A stretch of DNA of 55,416 nt, from the NCBI GenBank assembly GCA_015488555.1, contig WFNO01000093.1:1-55416 (forward strand), read 5' to 3'. Numbering within the stretch: the stretch's first letter is position 1; each line of letters begins with the position of its first letter. Both the position numbers and the translations under genes were made by a program. Positions 1 to 55,416 of this stretch are shown one piece after another. Source of the stretch: Gammaproteobacteria bacterium (lineage in GTDB: Bacteria; Pseudomonadota; Gammaproteobacteria; SZUA-140). The notes under the pieces are model-generated. The model was not told where the DNA came from. It worked only from the letters and a program-made list of their open reading frames with translations, and made no database searches.

Positions 1-1571
1 CGGTGGGAGAACGAGTCCTCAAGGGCCAACTCATCGCCCGCCCCCATGGTTTCGTCAGTGCCCCAGTCCATGCCCCCTCCTCCGGGACCGTGGTCGCCAT
101 AGGTCCCGAGCCCGTGCCCCACCCCTCGGGACTCACCGCCCCCTGCATCGTCATCGAGACCGACGGCGAGGAACGCTGGGTGGAACACGGCCCGCTGGAG
201 GATTACCGGGCCCTGTCCCCCAGCGAACTGCGCAACCGCATCCGTGAGGCCGGCATCGTGGGCCTGGGCGGCGCCGGCTTTCCCACCTATATCAAGCTCA
301 ATCCCGGCGGGCGCCAGAGCATCGACACGCTCATCCTCAACGGCGTGGAATGCGAACCCTACATCACCTGCGACGACATGCTCATGCGGGAACGCCCGCA
401 GGAGATCGCCGCCGGCCTGGAGATCGTGAGACACGCCCTGCAGGCCCGAGAATGCCTCATCGCCGTCGAGGACAACAAACCCGAGGCCTATGACGCCATG
501 TGCCAGGCCACTGCCCATCTGGACTGGGTGCAAGTGGTACAGGTACCCACGCGCTATCCCGCCGGCAGCGAGAAACAACTCATCCAGGTGCTCACCGGCA
601 AGGAAGTGCCCAGCGACGGCCTGGCCTTCAACATCGGCGTAGTGTGCACCAACGTAGGAACCACCGCCGCCGTGCACCGGGCCATCCACCGCGGCGAACC
701 CCTGATCTCGCGCATCGTCACCGTCACCGGCGGTGCCGTACCCCGGCCCGCCAATCTGGAAGTCCTGCTGGGCACGCCCATGGACAGCCTGCTGCGCCAG
801 TGCGGCGGGGATCCCGCCAGCGCGGCCCGACTCATCATGGGCGGACCCATGATGGGTTTCGCCCTGCAGCGCCCCGACCTGCCAGTGATCAAGACCACCA
901 ACTGCATCCTCGCCGCCACCGAGTCCGACCTGGCTCCGGCGCGCCCGGTACTGCCCTGCATCCGCTGCGGGGCCTGCGCCGATGCCTGCCCCATCAATCT
1001 CCTGCCCCAGCAACTGTACTGGTACAGCAAGGCCAAGGACCTGGAGCGCGTGCAGGAATACGACCTCTTCGACTGCATCGAATGCGGTTGCTGCTCCTAC
1101 GTCTGCCCCAGTAATATCCCCCTGGTCCAGTATTTCCGCTATGCCAAGGGCGACATCTGGACCCGGGAGCGGGAACGGGAAAAGGCCGACATCGCCCGCC
1201 GCCGGCATGAATTCCGCCAGCAGCGCCTGGCCCGCGAGAAGGCCGAGCGCGAGGCCCGGCGGGCGCGCAAGAAGGCCGCCCTGCAAAGCGAGAACGCGGA
1301 ACAAGCCCGGCAACAGAAACAGGCCGAGATCCGGGCCGCCATCGCCCGCACCCAAGCCCGGCGCCAGGCCGCCATGAAGCAGGCCGAGGAAGTCCGCCGC
1401 CGCGCCATGCGCGAGCGCGCCCGCTCTCGATCCCCGGATCCTTCCCCTGCGGACGCGGACACCCGTGCGGGTGGCGGCCGGCCGCCACGCCCCGTGGAGT
1501 CTTCAGAGAAAGAGGGGCAGGCTGCTGGCAGTGCTGCGGGCACCGTACAAGAACAAAACGATCAGAACTGA
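1..1571 (+). CDS. rnfC: Electron transport complex subunit RnfC/RsxC (5' partial)
   Basis: This is the peripheral iron-sulfur and flavin-binding subunit of the Rnf/Rsx complex, which couples NADH/ferredoxin electron transfer to ion movement across the inner membrane. The reading frame is open from the window edge. The first usable start (GTG at 3) falls inside the conserved N-terminal region, so about 40 residues are probably missing upstream. A glycine-rich GLGGAGFPT motif typical of the NADH/FMN-binding domain lies near residue 85. Two 4Fe-4S clusters are visible: CIRCGACADACP from residue 319 and CIECGCCSYVCP from residue 358. The last 130 residues are a charged Ala/Arg/Glu-rich helix, which is usual for gammaproteobacterial RnfC. 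It is followed within 20 bp by rnfD, so it belongs to the same operon. Identification is firm; only the true start is unknown. Confidence 0.95.
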   Translation, partial: VGERVLKGQLIARPHGFVSAPVHAPSSGTVVAIGPEPVPHPSGLTAPCIVIETDGEERWVEHGPLEDYRALSPSELRNRIREAGIVGLGGAGFPTYIKLNPGGRQSIDTLILNGVECEPYITCDDMLMRERPQEIAAGLEIVRHALQARECLIAVEDNKPEAYDAMCQATAHLDWVQVVQVPTRYPAGSEKQLIQVLTGKEVPSDGLAFNIGVVCTNVGTTAAVHRAIHRGEPLISRIVTVTGGAVPRPANLEVLLGTPMDSLLRQCGGDPASAARLIMGGPMMGFALQRPDLPVIKTTNCILAATESDLAPARPVLPCIRCGACADACPINLLPQQLYWYSKAKDLERVQEYDLFDCIECGCCSYVCPSNIPLVQYFRYAKGDIWTREREREKADIARRRHEFRQQRLAREKAEREARRARKKAALQSENAEQARQQKQAEIRAAIARTQARRQAAMKQAEEVRRRAMRERARSRSPDPSPADADTRAGGGRPPRPVESSEKEGQAAGSAAGTVQEQNDQN

Positions 1572-1589
1572 GCACGCGCATCGCGAGGC

Positions 1590-2663
1590 ATGAGCGCACC
1601 GCCTTCCTCACCCCACATCCATGCCCGGACTTCCGTGACCGGCATCATGCTCCAGGTGCTGCTGGCCCTGATCCCCGGGCTGATCGCCTACGTCTGGTTC
1701 TTCGGCTGGGGTATCGTCTATCACATCGCCATCGCCGCCGTCACGGCATTGTTGTGCGAGGCGCTCATGCTGCGCATCCGCGGCCGTCCCCTGGCCCCCT
1801 TCCTGAGCGACGGCAGCGCCCTGGTCACCGCCACGCTCCTGGCCTTCACCATCCCGCCTCTCGCGCCCTGGTGGATCACGATCCTGGGCTGTGCCTTCGC
1901 CATCGTGGTGGCCAAGCACCTCTATGGCGGCCTGGGCTACAACCTCTTCAATCCGGCCATGGTGGGTTACGTGATGTTGCTGGTCTCCTTTCCCCGGGAG
2001 ATGACCAGCTGGATTCCGCCCGTGGATTTCATGGCCTATACCTTGAGTTTCCAGGACACCGGACGCCTCATCTTCACCGGCATGCTGCCGGCCGGTGTAA
2101 CCCTGGACGCCCTCACCGAGGCCACCCCACTGGACAGCCTCAAGACCAATCTGGGACTGGGCAATACGGTGGCGGAGATCCGCGCCCAGTTAGGCCTGGA
2201 CGAAGAGACCAGTCGCCTGCTGAGCGTCATTCCCATCTTCGGCACCCTAGGCGGCAAGGGCTGGGAATGGGTGGGCGCTGGCTTCCTGCTGGGCGGCCTG
2301 TGGCTCGTCTACCGCCGCATCATCGGCTGGCACATCCCCGTGGCCGTGCTGGCCAGCCTCGCCCTCGTGGCCGGCCTGTTCCACCTGCTGGATCCCGACC
2401 ACTACGCCTCGCCCTTGTTTCACTTGTTCAGTGGCGCCACCATGCTGGGGGCCTTCTTCATCGCCACCGATCCCGTGACCGCCGCCGCCAGCAATCCCGG
2501 ACGCCTGGTCTACGGCGCCGGCATCGGCATCCTCACCTATGTGATCCGCACCTGGGGCGGCTATCCGGACAGCATCGCCTTTGCCGTGTTGCTCATGAAC
2601 ATGGTGGTGCCCATCATCGACCTGCACTTCAAACCCAGGGTCTTCGGGCACCGCAAGGATTGA
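1590..2663 (+). CDS. rnfD: Electron transport complex subunit RnfD/RsxD
   Basis: This is an integral inner-membrane subunit of the Rnf/Rsx complex, 357 residues long, close to the usual 350. It is almost entirely hydrophobic helices, starting with a segment containing LLALIPGLIAYVWFFGWG. The motif EATPLDSLK near residue 180 matches the site where RnfD carries a covalently bound FMN on threonine. A second conserved stretch, ATDPVTAA, sits near residue 293. It lies between rnfC and rnfG with gaps of 18 and 3 bp, in the standard order C-D-G-E. The role and cofactor follow from the family; the sequence shows the motif and topology. Confidence 0.95.
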   Translation: MSAPPSSPHIHARTSVTGIMLQVLLALIPGLIAYVWFFGWGIVYHIAIAAVTALLCEALMLRIRGRPLAPFLSDGSALVTATLLAFTIPPLAPWWITILGCAFAIVVAKHLYGGLGYNLFNPAMVGYVMLLVSFPREMTSWIPPVDFMAYTLSFQDTGRLIFTGMLPAGVTLDALTEATPLDSLKTNLGLGNTVAEIRAQLGLDEETSRLLSVIPIFGTLGGKGWEWVGAGFLLGGLWLVYRRIIGWHIPVAVLASLALVAGLFHLLDPDHYASPLFHLFSGATMLGAFFIATDPVTAAASNPGRLVYGAGIGILTYVIRTWGGYPDSIAFAVLLMNMVVPIIDLHFKPRVFGHRKD

Positions 2664-2666
2664 GCC

Positions 2667-3323
2667 ATGCTGCTGCGCCACATGCTGAGCACCGCCATCC
2701 TGCTGGGCCTGTTCGCCGTCCTGGGTACCGGATTGGTGGCCCTCACCCACCATGGCACCGAGGCCCGCATCCTGGAGAACGAGCGCAACTACCTGTTGCG
2801 GACCCTGAACGCCCTGGTCCCCCCCGAGGCCTACGACAACCCCCTCTACGAGGACGTCATCGAGGTCACGAACAAGGAACTGCTGGGCTCGCCCAAGCCG
2901 CTGCCCCTCTATCGCGCGCGCAAGGACGGCAAGCCGGTGGCCGCCATCCTCACGGCCGTGGCCCCGGACGGCTACAACGGCAACATCAAACTGCTGGTGG
3001 CCGTGCGCTACGACGGCACCATCATGGGCGTGCGCGTGCTCTCCCACATGGAGACACCGGGCCTGGGGGATGCCATCGAAGCCGAGAAATCGGACTGGAT
3101 CGACGGCTTCCGGGGCTATTCCCTCACCAATCCCGATGAATTGGGCTGGCAAGTGGAAAAGGACGGCGGCATCTTCGATCAGTTCACGGGGGCCACCATC
3201 ACGCCACGCGCGGTGGTCAAGGCGGTATACAACAGCCTAAAATACTACGAGCGATACAAAGAAGAGATTTTCGCCCGCCCTTCCATCGGCAACGAGAGGC
3301 AGCGCCGAAATGACTCGAATTGA
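2667..3323 (+). CDS. rnfG: Electron transport complex subunit RnfG/RsxG
   Basis: This 218-residue subunit has one N-terminal membrane anchor (about residues 5-25) and a periplasmic FMN-binding domain. The motif [16 protein letters not shown] near residues 174-189 is the FMN-attachment signature, in which a threonine is flavinylated through a phosphoester bond. The upstream motif [10 protein letters not shown] is also typical of the family. It starts 3 bp after rnfD and its 3' end overlaps the start of rnfE by 14 bp, which suggests translational coupling. Family assignment is secure. Confidence 0.95.
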
Positions 3324-4011
3324 CTACACGAATATCGCCCGCGAGGGCCTGTGGAAGAACAATCCCGCACTGGTGCAGATCCTCGGCCTGTGCCCCCTGC
3401 TGGCGGTCACCAACTCCGTGGTCAACGGCCTCGGCCTCGGTCTGGCCACCCTGCTCACCCTGGTGCTGTCCAATACCACGGTGTCCCTGATCCGCCACTA
3501 CGTACGCCCGGAAGTCCGCATCCCCGTGTTCGTGCTGGTGATCGCCTCCATCGTCACCGCCATCGAACTGGCCATGCATGCCTACTTCCACGAACTCTAT
3601 CTGATCCTGGGCATCTTCATTCCCCTGATCGTCACCAATTGCACCATCATCGCCCGGGCCGAATCCTTCGCCTCCAAGAATCCAGTGGGGCCTGCCTTCT
3701 TCGACGGCCTGATGATGGGGCTGGGCTTCGCCGCCGTGCTCGTCGTCCTGGGCGCCATGCGCGAGATCCTGGGTTCCGGTACCCTGCTGGCGAATGCCCA
3801 CCTTATGTTCGGAGAGGCGGCCCGCGACTTCGCCATCACCGTCATCGACGACTACCGGGGATTCCTGCTCGCCATCCTGCCCCCCGGCGCCTTCATCGGC
3901 CTGGGCCTGCTCATCGCCCTGAAGAACGTCATCGACGCGCGCCGCGCCCGCCGCCTCCAGGCCCAGGCCGCCCCCGCCCCGGCCGCTCGACTGGGCAGCC
4001 CGGCGGCCTGA
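3310..4011 (+). CDS. rnfE: Electron transport complex subunit RnfE/RsxE
   Basis: This 233-residue membrane subunit of Rnf/Rsx opens with [20 protein letters not shown], the characteristic RnfE start. Six hydrophobic helices are apparent. The conserved stretch [20 protein letters not shown] lies near residue 100. The C-terminus is a short Ala/Pro/Arg tail (about residues 217-233) beyond the last helix. The start overlaps the end of rnfG. The next gene, nth, begins 37 bp downstream, as in the E. coli rsxABCDGE-nth cluster. Confidence 0.95.
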
Positions 4012-4048
4012 GGGCCGGCCCGAGGCCACCGGGAGGCTACCGGCCGGC

Positions 4049-4684
4049 ATGAACGCGCGCCAGCGCCGCGAACTCTTCGAGCGCCTGCGCCGGGCCAACC
4101 CCCGGCCCACCACCGAGCTGCGTTACCGCACCCCTTTCCAGCTCCTGGTGGCGGTGATCCTCTCCGCGCAGGCCACGGACAAAGGTGTCAACAAGGCCAC
4201 GGCAAAACTGTTCAAAGCGGCACCCACCCCCGCCGCCATGCTGAAACTGGGCGAGGAAGGCCTCAAGCGCCATATCAAGACCATTGGCCTGTACAACACC
4301 AAGGCCCGCAACATCATACGCACCTGCGAAATCCTGCTGCAGCGCCATCACGGCCGGGTCCCCCGTGACCGTGCCGCCCTGGAGGCCCTGCCCGGCGTGG
4401 GCCGCAAGACCGCCAACGTCATCCTCAACACCGCTTTCGGCCAGCCCACCATCGCCGTGGACACGCACATCTTCCGGGTCTGCAACCGTACCGGCCTGGC
4501 GCCCGGCAAGACCGTGATGGAAGTGGAACGCAAACTGCTCGCGGTGGTGCCGGAGGAGTTCAAGAAAGACGCCCATCACTGGCTCATCCTGCACGGCCGC
4601 TACACCTGTCTGGCCCGCAAGCCACGCTGTGGCCGTTGCATCATCGAGGATCTGTGCGAATATGATCACAAGAACCTGGATTAG
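4049..4684 (+). CDS. nth: Endonuclease III (DNA glycosylase/AP lyase)
   Basis: This base-excision-repair enzyme removes oxidised pyrimidines and cleaves the abasic site. It is 211 residues long, the normal size. The helix-hairpin-helix LPGVGRKTANVILNTAF contains the catalytic lysine, and VDTHIFRVCNRTG downstream contains the catalytic aspartate. The C-terminus carries the 4Fe-4S motif C-x6-C-x2-C-x5-C in CLARKPRCGRCIIEDLC. It lies just after rnfE, a conserved linkage in Gammaproteobacteria. Confidence 0.96.
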   Translation: MNARQRRELFERLRRANPRPTTELRYRTPFQLLVAVILSAQATDKGVNKATAKLFKAAPTPAAMLKLGEEGLKRHIKTIGLYNTKARNIIRTCEILLQRHHGRVPRDRAALEALPGVGRKTANVILNTAFGQPTIAVDTHIFRVCNRTGLAPGKTVMEVERKLLAVVPEEFKKDAHHWLILHGRYTCLARKPRCGRCIIEDLCEYDHKNLD

Positions 4685-4736
4685 TGCGGGAAAGACCGCC
4701 GGTCTCCCTCCCCAACCAGCATGAATCGGTGTGAGT

Positions 4737-5186
4737 ATGTTGTTCGGTGACGATCGCAACCGGCTGCGGCGCTATTACCTCGACGCCTGGCGCAAATCCC
4801 AGCGGGGCGAACCCCTGGAACCACTGGAACAGCAGATCGCGGATCTCATCGCCCGCCATCCCGAATATCAGGACCTGTTCTCGGCCGCAGCGGCCCACCC
4901 GAACGGCGAGGCAGCCCTGCTGCAGGAGGAGTACACGCCCGAACGCGGGATGAGCAACCCCTTCCTGCACCTGGGCCTGCACCTCGGCCTGCAGGAACAA
5001 CTGGCCTCGAACCGCCCCCCCGGCATCACCGGCATCTTCCACGAATTGGCGCGGCGCACCAGCGACCCTCACGCGGCGGAACACCGCATGATGGAATGTC
5101 TGGCGGAGACCCTCTGGCAGGCACAACGCGACCGTACCCTGCCAGACGAGACCGCCTACCTGGAACGGCTGCGCCGCCTGCTCTGA
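4737..5186 (+). CDS. DUF1841 family protein
   Basis: This small soluble protein of about 150 residues resembles the DUF1841 family. The N-terminal signature FGDDRNRLRRYYLDAWRK and the following acidic helix with IADLIARHPEYQDLF are typical. No catalytic motif, signal peptide or membrane segment is visible, and no biochemical function is established that I know of. I chose ATG 4737 because the family usually starts MLF or MF directly; a GTG six bases upstream (4731) is an alternative. It stands alone between nth and the ATPase gene, on the same strand. Confidence 0.8.
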   Translation: MLFGDDRNRLRRYYLDAWRKSQRGEPLEPLEQQIADLIARHPEYQDLFSAAAAHPNGEAALLQEEYTPERGMSNPFLHLGLHLGLQEQLASNRPPGITGIFHELARRTSDPHAAEHRMMECLAETLWQAQRDRTLPDETAYLERLRRLL

Positions 5187-5272
5187 AGCGGACGACAGAC
5201 AAATCGTCCTGGGACTCTGATATCTGACATCTGACGACCAGCATTGTAGAATTCGGCTTTTCAGGAACGGCC

Positions 5273-6121
5273 ATGAAACTCAGCGTCGAAGAATTCCGCA
5301 AGTGGGACGCCAAGTGCATCACCCTGCTGGGCATGTCCGGCGTGGGCAAGACCCGCCTCGCGAACATGCTCATGAAAAACAACTGGTTCCATTTCTCCGG
5401 CGACTACCGCATCGGCACCCGCTACTTGGACGAGCCCATCCTGGACAACATCAAGCAGCAGGCCATGCAGGTCCCCTTCCTGCGCGAGCTGCTGCGCACC
5501 GATTCCATCTACATCTGCAACAACATCACCGTGCACAACCTGCATCCGGTATCCAGCTTCCTGGGCAAGATCGGCAACCCCCAGCAAGGCGGCATGCCGC
5601 TCAAGGAGTTCATGCGCCGCCAGGAGCTGCACCGGCGGGCGGAGATCGCCGCCATGCTGGACGTGCCGGAATTCATTCGCAAGGCGCGTGAGATCTACGG
5701 CTATCGCCATTTCATCAACGACGCGGGCGGCAGCCTCTGCGAGCTGGACGACCCCGAGGTGTTGCGGGTGCTCTCCGAACACACTCTGATCCTGTACATC
5801 AAGGCCACGGAGAAGGACGAACAGGAACTGATCCGGCGTGCCCAAGAAGACCCCAAGCCGCTCTATTACCGGCAGGCCTTCCTCGACGAACAACTGGCCA
5901 TCTACATGATGGAGAAGGACCTGCCCTACGTGGCCCTCATCGACCCCGACGACTTCGTGCGCTGGATCTTCCCCAAGCTGTTCTACTCCCGCATCCCGCG
6001 CTACGAGGCCATCGCCGACCGCTATGGCTACACGGTGACCACCGAAGAACTGGTAGACGTGGACACCGAGGCCGCGTTCCTGGAGCTGGTGGAACGGGTC
6101 GTGGCCCGCCAGGAACACTGA
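5273..6121 (+). CDS. P-loop ATPase of unknown role
   Basis: This 282-residue cytoplasmic protein has a Walker A motif GMSGVGKT near residues 20-27, preceded by a beta-strand (CITLL). The later segment HTLILYIKATEKDEQELIRR (near residue 170) looks like a nucleoside-kinase-type strand and helix. Similar proteins occur beside metabolic genes in Gammaproteobacteria and are usually annotated simply as ATPases. It ends 8 bp before metA, so the two are probably co-transcribed. I do not recognise a specific substrate. Confidence 0.75.
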   Translation: MKLSVEEFRKWDAKCITLLGMSGVGKTRLANMLMKNNWFHFSGDYRIGTRYLDEPILDNIKQQAMQVPFLRELLRTDSIYICNNITVHNLHPVSSFLGKIGNPQQGGMPLKEFMRRQELHRRAEIAAMLDVPEFIRKAREIYGYRHFINDAGGSLCELDDPEVLRVLSEHTLILYIKATEKDEQELIRRAQEDPKPLYYRQAFLDEQLAIYMMEKDLPYVALIDPDDFVRWIFPKLFYSRIPRYEAIADRYGYTVTTEELVDVDTEAAFLELVERVVARQEH

Positions 6122-6129
6122 GGCCCGCC

Positions 6130-7206
6130 ATGCCCCTGGTCGCCCCCTCCAAGCTGCTCACCTTCGAACGCCTGAAACAGGAAGGGATCACCGTGCTCAC
6201 CCCAGAACAGGCCAGACAGCAGGAAATCCGCGAACTCCACATCGGCCTGCTCAACATGATGCCGGACGCCGCCCTGGAAGCCACCGAGCGCCAGTTCTTC
6301 CGCCTCGTGGGACAGAGTAACCAGATCGCCCAGTTCTACATGCACCCCTTCTCCTTGAAAGAGATCCGGCGCAGCCCCAAGGCGGCGGAATACGTGGCCA
6401 ACTATTACGAAACCTTCGACGACATCAAGCGCGAGGGCCTGGACGCCCTCATCATCACCGGGGCCAACGTCACCCAGCCCGACCTCTCCCAGGAGCCCTT
6501 CTGGGAGCCGCTCATCGAGGTCATCGACTGGGCCATGGAGAACGTCACCTCCACCCTGTGCTCCTGCCTGGCCACCCACGCGGTATTGCAATTCCGCTAC
6601 GGTCAAAAACGCCGTCCCCTGCCTTGCAAGCGCTGGGGCGTCTATCGCCACAAGGTGGTGAACCGCCACCATCCCCTGGTACACAACGTCAACACCCTGT
6701 TCGATGTCCCGCACTCCCGGTTCAATCAGATCGACCGCGAACAATTCGAGGCCGCCGGCCTCTACGTCCTGGTGGAGAGCCGTGAGGCCGGCGTCCACCT
6801 GGCAGTGAGCGAGGATCAGTTCCGGGTGGTCTTCTTCCAAGGCCATCCGGAATACGACACCATCAGCCTGCTCAAGGAATACAAACGTGAAGTGACGCGC
6901 TACTACCAGCGGGAGCGGGACGATTATCCACCTTTTCCCGAAAACTATTTCACGTCCCAGGCCCAAGCCATCCTCGACGAGCACATGGACCAGGTGATGG
7001 CGGCACGCGGCAGCCGCAAGCCCCTGCCGTCCTTTCCCGAGCCGTGGATCGCGGACACCCTGCACAACACCTGGCACGACACGGCAGAAGCGGTCATCAA
7101 CAACTGGGTGGGCAAGGTCTACCAGCTCACGCACAAGGACCGGCGCCGGCCCTTCATGGCCGGCGTGGACCCCAACGACCCCCTGGCCCTGGACTCACGT
7201 CCCTAG
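6130..7206 (+). CDS. metA: Homoserine O-acyltransferase (MetA type)
   Basis: This enzyme acylates homoserine at the start of methionine biosynthesis. It belongs to the MetA/HTS family with a class-I glutamine-amidotransferase-like fold, not the alpha/beta-hydrolase MetX family. Visible motifs are LHIGLLNMMPDAALEATERQ near residue 37, the nucleophile cysteine in CSCLATHAV near residue 145, and the catalytic His/Glu in FFQGHPEYDT near residue 238. The length of 358 residues is longer than E. coli MetA (309). The extra residues are at the C-terminus, as in other high-GC Gammaproteobacteria. Acyl-donor preference (succinyl-CoA or acetyl-CoA) cannot be read safely from the sequence. Confidence 0.9.
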   Translation: MPLVAPSKLLTFERLKQEGITVLTPEQARQQEIRELHIGLLNMMPDAALEATERQFFRLVGQSNQIAQFYMHPFSLKEIRRSPKAAEYVANYYETFDDIKREGLDALIITGANVTQPDLSQEPFWEPLIEVIDWAMENVTSTLCSCLATHAVLQFRYGQKRRPLPCKRWGVYRHKVVNRHHPLVHNVNTLFDVPHSRFNQIDREQFEAAGLYVLVESREAGVHLAVSEDQFRVVFFQGHPEYDTISLLKEYKREVTRYYQRERDDYPPFPENYFTSQAQAILDEHMDQVMAARGSRKPLPSFPEPWIADTLHNTWHDTAEAVINNWVGKVYQLTHKDRRRPFMAGVDPNDPLALDSRP

Positions 7207-7245
7207 GCCGCGCTCGTTCAAGCCGCTGAAAACACGGACGATATA

Positions 7246-7504
7246 TAAGACAAACGATGACAAAGCCTCATTCAGCGCGTCTCTGGACAGACGGTCCGAC
7301 AGGCGAGCCGACGCCGGCATAGCCCGTGCGATGCCAAGGCAAGGGGGCGCAACACCTCGGATGGCCGTCCAGAGACCCGCCCCGAGATCCGTCCAGGGCT
7401 CGACGTTGCGCTTCTTGCCAGGGGCCGGGCCATTGCCTGCGAAGCGCGCCTTGATGCGCCGTATCGAGCACGCGCTGAATGAGGCTTTGTCATCGTTTGT
7501 CTTA
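7246..7504. mobile_element. MITE-like element with perfect 35-bp terminal inverted repeats
   Basis: The arms at 7246-7280 and 7470-7504 are exact reverse complements over 35 bases; the outer end reads TAAGACAAACGATGACAAAG. The 189-bp interior has no convincing gene. It holds a second inverted pair, GTCTCTGGAC (7280-7289) with GTCCAGAGAC (7367-7376). Each end can be read as TA followed by AGACAAAC, so a TA target duplication as made by IS630/Tc1-mariner transposases is plausible. This is a non-autonomous element by structure; the parent transposase is not in the window. It fills most of the 476-bp gap between metA and the FIST gene. Confidence 0.75.
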
Positions 7505-7682
7505 GTAATTGGTACTGTATCCTCGAACATTGGTTATAATGACCGTCAGAGTGCCCCAAACCCACAGGGCATCCGCTGAAAAGCCTTGTAGACCTTCATG
7601 CCTGCCCAGCCCCCGCTGGCATGACTGGAACCAAGGCCCGATGTGAAATGCAATCTCTCGCCCACAACGGAAGGAGTCGCCA

Positions 7683-8873
7683 ATGAACATTGCCACTGCA
7701 TGGACCACCACACCGGACAGCGGGACCGTGGAAGAACTCTACGCGCGCATCCACCGCCAACTGGGTGGACACCCCGATCTCCTGATCCTGCACTGCTCCG
7801 TCCCCTATGACGTGGCCGAGGTAGTGAGCCGCCTGCGGCGCCGGGCGCCGGGTGTCCCCCTGCACGGCAGCACATCCTGTCTGGGGGTCATGACGGAGGC
7901 CGGCTTTCACAGCGATGAGGGGCGCGGCATGGGCCTGCTGGGAATCCGAGATCCCGCCGGCGCCTATGGGGTAGGCGCCGCGGAGCTGGGCGACGACCCC
8001 GCGGTCGCTGCCCGCCAGGCCCTGCAGCAGGCCCTGCAACAGGCAGAATCGCCCGGCGAGGCACCAGCCATGATCTGGATGTCCGCCGCCCCCGGTTGCG
8101 AGGAAAGCCTCATCAAAGGCATCGCGGAAGTGGTGGGAGACAAGGTACCCATCGCTGGCGGCAGCGCCGCCGACAACACTGTCAGCGGGGAATGGTCGCA
8201 GTTCGCCAACGACCGGGTATACCGCAACGCGGTGGTCGTCACGGCCATGTTCCCTTCGAGCGAGGTGTATTTCGCCTTCCACAGCGGCTACGAACCCACG
8301 GGCCTGCAAGGCACCGTCACCGCCTCCCGGGACCGTGAACTGCTGGCCATCGACGGCCGGCCAGCCGCGGATGTCTACAACGAATGGACCAGCGGGCTTA
8401 TCGAGGACGCCCTAGAGGAGGGTGGAAACATCCTCTCCCGCACCTCACTCCATCCCCTGGGACGGGTGGCTGGCGAGGTGGGCGGAGTTCCCTATTATCA
8501 GCTCTCTCACCCCAATTGCGTCACTCCCCAGCGCACGCTCACGCTCTTCACCACCATCGCCACGGGCGAAGAGGTGGTCCTCATGCGCGGCACCGAGGAG
8601 AGCCTCATCTCCCGCGTGGGACGCGTGGCGGCCTCCACCCTGCGCACCTATTCGGCGCGCCCGGAAGACATCGCCGGCGCCCTCATCATCTATTGCGCAG
8701 GCTGCATGCTGAGCGTGCTCGACCATCGCGACGAAGTGGTCCAGCACCTGCGCGAGGCCCTGCCGGGCGTCCCCTTCCTCGGCGCCTTCACCTTTGGCGA
8801 ACAGGGCTGTTTCGTCGGCGGCGAGAACCGGCACGGCAACTTGATGATCTCCGTGCTCCTGTTCCGGAAATAG
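7683..8873 (+). CDS. FIST-domain sensory protein
   Basis: This 396-residue protein has the FIST_N region (about residues 30-220) followed by FIST_C (about 225-380). FIST domains are predicted small-ligand sensors found with signal-transduction proteins. Characteristic segments are PLHGSTSCLGVMTEAGF near residue 60, PIAGGSAADN near 157 and PFLGAFTFGEQG near 360. There is no signal peptide or membrane segment. A good ribosome-binding site (GGAAGGAG) precedes ATG 7683. A -10-like TATAAT lies at 7535-7540, just right of the MITE-like element. The stop is 11 bp before the GGDEF-EAL gene, so the two probably form a sensor-output pair. Confidence 0.88.
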   Translation: MNIATAWTTTPDSGTVEELYARIHRQLGGHPDLLILHCSVPYDVAEVVSRLRRRAPGVPLHGSTSCLGVMTEAGFHSDEGRGMGLLGIRDPAGAYGVGAAELGDDPAVAARQALQQALQQAESPGEAPAMIWMSAAPGCEESLIKGIAEVVGDKVPIAGGSAADNTVSGEWSQFANDRVYRNAVVVTAMFPSSEVYFAFHSGYEPTGLQGTVTASRDRELLAIDGRPAADVYNEWTSGLIEDALEEGGNILSRTSLHPLGRVAGEVGGVPYYQLSHPNCVTPQRTLTLFTTIATGEEVVLMRGTEESLISRVGRVAASTLRTYSARPEDIAGALIIYCAGCMLSVLDHRDEVVQHLREALPGVPFLGAFTFGEQGCFVGGENRHGNLMISVLLFRK

Positions 8874-8884
8874 CAGGCAGGAGC

Positions 8885-11116
8885 ATGACCCAGTCAGAAC
8901 GCCTGTTCGAAGTCCTGCTGGATCTGGAACGCGCCCGCCAGCGGGAACACCAGCTGCGCGTAGAATCGGAGGCCTTGCTCGAGGGTCTGCGCGCCATCAC
9001 CTTCTCGGAATCCACAGAGGCCCTTTTCAATGGCCTGGTGGAGGTGCTGCGTACTTTGTTTCCCTTCGACGAGGCCTTCATCCTGCAAAAAGTAGGCGAG
9101 GACCTGCTGCGCCCCATCGTCGCCACCGAATCGGGCATCCTGCACACCCGCTGGCGGCCCCGGGCCATGTTACGGCGGGTGCTGAACGGCAAACCCGCCG
9201 CCATCTTCGATGTCCTCGAGGTACCGGAGTGGCGTGAATCGGGCATCACCAATCACTGGCCCATCCGTTCCGCCTTGCACATCCAGCTCCACACGGGCCA
9301 TCAACCCGCTGTCCTGGTATGCACACATCACTCGCCTTGTCATTTCGGCCCCCACCATCTGCAACTGGTGGCTCGCTTCTCACCATTGGTCAGCCAAGCA
9401 CTGATCACGCTCGACCTGCGCCAGGCCCTCCGGGAACGCGACCGTTTTTTCGAATTGTCCCTGGATCTCATGGCCATCACCGGATTCGACGGCCGCTTCA
9501 AGCAATTCAACGAGGCCTGGACCCAAACCTTGGGACACGCACCGGAATATCTACGATCGCATGCCCTGCTCGAACTCGTCCATCCCGAACAGCGCCCGGA
9601 CATGGAGAAGGCCCTGCGTACAGTGGCCCACAGCAATGAACGCTGCGCCATTGAGGTGCAGTTCGTCTGCAACAATGGCGTCTATCGCTGGTTGTCCTGC
9701 AGCCTGGCCGCCTATCCCAGTGAACGGCTCTATTATGTTGCAGCGCGCGATGTCACTGATCGGGTACATGCCCAGCAACGCCTGGTCTACGACACCCGCC
9801 ACGACGCCCTCACCGGACTGCTCAACCGTACCGGATTCCTGGAACGCCTGGAAGAAGCCCTCCAACACCATCGGGCGGACGGCAACCGCCGTTTCGCCAT
9901 CTTGTTCCTGGACCTGGACCGCTTCAAGCTCATCAACGACAGCCTGGGCCATCTCGCCGGCGACGAGCTGCTGGTGGAGATCGCCCGCCGCCTGCGCGCC
10001 ACCCTGCGCAACGAAGACGTGGTGGGACGCCTCGGCGGTGACGAGTTCATCGTCCTCATGCCGGAGGTCCAGGACGTCTCCGAAGCCGTACACTTGGCGG
10101 AGCGCCTCCTAAAGCGCCTCAAGAAACCGCTGGAGATCTTCGGCCACGAGGTCTTCACCACCGCCAGCATAGGCATCACGCTCAGTACTCCCGAATACCG
10201 CAACGCCGACGAGATCCTGCGCGACGCCGACATCGCCATGTATTTCGCCAAGGCCCAGGGCAAATCCCGCTACGCCGTCTTCGATCGCAGCATGCACGAG
10301 AACGCCGTCGCCCAACTGCAACTGGAGAACGACCTGCGCCGGGCCCTGGCCAACGACGAATTCGTGCTCCACTATCAACCCATCGTCTCCCTCAAGACAG
10401 GCACCATTAGCGGCTTCGAATCCCTGATCCGCTGGCGCCATCCGCTAAAGGGCCTGATCTCCCCCGTGGATTTCATCCCGGTGGCCGAAGAAACCGGGCT
10501 CATCGTGCCGCTGGGCGAATGGATCATGCGCCAGGCCTGCCGCCAGCTACGCCGGTGGCAACAGCACTTCCCCTCTCTTTCCAACTTGACCATGAACATC
10601 AATATCTCAGACCGGCAGTTCTGGCAGCAGCAATTCGCTCGCAAGGTCCAACACATCCTACAAGAAGAAGAAATCGACCCGGCAACCGTAGCCTTGGAAA
10701 TCACCGAGAGTGTCATCATGCACGACGCCGTCAAGGCGGCCCGGCTGTTCCGCAAACTCAAGGCCACCGGCGTCAACATCTTCATCGACGATTTCGGGAC
10801 CGGCTATTCCTCACTCAGCTATCTACACCGCTTCCAGTTCGACGGTCTCAAAATCGACCGTTCCTTCATCACGGGCATGGAGACCAAGAAGACCAACCTT
10901 GAACTGGTGAGTACCATCATCCTGCTGGCCAAGAACTTGCAACTGCACGTGGTGGCCGAAGGCGTGGAAACCGAGAACCAGGCCCTGCTGCTCCGGGAAC
11001 TGAACTGCGAGTGGGTGCAAGGCTTCCTCTCTTCCCGCCCCTTGCCCGCCGAAGGCGCCGAAGCCCTGTTGGTGGAACAGGTCTTCCGGCAGAAACGCTT
11101 GCTCAACTGGAGCTGA
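8885..11116 (+). CDS. GAF-PAS-GGDEF-EAL cyclic-di-GMP signalling protein
   Basis: The protein has 743 residues. After a short coiled coil there is a GAF-like domain (about 40-180), a PAS domain (about 185-300), a GGDEF domain and an EAL domain. The GGDEF active site is intact (RLGGDEF) and an inhibitory-site RxxD (RNED) lies five residues before it. In the EAL domain the signature reads ESL in place of EAL (GFESLIRWRHP), keeping the catalytic glutamate. Other metal ligands are present: NINISDRQF, LEITES, IDDFGTGYS and EGVETENQ. Both synthase and phosphodiesterase activities are therefore possible. ATG 8885 was chosen for its AGGAG site and for starting 11 bp after the FIST gene. No transmembrane segment is seen, so sensing is probably cytoplasmic. 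Confidence 0.92.
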   Translation: MTQSERLFEVLLDLERARQREHQLRVESEALLEGLRAITFSESTEALFNGLVEVLRTLFPFDEAFILQKVGEDLLRPIVATESGILHTRWRPRAMLRRVLNGKPAAIFDVLEVPEWRESGITNHWPIRSALHIQLHTGHQPAVLVCTHHSPCHFGPHHLQLVARFSPLVSQALITLDLRQALRERDRFFELSLDLMAITGFDGRFKQFNEAWTQTLGHAPEYLRSHALLELVHPEQRPDMEKALRTVAHSNERCAIEVQFVCNNGVYRWLSCSLAAYPSERLYYVAARDVTDRVHAQQRLVYDTRHDALTGLLNRTGFLERLEEALQHHRADGNRRFAILFLDLDRFKLINDSLGHLAGDELLVEIARRLRATLRNEDVVGRLGGDEFIVLMPEVQDVSEAVHLAERLLKRLKKPLEIFGHEVFTTASIGITLSTPEYRNADEILRDADIAMYFAKAQGKSRYAVFDRSMHENAVAQLQLENDLRRALANDEFVLHYQPIVSLKTGTISGFESLIRWRHPLKGLISPVDFIPVAEETGLIVPLGEWIMRQACRQLRRWQQHFPSLSNLTMNINISDRQFWQQQFARKVQHILQEEEIDPATVALEITESVIMHDAVKAARLFRKLKATGVNIFIDDFGTGYSSLSYLHRFQFDGLKIDRSFITGMETKKTNLELVSTIILLAKNLQLHVVAEGVETENQALLLRELNCEWVQGFLSSRPLPAEGAEALLVEQVFRQKRLLNWS

Positions 11117-11139
11117 GTCCGATCGGCCACAGCGACAAC

Positions 11140-11156
11140 TGCACCGTCTTGATGCA
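11140..11156 (+). promoter_or_regulatory. Predicted NtrC-binding site upstream of ureD
   Basis: TGCACCGTCTTGATGCA matches the 17-bp NtrC enhancer pattern (TGCACC-N5-GGTGCA) with one mismatch. It lies about 175 bp upstream of the sigma-54 promoter, a normal enhancer distance. The factor assignment is inference from motif and neighbouring genes. Confidence 0.6.
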
Positions 11157-11170
11157 CCCCCGGCACATCC

Positions 11171-11187
11171 CGAACGATCATGGTGCA
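11171..11187 (+). promoter_or_regulatory. Second NtrC-like site (one good half)
   Basis: The right half CATGGTGCA is a perfect NtrC half-site; the left half is degenerate. It lies 15 bp after the stronger site at 11140-11156, so the pair could hold two dimers. Confidence 0.45.
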
Positions 11188-11330
11188 AATCGCATCCGTG
11201 AAGATGTGTCCGTTTTGAAGCACCTCGAAGACCTCGACAGTCCACCTCGCCCGTAAACAAAGGCATAATTTCTTCTATTTCAATGCATTGAGAAACGAAC
11301 TCCCCTCCTTCCTCCCATCCGCATCCCATC

Positions 11331-11346
11331 TGGCGTGCACCTTGCA
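11331..11346 (+). promoter_or_regulatory. Sigma-54 (RpoN) promoter for the urease operon
   Basis: TGGCGTGCACCTTGCA has the invariant GG and GC dinucleotides separated by 10 bp, matching the -24/-12 consensus TGGCAC-N5-TTGC. It ends 95 bp upstream of ureD. The rest of the 325-bp gap 11117-11441 shows only the two NtrC-like sites. Confidence 0.75.
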
Positions 11347-11441
11347 TTTACGCATGCCAGGCACGGTATCCGAAATCGAGCGTACTCAAATCGTTCCCTG
11401 ACCTGATCGTTCACAAAATAGCTCGTAAGTCGTTCAAGGCA

Positions 11442-12296
11442 ATGCCTGTCGTGGTCGAAAATAGCGCCTCCTGGGAAGGTCGAATTGAGCTGTGCTATGT
11501 GCGCAAGTCCCAGCGCAGCTACCTCGCCCATAGTCGCCATCGTGGTCCTCTACGCGTGCAGCGCCCTTTCCATCCCGAAGGACCCGAGGTCTGCCATACC
11601 TATCTACTGCATCCTCCAGGCGGTGTCGTGTGCAGCGATCGCCTGCAGATCCACGTCCGGGCCGCCGCCGGCAGCCATGTCCTGCTCACTACTCCCGGAG
11701 CCGGAAAACTCTACCGCAGCACGGGCCGGCACCAGGCCCGAGTCGTCCAGCACCTGGCCGTGGAACGAGGAGCCACCGTGGAATGGCTGCCGCAGGAAAA
11801 CATCTTCTACGACGGCGCCCGCTGCGAAGTGCTGACGCGCGTGGACCTGTCGCGTGGAGGCCACTTCCTGGGCTGGGAGATCGACTGCCTGGGACGGCCG
11901 GCCAGTGACGAGCGTTTCACCAGCGGCTCCGTACGCCTGCGCCTCGAGTTGTGGCGCGATGATGAGCCGCTGTGGCTGGAGCGCAACTGCTTCACGGGCG
12001 GCGCGACCGTCATGGACGCCGCCTGGGGCCTGCAGGGCCTGCCGGTCACCGCCACTTTGGTGTGCGCGCCGACGCCGCCGGAACTGGCCCCGAAACTGAC
12101 CAGTGCATTGCGCGGGCGGATCAAAACCCGCAACCGCATTTCGTTCGCCGTCACCGCATTGGAAGAAGTCCTGATCTGCCGCGTCCTCTGCCGCCAGTCC
12201 CATGAGGCGCGCCGCCTCCTGGAAGAGGCCTGGCGCGTGCTGCGCCCGGCGCTCTGCGGGCGCAATGCCATCCCGCCGCGGATCTGGAACACCTGA
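11442..12296 (+). CDS. ureD: Urease accessory protein UreD
   Basis: UreD is the scaffold that binds apo-urease and, with UreF and UreG, delivers nickel. The 284-residue product has the family motifs GPLRVQRPFHPEG (near residue 33), HPPGGVV (near 57) and LLTTPGAGKLYRS (near 81). The start at ATG 11442 gives the normal N-terminus (SWEGRIELCY). It is first in the operon, 42 bp before ureA, and lies behind the sigma-54 promoter. Confidence 0.93.
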   Translation: MPVVVENSASWEGRIELCYVRKSQRSYLAHSRHRGPLRVQRPFHPEGPEVCHTYLLHPPGGVVCSDRLQIHVRAAAGSHVLLTTPGAGKLYRSTGRHQARVVQHLAVERGATVEWLPQENIFYDGARCEVLTRVDLSRGGHFLGWEIDCLGRPASDERFTSGSVRLRLELWRDDEPLWLERNCFTGGATVMDAAWGLQGLPVTATLVCAPTPPELAPKLTSALRGRIKTRNRISFAVTALEEVLICRVLCRQSHEARRLLEEAWRVLRPALCGRNAIPPRIWNT

Positions 12297-12338
12297 ATTC
12301 GCTTGCCCGAATGCCGGTAACCATGGAGAACACTGCCG

Positions 12339-12641
12339 ATGGAACTGTCACCCAGAGAAAAAGACAAGCTGCTGATCTTCACCGCCGCCCTGCTGGCCGA
12401 GCGCCGCAAGGCCCGGGGCTTGAAACTCAATTATCCAGAAGCGGTGGCCTATATCACAGCCGCCATCATGGAAGGGGCGCGCGAGGGCCGCAACGTGGCC
12501 GAATTGATGAGCTACGGCACCACCCTGCTCACGCGCGAGGACGTCATGGAAGGCGTGCCGGAAATGATCCCGGAAGTGCAGGTGGAGGCCACCTTTCCCG
12601 ACGGTACCAAGCTGGTCACCGTGCACAACCCCATTCCCTGA
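12339..12641 (+). CDS. ureA: Urease gamma subunit
   Basis: The 100-residue product is the standard size and begins [20 protein letters not shown], the usual UreA N-terminus. The conserved segment [18 protein letters not shown] follows. It packs with UreB and UreC in the (alpha-beta-gamma)3 urease. A separate gamma subunit, not a gamma-beta fusion, is the usual arrangement in Proteobacteria. Confidence 0.97.
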
Positions 12642-12674
12642 AACGACCGCGATCATCAATCGGAGGAGGACATC

Positions 12675-13000
12675 ATGACCGCACCGCTCGTCCCGGGCGA
12701 ACTGTGCCCTGCCCCTGGAGAGATCGAACTCAATGCCGGCCGCCGGACCGTGACCCTCACGGTGGCCAACCGCGGCGACCGGCCCATCCAGGTGGGTTCC
12801 CACTATCATTTCCATGAAACCAATCCGGCCCTGGTCTTCGACCGCAAGGCAGCGCGCGGCTTTCGCCTCGACATCCCCGCCGGCACCGCCGTGCGTTTCG
12901 AACCCGGCCAGGAACGCGAGGTCACCCTGGTGGCCTATGGCGGCGCGCGCCGCGTCTACGGTTTCCGGGCCGCGGTGATGGGCACCCTGGAGGCCCCGTC

Positions 13001-13004
<4 letters not shown>
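12675..13004 (+). CDS. ureB: Urease beta subunit
   Basis: The 109-residue product has the UreB signatures [20 protein letters not shown] and [17 protein letters not shown] strong ribosome-binding site (GGAGGAGG) precedes the start. The final four bases overlap the ureC start (ATGA), so translation is coupled. Confidence 0.97.
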
Positions 13005-14704
<1,700 letters not shown>

Positions 14705-14794
14705 ATGTCATGCGCTTCCCGCGGTATAGAACGCCAGCAAGAAAGACTATGGAAAGATCCTCTTCCATCCCAACTTCAGCACTCACCTGGCACC

Positions 14795-15523
14795 ATGCGG
14801 TTCATGGGCACTGAATCTTGGCCGGTCCAGGAGCCGGAGACGGACGCCTTTCCGTTACACCTGCTGCAGCTGTGCAGTCCGGCCCTGCCCGTGGGAGCCT
14901 ATGCCTACTCGGGCGGTCTGGAACAGGCGGTGGCGGCGGGGTGGGTGCGCGACGAGTCCGGCGCGGGCGCTTGGATCACCGGGGTCCTGGAGCATGCACT
15001 CGCGCAACTGGACGTACCGGTGCTGTTGCGGCTCCATCGAGCCTGGCAGGCCGGCGATCAGGAAACCGTTAGGTACTGGAGCCGGCTGTTGCTGGCCTGC
15101 CGGGAGAGCGCCGAGCTGCGCGCCGAGGACCGGCATCTGGGCACCGCCCTGGCGCGACTGCTCGCCGATCTGGGCGTGGAGGAGGCCAGGTCCTGGCGCG
15201 AGGAACCCGCCTGCACCTGGGCGGCCATGTTCGCCCTCGCCGGCCACCACTGGGACATTCCCGCGCGGGTACTGGCACAGGGCTATCTCTGGAGCTGGTG
15301 CGAAAACCAGATGGCCGCGGCCGTCAAGCTGATCCCCCTGGGGCAGACCGCCGGCCAGCGCATCCTGCTGCAATGCACGGCCCGCATCCCTGCCTGCGTG
15401 CGGCGCGGCGAGACCCTGGCCGCCGATGCAGGCGCCGAAGAAAAGGTGGGCGCCGGCGCCCCGGCGCTGGCCATGGCCAGCGCCCTGCACGAGTCCCAGT
15501 ATTGCCGCCTGTTCCGCTCATGA
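14795..15523 (+). CDS. ureF: Urease accessory protein UreF
   Basis: UreF forms the GTPase-regulating bridge between UreD and UreG during nickel insertion. The family core LQLCSPALPVGAYAYSGGLE is near the N-terminus and the helical C-terminus is complete. The frame is open back to 14705, right after ureC, but the first 30 codons of that longer version do not look like UreF. ATG 14795 gives a 242-residue protein of usual length; ATG 14804 is an alternative. No strong ribosome-binding site marks any of these starts. Confidence 0.88.
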   Translation: MRFMGTESWPVQEPETDAFPLHLLQLCSPALPVGAYAYSGGLEQAVAAGWVRDESGAGAWITGVLEHALAQLDVPVLLRLHRAWQAGDQETVRYWSRLLLACRESAELRAEDRHLGTALARLLADLGVEEARSWREEPACTWAAMFALAGHHWDIPARVLAQGYLWSWCENQMAAAVKLIPLGQTAGQRILLQCTARIPACVRRGETLAADAGAEEKVGAGAPALAMASALHESQYCRLFRS

Positions 15524-15585
15524 TGGTGATGGGCAAGACCACTGCTGCCATCTGAATCCGGATTCCGAAGAAAGGAGAGTAAACC

Positions 15586-16221
15586 ATGAACGAAGCAAAT
15601 GAAGCACGAGTCCTGCGCGTGGGCATCGGCGGGCCGGTGGGTTCCGGCAAGACCGCACTGGTGCTGCAACTGTGCCGCGCCCTGCGCCACCGCTACCAGC
15701 TCGCCGTGGTCACCAACGACATCTATACCCAAGAGGACGCCCAATTCCTGGAACGCCACCAGGCCCTGGAGCCGGAACGCATCCTGGGCGTAGAAACCGG
15801 GGGCTGCCCGCACACCGCCATTCGCGAAGACGCCTCCATGAATCTCGGGGCCATCGCCCAGCTCCAGCAGCGCTTTCCCGATCTGGACCTGGTACTGGTA
15901 GAAAGCGGTGGCGACAACCTGAGCGCCACTTTCAGCCCGGAACTCGTGGACCTCACCCTCTACGTCATCGACGTCTCGGCCGGTGACAAGATTCCGCGCA
16001 AAGGAGGTCCGGGTATCACGCATTCCGATCTGCTCGTCATCAACAAGATCGACCTGGCTCCGTACGTGGGGGCCTCCCTGGAGGTGATGGCGACCGACGC
16101 ACGGCGCATGCGCGGTGAACGCCCCTTTCTGTTCACCAATCTCAAAACGGGGCAGGGCATCGAGAATATTATTGCCTTTATCGAGCACGAGCGCCGACCT
16201 ACACACACGAGAGCACCATAA
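15586..16221 (+). CDS. ureG: Urease accessory GTPase UreG
   Basis: UreG is the nickel-carrying SIMIBI-class GTPase. The 211-residue protein has the P-loop [11 protein letters not shown], the metal-binding Cys-Pro-His in [16 protein letters not shown], the ESGGDNL switch region and NKIDLA for guanine recognition. A good ribosome-binding site (AAAGGAGAG) precedes the start. There is no His-rich N-terminal extension that would replace UreE as a nickel store. Confidence 0.97.
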
Positions 16222-16224
16222 AGA

Positions 16225-16288
16225 TGCACCCCTCCCGATGTGCACCATACAAAAACAAAACCCGTGCGGGCTGTGCGACATTGGTGCA
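16225..16288 (+). promoter_or_regulatory. NtrC-like sites upstream of the porin-urt operon
   Basis: TGCACC half-sites occur at 16225-16230 and 16241-16246. A 17-bp site, TGTGCGACATTGGTGCA, lies at 16272-16288, and its right half ATTGGTGCA is perfect. They are 77-140 bp upstream of the sigma-54 sequence, which suits an enhancer. The left half of the best site is degenerate, so binding strength is uncertain. Confidence 0.5.
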
Positions 16289-16364
16289 AACCAGAATGTC
16301 TCGATCGAAGCAGCTCATAAGGAAATCGTTTTCGATTCATGTAGTTAACCTATCTTTCCAATAG

Positions 16365-16380
16365 TGGTACAAACCTTGCT
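16365..16380 (+). promoter_or_regulatory. Sigma-54 (RpoN) promoter for the porin-urtABCDE operon
   Basis: TGGTACAAACCTTGCT has GG-N10-GC with a perfect TTGCT -12 element and a one-base deviation in the -24 element. It ends 85 bp before the porin start. Confidence 0.75.
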
Positions 16381-16465
16381 AATCCGTATGGCGGCGTTTT
16401 ATTTGGTGCAACACCGCACTGCCGCCTAAGAACAAATTAGAACAAAGATGAGGAGGAAACCTTAC

Positions 16466-17578
16466 ATGTCTTTCAAGATGCGTCCTTCTGCCCTGAGCCT
16501 GGCCACGGGCCTGGCCCTGGCAACCGCACCGCTGGCGAGCACCGCCGTGTATGCCGGCGCCAAGATCGAGATCGACGACACCAAATGGGTCAGCGTGGGC
16601 GCGGGATTGCGCACCAGCTTCGTCTCCATGGAAAAGGGCGCACCCAACAACGACGATCGTTCCAAGGACTTCCAGGTCGAGAACATGCGGCTCTACGTCA
16701 GCGGCCAGATCCACGAGAACGTCTTTCTGGAATTCAACACCGAGCGTTCCGTGGATTCGGACGGCGACCAGAACATCCGCGTCCTGGACGCCGTGGCCAA
16801 GTTCGAATTCTCGGACCTGGCCAACGTCTGGATGGGCCGCTTCCTGCCACCCAGCGACCGCTCCAACCTGGACGGCCCGTATTATCTGAACACCTGGAGC
16901 TTCCCCATGCCCCAGGCCTACCCGGCCATCTTCGCCGGGCGCGACAACGGCGTGGCTTTCTGGGGACGGGTCAACGGCGGCCAGTTCAAATATCAACTCG
17001 GCGCCTTCGAGGGCACCGACGGCGCGCCCAACATGGAAGACAGCCTGCTCTATGCCGCGCGCCTGACCTTCAATTTCTGGGATCCAGAACCGGGCTATTA
17101 CAACAACAGCACCTATTACGGCGCCCAGGACGTGCTGGCCCTGGGGCTGGTCTATCAGACCCAGAGCGACGCCGCCGGTACAAGCGTCAATCCCGTGGAT
17201 TTCACCGGCTGGAGTGTGGACGGCCTGCTGGAGAAGAAACTGGCCGGCGGCGGGGTGGTGAATCTGGAATTCACCTACTACGACTACGAGGGCAACCCGG
17301 TGCTGGGCGGCAGCGACGCCACGGGCTATTTCGTGGTGGCCTCCTATCTGCTGGGCCAGCCCACCGGCATGGGCCGCCTGCAGCCCATCACCCGCTACCA
17401 GAACCTGGACGTGGACGGCGGCAGCGAGACCACCGTCTGGGAGCTGGGCCTGCACTACGTCATCGACGGCCACAACGCCCGCATCTCCGCGGTCTACGGC
17501 AACACCGAAGTGGACCCGGCCTCGGGGCCGTCCGCCGACGCCGATCAGTTCCTGGTGGGCCTGCAATTGCAGATCTAG
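16466..17578 (+). CDS. Outer-membrane porin, probably for urea or short amides
   Basis: The 370-residue product has a signal peptide ending in VYAGA, then a beta-strand-rich sequence of the phosphate-selective-porin/OprO-like type, with alternating hydrophobic strands and aspartate/glycine-rich turns. It ends in a short strand (FLVGLQLQI), as outer-membrane barrels do. ATG 16466 was chosen over ATG 16448 because GAGGAGG sits between them. It lies between a sigma-54 promoter and urtA with a 61-bp gap. A role in bringing urea or related nitrogen compounds across the outer membrane is inferred from position only. Confidence 0.82.
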   Translation: MSFKMRPSALSLATGLALATAPLASTAVYAGAKIEIDDTKWVSVGAGLRTSFVSMEKGAPNNDDRSKDFQVENMRLYVSGQIHENVFLEFNTERSVDSDGDQNIRVLDAVAKFEFSDLANVWMGRFLPPSDRSNLDGPYYLNTWSFPMPQAYPAIFAGRDNGVAFWGRVNGGQFKYQLGAFEGTDGAPNMEDSLLYAARLTFNFWDPEPGYYNNSTYYGAQDVLALGLVYQTQSDAAGTSVNPVDFTGWSVDGLLEKKLAGGGVVNLEFTYYDYEGNPVLGGSDATGYFVVASYLLGQPTGMGRLQPITRYQNLDVDGGSETTVWELGLHYVIDGHNARISAVYGNTEVDPASGPSADADQFLVGLQLQI

Positions 17579-17639
17579 GCACGGATTCGAACAGACGATG
17601 AACCCAATCAACTAGAGAAAATCAACTAGGAGAAAGTCG

Positions 17640-18929
17640 ATGAACACGATACACGAACGATTGCTGGCTACCGTCGCTGCGATCGCCCTGGGCGTCACGG
17701 CCCTGAATGCTCAGGCCGGTGATACCATCAAGGTGGGCGTGTTGCATTCCCTCTCGGGCACCATGGCCATCAGCGAGACCACCCTCAAGGACACCGTGCT
17801 CATGCTGGTGGAAGAGCAGAACAAGAAGGGCGGTCTGCTGGGCAAGAAGCTGGAGGCCGTGGTGGTGGATCCGGCCTCCAACTGGCCGTTGTTCGCGGAA
17901 AAGGCGCGCGAGCTGTTGCAAAAGCACAAGGTGGACGTGGTGTTCGGCTGCTGGACCTCCGTGTCCCGCAAGTCGGTGCTGCCGGTGTTCGAGGAACTCA
18001 ACGGCATCCTCTTCTATCCGGTGCAGTACGAGGGTGAGGAGTCCTCGCGCAACGTCTTCTACACTGGCGCGGCCCCCAATCAGCAGGCCATCCCCGCCGT
18101 GGACTATCTCATGAACGAGCTGGGCGTGGAGCGCTGGGTGCTCGCCGGCACCGACTACGTCTATCCGCGCACCACCAACAAGATCCTGCAGGCCTACCTG
18201 AAGTCCAAGGGGGTCAAGGACGAGGACATCATGATCAACTACACCCCCTTCGGTCATTCCGACTGGCAGAGCATCGTCGCCGAGATCAAGAAGTTCGGCT
18301 CCGCCGGCAAGAAGACCGCCGTGGTCTCCACCATCAATGGCGACGCCAACGTGCCCTTCTACAAGGAACTGGCCAACCAGGGCATCTCCGCCGAGGATAT
18401 CCCGGTGGTGGCCTTCTCCGTGGGTGAGGAAGAACTGTCGGGCATCGACACCAAACCCCTGGTGGGGCATCTGGCCGCCTGGAACTATTTCATGAGCGTG
18501 GACACCGAGGAAAACGAGGAATTCATCGAGAAGTGGCACGCCTTCATCAAGGACGAGGACCGCGTCACCAACGACCCCATGGAAGCCCATGTCATCGGCT
18601 TCAACATGTGGGTAAAAGCGGTGGAGAAGGCCGGCACCACCGATCCCGATGCCGTGATCGACGCCATGATCGGAGTCACCGTGCCCAACCTGAGTGGCGG
18701 CTACGCCACCATGATGCCCAATCACCACATCACCAAGCCGGTGCTCATCGGTGAGATCCAGGAAGACGGGCAGTTCGAAGTGGTCTGGCAGACGCCGGGC
18801 ACGGTGGTGGGCGATGCCTGGTCCGACTATCTGCCGGGCAGTCGCGACATCATCTCCGACTGGCGCGCGCCGCTGAGCTGCGGCAACTACAACGTCAAGA
18901 CCGGCAAGTGCTCGGGACAAAACTTCTGA
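17640..18929 (+). CDS. urtA: Urea ABC transporter substrate-binding protein UrtA
   Basis: This periplasmic binding protein for urea has 429 residues and a signal peptide ending near ALNAQA. The UrtA signatures HSLSGTMAISETTLKDTVLM and DPASNWPLFAEKARELL follow. The C-terminus CGNYNVKTGKCSGQNF is typical. It starts after AGGAGAAA and is followed by a GC-rich stem-loop before urtB. The FmdD/UrtA family also includes short-chain amide binders, but the complete urtABCDE set beside urease supports urea. Confidence 0.95.
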   Translation: MNTIHERLLATVAAIALGVTALNAQAGDTIKVGVLHSLSGTMAISETTLKDTVLMLVEEQNKKGGLLGKKLEAVVVDPASNWPLFAEKARELLQKHKVDVVFGCWTSVSRKSVLPVFEELNGILFYPVQYEGEESSRNVFYTGAAPNQQAIPAVDYLMNELGVERWVLAGTDYVYPRTTNKILQAYLKSKGVKDEDIMINYTPFGHSDWQSIVAEIKKFGSAGKKTAVVSTINGDANVPFYKELANQGISAEDIPVVAFSVGEEELSGIDTKPLVGHLAAWNYFMSVDTEENEEFIEKWHAFIKDEDRVTNDPMEAHVIGFNMWVKAVEKAGTTDPDAVIDAMIGVTVPNLSGGYATMMPNHHITKPVLIGEIQEDGQFEVVWQTPGTVVGDAWSDYLPGSRDIISDWRAPLSCGNYNVKTGKCSGQNF

Positions 18930-18940
18930 GCACTCCAATG

Positions 18941-18968
18941 GAAGGCGCTGCCGCGCGGCGGCGCCTTC
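18941..18968 (+). terminator. Intercistronic stem-loop between urtA and urtB
   Basis: GAAGGCGCTGCC and GGCGGCGCCTTC form a nearly perfect 12-bp stem around a GCGC loop. There is no T-run after it, so it is more likely an mRNA-stabilising or partial-termination element. Such elements let the binding protein be made in excess over the membrane subunits. Confidence 0.55.
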
Positions 18969-19015
18969 ATCCCTGATCCACACCACCTGAATCCATAAGG
19001 AGGAGAAGTCGCTCC

Positions 19016-20650
19016 ATGACCGGCGCGCATGCCGCATTTCGCCGCCTCACACTCGGCCTGTTCCTGCTGGCCGGACTGTGCCTGTCATCGGCGGCCGTGC
19101 AGGCCTCCGTCCAGGCGACGGGCGATTTTGCGGCCGCGGTGCAGGCTCTCGACGCCAAGCGCTTCGCCGACAAGGCCCGGGCCATCGAAGCCCTGGCAGC
19201 CACCGGCCACGAGCGCAGCGCGGTGATCCTGCGCGCCATGCTGGACGGCCGGCTCTATTACCGCAAGCGTGACCGGCGCGTGGTCATCGCCGAGCGCCTG
19301 GAAAAGGGTTTTCGTATCAGCGATGCCGTCACTGGCGAGCCCCTGGGTGAGGTGGGCAAGCGCAAGGTAAAAAAAATCAGCATCAACAACAAATTGCGCA
19401 AACAATTGCGCGCCACCCTGGCGCGCCTGAGCCTCTCACACCGAGATCCCCGGGTACGGCGCCAGTCCGTGCAAGAGATGCTGGCCACCGTGTCGGCTGC
19501 GGCCGTTCCCACCCTGGAACGGGCGCTGGCCAGAGAGACCGACGAAGAAGTGGCGGAACTGCTACGCACCGCCCTGGCACTGGCCGCCCTGGACAGCCCG
19601 GACCGGGAGGAACGCCTGCGCGCCCTGCGCGTGCTGGAAGGCAACATTCAGCCGGAGGTAGGCAATCGCATCCGCCGCCTCTTGGAACGGGACTCGGACG
19701 CCGCGGTGCAAGCGGCCGCCCAGCGGGCCCTCACCGCCATCGAATCCAAGCTGAAATTCTACGAATTCCTGGAGACCCTGTTCTTCGGCCTCAGTATGGG
19801 CTCGGTATTGCTGCTGGCGGCCATCGGCCTGGCCATCACCTTCGGCGTCATGGGCGTCATCAACATGGCTCACGGCGAACTCATCATGCTGGGCGCCTAC
19901 ACCACCTATCTGGTGCAATTGCTCATGCCCAATCATCTGGAATTATCCTTGCTGGTGGCCATCCCAGCGGCCTTCCTGGTCTCGGGACTGTTCGGCATCG
20001 CCATCGAGCGCGGCGTCATCCGCTTCCTCTACGGCCGCCCCCTGGAGACCCTGCTGGCCACCTTCGGCATCAGCCTGCTGTTGCAACAACTGGTGCGCAC
20101 CACCATCTCGGCACAGAACGTCACCGTGGCCAATCCCCAGTGGCTGAGCGGCTCCCTGGAGATCAACGCCGCGCTCTCCCTGACCTACAACCGCCTATAC
20201 ATCCTGTGTTTCGCCCTGCTAGTGTTCGCGGCCTTGCTGCTGATCCTGAAAAAAACCTCCCTGGGTTTGCAGGTACGGGCGGTATCCCAGAATCGGGCCA
20301 TGGCCCGCGCCCTGGGAATTCGCAGCGGCTGGGTGGACGCCATGACCTTCGGCCTGGGCTCGGGCATCGCCGGCGTGGCCGGTGTGGCCTTGAGCCAGCT
20401 CACCAACGTGGGCCCCAACATGGGCCAGGCCTATATCATCGATTCCTTCATGGTGGTTGTATTCGGCGGCGTGGGCAACCTGTGGGGCACGCTCGTCGGA
20501 GCCTTCACCCTGGGGGTGGTGAACAAGTTCCTGGAACCCTGGGCCGGCGCCGTGCTGGCCAAGATCCTGGTGCTGGTGTTCATCATCCTGTTCATCCAGA
20601 AACGGCCACGGGGCCTCTTTCCCCAGAAGGGCCGCAGCGCGGAGTCCTGA
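19016..20650 (+). CDS. urtB: Urea ABC transporter permease UrtB
   Basis: The 544-residue protein has a signal sequence and an N-terminal helical, HEAT-like periplasmic region (about residues 30-245). A branched-chain-amino-acid-type permease domain with about eight membrane helices follows, including GVMGVINMAHGELIMLGAY and RPLETLLATFGISLLLQQLV. The extended N-terminus is the hallmark that separates UrtB from LivH. A strong AAGGAGGAG site precedes it, and urtC starts 3 bp after its stop. Confidence 0.95.
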   Translation: MTGAHAAFRRLTLGLFLLAGLCLSSAAVQASVQATGDFAAAVQALDAKRFADKARAIEALAATGHERSAVILRAMLDGRLYYRKRDRRVVIAERLEKGFRISDAVTGEPLGEVGKRKVKKISINNKLRKQLRATLARLSLSHRDPRVRRQSVQEMLATVSAAAVPTLERALARETDEEVAELLRTALALAALDSPDREERLRALRVLEGNIQPEVGNRIRRLLERDSDAAVQAAAQRALTAIESKLKFYEFLETLFFGLSMGSVLLLAAIGLAITFGVMGVINMAHGELIMLGAYTTYLVQLLMPNHLELSLLVAIPAAFLVSGLFGIAIERGVIRFLYGRPLETLLATFGISLLLQQLVRTTISAQNVTVANPQWLSGSLEINAALSLTYNRLYILCFALLVFAALLLILKKTSLGLQVRAVSQNRAMARALGIRSGWVDAMTFGLGSGIAGVAGVALSQLTNVGPNMGQAYIIDSFMVVVFGGVGNLWGTLVGAFTLGVVNKFLEPWAGAVLAKILVLVFIILFIQKRPRGLFPQKGRSAES

Positions 20651-20653
20651 GCC

Positions 20654-21796
20654 ATGTTGCTGGCACGACTCTACGAACGGGATCGGGGCGGCGCCTGGCT
20701 GCTGGGCGGCCTGCTGCTGGCGGCCGTGCTGGTGCCCCTGCTCAATCTCGCCGTGCCCGAGGACTCCCCTTTCCACCTCTCCACCTACACCGTCACCCTG
20801 CTGGGCAAATACCTGTGCTTTGCTCTGCTGGCCCTGGCCCTGGATCTCGTCTGGGGCTATTGCGGCATCCTCAGTCTGGGACACGGCGCCTTCTTTGCCC
20901 TCGGCGGCTACGCCATGGGCATGTATCTGATGCGCCAGATCGGCGAGCGCGGCGTCTACGGCCATCCGGTGCTGCCGGACTTCATGGTCTTTCTCAACTG
21001 GCAGGAACTGCCGTGGTACTGGTACGGCTTCGACATGTTCTGGTTCGCCGTCCTCATGGTGATGCTGGTGCCGGGCCTGCTGGCCTTCGTCTTCGGCTGG
21101 CTGGCCTTTCGTTCCCGGGTCACCGGGGTCTACCTCTCCATCATCACCCAGGCCCTCACTTTTGCCCTCATGCTGGCCTTCTTCCGCAACGAGATGGGCT
21201 TCGGTGGCAACAACGGGCTGACCGACTTCAAGGACATCCTGGGCTTCAGTCTGCAGGCAGACGGCACCCGCGTGGCCCTGTTCCTGGCCTCGGCGGTGAT
21301 GCTGGCACTGGCCTATCTCGCCTGTCGCTTCATCGTGCGCTCGCGCCTCGGCCGCGTGGTGGTGGCCATCCGCGACGCCGAGGACCGTACCCGCTTCGTG
21401 GGCTATCAGGTGGAACGTTTCAAGCTCTGGCTGTTCGTCTTCTCCGCCGTGCTGGCCGGCATCGCCGGTGCCCTCTACGTGCCCCAGGTGGGCATCATCA
21501 ACCCCAGCGAATTCTCGCCCCTCAACTCCATCGAGCTGGTGATCTGGGTCGCCATCGGCGGGCGCGGCACCCTGTACGGTGCCGTGCTGGGCGCCATTCT
21601 GGTGAACTACGCCAAGACCTATTTCACCGCCGCCTTGCCCGAGTTGTGGCTGTTCGCCCTGGGTGCCCTGTTCGTGCTGGTGACCATCTTTCTGCCTCGG
21701 GGTCTGGTGGGCCTGTTGCAGCGGCGGCGCAAACCCGACAAGCCCCCGCCGGCGGACACGGCGGGCGAAACCCGCGCCGGGGAGGGTGTTCCATGA
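20654..21796 (+). CDS. urtC: Urea ABC transporter permease UrtC
   Basis: This second permease (380 residues, LivM-like) has about ten hydrophobic helices. The segment GYCGILSLGHGAFFALGGYA and the cytoplasmic loop VAIRDAEDRTRFVGYQVERFK, which should contact the ATPases, are diagnostic. The final codons overlap the urtD start by 4 bp. Confidence 0.95.
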   Translation: MLLARLYERDRGGAWLLGGLLLAAVLVPLLNLAVPEDSPFHLSTYTVTLLGKYLCFALLALALDLVWGYCGILSLGHGAFFALGGYAMGMYLMRQIGERGVYGHPVLPDFMVFLNWQELPWYWYGFDMFWFAVLMVMLVPGLLAFVFGWLAFRSRVTGVYLSIITQALTFALMLAFFRNEMGFGGNNGLTDFKDILGFSLQADGTRVALFLASAVMLALAYLACRFIVRSRLGRVVVAIRDAEDRTRFVGYQVERFKLWLFVFSAVLAGIAGALYVPQVGIINPSEFSPLNSIELVIWVAIGGRGTLYGAVLGAILVNYAKTYFTAALPELWLFALGALFVLVTIFLPRGLVGLLQRRRKPDKPPPADTAGETRAGEGVP

Positions 21797-22629
21797 AGGC
21801 GCTGGACCGGCTGCGCGAGGGCATGCGTCGCGACCGGGTCTTCGATTTCATGATGCCCAAGGTGGTGTTCAGCCCGGAGCTGGACACCCGTCACGGTCCC
21901 ATCCTCTACCTGGAAGGGGTCACCGTGAGCTTCGACGGTTTCAAGGCCCTGGACGATCTCACTCTCTACATCGACGACGGCGAACTGCGCTGCATCATCG
22001 GGCCCAACGGCGCCGGCAAGACCACCATGATGGACGTCATCACCGGCAAGACCCGCCCCGACAGCGGCAGCGTCTACTTCGGCCAGCGCATCGACCTGTT
22101 GCGGCTGTCGGAGACGGAGATCGCCCAGGGCGGCATCGGGCGCAAGTTCCAGAAACCCACGGTCTTCGAGCAACACACGGTGTTCGAAAATCTGGAACTG
22201 GCCCTGGCCGGTCCCAAAGGGGTGTGGGCCACCCTCTTCGCCCGCCTCACTCCGGAACAGCGGGATCGCATCGACGAAGTCCTGGAGATCATCGGCCTGC
22301 AGGATCAGGTGCACCGGCCGGCGGGCGTTCTCTCCCACGGCCAGAAGCAATGGCTGGAGATCGGCATGCTGCTCATGCAGAGCCCGCGCCTGCTGCTGGT
22401 GGACGAACCCGTGGCGGGGATGACCGCGCAGGAGACCGAACGCACCGCCGAGCTGCTCACCTCCCTGGCCGGCAGGCACTCCATAGTCGTAGTGGAACAC
22501 GACATGGAATTCGTGCGCACCATCGCCCGCAAGGTGACGGTGTTGCACGAAGGCCGGGTACTGGCCGAGGGCAGCATGGACGAGGTGCAAAGCGACCCCA
22601 GGGTCGTCGAGGTGTATCTGGGAGAATGA
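21793..22629 (+). CDS. urtD: Urea ABC transporter ATPase UrtD
   Basis: This ATPase subunit of 278 residues has Walker A GPNGAGKTT, a Q-loop region (GRKFQKPTVFEQHTVFENL), an LSHGQKQWLEIG signature and Walker B LLLVDEP. The first 40 residues form the N-terminal extension typical of UrtD. ATG 21793 overlaps the end of urtC, and the stop overlaps the urtE start (ATGA). Confidence 0.95.
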   Translation: MKALDRLREGMRRDRVFDFMMPKVVFSPELDTRHGPILYLEGVTVSFDGFKALDDLTLYIDDGELRCIIGPNGAGKTTMMDVITGKTRPDSGSVYFGQRIDLLRLSETEIAQGGIGRKFQKPTVFEQHTVFENLELALAGPKGVWATLFARLTPEQRDRIDEVLEIIGLQDQVHRPAGVLSHGQKQWLEIGMLLMQSPRLLLVDEPVAGMTAQETERTAELLTSLAGRHSIVVVEHDMEFVRTIARKVTVLHEGRVLAEGSMDEVQSDPRVVEVYLGE

Positions 22630-23339
22630 CCACGCACATCAGCATGCTGCAGATCGAGGGACTCAACCAGTACTACGGCGGCAGCCACATCCTCTGGGAC
22701 CTGGACCTGGAAATCCCGGAGGGGGGGTGTGTCTGCCTCATGGGCCGCAACGGCGTGGGAAAGACCACCCTGCTCAAGTGCATCATGGGCCTGCTGCCCG
22801 TGGCCTCCGGGCGGATCCGCTTCGAGGGCCGGGAACTCGCGGGCAAACCCGCCGAGCTGCGTGCCCGCATCGGCATCGGCTACGTACCCCAGGGGCGGGA
22901 GATCTTCCCCCGGCTCACGGTAGAAGAGAACCTGCGCCTGGGACTGCTCGCCCGGCGCGATCGCCTGCGCCGGATTCCGGAACGCATCTTCGAACTCTTC
23001 CCGGTACTGAAGGACATGCTGCACCGGCGCGGCGGCGATCTCTCCGGCGGCCAGCAGCAACAACTGGCCATCGGCCGCGCCCTGGCCATCGACCCCAAAC
23101 TGCTGATCCTGGACGAACCCACCGAAGGCATCCAGCCCAACATCGTGCGCCAGATCGGCGACATCATCGTGCGCCTCAACCAGGAGGAAGGTCTCACGGT
23201 ACTGCTGGTGGAACAGAAACTGGCCTTCGCCCGCCGCGTGGGCCAGACTTTTCACGTCATGGAAAAAGGCCGAATCGTCGCCGGCGGCCCCATGAGCGAC
23301 CTCGACGACGACATCGTCCGGCGGCATTTATCGGTATGA
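22626..23339 (+). CDS. urtE: Urea ABC transporter ATPase UrtE
   Basis: This second ATPase has 237 residues, with QYYGGSHILWDLDLEIPEG, Walker A GRNGVGKTT, the signature LSGGQQQQLAIGRAL and Walker B LLILDEP. It is the last gene of the operon. Only 19 bp separate it from the end of the convergent minus-strand operon, and no clear terminator hairpin is visible there. Confidence 0.95.
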   Translation: MTTHISMLQIEGLNQYYGGSHILWDLDLEIPEGGCVCLMGRNGVGKTTLLKCIMGLLPVASGRIRFEGRELAGKPAELRARIGIGYVPQGREIFPRLTVEENLRLGLLARRDRLRRIPERIFELFPVLKDMLHRRGGDLSGGQQQQLAIGRALAIDPKLLILDEPTEGIQPNIVRQIGDIIVRLNQEEGLTVLLVEQKLAFARRVGQTFHVMEKGRIVAGGPMSDLDDDIVRRHLSV

Positions 23340-23358
23340 TTCCAGCCAGCAACGCCCC

Positions 23359-24099
23359 TCATTCTCCGAATGCCACCCGGCACTTGAGCCCGGCCGGGAT
23401 GCGATGCTCGGGATTGGGCAGAATCAGGCGCACGCCGAAGGTGCCGCTGGCGGCATCCACCACCCGATCCACAATGGCCACCCGCGCCCGATGGCGGCCA
23501 CCCACCGGCGCCTGGGGCAGGATGGTGGCCGCCATCCCTTCGCGTACCGTGCCCAAGCGGCTCACCGGCAGAATCACCTCCACGTGCAGGGGGTGGAGCT
23601 TGGCGATCTTCAGAATGGGCTGTGCCTCCACGAACTCCCCCGGATCCAGATAGCGCTCCACCACCACACCGGAACTGGGACTGCGAAGGGTGCGTCGTTC
23701 GAGCATGGCCTCGGCCTGATGCAGTTCCAGCTCCGCCAGGCGGCTCTCCGTTTCCAGCTCGTCCTTATCGTGGATGGAGACGAGTTGTTTTTCGTAGAGT
23801 TCCTGGTTACGCACCACCTTGCGCCGGCCGAAAGCGGCGCGTTCCCTGGCCAGGGCCAGGGCGGCTCTCTCCACCGCGGACTCCAGGCGCGCCAATACCT
23901 GTCCGGTGGAGACGCGGTCACCCCGCTCCACCGTGACTTCTTCCAGGATCCCCGCCACCGGACTGCTCACCTCGATGACCGTGGAGGCCTCGATGAGGCA
24001 GTCGTCGACCACTTCCGCCCCCACCTCCGCTCCCACCGCCTCCGACCCGGCCCAGGCCGGCGCCATGGCCAGCACGATCCACCACCCTTTACGCATCAC
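23359..24099 (-). CDS. Short periplasmic HlyD/RND-type adaptor
   Basis: This 246-residue protein has an N-terminal signal-like segment (GWWIVLAMAPAWAGSEAVGA). A biotinyl-lipoyl half-motif (VSSPVAGILEEVTVERGDRV), a short helical hairpin (about residues 75-135), the second half-motif (LRSPSSGVVVERYLDPGEFV) and a beta-barrel region follow. This is the membrane-fusion-protein layout, but it is shorter than HlyD and has no transmembrane anchor beyond the signal. GGAGGAA precedes ATG 24099. It is last in the minus-strand operon, 24 bp after the SecA-like gene. It is inferred to link the inner-membrane adaptors with the TolC-like channel. Confidence 0.85.
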   Translation of the reverse strand: MMRKGWWIVLAMAPAWAGSEAVGAEVGAEVVDDCLIEASTVIEVSSPVAGILEEVTVERGDRVSTGQVLARLESAVERAALALARERAAFGRRKVVRNQELYEKQLVSIHDKDELETESRLAELELHQAEAMLERRTLRSPSSGVVVERYLDPGEFVEAQPILKIAKLHPLHVEVILPVSRLGTVREGMAATILPQAPVGGRHRARVAIVDRVVDAASGTFGVRLILPNPEHRIPAGLKCRVAFGE

Positions 24100-24123
24100 T
24101 TCCTCCGCCCTCTGTCCTCTGAA

Positions 24124-26124
24124 TCACTCCCGCCCCGAGAAAGCCAGACTATCCGCCAGTTCCTTGTCTGCCCGCAACAGGGCCTGGCGCGTGCGGTAAT
24201 GGCGCCGTTCCAGGCTGCGCTGGGCGCGGCCGATGAGCCACCGGGCCAGCCATTGCCCCCAGGTGGTGGCCAGCAAGCGCGGCCGGCGCCGGAGCAGCCC
24301 CATCATCCCGGGCCGGTCCTGCAATGCCAGGGCGTCCTCCAGGCAGAGGATGGCCTCCACGCTGCCGGGATCGCCCTGGCGGGCACAACGTCCCAGCAAC
24401 TGGCGGTCGATGCGGCGGGCACTGTGGCATTCGGTGAGTATGACATGAAGGCCACCGGCGCGGCGCGCCCGTTCGTCCAGGGGAATGTCCGTACCGCGCC
24501 CCGCCATGTTGGTGGCGATGGTGATCTGCCCGGCCTCACCCGCCCGGGCCACCAGGCGGGCCTCGCCGGCGTTCTGCCGGGCGCTCAGGAGTTGATGGGG
24601 CAGCCCGGCCGCCTGCAGCGCGGCCGAGGCCGCCTCCGCCGCCGCCACGGTGCGGGTGCCGATGAGCACCGGCCGGCCCTGCCGGCGCAGCTCGGCCACC
24701 CGCGCCGCCAGATGAGACCATTGCGCCTCGTGCCGCGCGTGGACGCGGGTACCCAGGTCGCGCCGGCGCACGGGGCGGTGGGTGGGAATGGGCGCCACCT
24801 GCAGGCCGTAGACCATGCCCAGCTCGCGCGCCACCTCCCGCACCGTGCCGCTCATGCCTGCCAGGTGCAGGTAGCGGCGGAAGAAACGCTGGTAGCTGAT
24901 CTGGGCCACGGTCTCCCGCGCCGGGGTGATGGGACAGTCCTCCTTGCATTCCACCAACTGATGCAGGCCCCGGCTCCAGGCCCGTTCCGGCATGGGGCGG
25001 CCGGTGTATTCGTCGATGATGACCACGCGCCCCCCGGTCACCAGATAATGCTCGTCGCGATGGTAGAGGTGCAACGCGTACAAGGCCTGAGTCAGCAGTT
25101 CTTCGCGGCGCCGGCGCCCATGCCATATCCCTCCCGACGACTCCAGCAGGGCCGCTGCATACCGGCGGCCCTCATCCGTGAGGCGCAGGCGCCGCCGGCT
25201 GCCCTCCATGCGGAAATGGCGCCCGCGCTGGAATCGCTGGGCTGCCGCCAGCGCCTCGCGCAATACGCGCTCCTCGTCCCTGTTGCCTCCGCCCCCGGAG
25301 AGCACGAGCGGGGTGCGGGCCTCGTCGATGAGCACGCTGTCGGCCTCGTCCACCAGGGCGAAGCCCAGGCCGCGCAAAAGCAGGCGACCGCGCCGCGCGC
25401 GGCTGTCATAGAGGCGCTCCACCTCCAAGGCCAGGCCGGTGCCTCGGCCGCCCAGGGTGAGGCGATCGCGCAGGTAATCAAAGACCAGTTCCTTGTTAGT
25501 GCAATAAGTGACGTCAGCGGCATAGGCCCGGCGCTTCTCGGCCTCGCTCAGGCCGGCCGTCACTACGCCTACGCGCAGGCCCAGGGCCTCGTAAAGGGGT
25601 TGCAGATACTCGGCATCACGAGCCGTGAGATAGTCGTTCACCGTCACCACGTGCACTGGTAGGCCCGCCAGGGCGAAGGTGGCCGCCGGCAACGCGGCAG
25701 TGAGGGTCTTGCCTTCACCGGTGGCCATCTCCGCCACCTGTCCCCAGAGCATGGCCCAGCCGCCCTGGAGCTGGCAGGGGTGATGGCGCATCCCCAAACG
25801 GCGCGCCGCGGCCTCCTGCACCAGGGCGAAACTGCGCGCCACGTGGCCGGGATACAGGCCGTCACGGCGTAACGCCGCACCCAGGCGCAAGGCGGCCCGG
25901 CGCAGTTCTGCGTCGCCGGCCGCCCGCCACTGCCCGCTCTCGCGCGACACGTGCTGCAACAGGCTGGAAAAACCGAATCGCCGCTGCCGGGCCCGCACAC
26001 CTTGCCAAGCACCCGCCAGCCAGCGCACCGCCGCAGGGGGCAGTTCCTCCCCGAACCCCGCGGCACCGGCCTCGGGATAGCTGCCTGCGGCGTGGCGGAT
26101 GGCCATCGAGGGACGCATCGACAT
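24124..26124 (-). CDS. SecA-like ATPase, C-terminally truncated
   Basis: The 666-residue protein is clearly homologous to the SecA motor domain. Walker A is ATGEGKT (134-140), then DVTYCTNKELVFDYLRD, Walker B with VDEAD (258-262) continuing into SVLIDEARTPLVLSG, VIIDEYTGRPMPERAWSRGL, LHLAGMSGT, ITIATNMAGRGTDIPL and IDRQLLGRCARQGDPGS. E. coli SecA has about 900 residues. Here only about 55 residues follow the second RecA-like domain, so most of the helical scaffold, the helical wing, the two-helix finger and the zinc-binding tail are missing. The first 130 residues are Arg-rich and also divergent. It starts 3 bp after the M50 fusion gene and is inferred to be a dedicated motor or chaperone of this cluster, not the housekeeping SecA. 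Confidence 0.93.
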   Translation of the reverse strand: MSMRPSMAIRHAAGSYPEAGAAGFGEELPPAAVRWLAGAWQGVRARQRRFGFSSLLQHVSRESGQWRAAGDAELRRAALRLGAALRRDGLYPGHVARSFALVQEAAARRLGMRHHPCQLQGGWAMLWGQVAEMATGEGKTLTAALPAATFALAGLPVHVVTVNDYLTARDAEYLQPLYEALGLRVGVVTAGLSEAEKRRAYAADVTYCTNKELVFDYLRDRLTLGGRGTGLALEVERLYDSRARRGRLLLRGLGFALVDEADSVLIDEARTPLVLSGGGGNRDEERVLREALAAAQRFQRGRHFRMEGSRRRLRLTDEGRRYAAALLESSGGIWHGRRRREELLTQALYALHLYHRDEHYLVTGGRVVIIDEYTGRPMPERAWSRGLHQLVECKEDCPITPARETVAQISYQRFFRRYLHLAGMSGTVREVARELGMVYGLQVAPIPTHRPVRRRDLGTRVHARHEAQWSHLAARVAELRRQGRPVLIGTRTVAAAEAASAALQAAGLPHQLLSARQNAGEARLVARAGEAGQITIATNMAGRGTDIPLDERARRAGGLHVILTECHSARRIDRQLLGRCARQGDPGSVEAILCLEDALALQDRPGMMGLLRRRPRLLATTWGQWLARWLIGRAQRSLERRHYRTRQALLRADKELADSLAFSGRE

Positions 26125-26127
26125 TCT

Positions 26128-28275
26128 CTAGATTCCCAGCCGACTCAGAAACAATTGCCGCAGGCCGCGGTAGGCTTGCCAGGCCAGGGGCCGCGGCGCC
26201 TGGCGGAACAACACGTACACCCGTTCGCCCACCACGCCGGGCACAGTCGTTTCCGGCAGTTCCAGTTCGAACTGGAACAGGCGCTGCAGGGTGCGCAGCT
26301 CGCCGCCTGCTCCCTGGGCGGCGAAGGGACCACCTCCTTCCAGGGACAAGGCGGGACCAGGCAGGCGGTCCGTGGCCTCCGGCACCTCCCGCACCAGATA
26401 GGCGGGCCATACTTGATCCAGCCTCCGCGCCAGCCGGATCTCGATGGCCTGCGCATCGCGCGCCACTTCCACACCGTCCTGGTCCACCACCACACGGGCG
26501 ATGGGCGGCGCAGCGGTCTCCAGCACATAACCCAGGGCCTCGCCCTGGCGTACATGGCGTCCTGGCAGATCCTGGGGGCGGGCGAACACCAACACGCCAT
26601 CGGCGGGACTGCGGATGGCCCGTTCGGCCAGGCGCTCGGCCAGGCGCCCGGCCGCGGCCTCCAGGTGGCGCATCTCCTGGCGCGTGAGCTGGGCCTGCAC
26701 CCGGTCCTCGTAGCGCTGCTGATCGTAGCGCGCCCGCAGTTCGGCCAGTTGGGCCGCCATCACTTTGGCCTGGGCGGCCAGCTCCGGAGCCGTACAATGC
26801 AGCAACACCTGGCCGCGCGCCACCACCGTGCCGGACTCCACTACCACGCGCTCCAGCCGGCAATCCACGCCGGCCTGTACCTGCGCCCGTTCCGGAACCC
26901 AGAGCACGCCTTCGGCGCGTACGGCATAGGGCAGCGGCACCCAACCCAGCAGCAACACCAGCACGCCCACCACCACCCCGCTCATGGCGACGGCAAAACC
27001 TCGCCGGCCCTGCAACACCGGGCTGCGCGCCAGAAACAACAACTGGCGTCCCAGGGGCAACAACACTGTCAGGAAGACCGCCCACAAGGCCAGCAACAGA
27101 CCGAGGGTAAAATATTGCCCGGCGACGAACAGGGCGATGGCCAGCATCACCACCATGCGATAGATGAATGAGGCTATGGCATAACCCAGCAGCCAGGGCG
27201 CCTCGCCGCGGGCCGCCACCGGCGAGCGGGCCTTTTCGATCCGGAACAGATGGCGCTGAATGAGATATCCCACATATTGGTTGGCACGCTGGCCCAGATT
27301 GGGTATCTCCAGCCAGTCCGCCAGGATGTAGTAACCGTCGAATCGCAGCAGGGGATTGCCATTGAAGAGCAGGGTGGAGACCCCGGACACGAACAGGACG
27401 TTGAAGGCCAGGGCCCGCAGGGCCCCGGGTTCAGCCTGCAACCACACCAGCAAGGCCAGGGCGGCGATGAGCAGTTCCACCATCATGCCTGCCGCACCCA
27501 CCACAATACGCCGGCCCTTCTCTGGAAAGGCTGAGGCGGCGCTGGCGTCCACATAGGGTACCGGCATCAGTACCAGCAACATGATGCCCATCTCGTGCAC
27601 TTCGCCGCCCCAGCGCTTGACGGCGAGACCGTGCCCCAGCTCGTGGCAGGCCTTCACCACCACAAAGGCCAGGGTCAGCAGCCACAGGTTCTCCAGGGCG
27701 AGCACGCGGTCGCTGAGATTCTCCGTAAGCGCCGGCCAATGGGACAGGGCCGTCATCCCCCCCCAGCCCATCACCGCCAGCCACAGCAGAAAACCCGGCA
27801 GCGTGAACAGCGGGCGCGCCAGGGGTGCGAGTACGTCCAGCAAGCGGTCCGGATCCAGCAAGGGGATGCGCAGCGCCAGCGGATTCTTGAAATGCTGCAG
27901 GCGCTGGCGGCGGCGCTGGCGCCGCTGCCGCTCGACGATCTCCTCGGCCGGCACCAGGCCGTCGCTCAGCAGGAGATCGGCGCGATGCAGCTGGGTGAGC
28001 AGGCGAATCACCTCCTCCTGCGTGGGCGCATCGTCTCCCAGCCGTGACACCACCTCCTCCCAGACCTCCGCCAGGGTACGGCGGCCGTCCAGGAGCCCGA
28101 CGACGCTGTAGGCGGCGGGCGTGAAACGGTGGAAGCGACCGGAGACGGGATCCTGCACCACGTACCACAACTCGCCCCGATAGAAATGACGGTGGATGCG
28201 GGCATGCGGGCGCAGCCGCGGCCGCAATCGGGCCACGCGATACCAGGAAGGACTGAACAAGGATTCCTCAGCCAC
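26128..28275 (-). CDS. PqqD-like / M50 site-2 protease / HlyD fusion protein
   Basis: This inner-membrane protein has 715 residues. Residues about 27-105 look like a PqqD-type domain (YRGELWYVVQDPVSGRFHRF, then LLDGRRTLAEVWEEV), a fold that binds peptide leaders in RiPP systems. Residues about 165-460 are membrane helices with the M50 zinc motif HELGH (211-215) and the third ligand in NPLLRFDGYY (Asp313). Residues about 475-640 form a HlyD-type lipoyl/helical-hairpin region (ARGQVLLHCTAPELAAQAKV, then AIRSPADGVLVFA). The start is GTG at 28275, preceded by GAGGGG, with 15 bp after the GAF-HlyD gene. Active-site residues are complete, so it may cleave a substrate, but this type of protein may also act only as a membrane adaptor. 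Confidence 0.9.
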   Translation of the reverse strand: MAEESLFSPSWYRVARLRPRLRPHARIHRHFYRGELWYVVQDPVSGRFHRFTPAAYSVVGLLDGRRTLAEVWEEVVSRLGDDAPTQEEVIRLLTQLHRADLLLSDGLVPAEEIVERQRRQRRRQRLQHFKNPLALRIPLLDPDRLLDVLAPLARPLFTLPGFLLWLAVMGWGGMTALSHWPALTENLSDRVLALENLWLLTLAFVVVKACHELGHGLAVKRWGGEVHEMGIMLLVLMPVPYVDASAASAFPEKGRRIVVGAAGMMVELLIAALALLVWLQAEPGALRALAFNVLFVSGVSTLLFNGNPLLRFDGYYILADWLEIPNLGQRANQYVGYLIQRHLFRIEKARSPVAARGEAPWLLGYAIASFIYRMVVMLAIALFVAGQYFTLGLLLALWAVFLTVLLPLGRQLLFLARSPVLQGRRGFAVAMSGVVVGVLVLLLGWVPLPYAVRAEGVLWVPERAQVQAGVDCRLERVVVESGTVVARGQVLLHCTAPELAAQAKVMAAQLAELRARYDQQRYEDRVQAQLTRQEMRHLEAAAGRLAERLAERAIRSPADGVLVFARPQDLPGRHVRQGEALGYVLETAAPPIARVVVDQDGVEVARDAQAIEIRLARRLDQVWPAYLVREVPEATDRLPGPALSLEGGGPFAAQGAGGELRTLQRLFQFELELPETTVPGVVGERVYVLFRQAPRPLAWQAYRGLRQLFLSRLGI

Positions 28276-28290
28276 GCCCCTCGTTCTTCC

Positions 28291-30135
28291 CTACGGCTGC
28301 CAGCGCCACCACCACAGGCGCAGGCGATCCACGAGCTGGTGGCTCCAGATCCACCACAAGGGGCGTTCTTCCACTTCGATCTTGCCCACCCCCTCCATGC
28401 CGGGGCGCAGGGCCCGGGCCGGCGGCCGGGCCAGCTCCGCCTCCACCGGAAAGTAGTTACGTCCGTCCGCCGCCTCCGCCACCGGCACGATGCGGCGCAC
28501 GGTGAACGCCAGCGGCGCCTCGGGCATGCTGGCCAGCACCAGAGTGCCGCTTTGACCCTGGGCCACGGCACCGATGTCGTGTTCGTCCACGCGCAGGATC
28601 ACGCGGTAATCCACCAGGGGAGCGATCTCGAACAATACCTCGCCGCGCTGGACCGCGCCGCCCAGGCGCTGGCTCAGGTCGCCGCTGATGAGCAGGCCGT
28701 CGAAGGGGGCCGTGATCCGGGTCCGCTCCAGTTGCTCGTCCAGCAATGCCAGTTGCGCATCGGCCTGCTGGATCTGGGCGCGAATGACATTGAGTTGGGC
28801 GCGGTCCCCCTGGGCTCGGGCCTCGTCGCGCTGCTTGAGCAATTGGGCGCGCTGGCCGGACCACTTGAGGCGTTCCAAGCGCAGGTCGCGGTCATCCAGG
28901 ACACAGATCGGTGCCCCGGCCGCCACTCGATCGCCGGCGCGGGCGAAACAGTCGGCCAAATAACCGTCCAGAGGCGCGACGATCATGCGCTGCACGGCCC
29001 CCTCGATCACGGTGTCCGCGGTGACGCGGTACATGTTGTGGGCGGTGGTCAGAAAGACCGCGGCCGCCACCAGCACCAGGGCCACTGTCTTGCGCAGGTA
29101 ATGGCGCGGCCCAAAGAGCCGTACCCCTTGCTCGCGCAGCGCCACCAGCGCCTTGACCGCCAGCGGGCGGTCGTTGGCCCGCTTCTCCGCCAGCAGGGGC
29201 CCCGCCAGGGCCGCCACGGCATGCGCGAACTCCCGCTCGGCTTCCGTGAAAGGCCGTTCCCGCTCCAGGACCAGTGCCCCCATGGGCTCCTCCTGCCGGT
29301 AGAGCGGCAAGGTCAGCAAGGCCCCGACTCCCTCGCGGCGGGCGAAGTCCTCGTGTTCGCGCAGGATCAAGGGGCGCTCCCCGGCAGGCGGCAAGGCTAG
29401 CGGCGCGCGCTGATCCACGGCCTCGTCCATGAGCCGCCCGAGAGAGCGGACCAAAGCCATGGCCTTGCCCACCTGAGCGCTGTGGGACAGGGCACACACG
29501 CGCACGTGACCGCGCCGGCGCAGGCCCAGGCTCACGCGCTCGCAGCGCAATTGTTGCGCCAGCTCGCTCACCAGGGTCTGGGCCGCGGTAGCGAAACGGG
29601 ACGGCTCCAGGGTGGCGGCCAGGAGATCCAGCGCCCCCATGAGCCGCTCTCGCAAGGCCTCGTCGGCCGCTGTTTGTCCCTGATGAAAACGGGCCAGCAC
29701 CCAACCGGCGCCCCATTGCAAGCGGTGCAGGGTCTCCTGCAGCCGCTGGGCATCCCTCTGCCCCTCCAGTTCCACGGCCACCGCGCCCAACAGGTGTTCA
29801 CCGACCAGCAGCGGCCAGGCCACTCCCTGCGTGCCGTCCTCCTCTTCCACGGCCATGCCCCGCCGCGCCGCCAGGCAGCGTTCCACCAGCGCGGCCAGTG
29901 CGGGACTGCCACCCCGGGCCTCGGGCCAGGAAGCGGCCGGTGCGAAAGGACCGAGGTCCGGTTCGCCCAGCACCAGCACCGCACTGCGGGCTCCCGGGAT
30001 CTGGCGGCACAGCAGGGTCAGCCAGCTGCGATGGAAGGCGGCACCGTCCGGGGCCTGGCCGAACTGGCGCCACAGCGCCTGGTCGATGAAGGCGACCGGT
30101 TCAGGACCGGCCGTTCGATCGGAGGGCTTTGTCAT
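28291..30135 (-). CDS. GAF-domain / HlyD-type adaptor fusion
   Basis: The 614-residue protein starts with a long cytoplasmic part containing a GAF-like domain (about residues 165-325; RVSLGLRRRGHVRVCALSHS and GALLTLPLYRQEEPMGALVL). One transmembrane helix follows at about 346-366, then a periplasmic membrane-fusion region: lipoyl half-motif IVAPLDGYLADCFARAGDRV, coiled coil about 415-465, second half RITAPFDGLLISGDL, then a barrel. The tail is unusually tryptophan-rich (WWIWSHQLVDRLRLWWWRW). It combines a cytoplasmic sensor with an export adaptor. I infer that a cytoplasmic signal or partner controls assembly. Relatives are usually annotated as HlyD family proteins. Confidence 0.88.
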   Translation of the reverse strand: MTKPSDRTAGPEPVAFIDQALWRQFGQAPDGAAFHRSWLTLLCRQIPGARSAVLVLGEPDLGPFAPAASWPEARGGSPALAALVERCLAARRGMAVEEEDGTQGVAWPLLVGEHLLGAVAVELEGQRDAQRLQETLHRLQWGAGWVLARFHQGQTAADEALRERLMGALDLLAATLEPSRFATAAQTLVSELAQQLRCERVSLGLRRRGHVRVCALSHSAQVGKAMALVRSLGRLMDEAVDQRAPLALPPAGERPLILREHEDFARREGVGALLTLPLYRQEEPMGALVLERERPFTEAEREFAHAVAALAGPLLAEKRANDRPLAVKALVALREQGVRLFGPRHYLRKTVALVLVAAAVFLTTAHNMYRVTADTVIEGAVQRMIVAPLDGYLADCFARAGDRVAAGAPICVLDDRDLRLERLKWSGQRAQLLKQRDEARAQGDRAQLNVIRAQIQQADAQLALLDEQLERTRITAPFDGLLISGDLSQRLGGAVQRGEVLFEIAPLVDYRVILRVDEHDIGAVAQGQSGTLVLASMPEAPLAFTVRRIVPVAEAADGRNYFPVEAELARPPARALRPGMEGVGKIEVEERPLWWIWSHQLVDRLRLWWWRWQP

Positions 30136-30193
30136 GACCCGCGTGCGGCTGCAGTACCGTTGCCGTCAGGATGCGACTCCCTGTTCAACCCTG

Positions 30194-30227
30194 TTCAAAT
30201 TCGGGCTCAAATCGGGTTCAAATCGGG
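30194..30227. repeat. Three imperfect 11-12-bp direct repeats
   Basis: The unit TTCAAATCGGG occurs three times in a row with small changes, in the 108-bp gap between the DUF3467 gene and the GAF-HlyD gene. A further weak copy (GTTCAACCCT) lies just before. Its role is unknown. Confidence 0.6.
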
Positions 30228-30243
30228 CGCAAAGTGGCGGCCG

Positions 30244-30597
30244 TCAGTCCTTGCCGCCCCCATCCGTGCCGTCTCTGCCTCCGCCACCGGTACCGGCACC
30301 GATATCGATGGTACCGAAGCGCTGTTCGTATTCGGCGATCACGCCCTGCAACAGTAGCAACAGGCGCTTGGCGGCGTAGGGATTGAGAATGATGCGGTCG
30401 GACAACTCCACGGTCACCTCCTGCTGGTCACGGTTCCAGGTCTGATTGGTGCCGAACAGCAGGGTCACTTCCTCCCGCGTGCTGGCCACGTTGCACACGT
30501 TGGCATAGGTGCTCTTCATGTGGCTGCCGTCCCAGCGGATGCGGGGTGTGCCGCCGGCCGCACCGGTTCCTGCAGTGTCGCGATCACTCTTGGCCAT
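30244..30597 (-). CDS. DUF3467 family protein
   Basis: This 117-residue soluble protein carries the DUF3467 core: YANVCNVASTREEVTLLFG, then TVELSDRIILNPYAAKRLL. The C-terminus is a glycine-rich tail (about residues 98-117) and the first 15 residues are low complexity. The family function is not known to me. Placement between the giant RTX gene and the adaptors, in the same orientation, suggests a cytoplasmic helper for the secreted protein, such as a chaperone or assembly factor. That is inference. Confidence 0.82.
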   Translation of the reverse strand: MAKSDRDTAGTGAAGGTPRIRWDGSHMKSTYANVCNVASTREEVTLLFGTNQTWNRDQQEVTVELSDRIILNPYAAKRLLLLLQGVIAEYEQRFGTIDIGAGTGGGGRDGTDGGGKD

Positions 30598-30696
30598 AAC
30601 TGTCGTCCTCGTGATTGATGATGGAATTTCAACATACCCGTTGCTCGCCCCCGTTCCTCATCCGGCCACCCCTGTGGCACGCGAGTCCGGACGGCG

Positions 30697-33600
30697 TCAA
30701 AACGGGCGCTCCCGGTAATCACCGTACCAGTCCACGGTCACCGCCTGCGCGCCTCCCGTGGCACCCGCATCCTCCAGGACAATATAACGGTCACGGGCAT
30801 GCGCCCCATGAAGCGCGGGATCGTGGCAGGGGCGCAGCGCACCGCCGTCACACAGAAAGGCCCTGCGGCGGCGTGTCCGAATCCCCGCCTGAACACTACC
30901 GGCCGCCACAGCCAGTCCGGCCGCACCGGACAGGGCCCCGGCGGCCGAGGATTCCGTTTCCGGCGTTTCCGTTGCCGTGCCGGGCGTTTCCGCATCGGGT
31001 GCCAGGGCATCGGCCGGCAGGTTCAACTGCTGGCCCGGATGAATGAGCCCCGGATCGCCGAGCTGTGGATTGAGGCGCTGGATCTCCGGCCAGCGCAGGG
31101 GATCGCCCAACAGGCGTCCGGCGATGGACCACAGACTGTCTCCCGGCTGCACGCGATAATGCGGGTACACGGGCAGCACGAGCACCTCGCCCGGCAGGAT
31201 CAGATCGGGATCGCTCAGGCCCGGATTGAGGCGCTGGATCTCCGGCCACAGGAAACCATTGCCCAGTTCGCGCTCGGCGATGGACCACAGGTCGTCACCG
31301 GAACGCACTTGATAGCGAGTGGTGGCGGCAGGGGCCTTCGCCTCCGTATCCGCCGCCACGGCGGCAGGCCGCACCGCTGCAGCGGGCGCCCGCGTTTCCA
31401 CGGCCGGTGCCACCGCTGCCGCTTCCTCGCTCGCCCCCCGTTCGGAAAGCAGAACCGGCCGGACACCATGCGCCACGCTCCCCCGGTCATCGAAGACCAC
31501 AACCTGCACGGGCGCCTGCGCCAGCCGCAGCCCGCTCTGCAGCGCCAGGGTATCCACGGCCTCGATGGACACTTCAGCCACGTTGTACAGCGAGAACAGG
31601 GTGTTGCGCGTGAAATCCAGCGGGCCCTGGACCGGGGCGAGCACGGTGTCGATGCGCTCCCGGTCGCGGAAGTTGAGCTGGGCGTAATCCCCCACCAGGA
31701 TGTCCTCGTCCAGGTTGCCTCCCAACTGGTCGCGTCCGGCACCGCCCAGCAGGAAATCGTTGCCGGCACCACCCTCCAGCCGGTCATCTCCGCCGATGAA
31801 GAAATCGGTGGTCTCGGCACGAACCAGGACACCGGCCTGAAAGGACACTTGGCCGCCGTCGCCGATGAGCAGGTCGCGTCCGGCACCGCCGCGCAGTTCG
31901 TCGCCCGCGGCACCGCCCAGCAACACGTCGTCGCCCTCCTGGCCGTCCAGATCGTCCGCCCCGCCCTGCTCCGGTGCCTCGCTGGCCACCCGTTCCAGCA
32001 AGGCGCCATTACGGCGCAGCGTCCCATAGTCCCCCAGCACGGCATCGTCGCCGCCGCCGCCCCGGACGCGGTCCTCTCCCCGCCCGCCCAGGACGAAATC
32101 GTCGCCGCCACCGCTGTCGATGAAATCGTCTCCCCCGTCGCCGTCGGCGCCGGTGCGGGCCTCGATCCAATCCCCCTCCCGGGTCACTGTACCCCGATCG
32201 CCCAGGATCACGTCGGGACCGGCGCCGCTGGTGATGCGATCGGCGCCGGCACCGCCCAGCAGGATGTGGGCGCCGTCGCCGGCCAACAGGGTGTCGTCAT
32301 CCCCTAGATGCCCCTGGATGCGCGGCGCGGGCGCCGCTGCCGCGCCATCGTCCGGATTCTCCACCGGATTCTCCACTAGGACGACTTCACCCGCCGCATC
32401 GAAAATCACCACGCCGCCGCCGCCCAGCACCACACTGTTGCCGTCGCCGGTGGCCAGCGTGTCGCCGCCTTCACCGCCCAGCACCACGTTGTCGCCGTCA
32501 CCGGCGTCCACCGTATCGGCACCGCCGGCGGCGCTGGTGGTGCTGGAGACTGTTTCCAATACGCCGCTCCCGCGGTAGGCCACTTCGCCACTGTCACCCA
32601 GCACGATGTCCGATCCCGCACCCGCGGTGATGGTATCCCCGCCTTCACCGCCCAGCACCACGTCGTCGCCGGCACCGGCGTCGATGCGGTCCTCACCCCC
32701 CTCTTCTCCCGCGCTGCGCACCAGCGACACCGGACGCCGCACCCCGTCGCTGAAGTCACCGGGCCCGCCGCCACCCAGGCGGGCCGCAAGTTCTCCCGAG
32801 GCGTCGCGGTATATCACGCGCCCGCCATCGCCCAGGATCAGGTCGGCCCCGCTGCCGCCGGTGATGCGATCTCCGCCGGGGCCGCCGAAGAGTACCAGGG
32901 GCAGCGAGGAAGAACCGGCATCCACCACGTCGTCGCCGGCCTGGGTGTTAAGGACGAAGAAGCCGTCGCGCCCGGCGGCCAGGTCCACGGTCACCGCATC
33001 GTCGCCGGCGCCGGTGTTGAGGGTGCTGGTGGTGCGTACCCCATCGCGCTGGTGGCTGCCCTCCACGCGGATGCGATCGTCCCCGGCACCCGTCCACACG
33101 GTGATGCCGGCGGCGAAGTCGCCGCCGGGAGCGCTGTCGTAATAGATGCCGCCGGGGGCCAGCCCCGTGAGGGCGGTGGCCGTCCACACCACCGCGGTGT
33201 CACCCGCGGCGGCGGCCTCGTCGCTCACCATCAGCAGATGGCGGCCGTCACCGGCGCGCAGGATGAGATCCCCTTGCAGGGCATCCAGATCGCCACGCAG
33301 GAAATCGGTGGCCTCGTCCAGCCCCAGCGCCGCGCCCGAGGCCACGTAGATCCGTTCGTCGCCGGCGCCCAGGTCCAAGGTGGTGGCGGCGCTGGTGCCG
33401 CGCACGTTGATCACGTCGTCGCCGCCGCCGAGCAGGATCGCCAGCATCTCCAGGTCATCGTAGTCGACGCCGTTGAGCAGACCCAGGCCATCGATGGTGG
33501 CCTCCGTCAAGTGGAGCACCTCGGCCTCGTTCTCGGCCCGGTCGTCCAGTTGCAGGAAGTCCGTCCCCGCCTGCCCGGAGACCGTGAGGGGTGCATCCAG

Positions 33601-36600
33601 GGTGTCCACGGTACCGTCGTGACCCGCGAGCAGGAAACGGTCGTCGCCGGCGGGCACCGTGGCCCGGCCGTCCGCCACCAGCAGCCCCCAGATCTCGGCC
33701 CGGTAATCGTCGGGATCGAGAGTGGGGGCCAGTCCGATGTCGGGGACGGCGATGGGCAGCCGGTATTCCTCCACCAGGCGCTGTGCCAGGACCCGGACGT
33801 CGGCCACCGAGGCCGGGTCGAAATCGCGGCCCAGTCCCAGCACCGCGCCCGCCTCCGGCAGATAGTCGGTGTACCGGGCGCCGTCGGGAATGGTGTTGTA
33901 GGCTTCCTTGAGCAGGGTCCAGATCTGATCGGGATAGGCGTTGACGGCAGCGTCCAGGGCCTCGAAATCGCCGCTGGTGTCGATGGCGATGTCGGGGAAG
34001 CGCGCGTTCAGGCGCTGCGCCAGGGCGCGCAGGTGCTCCACGTCCGCGGGATCGAAGGCACCGCCCAGCCCCAGCAGTTCCCCGGTGCGCTCCAGTTCCT
34101 CCCCATAGGAACCGGCATCCGCCAGCAGATTGGCGTTGGCGCGTACCAGCGCCATGAGGTGTTCGTTGTAAGCCGCCACATCGAAATTCAGTTCGAGTCG
34201 GATGGCATCCACGTCGATGTCGGTGCCCGCCTCGGCGTTGAGGCGTTGCGCCAGGGCACGCAAGTGATCCAGGTCCTCGGGATCGAAGTCACCGCCGAGG
34301 CCCAGCAGCCCGCCCAGTTCCGGCAGATAGCCCCGGAAGTCCTCGCTGTAGTCGGGCTGGGTGTCGCCGTACAGTTCCAGGGGACCGCTGGCATCGTGTA
34401 CCTGCAGGGTGTCGTCTCCCCCGCCGCCATAGACGCGGGTCACGGCGCGGGCGGCGGTGTCCTCGACGGTGAACAGATCCGCAGCGCCGCCCAGGTAGAG
34501 ATCCACGGCGGTGAAGTTTTCGTAGAACAGGCCGAAGCCGCTGCCCAGCCCCGCCACGGTGTCGTAGTTCTTGGTGTTCTTCACGTCCTTGCCCAGCACG
34601 TACCCGCCGGGAATCTCCAACGCCACGTCCACGGTGCTGTAGACCCGCACCTCGCCGGTGTCGGGATCCATCACCACCCGGCTCTCGGTGGCCGGCAGCG
34701 CGTCCAGTTCGGCGATGAGGCGGTCGCGCGCCGCCGAGGGCTCCAGATTGTCCGCCAGATGGGCCGCCAGTGCATCGGGCGCCTCCGGCAGCACCACCGC
34801 CGGCCCGCCCAGTTCGTCCACCAGGGCGGCGCCGTCGAGCAGGTTCACCAGAGTGCCGGCGGGCAAGGTCAAGTCGCGCGTCGCATCGTCGCCGAGGGCC
34901 AGCAACTCGTCGGCGAAACCGGGGCGGCGGATCTCGTGGAGATTGGCGATGAGGCGGGCGAGGGAGGCGTCCGTGACCGCCTCGTCCATCCAGGCCGGCA
35001 GTTGATCCGCGATGCGCGCCGCATCGGTGGTGACCTTGACGATCTCCACTCGTTGCTTGCGCAGGGCGTCGGCGGCGGTGGCGGCGCCGGCGCTGTTGTC
35101 GACGACGAGCCGGTCGCCGCCCGCCGCGCTGTTGGCCGAGCCGTTCACGATCACCGGCCCCTGGATGCCCGCCAGGCTGCGGGTCTCGGGCACCTGCACC
35201 GGCAGGGGGTATTCGGGCACCGTGACCACCACCGGCAGCACCTTGTCGGGCTGTGGGATCTCCACCAGGCGGGTGGTGTACACCGCCGGGCGTTCGATGC
35301 GCTCGAAATAGGGATAGAGCCGCACCGGTGCGCCCAGGAAAGGCAGGTATTCCACCACCCAGCGCTGCTCGTACCAGACGACGGCCGGGGAGACGAGCAC
35401 GGTCTGCTCCTCGATCAGCGGCGGCTGGGGAATGCGGACCTGCTTGGTGTACTTGGATTCGGGGATGACGACCTCGAAGTCCAGGGGGCCGCCGCCCACC
35501 TGCACGGTGTCGTCGCCGGTGCCGGTGTCGATGCTGATCTCCTGGTCCGCCAGGGTCCCGTAGAGATAGACCGTGTCGTCGCCGCCGCCGGTGATGATGA
35601 GCAGGCGCTCGATGCTCTCGATCGTGGGTACGACGAGTCCGGCCCCGTAGATGCGCTGCACCTCGCGGCCGTCCACCTCTTCGACGAAGATCACGAAGGT
35701 GTCGTCGATCTCGGTGCCGACGATGGCCAGGGTGTCGAACCCGGCGCCGCCGAAGATGTTGACGGGGGCGTTCTTGAGATAGGCCAGGGTGTCCTGTTCA
35801 CCTTCCTCGCTGTAGACGTTGATCTCGTCGCTGGGAGCGAGATTGCCGCTGTCACCGGCCTCCAGCACCAGGTGGGCCTTGAGATAGAACGTGTCGTCGT
35901 CCTCCTCTCCGTAGAGCGAGATCTCCGCCAGATTGCGGTTGACCTCGAAATAGTCGTCGCCGGTACCGCCGTAGAAAGTCGCCGGGAAAGAGACCCCGTT
36001 GGTGATCTCCTTGACGACCTCGATGAGGCCGTACTTGGGATGGTCGTACAGTTCGGTGGCCAGCACGTTGCCGATGAAGAAGCGGTCGTCGCCGCCGTCG
36101 CCGTATACCGCTAGTTCCGTGCTGCTGTCGTCCACCAGGAACAGGTCGTCGCCGGCGCGCCCGCGCACCGTGAACCGCTCGGTGGTGAGATAGTTGACCT
36201 GCTGGCGGAAGATGTCGTCGTCGATGCGGGTGTCGCGGATCACGATCTCGGTGCTGAAGTCGGTCACCGGGCTGAACAGGGGTGAATCGGGACTCAGGCC
36301 CTCGCGGGGCGTGATGCGTTCCACGATGTCGCGGCGGAAGCTGAAGGTGTCGCGCTCCGCCGTGCCCCACACGGTGAGGCTGTCCAGGCCGTAGGGCCCG
36401 CGGTCGCGCACATCGATGAGGGAATCGATCTCCTGCTGCTCGGTGCCGCTCAGGGTGATGTCGTAGACATCGCCGGCGTCGCCGCCGTCGAGGTAGGCGG
36501 TGGCCGTGAAGTCACGCACCGTGAAGCGGTTGACGCTGGCGATGGCGGCCTCCTCGCCGCCGGCCCCGGCGGTGTCCGCGGCGGCCAGCTCCACCACCTC

Positions 36601-39600
36601 GAACAGCCCCCCGAGATCCTCGTCCTCCGCGCCCAGCACCTCGCGGCGCATCTCGCCCTCGCCACTCACCTGAGCCGGCGCCAGGGGGCTCACGATCAAC
36701 TGCCGGTCGCTGAGGTAGAAGTCGGCGTCGCGCAGTTCCCACAGGGTGTCGCGGCCGCCGGCGTCGGCGAACACGTCCACGCCGGCGCCGCCGCTGATCA
36801 CATCGTCCCCCAGGCCGCCGTCGATGTAGTCCACGAAGGGCGATCCCGTGAGGCGGTCGTCCCCTGCCCCGCCATAGAGTCGGAGCACCGCCAGCAGCTC
36901 CGCCCGGACCCCGTCCGCGGCCACCTCGTCATCCCCCTCCAGGGTCTCGATGATCAGTGCGTCGTCGCCGCGGTTGCTGTTGGTGATACTGAAGCTCAGG
37001 CCTCCCTCCTGGAACACCAGCAGGGTCTCACCGTCGTCGCTGGCGACGAGGAAGCGGTCGTCGCCGGCGCTGCCCGCGATCTCCAGCACGTCGGGCTGGG
37101 AATCCAGGCCGTACTCGGGAGTGACGAAGACATCGAAGAGCGGTTCGCCGGTGGCCTCGTCCACCGCCTGGACGGGATTGCCGTCGGCGTCCAGGCGCAC
37201 CTGGCCGCCGGCGTCCATGGCCCATACCGGCAGCTCCACCTGGCGGGAACGCTGCTGGATGCGGGTCTCGTAGTCCTCCAGATCGTAACCGGTATCCTCG
37301 GGGTCCACGCCCTCGCGTACCTGGACGAGCACGCCGCCCACCTCCACCAGCAGCGGCGTACCGTCCGGGTTGTAGCGATAGACCGCCTCCCCGTCGCCGC
37401 CCACCTGGCGCTTGAAGACCTGGCCGCGAAGCTGGTCATCTGCGTAAGGATCGGACGCAGCGAAGACCCGCTGGCGCTCCACGATCACCACTTCGTTGCG
37501 GGTCTCGAAGTCTTCCAGGGTGTAGCCGTCGTCGTCCGCGGCCACACCCTCGCGTGGCTGCAGCCAGTAGCCGGGAGAACCATCGGCGGGCGTCACCCGC
37601 ACCAGGCTGGGCGAGCCGTCGTCCTCGTAGAGATAAACCGCGGCGCCGCCACCCGTCTGGCGCTTGAAGGTCTGGGCGGCCTGCTGTTCGGTGCGCACCC
37701 GGGTTTCGGCATCATATTGGCTGGGCCGCGGGGTGGTGGCGGCGAACACGTCCCGGCGGCCGTCGCCGTCCTCGTCCACCGGGGTGACCGACGCCTGCAC
37801 GGACTCCATCACCGGCACCGACTCCAGGATCTCGCCGGTACCGTAATCCACGTCGATGCGCGCCAGGTCCGTGCCCCGCAGGTCCTCCACCCGCATGCGG
37901 TCGCCGCCTTCGCCCAGATCCACCGACAATCGCTCCACGCCGCCGATGACCAGGGCCGCATCGTTGAACCGCAAGGCCAGGCGGCCGTCCTCGCGGGCGC
38001 TTGCGGTGACCCGGTCGGCGCTGCGCTCGGCGGCGGCGCGCAGCTCCAGCGTGTCCTGGGCCTCGCCGTCGCCGCCCGCCACGGTATCGCCGCCGTCGCC
38101 GGCCAGCCACTGGATGACGTCGCTGTCCGCTCCGCCGAAGATGCGGTCCGCGCCGGCGCCGCCCACCAGCAGGTCGTCGCCGGCGTCGCCGTAGAGTGTG
38201 TCGTCCTGGCCCTCGCCGTAGATCAGGTCGCGGCCGCCGCCGCCATGGAGTTCGTCGCGGCCGGTGCCGCCGAAGAGCTGATCCCGGCCGCCGCTCGCGG
38301 CATCGCCCACCAGGTCGCCCCAGGCGGTGTCGCTGCCGGCGCCGCCCAGGAGGATGTCGTTCCCCAGGCCGCCCACGAGGAGATCGCCCCCGCTGCCGCC
38401 GTCCAGGTAATCGCTGCCGGCGCCGCCGCGCAATTCGTCGGCGCCACCCTTGCCGGCGAGCTGGTCGTTGCCGGCACCGCCGTCGATGAGATCGGCGCCC
38501 TCGCCGCCCGTGAGGATGTCGTCGCCGGCATCGCCGTAGAGTTCGCGGGTGAAACCCGCCGCGCTGGAGGCCACGCTGATGATGTCGTTGCCGGCGCCGC
38601 CGCGGATCACCAGATCGGCGGCGAGATCGGGGCCGATGTTGTAGCTGTCGTCGAAGTCCGTACCCGGCGCCACGATGCGGCTCACCAGGGCGGGATCGAA
38701 ATACTGGGTATAGCCGTTGCCGGTGACGGCGATGCGCGGCACCGTCGCCGGATCGCCGTCGTTGGGATCCAGGTCCACGTCCTTGAGCTTGACGCTGTAG
38801 CGCTCCGCCTGGTCGCCGGGCCGGGCGCTGCCGGCGGGATCGTAGGCCAGGGTCAGGGTGCCGCCGTCCAGGGTGGCCACCACCGGCGGCTCAGGATCGG
38901 GACAGGCCAGCTCGAAGCTGGCCAGCACTTCGTCCACGAAGCGCTGGCGGGCCTCGTAGAGGGTCACCGTGCCCACCAGCGGCACCTTCACCCCGGTCCA
39001 GAGGAAGGCCTCCAGGAAGGCGCGCAGATCGCCGCGCATGTCGAACAGGCATTCCGGTCCCTGATCGAGGCGGGTGAGGATCTCATCGATGCGCAGTTTG
39101 CCGTCGTAGACGGGGTCCACACCGGTGTTGCCGCCGGTGCCCTCGTCGGGCAGGTCGTGGAGATCGAGACCGATGCCGGCCTGCACGCCGCCCTCCACCC
39201 CGGCCTCCACCAGGCCGCCCACCCCCACCGAGGCGCCGGCGCCGATGCCGAAGCCCACGGTCACCTCGTCCTTGTCGAAGCCGAAGGCGTCCAGGTCGTT
39301 GAGATAGAAACCCTCGAAGATCCGGTCCAGGCCGCCGGCGGAGAAATTCTCCTCCTCCGCCCAGGCGCGCAGCCCCGTGGTATCGAAACCGAAGGACAGG
39401 TCGGTGGCCGCCTGCAGGGTGCCGCTCAGGCGGGCGTTGAGGCCGGGGAACACGGGATAACTCTGGCTGTAACCGAAACGGACGTCGAAATCGGGCAGAT
39501 CGTAGACGAACAGGTCCGTGTCCCGTCCCAGGAGCAGGGACAGCACGGCGGCGGGGCTGGTGAGGATGGGAAACTGGATGCTGCCGGGCTCGGTGCCGAT

Positions 39601-42600
39601 CTCCTTCACCAGCCGGTTGCTCTTGGGCTTGCCGCTGGTCTTGCCGTCCAGGTCCGGTGCGGCATTGGCAGCCACGTCTTCCGCGCGCACCGGCGTGCTG
39701 CGGGCCTCCAGCAGGCCGCGGCCCACGGTGAAGTCACCGAAATCGATCAGCACCCCGTCTTCGCTCCGGGCGTCCTCCACCAGGCCGACGAAATCGGAGA
39801 AACTTTTGATGGCGTCGATGGCCTGCTCCATGGCCTGGAACTGGGCCGGCGGCAGGCGCAGGCGCGCCAGGTCCAGGAGACGCAGCTCGGCCACGCCCAG
39901 GTCCACCTCCAGGGTCAGCAGATCGACAGCCTGGCGCACCAGGGTGTCGGGGCCGATGATGCCTCCCACCTCGTCCACGATGGGTGCCATGAAGCCACCG
40001 ATGACATCGCCCAGATCCAGGGTCACGTCCTCAAACACCACGTCCGGCGCGCCACCCACCTCGAAGGCGGAACCGCCCCCGCTGCGGTAGACCACGTTCA
40101 GGAAGTTCTGGTCGTAACGCAACACGGCCTCGATGCGGGGCAGGGCAATGTCGGCCGCGGCGATGTCCACGGTGACGCCCAGGTCGATGTTGGCCCCGGC
40201 GCTCAGCCCCGCCACCGCCGCCAGGGATTCCCGCCCGGCGCTCCAGCGGCCGTCACCACCGCCGTCCTGCAGGTCCAGGCTGATGGTGCCGGACAGGCCG
40301 CTGGGCCCGTCGCCGTCGTCCAGCTCCCGCAATTGGGCCTCGAGAAAGCCCAGTTGCGCGGTGAAGGCCGCTCCCGGAGTCAGTTCGGCCGCGAGATCCA
40401 GGCGGAATTCCTCGCCGCCCCGGGTGACGCCGGTGGTGTCCAGGAAGACACCGGCGCCGGCATCGAAACCGAATCCCAGGCCGAAGACATAATCGAGAGT
40501 GAAATCGATGGCGCTGGCATCGCTGCTCTTCAGCCCCAGTCCCGGGGCGCTGGCCTCGAAACTCAGCGGGATGCGTTCATCGAAGATGTTGTCCGCGACG
40601 AGCACGTTGAACTGGATGGTGCCGCCTGACACCGTGAACTGGATGTCATCGGGTCCCGTCACGGCACGATACAAGGGCTCGCCCCGGGCGTCGAACAGGG
40701 GCCGGCCGCCGGCATCGGTCTCCGGTACCTGCAACAGGTCGCCGATGCCCTCGTAGAGCGCGGTGCGCACCAGGTCGATGATGCGCTCCGAGGTGGACTG
40801 GCCGTTGCGATAGGCATCGAAGAGGGTCGCTCCCAGGCCACCGCTGGCATAGCGGCTGTCGGCGCTGTCGAGGTCGAAGACACCCCCGGACATGCCCGCG
40901 GAGAGATCCGCGATACCCAGCACCCCGGCGCGCAGGGTTTCGTCCACGAAAGCGGCGGCCTCTTCCAGTTTGTCCCCCACCAGGGGCAGGCCCATCTGCG
41001 CGAAACGCGACGACAGCCCGGCCTGGATGCCGCTGAACATGTCCTCCAGTCCGATCAGCACCCGGCCGGGATCGTCGATGAGCGCGAAGAGGTCGAAGGC
41101 CGGTAGCAGCGCGGGCACCGCGCGCTGGACGTCGCTCAGACCGTTTTCATCGAAGTCGAGCCGCAGCGCCAGGGCGTTGTCGGCCACCCCGTCGTTGTCG
41201 AGATCCGCCGTACTGCCGCCCAGGGGCAGGTTTTCCAGGGGAAAGTACAACGGCAGCGTCAGCTCCGCACCGCCGCTGACGTCGAGCACCAGTTGATCGG
41301 CGAACTCCGCCAGCGCATAGCGGTTGTCATCGTCACCGTCCCCGGCGAGACCGGCGCGCGCGGCGAGGTTCAAACGGCCCTCGCCGCCGGCGGCGAACAG
41401 GCCCACCTCGATGCGCTCGCCGTCGTCCAGGGGATTGGGAATGCCGATGGCCGTCTTGAAGGACAAGGGCCCCTGGTTGGCGATGTCGAGGGAGAATTCC
41501 AGGCCGCTGTCGTCATCGAACAACAGGGACGGATTCCGGACATCGCTCAGGTCGAAGGTGACGCCGAAGTCCAGCGCCGCAGAGGCGGCGACATCGATGC
41601 GGGCCTCGCTCCCCACCGCCAGGTCCAGGGGCAGGCTGTCGTACTCGTCCAGATAGGCGCCCAGATCCACGGCCAGATCCAGCCGGCTCTCGAAATCGGC
41701 CGCCAGGGACAGGTCGAAGACGAAGCTGGAATCCTCGTATTTCAACACCACCGGATCGGCCGCATCCTCGGACAGGCCCAGCAGGTCCTTGAGTTTCTGG
41801 TTCACCGCGGCCTCGAACCCACCCAGGTCCGTCGCCGCGGCACGCGCTTCCTTGAAGATACTGCGCAGGAGCGTGATGAAATCGGTATTCAACCGATCTT
41901 CGCCCACCACCATCTCGGGGGGTTGCGCCTGATTCTCGAAAATGACCCGCCACGGATCGTCCGGGCTGCCCTGGCCGCCCACCACCCGGGCGTCGGACCA
42001 GAGTTCCTGCAGCGCGGCCTCCAGGGCGGCGCCATCGGCATCGAAGGACACTTCCACCGCATCCGTACCATTCCCCAGGGTGAACACCCCGCCCGAGCCG
42101 TTGTGCCAGATCTCAAGCCCGGCCCGACTCGCGGGGCTGCCGCCGTCGTCGTAGTCGATGGTGGCGCGGTTCAGCGACACCGTGGCCCCTTCCGTAGCCA
42201 GGAGCTGGGCGACGCTGCGCTCCACCAGGGGCATGCGCTTGTAGATCAGACCCTGCTCGTCGGCCGCCGTCTCGGGATCGTCCAGGGGGCGGCCGGCCAG
42301 CTCGTCCAGGCCGTATTCGATGACGTCGAGCAGGTCCTCCAGGGAGAAACCGTTGAAGCGCATGAGATCGCCGAGATTGCCGCTGGTGGGAAACAGGGAG
42401 GAGAGCTGCAACAAGAGCTGCGCGAAATCCCCGGGCGCGGGCAGACCCAGATCGGCGCCGGCATAGAGTTCCACCGGACGAAACTCCAGCCCGGACAGCG
42501 GGGTGCTCAGATTCAGCGGCAGGCGCACCGCGAAACCGGTATCGGGACCGAGTCCGCGCAGCACCGCATCGGCAGGCAGCGAAGCGCTGAAATCGGTGAA

Positions 42601-45600
42601 CCGCCCCTGGAGTCCCATGAAGGCACCGCTGGTGAACCCCAGCACGGCGTCGTCCAGGTCGAGACGCAGGGGACCGAGAGCGACCGAACCCGAGAAAGTG
42701 TTCCAGATCCTGCCGTCACCGGCATCGGCGGCGATCTCCCGATCCACGGTGATCACGGACCGGTCGGCCAGGGCGTCGTAGGCGATCGCCGTGATCTCGT
42801 AGAGGCCGTTGTTGCCGCCGGAACCGGACAGCCAGAAGCGCTCGCCCACCGCGAATTGCCGGCCCGCGTCGCCGGCGACGGTGAAGCGGTCCCCCTGGTG
42901 TTCGGCGCCGGCGATGGCCACCCGGGTCCCGTCGGCCGCCACGGCCTCGCCCAGCGAGCCGCTCTGGCGCTGCAGATCGTTGCGCACCCACAGGGTGGTG
43001 CGGTCCGCCATGGAATCGTATTCCACGCGGTCCACGATGTAGCCCCCGTCGTTGTCCGCCGAACCCTCGATGGTCATGTATTCGCCGGCCTGGAACGACG
43101 CCGACCGGTCGCCCGCCAGATACAGGGCCTGCCCCGCCTGTTCCACGGCCAGTACCGGCAAGGGGGCCTCGCCCAGGCGGAGATCCACCCGCACGCCGGG
43201 ATCCACGGCGAAGAAAGCGCCCGCTTCGAGGCCGAACTCGAAATCGAGGCTGAGGCCGGCGCTCAAGACCAGCTCCGGCAGCTCGCCCCGCAGGCCGAAG
43301 GCACCGAGATCCAGCCCCGAGCCCAGGAAGCTGTCCGGCAGCTGGATACGGCCGGGATCGAGGGTGACGAGGCGCTGGAAGCTGCCCAGCTCCAGGCGGG
43401 CCTGATAGCGCGTGCCGGTGCTGTCCAGGATCTTCACGCCGAGTCCGGCCAGGGCGGCCTCATCGACCTCGTTGCTGTCGCTGGGAAAGAGACCGGCGAT
43501 CGCAGCCACTCGGTCACGGATTTCACCGGCCACGGCATCCTGCTCGATTCCCAGCCACTGGCCCACCGTCTGAGCGGTGAAGGGCAGGGTCTGATCGAAC
43601 AGATCGGCGATCTCCCCCGCGAAACCGTCCGCCAGCCAGCCCTGGAAACCGCCCTCCAGCCCCTGCCGCAGCAGCCCGGCATCGCCCTCCTGCAGGGTCA
43701 GGGCCGCGCCCGCGACCGGCAGCCCGTCCAGCGGGCCGTCGAAACCCGCGGGCAGGAGGCGCACCCCCGGCGCCAGGCCGGCCTCCATCAGGCCGCTGCC
43801 GTGCCCCAGCCCCAGGGCATGGCCGATTTCGTGCATGGCCACGGTGAGCAGGTCGATGCGCCCGGCCGCCGGCCCGGCCGGATCCGCCCGCAGGCTGCCG
43901 TCCGCCCGGCGCACGAACTCCTCGTCCTGCACCGGCGTGGGATCGATGAACCAGCCGACGCCGGCCGCCGTGGCATCGATGGTGATGACCTGACGTCCCG
44001 TCTGGCCACCAATCTGGCCCAGGGCATCGCCCGGCAGATCCGCGACGCCGAAGCGGTAACCTTCCAGGAAGGGCTCACCGTCCCGTGCCGGCAGCGCCGC
44101 CAGCCAGCGTTGCAGGGCTGCCGCCGCCGCGGCCCGCAGCTCGGTCTCCGTCAGCGTCTCGACCGCCCCGGCCGCGCGGACCTCGTCGGCGGCACGCAAC
44201 AGATAGGGGGTGATGGGCAGCGGCGAGAACAGGGCCTCCCAACTGCTCTCGCGGTCCGTTTCCTGCCGCATCTCCACGCCATTCTTCCCCGCAATGTCCC
44301 CGGTGGAGAGCGTCACGCTGCTGGCAGGGTCGTTCTCGTCGCCGACCCAGAAGAAGTCGTCCTTACCGTCGCCGTTGGTATCCTTCGACTGCACCGCCTC
44401 CGTGACGGCGGAGAAGTCCAGCACGTCGTTGCCACCACCGGTCACCACCACGTCCTGGCCCCAGTCGTCGGCGAAGAAGAAGATGTTGTCGCCGCCGTCG
44501 CCCACCAGCAGGTCGTCGCCGTCGCCGCCGGCGAGGTTCTGGATGTTGCTCAGGAAAGCGGCATCGTCCGGAATGTCGGGCAGGGCGCCATTGGCGGGCG
44601 GGATGAAGCCGTCACCCGCCAGCCACGACCGGCCGTCCGCCAGGGAGATCACCACCCCTTGGCTGGCACCCTCATAGCTCACGGTATTGCCGCTGCCGCC
44701 GTAGACCGCGACGCCGGCGGCATCGCCGCCTCCATCGACCACGTCCCTGCCACCGGCGGTGAGCACGAAGGTGTTGTCCTTGACTGCGCTGCCCGTCAGT
44801 TCGTCGTCGCCGAGACTGCCGGCGACCGTGGTGACGTTGGTGACCGCCAGGGACGCGGTGGGCAGCGCCCAGCCGAACCATTCGTCGAGCACGCTCTCCA
44901 GCCCTCCCAGGCGATTGCCCAACACCCCCTCGGCGGTACCGTAATCGGCCACGATGCTGGGCGTGGCGAAGAGCCCGTCGAGCACCTCGGCCGAAGGCAG
45001 CAGCACCTCCTCCCACACCCCCAGATCGGTGCGCACCCCCGCGGAGGCGGGTGGCGCCGTGTCGAAGAACTCGCTGTAGTCGAGGACGATCTCGCCGCCG
45101 GCGGTGGTGCTGAGCGTCCCCTGGAGGCGGGCGCCGTTGACGAAGCGCACGGTGTTGGTCCCCTCGCCGCCGATGATGTTCTCGATGTCGTTGGCGACGA
45201 GATAATTGAGCCCCTTGCCGAAGGGGGCCAGCGGCGGCCGGGTCTTGTCGTCCAGCAGGGTGTCGGTGACGATGACGATGTTGGTGCCCACGTCGATGCC
45301 GTGACTGACGCGCACATTGTCCGCGCTGCGGTCGCCGAAGCCGAGGAACAGGTCGCGGAAGGTCTGCACGTTCTCCGTGGTGACCTCGAAGATGGTGATG
45401 TCGAGATCGGTCTGCACCCCCGACAGGTCCAGGGTGTCGTAGCCCTCGGGAAAGGCGGCCCCGCCCAGGATCAGGTCGGGCGTCTCCAGAATCGCCGCCA
45501 GCCCCCAGACACCCTCGAAGCGGTAGGTGTCGGCCCCGCCCTTGCCCAGCAGCAGGTGCAGCCCCGGCGCCACCGTGGGCAGACGTTCCACCACCAGGCG

Positions 45601-48600
45601 GTTGGCGAACTTGGTGACGGCGTTCTTCTCGCCCTTCACGCCGGCGCCATCGAACAGGGTCTCCAGCGGATTGCCGCCCACGCTGAAATAGTTGCGGGCA
45701 GTCACGAGATTGCCCAGCAAGCCCTGGCTCATGGCCTTGGCCGTTTCCCCCGCCTGGCCCCGCAGGCTGTCGGCGCTGAAGCCCTGGGGCGGCCGCAGGC
45801 CGCCGGCACCCTCGCCCAGCAGCAGGTTCAGGCCCGCGCCGTATTCGATGGCGGTCATGTTCTCGATGGCACCGTCGAACTGGGGCAGAGCAGGCCCGCT
45901 GCCGAAGCCGCCCAGGAAGGAATCGCCCAGATTGGCGAAGTTGGCCAGGCCGCCGAGGGTGCGCTTGGGCTTGAGCAGATCGAACAGGCCCGTATAGTCC
46001 AGGGTGTTGACCACCGTGGCGCTGGGAAACTGGAAATTGATGGCGTCCTGGGGCTTGGCCAGGGTCGATGCCAGCACCTCCAGGGGGTTACGCAGTCCGG
46101 TGCTGCCGATGAGCTTGCCGGCAAAGCGGGTGCCGGCGTCGATGGCGAAGGTGTTCACGTCCCCGCCGCCATAGATCACCGTGTTGGCATCCACCCGGGT
46201 GAAAGTGAGCTTGGCGAACTCCCGCTCGGGGAAGATCAGTTTGCCGATCACCTCGGCCACGTCGCCGAACTCGCTCACATCCTCGATGAGGGAAGGCCCG
46301 GCGATGCGGCTCACCGTGAGCGTGGTGGCCTTGGTCTTGTCGTCCGTGGCGAATTCGAACTTCAGGGGCTGGCTGACATTGCGGAAATCGAGCACCAGTT
46401 TGTGGGGCGCCACATAGGTGGCCGCTTGCGGGTTCAAGGACAGGTCGCCGGCCGCCGTGTCCAGGACCGCGAGCCGCTGCCCCGCGGCCCTCAGCTCCTC
46501 CACGGCCCCGGCGACATCGCCGCGCACCAGCAGGGTGTCCTGCGTGTCGTCCCAGCCGGTAATGGTGATCAGTCCGCCGGGGTTGTAGAGAAAACCGCCG
46601 GCCTTGGGCTTGCTCACCTTGTCTTTGCTGCCCGCCACGTTCTGCTTGAGGGTGAGCCAGGTCTGGTCCTTGGCGGCGTCGTAGCGCACCGTGTCGATGG
46701 TGTAGGACCCGTCGTTGGCGCCGCCCGCGGAAGCCGTGACCACCACCTTGTCGCCGCTCTGGTAGGCATCGCGACGGTCGCCGGCGACCACGAACGCGGA
46801 CTTCGAGGTGGCCGCCAGCAGGGCATCGGCACGGGCCAGGGCCAGGCCGCCGCCGGCGGCGCCGGCCGGCAGGCCCTCTTCCAATGTCAGCGTCGTGTCG
46901 GTACCGTCCGAGGTGCTGTCCGCCACCGTGTAGAGGCCGTCCTTGCCGCCGGCGGTGATGACGAGGCGGGTGCCGGCTGCGAATTCGCCGGCGCGGTTGC
47001 CCGCGATGGTGACCGTATCGCCGCCGGCATCGGCGCCCACCACGGCATAGGCCGCGTTCAGCTTGGCGGCGCCGAAGTCGTCGTCCAGGGCCTCGGCCAC
47101 CGTGACCCAGGTGGTGTCGGTCGCGTCGTCAAAGCGCACCGCCTCGAAGGTCAGCGCCTGCCCGGCAGCGCCGGTCTCGACCGTGAGCGCGACGCCCGCC
47201 TTGAAAAAGGCGGTCTGGTCACCGTCGAGTTTCAGCAGGTCGTGACCGCGGTCGAAATCCCCCGTGCTCAGCGTGCGCTGCAGCATGGTGGCATTTCCCA
47301 CGGCGCTCTTGTCCGCATCATCCAGCTTGGCCACCTCGATGTCGTAGCCGACGCTGGTGTCTTTGACTTTCTTCGCCACCAGCTCGACGCCTTTGAGGGT
47401 GAACGCCTGGCCGGCCTCGAGCACCTGACCCAGCCGCGCGGCCCCCTCGATGCTGATTCGGTCCGTGTCCTCGTCGATTTCCGTGACCTTGATGTCGTCG
47501 AGCGCAAATTCCAGGGTGAAGGCCATGGCCTGGATGTCGCTGTCCAGGGCCTCGATCACCGTCAGGCTGGTCAGTCCGCGATCTTCATCATAGGTCAGTT
47601 CTTCGATCTGGAATGCCCGCGTGGAAGACGAGCTGCCCTGATCCAGGGTGAAGGTCAGGGATTCACCGGCATTCACCAGCCCCCTGAGATCCCAGCGCAG
47701 GCGCACCTGGTCATGGCCCGCGTCCTGGCCGGCCAGGGTCAGATCGAAGACCAGCTCGCCGGAGTTCAGGGCCGGATCCAGGGCCTCGGCCACCTCGATG
47801 CGGGTCACGTCGTTGCGCCGCGGATCCAGCATGGTGCTGGTGTCGATCTCCAGCGCGCGGTCGGTATTGTTCCAGGCGGTCACCACGTCGGGCTCCCGCG
47901 CGGCGAACTTCTTCAATCCCCAGTCGTTGCCGAAGACGAAGGTATTGTCGGCGTCCGAGGCCACGATGCGCTCGATGTTCGCCAGCCCCGTCGGGGCCTG
48001 GCCTTCGCGCACGGTGGTCACCTCGGCGGCGGGATCGGCACCGGTCAGGCCGTCGGTGATCACCTGGATCTCGCCGATGTCCCGCTTGTCGGGACGGTCG
48101 AAGGCGATCTCGAAGGTCCCGGCATCGACGACCCCCACCGTCACGTCATAGGCGGCCCGGAAGCGCGCCAGCGGGCCGTCTCCGCGCAGGGACTCCAGGG
48201 CCTGCCGGATATTGGCGGCGGTGGCATCGTCATCGGCGGCGTCATAGGCAATGGCCGCGGTCTGCCGGCCCTCCAGCACCAGTTTGAAGTCGCCGCCGTC
48301 GGTGCCCGTGAAGCGGATCCGCTGCACCTCGTTGATGGCGGCTCCCTGGGTCAGGGTGCTCACCCTGGCGGCCGGCACGGCATCGTTACCGTCGCGCAGC
48401 TTCGAGGCGTCGATGCCCAAGGTCTCGACATCGGTGAAGGCGGGGCGCCGGAAGAGCACGTCGAAGGCATTGAGTTCGCTGCCGGCGGGCGAGACCTCCA
48501 CCGCCCCCGGCCCCAACGACGGTAATGCGTTCAAGGCAGCGGCGATATCGGCCGCCGTCTGATCGGGATCACGGTCCAGGTTGATGTCGCCCGTGACCTC

Positions 48601-51600
48601 GGAGACCGTACCCCCCTCCCGGGAGACGTAAGTGAGTTTGAAGCTGCCGCTGACCGCCTCGCCCAGGTGGATGCGTTGCACTTCATTCTGGTTGTCGATG
48701 CGCTCCACGGCCAGGCGGTCGCTGCCGCCCACTTCGCCCGACACCCGGCCACGGGCATACTCGAAGAAACCATCGGGCGGGTCGTAGTCCGCCAGGGTCT
48801 GACCCACCTGCAGTTCGCCGCGGTCGAATACATAGAACAGGGGCTGGCCCACGGCGGAAAAGTCCAGGGTGTCCCGGCCGCCGCCCCGTGATTCGAACAC
48901 GCGGTCCTGGCCCCAGCCGCCGGCGAAGCGGTAGGTGTCATCGCCCGCGCCGCCCCGGAGCAGGTCGTCACCGGCGCCGCCGTCCAGCAGGTCGTCGCCC
49001 TTGCCTCCCTGCAGGGTGTCGTCACCGGCCTCGCCGAACAACTGGTCGTCACCGGCACCGCCGTCGAGGATCTCCCGCCCCTGGCCCGCGTTGTCGCCGC
49101 CATACAAGACGTCGTTGCCGCCACCCCCGTCGAGGCGGTCGCTGCCACCGTCACCGTACAAGACGTCGTCACCGGCACCGCCCTGCAGCGCGTCCGCCGC
49201 CGCCCCCCCGTCGAGGCGGTCGGCACCGGGACCGCCGTTCAACTGCACGGCCTGCGCGAGCAGATCGGAGACAGCGACGACCTCGTCGGCCCGGCTGCCC
49301 ACGATGCGGTCGATGCCCCTGAAACCGCCCTCGATAGCCGGCGCCCGGTTGTCTGTGGATCCATCGCCGTACGCATCCAGCGCAGCGATCTGCAGGGACT
49401 GGAACAGATCCGGTGTGTCGTAATCCGAATAATCGAGGGTGTTGCGCTTGCCCGCGGATTGCTTCGACCGGTCGATGTCGATGGTGCCCGCGATGGCGCC
49501 TCCCCGCAGAAACTCGAAGGTGTTGTCGCCCTGGCCGCCCTTGATCAGGCGGACGTTCTCCGCCCGGATCTCCAGTTCGCTGACGAGGTCGAGATCGCCG
49601 CCGGCCGGCGGCAGGGCGAAGACCCGCAGCCGGTTGTCGGGACCGACCTCGAAACGCAGGTCGCGGGTCACGGCGGAGAAATCCAGGGTGAATGCAGCGG
49701 TGGCGCTGAAGGCGGTGGCCTCACCCTGTTCGTCCACCGCCTCGATGGTCAGGACGCGGCGGCTGCCCGTGCCTTCCAGGTCGAGCCCCCAGTCGTTGCC
49801 GAAGGACAGGGTATACTGGCGCAACAGGACCGGATCGTGAAGCAGGCGGATCTTCTCCACATAGGCGGCGCTGATCTGGTCGTTGCCGGCAGTCAGCAGG
49901 ATACCGCCACTGTTGCTGGCCTCGATTTCGATCTCGATGTCGGCATCGACCCGGCTCAGGTCCAGCACATCCGTGCCGCCGCCGGCCGCCTCCACCACGA
50001 AGTCCTGGCCCCAGCCGCCGGCAAAGACATAGGTGTCGTTGTCGCGGCCGCCCTCCAGGATATCGTCGCCGGTGCCCCCTTCCAGGACATCGTCTCCCCG
50101 GTCGCCATACAGGCGGGTGTCGGCGGCGGCGGAACCCGTGATCCGATCGTCACCCTGGCCGCCGCGGAGTTCCCGGTCGCCGCCGCCGGCCTGCAGCGTG
50201 TCGTCGTTGAGCCCGCCCACGAAGCGCTGGATATTGGCGAAATCCGGCGCGGCGCCGTCGTTCACCGCCGTGGCGGTGCCGGCATCGACGTCCACCACGA
50301 CGCGCCCGCCGAAACCGCCGCCCACGTCGGGCGTGTCGGGCAGCGCGGAATAGCTGAGGGTATTGAATCCGCCGCCACCGTCGATGGTCCCCGACAGGCT
50401 CCCCGGACTCTCCAGGATGAACCTGTCGTCGCCGCCGCCGCCTTTCAGGGCCGCGATGCCGCTGGCCACGAACGTCCTGTCCCCCGCCTCCAGCCGCACC
50501 TCGTTCTGGCCGATGACCGTGAAGGTGATCGCTCCTCCGAAGCCACTCAGATCCAGGGTGTTGGTGCCCTTGCCGCCCAGGATTTGCGCCACCGGCACCT
50601 CGGCATTCACCGTCACGCGGTTGCCGTTGGCGTCCGAGACCACGAGCCGACCGTCGTTCTGCAGGGCGATGCTCAGGTCGGCGCCGACTTTCTTGAAGTC
50701 CAGCACATTGGCACCGGCGCTGTCGGTGTGAACGACGTCATCGCCCCAGTCGTCCTCGAACTCGTAGCGGTCGTCGCCGCCCTCGCCACGCAGGATGTCG
50801 TCACCCCCCAGGCCCTTGAGCACGTCGTTGCCGCCCAGGCCGGTGAGGGTGTCGTTCTGCGGCGTTCCCTCCAGCACCTCACCGCCGGGATTCTGGGCCG
50901 TGACCGCTGCCAGCAGAAAACCATAGTCACTGGCCTCGATGAAGGGATTGGCGGTCTCGATGACGCCGGTGCTTCGCTCCAGCACCCAGTCACCACCGGC
51001 GGCCGTGCCGCCGGTGGCGTCGTCGGAAGCGGCCACGTCCGCCCCGGTCAGCCCGGCCAGGGACTCGATGAACTGCAGGCCCGCTTCGCCCGCCGCCACG
51101 TCGCAGCCATACAGCAGCAGGTCGCCCTGCGGCCCCAGGGCCTGGCCCCAGCCCCGCAGGCGCTCCCCGTACTGGCCCAGGGAGTTGGCGTTGAGCTGGG
51201 CCGTGCCCAGGCGCAGGGCGCCGCTGCTGCCGTGGGAGAGGATGTGCACCGCCGCCAGGTTCTCGTACCGGGCCAGCACTTCGCCGATCTGGTCCACGCC
51301 GTCGCGCGCCGCATCCAGTACCACGATGTGCACCCCGCCCAATGCTAGCTCCGGACCCGACGCCGTTGCAGAATTCATTGTCGGATTCTTGGCCGGATCC
51401 TGAGCCGAATCCGCCACGTCTTGTCCGGCGGGCAAGGCAGGCAGCCCAATCAATATCTGGGTCAATGGTTGCGCAGGCGATGGCAGCAGCGGGGACGCCA
51501 CTTCCTCGGCCGCAAGCGCTTGTATGTCGGTTTCACCGGTGCGGGGCGAATCCTCTTCCCCGGCCGCCTGCAGCACGCCGCTGCGCGCGAGGATCTCGCG

Positions 51601-52332
51601 CAACAGATGCGGATAGTCCTCCACCGTGGAATCCACGAAGACGATCTCCCGCACCGGCTCCCAGGCTGCACGCAACAGGCCGGCATCCACCGCCCGGGTG
51701 CCGGCCTGTGCGGCGGGATCCGCCGGCTGGGCCGGATTCGATATAGGATTCGATATAGGACTCGATACCGAAGAATCGGGAATCCCTCTCGTGCCCGCAT
51801 CAGCAGCCGCGGGAGGCGCCGGATATTCCGCCGCCCTATCTCCTGCCTCTGAAGAAGGAACTGCGGGTTTGGCCTGCCCGTCTGGACCGCCTTGGCTCTG
51901 TCCGGCCCGGATCGGATCGATGGAGGGTCGAGCGTCCTGGATCTGATCGTCCGGGATCTGATCGTTCGGGATCTGATCGTTCGGGTTCTGGCCGGATTGG
52001 TTCTGGTTGGATTGGAGCTGGCTGGATTGGAGATGATCGGGCCGATCATCGTGCGCACTCTCGCGCCGACCGTGTGCTCCATCGGTGGCTCGCTCAGAGG
52101 CCGGCGCCTGGACCTGGACCACGGCCTGCAGGTTTTCCGCCTGCGGGAGCGCAGGGTCCTGCAGATCTCCTGTGACCGCACCGGCACCCGGCATCAGATC
52201 GGCCGACAGCAACAGGCGTTGTTCCAGAGCCTCGAAGATCAGGCGCCGGCGCACGGGCGGCCGTCCCTCCTCCCGGGAAGCAGCGCGGTACATGGCGCGG
52301 TTCTGGATCAGCTTCTTCAACATTATATTCAC
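30697..52332 (-). CDS. Giant LEPR-XLL / DUF4347 / RTX / LysM protein (7,211 residues)
   Basis: A single unbroken frame of 21.6 kb encodes a protein of about 0.7 MDa. There is no classical signal peptide. The N-terminus has the LEPR-XLL-like segment FEALEQRLLLSADLMP (residues 33-48). An N/Q/D/P-rich linker and a DUF4347 domain (about 330-471, with HILSHG and YGCDVA) follow. Many RTX arrays (GGxGxDxLxGG) alternate with modules of the form Y-x-F-x3-WGxD...LDFSxV. A metzincin motif HEIGHALGLGH sits at 2834-2844. A long non-RTX region spans about 3000-4550. RTX resumes near 4590-4730, and two LysM domains occupy 7005-7106. The start is GTG 52332; ATG 52323 is an alternative. The product is inferred to be a calcium-binding adhesin or matrix protein exported by the downstream machinery. 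Frame continuity over 7,000 codons argues for strong selection. Confidence 0.92.
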   Translation of the reverse strand: MNIMLKKLIQNRAMYRAASREEGRPPVRRRLIFEALEQRLLLSADLMPGAGAVTGDLQDPALPQAENLQAVVQVQAPASERATDGAHGRRESAHDDRPDHLQSSQLQSNQNQSGQNPNDQIPNDQIPDDQIQDARPSIDPIRAGQSQGGPDGQAKPAVPSSEAGDRAAEYPAPPAAADAGTRGIPDSSVSSPISNPISNPAQPADPAAQAGTRAVDAGLLRAAWEPVREIVFVDSTVEDYPHLLREILARSGVLQAAGEEDSPRTGETDIQALAAEEVASPLLPSPAQPLTQILIGLPALPAGQDVADSAQDPAKNPTMNSATASGPELALGGVHIVVLDAARDGVDQIGEVLARYENLAAVHILSHGSSGALRLGTAQLNANSLGQYGERLRGWGQALGPQGDLLLYGCDVAAGEAGLQFIESLAGLTGADVAASDDATGGTAAGGDWVLERSTGVIETANPFIEASDYGFLLAAVTAQNPGGEVLEGTPQNDTLTGLGGNDVLKGLGGDDILRGEGGDDRYEFEDDWGDDVVHTDSAGANVLDFKKVGADLSIALQNDGRLVVSDANGNRVTVNAEVPVAQILGGKGTNTLDLSGFGGAITFTVIGQNEVRLEAGDRTFVASGIAALKGGGGDDRFILESPGSLSGTIDGGGGFNTLSYSALPDTPDVGGGFGGRVVVDVDAGTATAVNDGAAPDFANIQRFVGGLNDDTLQAGGGDRELRGGQGDDRITGSAAADTRLYGDRGDDVLEGGTGDDILEGGRDNDTYVFAGGWGQDFVVEAAGGGTDVLDLSRVDADIEIEIEASNSGGILLTAGNDQISAAYVEKIRLLHDPVLLRQYTLSFGNDWGLDLEGTGSRRVLTIEAVDEQGEATAFSATAAFTLDFSAVTRDLRFEVGPDNRLRVFALPPAGGDLDLVSELEIRAENVRLIKGGQGDNTFEFLRGGAIAGTIDIDRSKQSAGKRNTLDYSDYDTPDLFQSLQIAALDAYGDGSTDNRAPAIEGGFRGIDRIVGSRADEVVAVSDLLAQAVQLNGGPGADRLDGGAAADALQGGAGDDVLYGDGGSDRLDGGGGNDVLYGGDNAGQGREILDGGAGDDQLFGEAGDDTLQGGKGDDLLDGGAGDDLLRGGAGDDTYRFAGGWGQDRVFESRGGGRDTLDFSAVGQPLFYVFDRGELQVGQTLADYDPPDGFFEYARGRVSGEVGGSDRLAVERIDNQNEVQRIHLGEAVSGSFKLTYVSREGGTVSEVTGDINLDRDPDQTAADIAAALNALPSLGPGAVEVSPAGSELNAFDVLFRRPAFTDVETLGIDASKLRDGNDAVPAARVSTLTQGAAINEVQRIRFTGTDGGDFKLVLEGRQTAAIAYDAADDDATAANIRQALESLRGDGPLARFRAAYDVTVGVVDAGTFEIAFDRPDKRDIGEIQVITDGLTGADPAAEVTTVREGQAPTGLANIERIVASDADNTFVFGNDWGLKKFAAREPDVVTAWNNTDRALEIDTSTMLDPRRNDVTRIEVAEALDPALNSGELVFDLTLAGQDAGHDQVRLRWDLRGLVNAGESLTFTLDQGSSSSTRAFQIEELTYDEDRGLTSLTVIEALDSDIQAMAFTLEFALDDIKVTEIDEDTDRISIEGAARLGQVLEAGQAFTLKGVELVAKKVKDTSVGYDIEVAKLDDADKSAVGNATMLQRTLSTGDFDRGHDLLKLDGDQTAFFKAGVALTVETGAAGQALTFEAVRFDDATDTTWVTVAEALDDDFGAAKLNAAYAVVGADAGGDTVTIAGNRAGEFAAGTRLVITAGGKDGLYTVADSTSDGTDTTLTLEEGLPAGAAGGGLALARADALLAATSKSAFVVAGDRRDAYQSGDKVVVTASAGGANDGSYTIDTVRYDAAKDQTWLTLKQNVAGSKDKVSKPKAGGFLYNPGGLITITGWDDTQDTLLVRGDVAGAVEELRAAGQRLAVLDTAAGDLSLNPQAATYVAPHKLVLDFRNVSQPLKFEFATDDKTKATTLTVSRIAGPSLIEDVSEFGDVAEVIGKLIFPEREFAKLTFTRVDANTVIYGGGDVNTFAIDAGTRFAGKLIGSTGLRNPLEVLASTLAKPQDAINFQFPSATVVNTLDYTGLFDLLKPKRTLGGLANFANLGDSFLGGFGSGPALPQFDGAIENMTAIEYGAGLNLLLGEGAGGLRPPQGFSADSLRGQAGETAKAMSQGLLGNLVTARNYFSVGGNPLETLFDGAGVKGEKNAVTKFANRLVVERLPTVAPGLHLLLGKGGADTYRFEGVWGLAAILETPDLILGGAAFPEGYDTLDLSGVQTDLDITIFEVTTENVQTFRDLFLGFGDRSADNVRVSHGIDVGTNIVIVTDTLLDDKTRPPLAPFGKGLNYLVANDIENIIGGEGTNTVRFVNGARLQGTLSTTAGGEIVLDYSEFFDTAPPASAGVRTDLGVWEEVLLPSAEVLDGLFATPSIVADYGTAEGVLGNRLGGLESVLDEWFGWALPTASLAVTNVTTVAGSLGDDELTGSAVKDNTFVLTAGGRDVVDGGGDAAGVAVYGGSGNTVSYEGASQGVVISLADGRSWLAGDGFIPPANGALPDIPDDAAFLSNIQNLAGGDGDDLLVGDGGDNIFFFADDWGQDVVVTGGGNDVLDFSAVTEAVQSKDTNGDGKDDFFWVGDENDPASSVTLSTGDIAGKNGVEMRQETDRESSWEALFSPLPITPYLLRAADEVRAAGAVETLTETELRAAAAAALQRWLAALPARDGEPFLEGYRFGVADLPGDALGQIGGQTGRQVITIDATAAGVGWFIDPTPVQDEEFVRRADGSLRADPAGPAAGRIDLLTVAMHEIGHALGLGHGSGLMEAGLAPGVRLLPAGFDGPLDGLPVAGAALTLQEGDAGLLRQGLEGGFQGWLADGFAGEIADLFDQTLPFTAQTVGQWLGIEQDAVAGEIRDRVAAIAGLFPSDSNEVDEAALAGLGVKILDSTGTRYQARLELGSFQRLVTLDPGRIQLPDSFLGSGLDLGAFGLRGELPELVLSAGLSLDFEFGLEAGAFFAVDPGVRVDLRLGEAPLPVLAVEQAGQALYLAGDRSASFQAGEYMTIEGSADNDGGYIVDRVEYDSMADRTTLWVRNDLQRQSGSLGEAVAADGTRVAIAGAEHQGDRFTVAGDAGRQFAVGERFWLSGSGGNNGLYEITAIAYDALADRSVITVDREIAADAGDGRIWNTFSGSVALGPLRLDLDDAVLGFTSGAFMGLQGRFTDFSASLPADAVLRGLGPDTGFAVRLPLNLSTPLSGLEFRPVELYAGADLGLPAPGDFAQLLLQLSSLFPTSGNLGDLMRFNGFSLEDLLDVIEYGLDELAGRPLDDPETAADEQGLIYKRMPLVERSVAQLLATEGATVSLNRATIDYDDGGSPASRAGLEIWHNGSGGVFTLGNGTDAVEVSFDADGAALEAALQELWSDARVVGGQGSPDDPWRVIFENQAQPPEMVVGEDRLNTDFITLLRSIFKEARAAATDLGGFEAAVNQKLKDLLGLSEDAADPVVLKYEDSSFVFDLSLAADFESRLDLAVDLGAYLDEYDSLPLDLAVGSEARIDVAASAALDFGVTFDLSDVRNPSLLFDDDSGLEFSLDIANQGPLSFKTAIGIPNPLDDGERIEVGLFAAGGEGRLNLAARAGLAGDGDDDNRYALAEFADQLVLDVSGGAELTLPLYFPLENLPLGGSTADLDNDGVADNALALRLDFDENGLSDVQRAVPALLPAFDLFALIDDPGRVLIGLEDMFSGIQAGLSSRFAQMGLPLVGDKLEEAAAFVDETLRAGVLGIADLSAGMSGGVFDLDSADSRYASGGLGATLFDAYRNGQSTSERIIDLVRTALYEGIGDLLQVPETDAGGRPLFDARGEPLYRAVTGPDDIQFTVSGGTIQFNVLVADNIFDERIPLSFEASAPGLGLKSSDASAIDFTLDYVFGLGFGFDAGAGVFLDTTGVTRGGEEFRLDLAAELTPGAAFTAQLGFLEAQLRELDDGDGPSGLSGTISLDLQDGGGDGRWSAGRESLAAVAGLSAGANIDLGVTVDIAAADIALPRIEAVLRYDQNFLNVVYRSGGGSAFEVGGAPDVVFEDVTLDLGDVIGGFMAPIVDEVGGIIGPDTLVRQAVDLLTLEVDLGVAELRLLDLARLRLPPAQFQAMEQAIDAIKSFSDFVGLVEDARSEDGVLIDFGDFTVGRGLLEARSTPVRAEDVAANAAPDLDGKTSGKPKSNRLVKEIGTEPGSIQFPILTSPAAVLSLLLGRDTDLFVYDLPDFDVRFGYSQSYPVFPGLNARLSGTLQAATDLSFGFDTTGLRAWAEEENFSAGGLDRIFEGFYLNDLDAFGFDKDEVTVGFGIGAGASVGVGGLVEAGVEGGVQAGIGLDLHDLPDEGTGGNTGVDPVYDGKLRIDEILTRLDQGPECLFDMRGDLRAFLEAFLWTGVKVPLVGTVTLYEARQRFVDEVLASFELACPDPEPPVVATLDGGTLTLAYDPAGSARPGDQAERYSVKLKDVDLDPNDGDPATVPRIAVTGNGYTQYFDPALVSRIVAPGTDFDDSYNIGPDLAADLVIRGGAGNDIISVASSAAGFTRELYGDAGDDILTGGEGADLIDGGAGNDQLAGKGGADELRGGAGSDYLDGGSGGDLLVGGLGNDILLGGAGSDTAWGDLVGDAASGGRDQLFGGTGRDELHGGGGRDLIYGEGQDDTLYGDAGDDLLVGGAGADRIFGGADSDVIQWLAGDGGDTVAGGDGEAQDTLELRAAAERSADRVTASAREDGRLALRFNDAALVIGGVERLSVDLGEGGDRMRVEDLRGTDLARIDVDYGTGEILESVPVMESVQASVTPVDEDGDGRRDVFAATTPRPSQYDAETRVRTEQQAAQTFKRQTGGGAAVYLYEDDGSPSLVRVTPADGSPGYWLQPREGVAADDDGYTLEDFETRNEVVIVERQRVFAASDPYADDQLRGQVFKRQVGGDGEAVYRYNPDGTPLLVEVGGVLVQVREGVDPEDTGYDLEDYETRIQQRSRQVELPVWAMDAGGQVRLDADGNPVQAVDEATGEPLFDVFVTPEYGLDSQPDVLEIAGSAGDDRFLVASDDGETLLVFQEGGLSFSITNSNRGDDALIIETLEGDDEVAADGVRAELLAVLRLYGGAGDDRLTGSPFVDYIDGGLGDDVISGGAGVDVFADAGGRDTLWELRDADFYLSDRQLIVSPLAPAQVSGEGEMRREVLGAEDEDLGGLFEVVELAAADTAGAGGEEAAIASVNRFTVRDFTATAYLDGGDAGDVYDITLSGTEQQEIDSLIDVRDRGPYGLDSLTVWGTAERDTFSFRRDIVERITPREGLSPDSPLFSPVTDFSTEIVIRDTRIDDDIFRQQVNYLTTERFTVRGRAGDDLFLVDDSSTELAVYGDGGDDRFFIGNVLATELYDHPKYGLIEVVKEITNGVSFPATFYGGTGDDYFEVNRNLAEISLYGEEDDDTFYLKAHLVLEAGDSGNLAPSDEINVYSEEGEQDTLAYLKNAPVNIFGGAGFDTLAIVGTEIDDTFVIFVEEVDGREVQRIYGAGLVVPTIESIERLLIITGGGDDTVYLYGTLADQEISIDTGTGDDTVQVGGGPLDFEVVIPESKYTKQVRIPQPPLIEEQTVLVSPAVVWYEQRWVVEYLPFLGAPVRLYPYFERIERPAVYTTRLVEIPQPDKVLPVVVTVPEYPLPVQVPETRSLAGIQGPVIVNGSANSAAGGDRLVVDNSAGAATAADALRKQRVEIVKVTTDAARIADQLPAWMDEAVTDASLARLIANLHEIRRPGFADELLALGDDATRDLTLPAGTLVNLLDGAALVDELGGPAVVLPEAPDALAAHLADNLEPSAARDRLIAELDALPATESRVVMDPDTGEVRVYSTVDVALEIPGGYVLGKDVKNTKNYDTVAGLGSGFGLFYENFTAVDLYLGGAADLFTVEDTAARAVTRVYGGGGDDTLQVHDASGPLELYGDTQPDYSEDFRGYLPELGGLLGLGGDFDPEDLDHLRALAQRLNAEAGTDIDVDAIRLELNFDVAAYNEHLMALVRANANLLADAGSYGEELERTGELLGLGGAFDPADVEHLRALAQRLNARFPDIAIDTSGDFEALDAAVNAYPDQIWTLLKEAYNTIPDGARYTDYLPEAGAVLGLGRDFDPASVADVRVLAQRLVEEYRLPIAVPDIGLAPTLDPDDYRAEIWGLLVADGRATVPAGDDRFLLAGHDGTVDTLDAPLTVSGQAGTDFLQLDDRAENEAEVLHLTEATIDGLGLLNGVDYDDLEMLAILLGGGDDVINVRGTSAATTLDLGAGDERIYVASGAALGLDEATDFLRGDLDALQGDLILRAGDGRHLLMVSDEAAAAGDTAVVWTATALTGLAPGGIYYDSAPGGDFAAGITVWTGAGDDRIRVEGSHQRDGVRTTSTLNTGAGDDAVTVDLAAGRDGFFVLNTQAGDDVVDAGSSSLPLVLFGGPGGDRITGGSGADLILGDGGRVIYRDASGELAARLGGGGPGDFSDGVRRPVSLVRSAGEEGGEDRIDAGAGDDVVLGGEGGDTITAGAGSDIVLGDSGEVAYRGSGVLETVSSTTSAAGGADTVDAGDGDNVVLGGEGGDTLATGDGNSVVLGGGGVVIFDAAGEVVLVENPVENPDDGAAAAPAPRIQGHLGDDDTLLAGDGAHILLGGAGADRITSGAGPDVILGDRGTVTREGDWIEARTGADGDGGDDFIDSGGGDDFVLGGRGEDRVRGGGGDDAVLGDYGTLRRNGALLERVASEAPEQGGADDLDGQEGDDVLLGGAAGDELRGGAGRDLLIGDGGQVSFQAGVLVRAETTDFFIGGDDRLEGGAGNDFLLGGAGRDQLGGNLDEDILVGDYAQLNFRDRERIDTVLAPVQGPLDFTRNTLFSLYNVAEVSIEAVDTLALQSGLRLAQAPVQVVVFDDRGSVAHGVRPVLLSERGASEEAAAVAPAVETRAPAAAVRPAAVAADTEAKAPAATTRYQVRSGDDLWSIAERELGNGFLWPEIQRLNPGLSDPDLILPGEVLVLPVYPHYRVQPGDSLWSIAGRLLGDPLRWPEIQRLNPQLGDPGLIHPGQQLNLPADALAPDAETPGTATETPETESSAAGALSGAAGLAVAAGSVQAGIRTRRRRAFLCDGGALRPCHDPALHGAHARDRYIVLEDAGATGGAQAVTVDWYGDYRERPF
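31015..31320 (-). other. Two C-terminal LysM domains of the giant protein
   Basis: Residues about 7005-7106 hold two LysM copies (YQVRSGDDLWSIAERELG and HYRVQPGDSLWSIAGRLLG), each ending in a LPGE/HPGQ turn before a hydrophobic strand. LysM binds N-acetylglucosamine polymers such as peptidoglycan. A C-terminal peptidoglycan anchor would keep the protein cell-associated; that is inference. Confidence 0.88.
31700..32950 (-). repeat. C-terminal RTX (haemolysin-type calcium-binding) repeat block
   Basis: About ten groups of GGAGxDxLxGG-type nonapeptides alternate with short beta segments such as VVLGGEGGDTI and LGDSGEVAYRG. Each group should bind calcium and fold as a parallel beta-roll outside the cell. 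Other RTX groups of the same gene lie near 38100-38560, 48930-49240, 50050-50220 and 50770-50870. Confidence 0.88.
33730..34350 (-). repeat. Three about 75-residue internal repeats in the giant protein
   Basis: Residues about 5995-6200 contain three copies beginning YLPELGGLLGLGGDFDPEDL, ERTGELLGLGGAFDPADV and YLPEAGAVLGLGRDFDPASV. Each continues with LRALAQRLN or a close variant. They are helical and differ from the surrounding RTX repeats. I do not recognise the module. Confidence 0.75.
43790..44110 (-). other. Embedded metzincin-type metalloprotease domain
   Basis: Within the giant protein, HEIGHALGLGH (2834-2844, DNA 43801-43833) matches the HExxHxxGxxH zinc signature of matrixins. GLMEAGL shortly after could supply the Met-turn. 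The preceding 100 residues (ITIDATAAGVGWFIDPTP and upstream) fit a matrixin fold. All zinc ligands are present. Confidence 0.82.
50920..51345 (-). other. DUF4347 domain of the giant protein
   Basis: Residues about 330-471 show the DUF4347 pattern: VVLDAARDGVDQI, VHILSHGSSGALRLG, GDLLLYGCDVAAGEAG, LTGADVAASDDATGG and GGDWVLE. His367 in ILSHG and Cys410 in YGC sit where clan-CD cysteine peptidases keep their dyad. Whether this domain is a peptidase is unproven. Confidence 0.8.
51940..51984. repeat. Three 15-bp tandem repeats in the giant gene
   Basis: GATCTGATCGTTCGG is repeated three times, the first copy with one change. On the minus strand this encodes the pentapeptide pattern P-N/D-D-Q-I in the low-complexity linker after the LEPR-XLL segment. 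A second short array, GGATTCGATATA, occurs about 2.5 times at 51734-51767. Both keep the frame. Confidence 0.8.
52198..52227 (-). other. LEPR-XLL-like N-terminal motif
   Basis: Residues 36-45 read LEQRLLLSAD, a one-residue variant of the LEPRLLLSAD signature found near the N-terminus of many giant repeat proteins. It is preceded by a basic stretch (RRR at 28-30). A role as a targeting or processing signal is inference. Confidence 0.8.
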
Positions 52333-52333
52333 G

Positions 52334-52352
52334 GCTCTCCCTTCGGGAGAGC
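52334..52352 (-). promoter_or_regulatory. Hairpin covering the ribosome-binding site of the giant gene
   Basis: In the mRNA, GCTCTCCC-GAA-GGGAGAGC forms a perfect 8-bp stem with a 3-base loop. The 3' arm contains the probable ribosome-binding site GGGAG and ends one base before the GTG start. The structure could limit translation of the very large product. It may equally be one member of the REP-like palindromes just upstream. Confidence 0.6.
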
Positions 52353-52369
52353 TCCATCCATATTCCCTC

Positions 52370-52428
52370 TCCCTTTAGGAAAGGGATTGGGCTGAGGGAT
52401 CCTTCCAGCCCCTCTCCCCCTGGGAGAG
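52370..52428. repeat. REP-like palindromes between the TolC-like gene and the giant gene
   Basis: Two hairpins are visible: TCCCTTT-AGG-AAAGGGA (52370-52386) and CTCTCCC-CCT-GGGAGAG (52412-52428), in a context like GGATTGGGGTGAGGG. The same family recurs at 55278-55304. Such extragenic palindromes are common in Gammaproteobacteria. Confidence 0.7.
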
Positions 52429-52512
52429 AAGGATTGGGGTGAGGGTTGTCACTCGAACCCTCCCCCTTCAAAATTCAAGGTGAAGGGTGAAAAACGCTCG
52501 AACCCGATCCGG

Positions 52513-53850
52513 CTATGATTCCGCCGCCAGCAAGCGATTCATCGCCACGAGATCCCCGGCCATGAGCGTGCCGCTGGCACGCTTGAGTTGCAGCACACTG
52601 AGCAGAAAATCGTATCGCGCCTGGGCATGGGCGCTGCGCGACAAGAACCACTCGCGCTGAGCATCCAGTACCTCCAGCATGGTGTTCAGCCCCGCCTTGA
52701 AACCTTCTTCCTTCACTTCCAGCGCCTTGCGCTGGAAACGCAGCGACTCCGCCAGCGCTTCCACTTTCTTGATGTTCTTGATCACGTCGAGATAGGCAGA
52801 ACGGGTATTGCGCACTACTTCGCGGCGCTGGGCCTGCAGCTCGCCCTTGGCCTGCAACCATTCCTGCACGGCCCGGCGCGCGGCGGAACGCACCGCTCCG
52901 CCCTGATAGAGGGGTAAGGTGAAGCGCAAAAGAAATTCCCGAGTCTCCACCCGGCTGCCGCCGCCGAACAAGGTGCCGCCTGTATCCCGATCGTTGTAGC
53001 GTCCCACCAGATCCAACGTGGGAAGATGGCCGCTGCGCCGCTGCTTCACCTCGCGCCGCGCCGCTTCGACGGCTTCGCGCAACACCAGCAATTGCAGGTT
53101 GCGCGCCTGCGCGGTGGCCACCCATTGATCCATGTCCTGGGGATCGGGACGGATCAGGGGCACCTCACCGGCTAGGGGAGCCAAGTGGGTCACGGGCTCC
53201 TCGGTGAGCTGCCATAGTGCATTGAGATTGTCCTCGATGGCCGCTTCGGCCTCGATCTCGCTGGCCTCGGCCTGGGCGTAACGGGAACGCGCCTCCAGCA
53301 CCTCCGTCATGGTAGCCAAGCCGCGCGCCAGGCGGGTCTCGGCCAGTTCCAGTTGCTTGCCGATGGCCGATTTGTTGGCCCGCACATAGTCCAGTTTGTC
53401 CTGTGCCGCAAGGACGGCGAAATAACGCTCCGCCACGTCCAGGATGAGATCCTGCTCGAAAATCAGCAACTCGGCGTGGGATCGTTTCACCTGATGTTTG
53501 GACTGCGCATAACGGAACCAGGCAGAATAATCGAACACGGGAATGGTGAGACTGAGGGTGAAATTGTCCGTGGAGAAATCGGACTTGCCCTGGGCGAAGA
53601 CGGAATTCTCGCTGCGCAAGATGTCCTGTCTGGTTTCGATGCGCTCGGCGACGAAGGAGAGCTGCGGCAACAGTGCCGCGCGGGCCTGAGGTAGTGCCTC
53701 GCGGGCAGCGAGGAATTGATGGCGGGCCGCCTGCAGGCGCGCATCTTTGGCCACGGCCAAGGCATAGATTTCCAGCAGATCCTCGGCCAGGGCCTGTGGC
53801 AGAAAACTCAGATATAGAAACAGCGCCGCCCACTGGGATACGCGCCCCAT
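52513..53850 (-). CDS. TolC-like outer-membrane channel protein
   Basis: The 445-residue protein has a signal peptide ending in LPQALA, then two outer-membrane-efflux-protein repeats with long helices (KQLELAETRLARGLATMTEV and the matching RKALEVKEEGFKAGLNTMLEV). The strand-forming segments FTLSLTIPVFDYSAWF and FLLRFTLPLYQGGAV build the barrel. Length and layout match TolC/type-I secretion channels. It is the first gene of the leftward operon, with GAGGGG before ATG. It should supply the outer-membrane exit for the adaptors encoded downstream. Confidence 0.94.
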   Translation of the reverse strand: MGRVSQWAALFLYLSFLPQALAEDLLEIYALAVAKDARLQAARHQFLAAREALPQARAALLPQLSFVAERIETRQDILRSENSVFAQGKSDFSTDNFTLSLTIPVFDYSAWFRYAQSKHQVKRSHAELLIFEQDLILDVAERYFAVLAAQDKLDYVRANKSAIGKQLELAETRLARGLATMTEVLEARSRYAQAEASEIEAEAAIEDNLNALWQLTEEPVTHLAPLAGEVPLIRPDPQDMDQWVATAQARNLQLLVLREAVEAARREVKQRRSGHLPTLDLVGRYNDRDTGGTLFGGGSRVETREFLLRFTLPLYQGGAVRSAARRAVQEWLQAKGELQAQRREVVRNTRSAYLDVIKNIKKVEALAESLRFQRKALEVKEEGFKAGLNTMLEVLDAQREWFLSRSAHAQARYDFLLSVLQLKRASGTLMAGDLVAMNRLLAAES

Positions 53851-53894
53851 TTGTAGCCCCTCACTGGTCGCAATTTGTTTGTTTTTGTTGTCAA

Positions 53895-54037
53895 GGGCCA
53901 GCGGGACTCCCTCGTCCCCGTCCCGGCCTTTTGGCCTACATGTCGTCCCGTATCTTCTGGGACATCGCTGTCAAGGCTCGCGAGACCGCTTCAGGCGGGT
54001 GTCTGTTCTGAGAGCACTGAGGCGCGAAATTCAGAAC
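53895..54037 (-). promoter_or_regulatory. Structured 5' leader of the tolC-led operon
   Basis: Between the promoter and the TolC-like gene lies a transcribed leader of about 220 nt with several inverted repeats: GTTCTGA/TCAGAAC (54005-54037), ATGTCCC/GGGAC-GACAT (53939-53965), GGCC-AAAA-GGCC (53925-53936) and CGGGAC/GTCCCG (53902-53925). The last two overlap, so alternative folds are possible. An A/C-rich unstructured stretch follows up to the ribosome-binding site. It matches no riboswitch class I recognise. Confidence 0.45.
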
Positions 54038-54075
54038 TTGGGGCTCTGACGAACGATGAGACATGTAATTCTTTA

Positions 54076-54104
54076 ATTATAATGATATTTTCTTGACGAG
54101 TCAA
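54076..54104 (-). promoter_or_regulatory. Sigma-70 promoter of the leftward secretion operon
   Basis: On the minus strand TTGACT (54104-54099) and TATAAT (54081-54076) are separated by 17 bp, one base short of the full consensus. The region is AT-rich against a GC-rich background. Transcription would start near 54069 and run into the TolC-like gene and the genes downstream. Confidence 0.75.
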
Positions 54105-54123
54105 TCGAGACCCCGTCTCGATT
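54103..54123. promoter_or_regulatory. Perfect dyad next to the -35 box (possible operator)
   Basis: AATCGAGAC-CCC-GTCTCGATT is a perfect 9-bp inverted repeat. It overlaps the upstream edge of the -35 element, which suits an activator or repressor site. The regulator is not identifiable. Confidence 0.5.
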
Positions 54124-54170
54124 CCAGCCGAATCCGAAAACCACCTTCACGCCTGCGGTGGCACGATGCG

Positions 54171-54208
54171 ACTGGGATAGTACTGGGTAGTACTGGGATA
54201 GTACCGGG
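54171..54208. repeat. Iterated TACTGGGATAG repeat
   Basis: ACTGGGATAGT, ACTGGGTAGT and ACTGGGATAGT follow each other directly, then a partial copy ACCGGGA. The array lies between the divergent leftward promoter and the gene at 54282. It may be a binding array or a slippage product. Confidence 0.65.
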
Positions 54209-54281
54209 AATGTCACTGGACAGCGGCACCGCAAGCGCGCCATGATGGCCTTTCCACGCAAGAATACAAGGAGAGCCTGCC

Positions 54282-54788
54282 ATGCCTGCACCGCTTGCCG
54301 CCCTGCTCCGTGGCCTTCCGTTGCTGGGATTTCTGCTCGTCATGACCCCCTGGCCAGGATACGGAGCCGAAGGCCGCCTGCCGCCCGTACTGGAACGCGC
54401 CTTGAGCCTCTATGCCGAGCAAGGGCTGGAAGCCCTGGTGCCTGCCCTGGTACAAGGGGGACCGCTGGAAGGTCAGGCATTGGCGCGAGAACAGACCCGC
54501 GTCTTACGCCGTATCGAGGGATTCTATGGCCGTTACCGCGGCCACGAACTGTTGCACGAGACGGCCCTGGGCTCGCGCTCGCACCTGGTGTACTTCGTGC
54601 TCCACTACGACAAGGGGGCGGTGTTCGGCAAGGCCTTGCTCTACGGCAAGAGAAAGACCGCCACGGTGAGTTCTTTCAACTTTCACACACGCCCGGAGGA
54701 ACTCCTGCCCGCGCAGTGGCTGGTCACGGGAACCGGCGGCGCGAATCACACGCGGGTGCTCCGCTCGGGTCTTGCAGCCATCCGCTGA
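54282..54788 (+). CDS. Secreted protein of unknown function
   Basis: The 168-residue product has a clear signal peptide (LLGFLLVMTPWPGYGA) and a mature part of about 135 residues. Motifs include RVLRRIEGFYGRYRGHELL and YFVLHYDKGAVFGKALLYG, which suggest a small alpha-plus-beta domain. I do not recognise a family. AAGGAGAG precedes ATG 54282. It is divergent from the secretion operon and convergent with the lipoprotein gene, 23 bp away. Confidence 0.75.
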   Translation: MPAPLAALLRGLPLLGFLLVMTPWPGYGAEGRLPPVLERALSLYAEQGLEALVPALVQGGPLEGQALAREQTRVLRRIEGFYGRYRGHELLHETALGSRSHLVYFVLHYDKGAVFGKALLYGKRKTATVSSFNFHTRPEELLPAQWLVTGTGGANHTRVLRSGLAAIR

Positions 54789-54811
54789 GGGCCGGTACCC
54801 GCCGGGATCCC

Positions 54812-55222
54812 CTACTCGGGCCATTCCAGGTGACGCTCGAGCGTGAATTGGCGTTTGTCCGCACCACAGGTGAAATGGAATTCCAGCGCCCAGTCACCGC
54901 CCATGCCGAACTCTCCGCTGCGCCCCTTGTAACGGCCCTGGCCGGCCTGCAACAAGGCGTGGAACACTTCGTCGCCCGCCATCTCCATACCGGGCATGTA
55001 CTGGCGAAAGCTCACCTGACAACCATCCAGGTCCTTGCCTGAAGCATCGCGGATCAACATCACCACCTGGGCGGTCTCTCCCACTTCCAGCGGATCGGGG
55101 TCGGTTTTCACCCGCACCTGATAGCCGTCCACTTCCCGCAGTTCACCACCCTGCCACTGGGAACAACCCGCGATCGGGAAGGCCATGGCGGCGGCAACGA
55201 GGCAGATCGTCGTCCGTTTCAT
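54812..55222 (-). CDS. Lipoprotein with YtkA/FixH-like domain
   Basis: The 136-residue product from ATG 55222 begins with a lipoprotein signal (CLVAAAMAFPIAGC, lipobox cysteine at residue 19). The mature part has an immunoglobulin-like pattern, PDPLEVGETAQVVMLIRDAS then YMPGMEMAGDEVFHALLQAG, similar to YtkA-like and FixH-like domains. An upstream GTG (55264) gives a longer product but lacks the signal peptide at its start. The exact function is unknown; some relatives are linked to copper or envelope proteins. Confidence 0.78.
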   Translation of the reverse strand: MKRTTICLVAAAMAFPIAGCSQWQGGELREVDGYQVRVKTDPDPLEVGETAQVVMLIRDASGKDLDGCQVSFRQYMPGMEMAGDEVFHALLQAGQGRYKGRSGEFGMGGDWALEFHFTCGADKRQFTLERHLEWPE

Positions 55223-55277
55223 GTGCTCAGCTCTTTGCTCTAAATCTAAAGGATCAAGGAACACCCCCTCATCCCAA

Positions 55278-55304
55278 CCCTCTCCCCCTGAAAGGGGGAG
55301 AGGG
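55278..55304. repeat. REP-like palindrome at the window edge
   Basis: CCCTCTCCCCCT-GAA-AGGGGGAGAGGG is a perfect 12-bp stem. Its left flank CCCTCATCCCAA is the reverse-complement counterpart of the GTGAGGG context at 52440, so it is the same family in the opposite orientation. The remaining bases to 55416 show no gene. Confidence 0.75.
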
Positions 55305-55416
55305 GGATAACGAAGCCCCTCTTCCTCAGGGAGAGATGGTATGGACTCCTCCTACTACCTTATGTCGGCATCGATGTGCCAAACTGGTGATTTTGATCCA
55401 GAGAATCAGGCAGGAG

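Follow-up and report, generated by a model that had tools for sequence, protein, structure and literature searches.

We found that a gammaproteobacterial operon encodes a membrane protein in which an N-terminal PqqD/RRE fold is joined to an M50 protease core, membrane helices and a periplasmic HlyD adaptor, an architecture confirmed by our analysis, and that across genomes this fusion is linked almost exclusively to giant proteins bearing a short N-terminal tag. We lean towards the view that the fusion is the recognition and processing subunit of a dedicated, ABC-free and TolC-linked export route for giant LExR-tagged surface proteins. The DNA analyzed, referred to here as the window, is a stretch of 55,416 nucleotides (positions 1 to 55,416, forward strand, of contig WFNO01000093.1) from Gammaproteobacteria bacterium (GTDB SZUA-140; assembly GCA_015488555.1). 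Its same-strand operon comprises the genes for TolC, the giant protein, a DUF3467 protein, a GAF-HlyD protein, the PqqD-M50-HlyD fusion, a truncated SecA-like ATPase and an RND-type adaptor (Table 1). The GTG start of the fusion gene is credible because homologues start at the same residue. Promoter and terminator scans of positions 28200-30800 gave no informative signal. Positions 1-23300 carry ordinary genes on the opposite (+) strand: rnfCDG, metA, urease alpha and a urea ABC transporter (UrtB and two ABC ATPases).

Table 1. Coordinates in the window of the operon products and of the sites discussed in the text.
Feature	Coordinates	Strand	Basis or remark
RND/MFP-type periplasmic adaptor, 246 aa	23359..24099	-	TIGR01730 above cutoff
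SecA-like ATPase, 666 aa	24124..26124	-	aligns to SecA residues about 28-603
PqqD-M50-HlyD fusion protein, 715 aa	26128..28275	-	GTG start
Periplasmic HlyD/MFP adaptor part, fusion residues 447-713	26137..26937	-	Pfam, model, Foldseek
Asp 313 of NPLLRFDGY, third zinc ligand	27337..27339	-	invariant, 81/81
HELGH zinc motif, fusion residues 211-215	27631..27645	-	H, E, H invariant, 81/81
PqqD/RRE-type domain, bbb-aaa, fusion residues 26-98	27982..28200	-	Pfam, profile, AlphaFold2, Foldseek
GAF-HlyD protein, 614 aa	28291..30135	-	Pfam; kept in related loci
DUF3467 small protein, 117 aa, between giant and GAF-HlyD	30244..30597	-	conserved there
Giant LEPR-XLL/DUF4347/RTX/LysM protein, 7,211 aa, predicted substrate	30697..52332	-	domain searches
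C-terminal VDW motif of giant, candidate second signal, exploratory	30700..30735	-	motif comparison
LEPR-XLL tag LIFEALEQRLLLSAD, residues 31-52 of giant	52177..52242	-	NF012209, E 7.3e-9 and 7.7e-10
TolC-family outer-membrane protein, 445 aa	52513..53850	-	TIGR01844 E 8e-94, above cutoff

Domain searches of the fusion matched Pfam PqqD at residues 38-102 (E 3.5e-6, above the gathering score), Peptidase_M50 at residues 201-295 (score 21.2, below the gathering score of 27.2) and HlyD_D23 at residues 462-563 (also below its gathering score). The best NCBIfam match was the daptide protease family daptide_HExxH (NF041824; residues 19-405, E 4e-48), at 164 bits against a family cutoff of 300. The fusion to PqqD is itself not new, since some members in public plasmid records are already annotated as PqqD family. 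When 59 relatives of residues 1-112 were combined into a profile, it matched only three chains in the whole PDB up to an E-value of 10, all of them PqqD or PqqCD, with 3G2B as the best (E 0.0047). In the AlphaFold2 model (mean pLDDT 82.7 for the whole fusion and 87.2 for the N-terminal domain) residues 26-98 form three strands and three helices, and Foldseek placed the PqqD structure 5SXY first (probability 1.00, E 0.004); the hits after it include the RREs of lasso-peptide and sactipeptide pathways, several of which were crystallized with leader peptides. The Foldseek E-values are modest, in line with a length of some 75 residues; probability, order of elements and sequence profile are concordant, and the N-terminus thus shows both the bbb-aaa fold and the sequence profile of a PqqD/RRE domain.

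The protease core and the adaptor were similarly well defined. H211, E212, H215, N305, P308 and D313 were identical in all 81 fusion sequences compared, and the HExxH and NPxxxxD zinc site lies within predicted membrane helices, as is characteristic of peptidase family M50. Family-averaged hydropathy and the helices of the model predict about seven membrane segments, which would leave the N-terminus and its PqqD domain in the cytoplasm and the HlyD part in the periplasm; the HExxH and Asp sites are predicted to lie towards the cytoplasmic side. Foldseek matched the HlyD part to adaptors of the MacA/MexA/EmrA type (best E 1e-10), and this part combines barrel-sandwich, alpha-hairpin and beta-barrel elements in a location that is periplasmic by predicted topology. 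The first-pass annotation of this DNA had proposed a PqqD-type domain, an intact HELGH motif with its third-ligand Asp, and an export-adaptor arm, and these results bear out all three.

We found at least 535 relatives of the fusion in a scan of GTDB genomes. The best 80 loci came from Pseudomonadota, Desulfobacterota, Nitrospirota, Omnitrophota and others, and among them GAF-HlyD was present in 78/80 and the SecA-like gene in 71/80; five of the nine loci lacking the latter lie at contig ends, and for three of the remaining four the genome encodes a SecA-like protein at another site. A DUF3467 gene between giant and GAF-HlyD was also seen in 29/80 related loci. The DUF3467 protein is possibly a chaperone of the giant; a PDB search with it returned no useful relative. 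We rejected an ordinary type I system as an explanation of the fusion locus, because none of the best 80 loci had an ABC ATPase within 4.5 kb of its fusion gene and no exporter of the LssB type, the T1SS ABC family that was searched, scored above cutoff in the source genome.

The alignment of the SecA-like protein to Bacillus SecA stops at residue about 603-606, so that it is without the C-terminal domains of SecA, which in SecA contact SecY. Its nucleotide-binding residues are near-invariant among relatives. The protein is not a SecA2 by the measures used: all curated SecA2 cutoffs were missed, and the SecY-contacting C-terminal domains are absent.

The fusions split into two classes: class I scores high and includes the source locus, and class II scores low. 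Loci of class II contain a giant, an outer-membrane efflux protein (OEP lipoprotein-like in loci L171-L186), an RND-type adaptor, a shorter HlyD protein and the M50-HlyD protein. They are without the SecA-like gene and show no visible energy source, which counts against our main reading, as does the lack of a Pfam PqqD match in class II N-terminal domains. The ten class II-only genomes searched held canonical SecA only, and we therefore rejected the idea that the SecA-like protein is indispensable to the module. In one genome (G216, locus L180) a class I-like fusion without any SecA-like gene adjoins a giant whose tag, LEPRLLFSA, is intermediate, and this locus may connect the two classes.

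The giant protein of the window carries LEPR-XLL, DUF4347, RTX repeats, an M10-like zinc site and two LysM domains. The zinc site is of the M10/matrixin type (HEIGHALGLGH, 43795-43863, minus strand), and the giant itself may therefore carry a protease domain. At its N-terminus the LEPR-XLL model NF012209 scored 34.9 bits against a cutoff of 17. Among 40 class I N-termini, [LF]x[LF]E-x-LEPRxLLSAD comes after a basic stretch and conservation drops sharply past SAD, in an alignment whose members were picked by a pattern over the core, so that independent evidence comes from the flanking positions only. The natural reading of this pattern would be recognition up to SAD and then a cut. Class II giants start with a variant tag, LExRxxFDGAA. 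Motifs were also seen at the other end of these proteins: [IVM]xW occurs at the C-terminus of 19/41 class I giants (loci L031-L110) against 1.9 expected, and [FL]xxQ[LIVF] near the end of most class II examples inspected (loci L171-L186), both motifs having been spotted by eye and then counted on those same sequences. DUF3467 has an N-terminal tail, P-x-[IV]-x-W-D-D, that is similar to the class I C-terminal motif.

The strongest support for a partnership between fusion and giant comes from their co-occurrence. Of 397 Pseudomonadota genomes, 84 had the fusion and 39 had LEPR-XLL (detected by NF012209). The fusion occurred in every LEPR-positive genome, compared to 45 of the 358 LEPR-negative ones (Fisher P-value 8e-31; the genomes are not phylogenetically independent, which counts against our main reading, and LEPR-XLL occurs in 26/232 genera). 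In 23/39 LEPR-positive genomes a giant is encoded no more than 30 kb from the fusion gene, and most of the others are on separate contigs. In the reverse direction, LEPR-XLL was found in 41/46 further class I genomes reached via their fusion loci. Furthermore, the class II tag was found in 43 of the 45 genomes with the fusion and without LEPR-XLL (41 of them with E at or below 0.01) and in none of 20 fusion-free genomes, a small control, using a profile made from five tags of class II loci, some of them in genomes then searched; in 30 of these 43 genomes the tag-bearing giant adjoins the fusion. Taken together, 82/84 fusion-bearing genomes have a giant with one or the other tag. The tagged giant is thus well supported by comparative genomics as the natural partner of the fusion, in agreement with the first-pass annotation, which had suggested the giant LEPR-XLL protein in this role. 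Co-occurrence speaks for partnership and not for which domain binds what, and this too counts against our main reading. Several LEPR-XLL giants per genome were seen in G067, G441, G072, G481 and G486; in G067 and G441 they outnumber the fusion genes found, and one machine may therefore serve giants encoded elsewhere.

Because the fusion nearly always accompanies tagged giants in this survey, it probably reads, and perhaps cuts, their N-terminal tag during export. In the mechanism that we propose, the cytoplasmic PqqD/RRE domain would bind the class I tag [LF]x[LF]E-x-LEPRxLLSAD or the class II tag LExRxxFDGAA, and the M50 site, facing the same cytoplasmic side, would cut at or just after it. 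The giant would then cross a periplasmic conduit formed by the HlyD domains of the fusion and of GAF-HlyD, the RND-type adaptor and TolC. In class I, the source locus included, the truncated SecA-like ATPase would give at least part of the energy. The direction of transport, which we infer as part of the same scheme, is where the C-terminal motifs of the giants count against it, since common motifs at that end are what C-terminus-first export would lead one to expect.

The main rival builds on this point. We regard it as unlikely while giving it appreciable weight: the giant would leave with its C-terminus leading, as type I substrates do, its LExR tag would remain last inside, held by PqqD, with the giant anchored at the surface, and upon a signal sensed by GAF-HlyD the M50 site would cut the tag and free the giant, in the manner of LapA/LapG with a different protease. 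The C-terminal motifs of both classes, the GAF domain of the class I partner and the RTX repeats of the giant are consistent with such retention and release. However, motors of the SecA type usually thread their substrates starting at the N-terminal side, the system offers no retention module to point to, and the motifs are those found by eye and counted on the same sequences. Retention and release, and recognition during export as we propose it, both predict that PqqD binds the tag; they differ on when and why the M50 site cuts.

It is also conceivable, if improbable, that the M50 part serves mainly as an inner-membrane pore in place of an ABC transporter, as proposed by Kamneva et al. (PMC4452313), with proteolysis incidental or directed at a target other than the giant. 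The lack of an ABC gene in the locus and the approximately seven predicted membrane segments fit this proposal, whereas HExxH and Asp, which a mere pore would not need, are invariant in both class I and class II. Such a pore may also exist together with either tag recognition during export or retention and release. Finally, we rejected as very improbable the reading that PqqD-M50 matures a small RiPP-like peptide encoded nearby beside which the giant is a mere neighbour, because, although a daptide protease family is the best NCBIfam match, the score is far below its cutoff, the epipeptide cutoffs were missed as well, and the giant is a near-constant partner in the genomes surveyed.

The first-pass annotation had read the fusion as a protein for recognition, processing and hand-over, an interpretation that our results support in part. 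Its account of the domains and of the partner stands, and tag binding, cleavage of the giant and hand-over are putative steps; what it missed was the wider module (SecA-like ATPase, GAF-HlyD, DUF3467, RND-type adaptor and TolC) and a possible hold-and-release role of the tag. More tentatively than the export role itself, and with somewhat less than even confidence, we suggest that a general secretion system has taken on a recognition domain of the RiPP type as its receptor for substrates. An N-terminal code, LExRxLLSAD or LExRxxFDGAA, would be read by a PqqD-M50-HlyD protein that processes giants in ABC-free TolC-linked export, with power from a truncated SecA in class I and from a source not encoded in the locus in class II. 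If true, LEPR-XLL giants, among the largest bacterial proteins, would gain a named export machine and their LEPR tag an explanation, the orphan SecA_DEAD module of 2015 would gain a substrate, and RiPP-type leader recognition would act on proteins of thousands of residues. That the tag predicts the machine would then be a simple genomic rule, and one testable in ordinary laboratory strains, of which Methylobacterium extorquens AM1 has the locus.

The system is a known but uncharacterized module. Kamneva, Poudel and Ward (PLoS One 2015; PMC4452313) described a locus of SecA_DEAD, M50-HlyD, GAF-HlyD and HlyD genes and proposed SecA_DEAD as the source of energy and M50 as the pore; they named no substrate and mentioned neither PqqD nor LEPR. 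The source locus matches their module in GAF-HlyD, M50-HlyD, a SecA_DEAD protein without the wing-scaffold part (SecA_SW) beside these genes, HlyD genes and the lack of an ABC transporter; OEP/TolC is found in some of their loci, and TolC is present here. Our analysis contributes a substrate tag and the PqqD domain, along with DUF3467 and the SecA-free class II. In later literature on the 2015 module we found no follow-up on the locus, and in the literature searched no description of an export route for LEPR-XLL proteins; LEPR-XLL is scarce there, with one paper reporting an 8,000-aa Vibrio protein. The daptide and epipeptide M50 proteases (MpaP, NF041824; YydH/LiaK/EpeP) share the M50 core, and the NF041824 alignment includes the PqqD region, but the fusion falls below their family cutoffs, adds an HlyD adaptor and has a giant rather than a small peptide as partner. 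The epipeptide M50 protein EpeP is thought to cleave and export (PMC10885120), a precedent for our main reading. RRE/PqqD domains of RiPP pathways are alike in their bbb-aaa fold and expected leader-peptide binding, whereas here the domain is fused to a membrane protease and an adaptor and its partner has thousands of residues. Type I secretion (HlyB-HlyD-TolC) likewise uses HlyD/MFP adaptors, TolC and RTX substrates; in contrast, the fusion locus has TolC without an ABC transporter ATPase, and the tag of its substrate is N-terminal. The LapA/LapG/LapD system resembles the fusion system in its giant RTX adhesin, TolC and regulated proteolysis near the N-terminus. LapG, however, is a periplasmic cysteine protease, whereas the fusion system has an M50 protease, a PqqD domain and no ABC gene in its locus.
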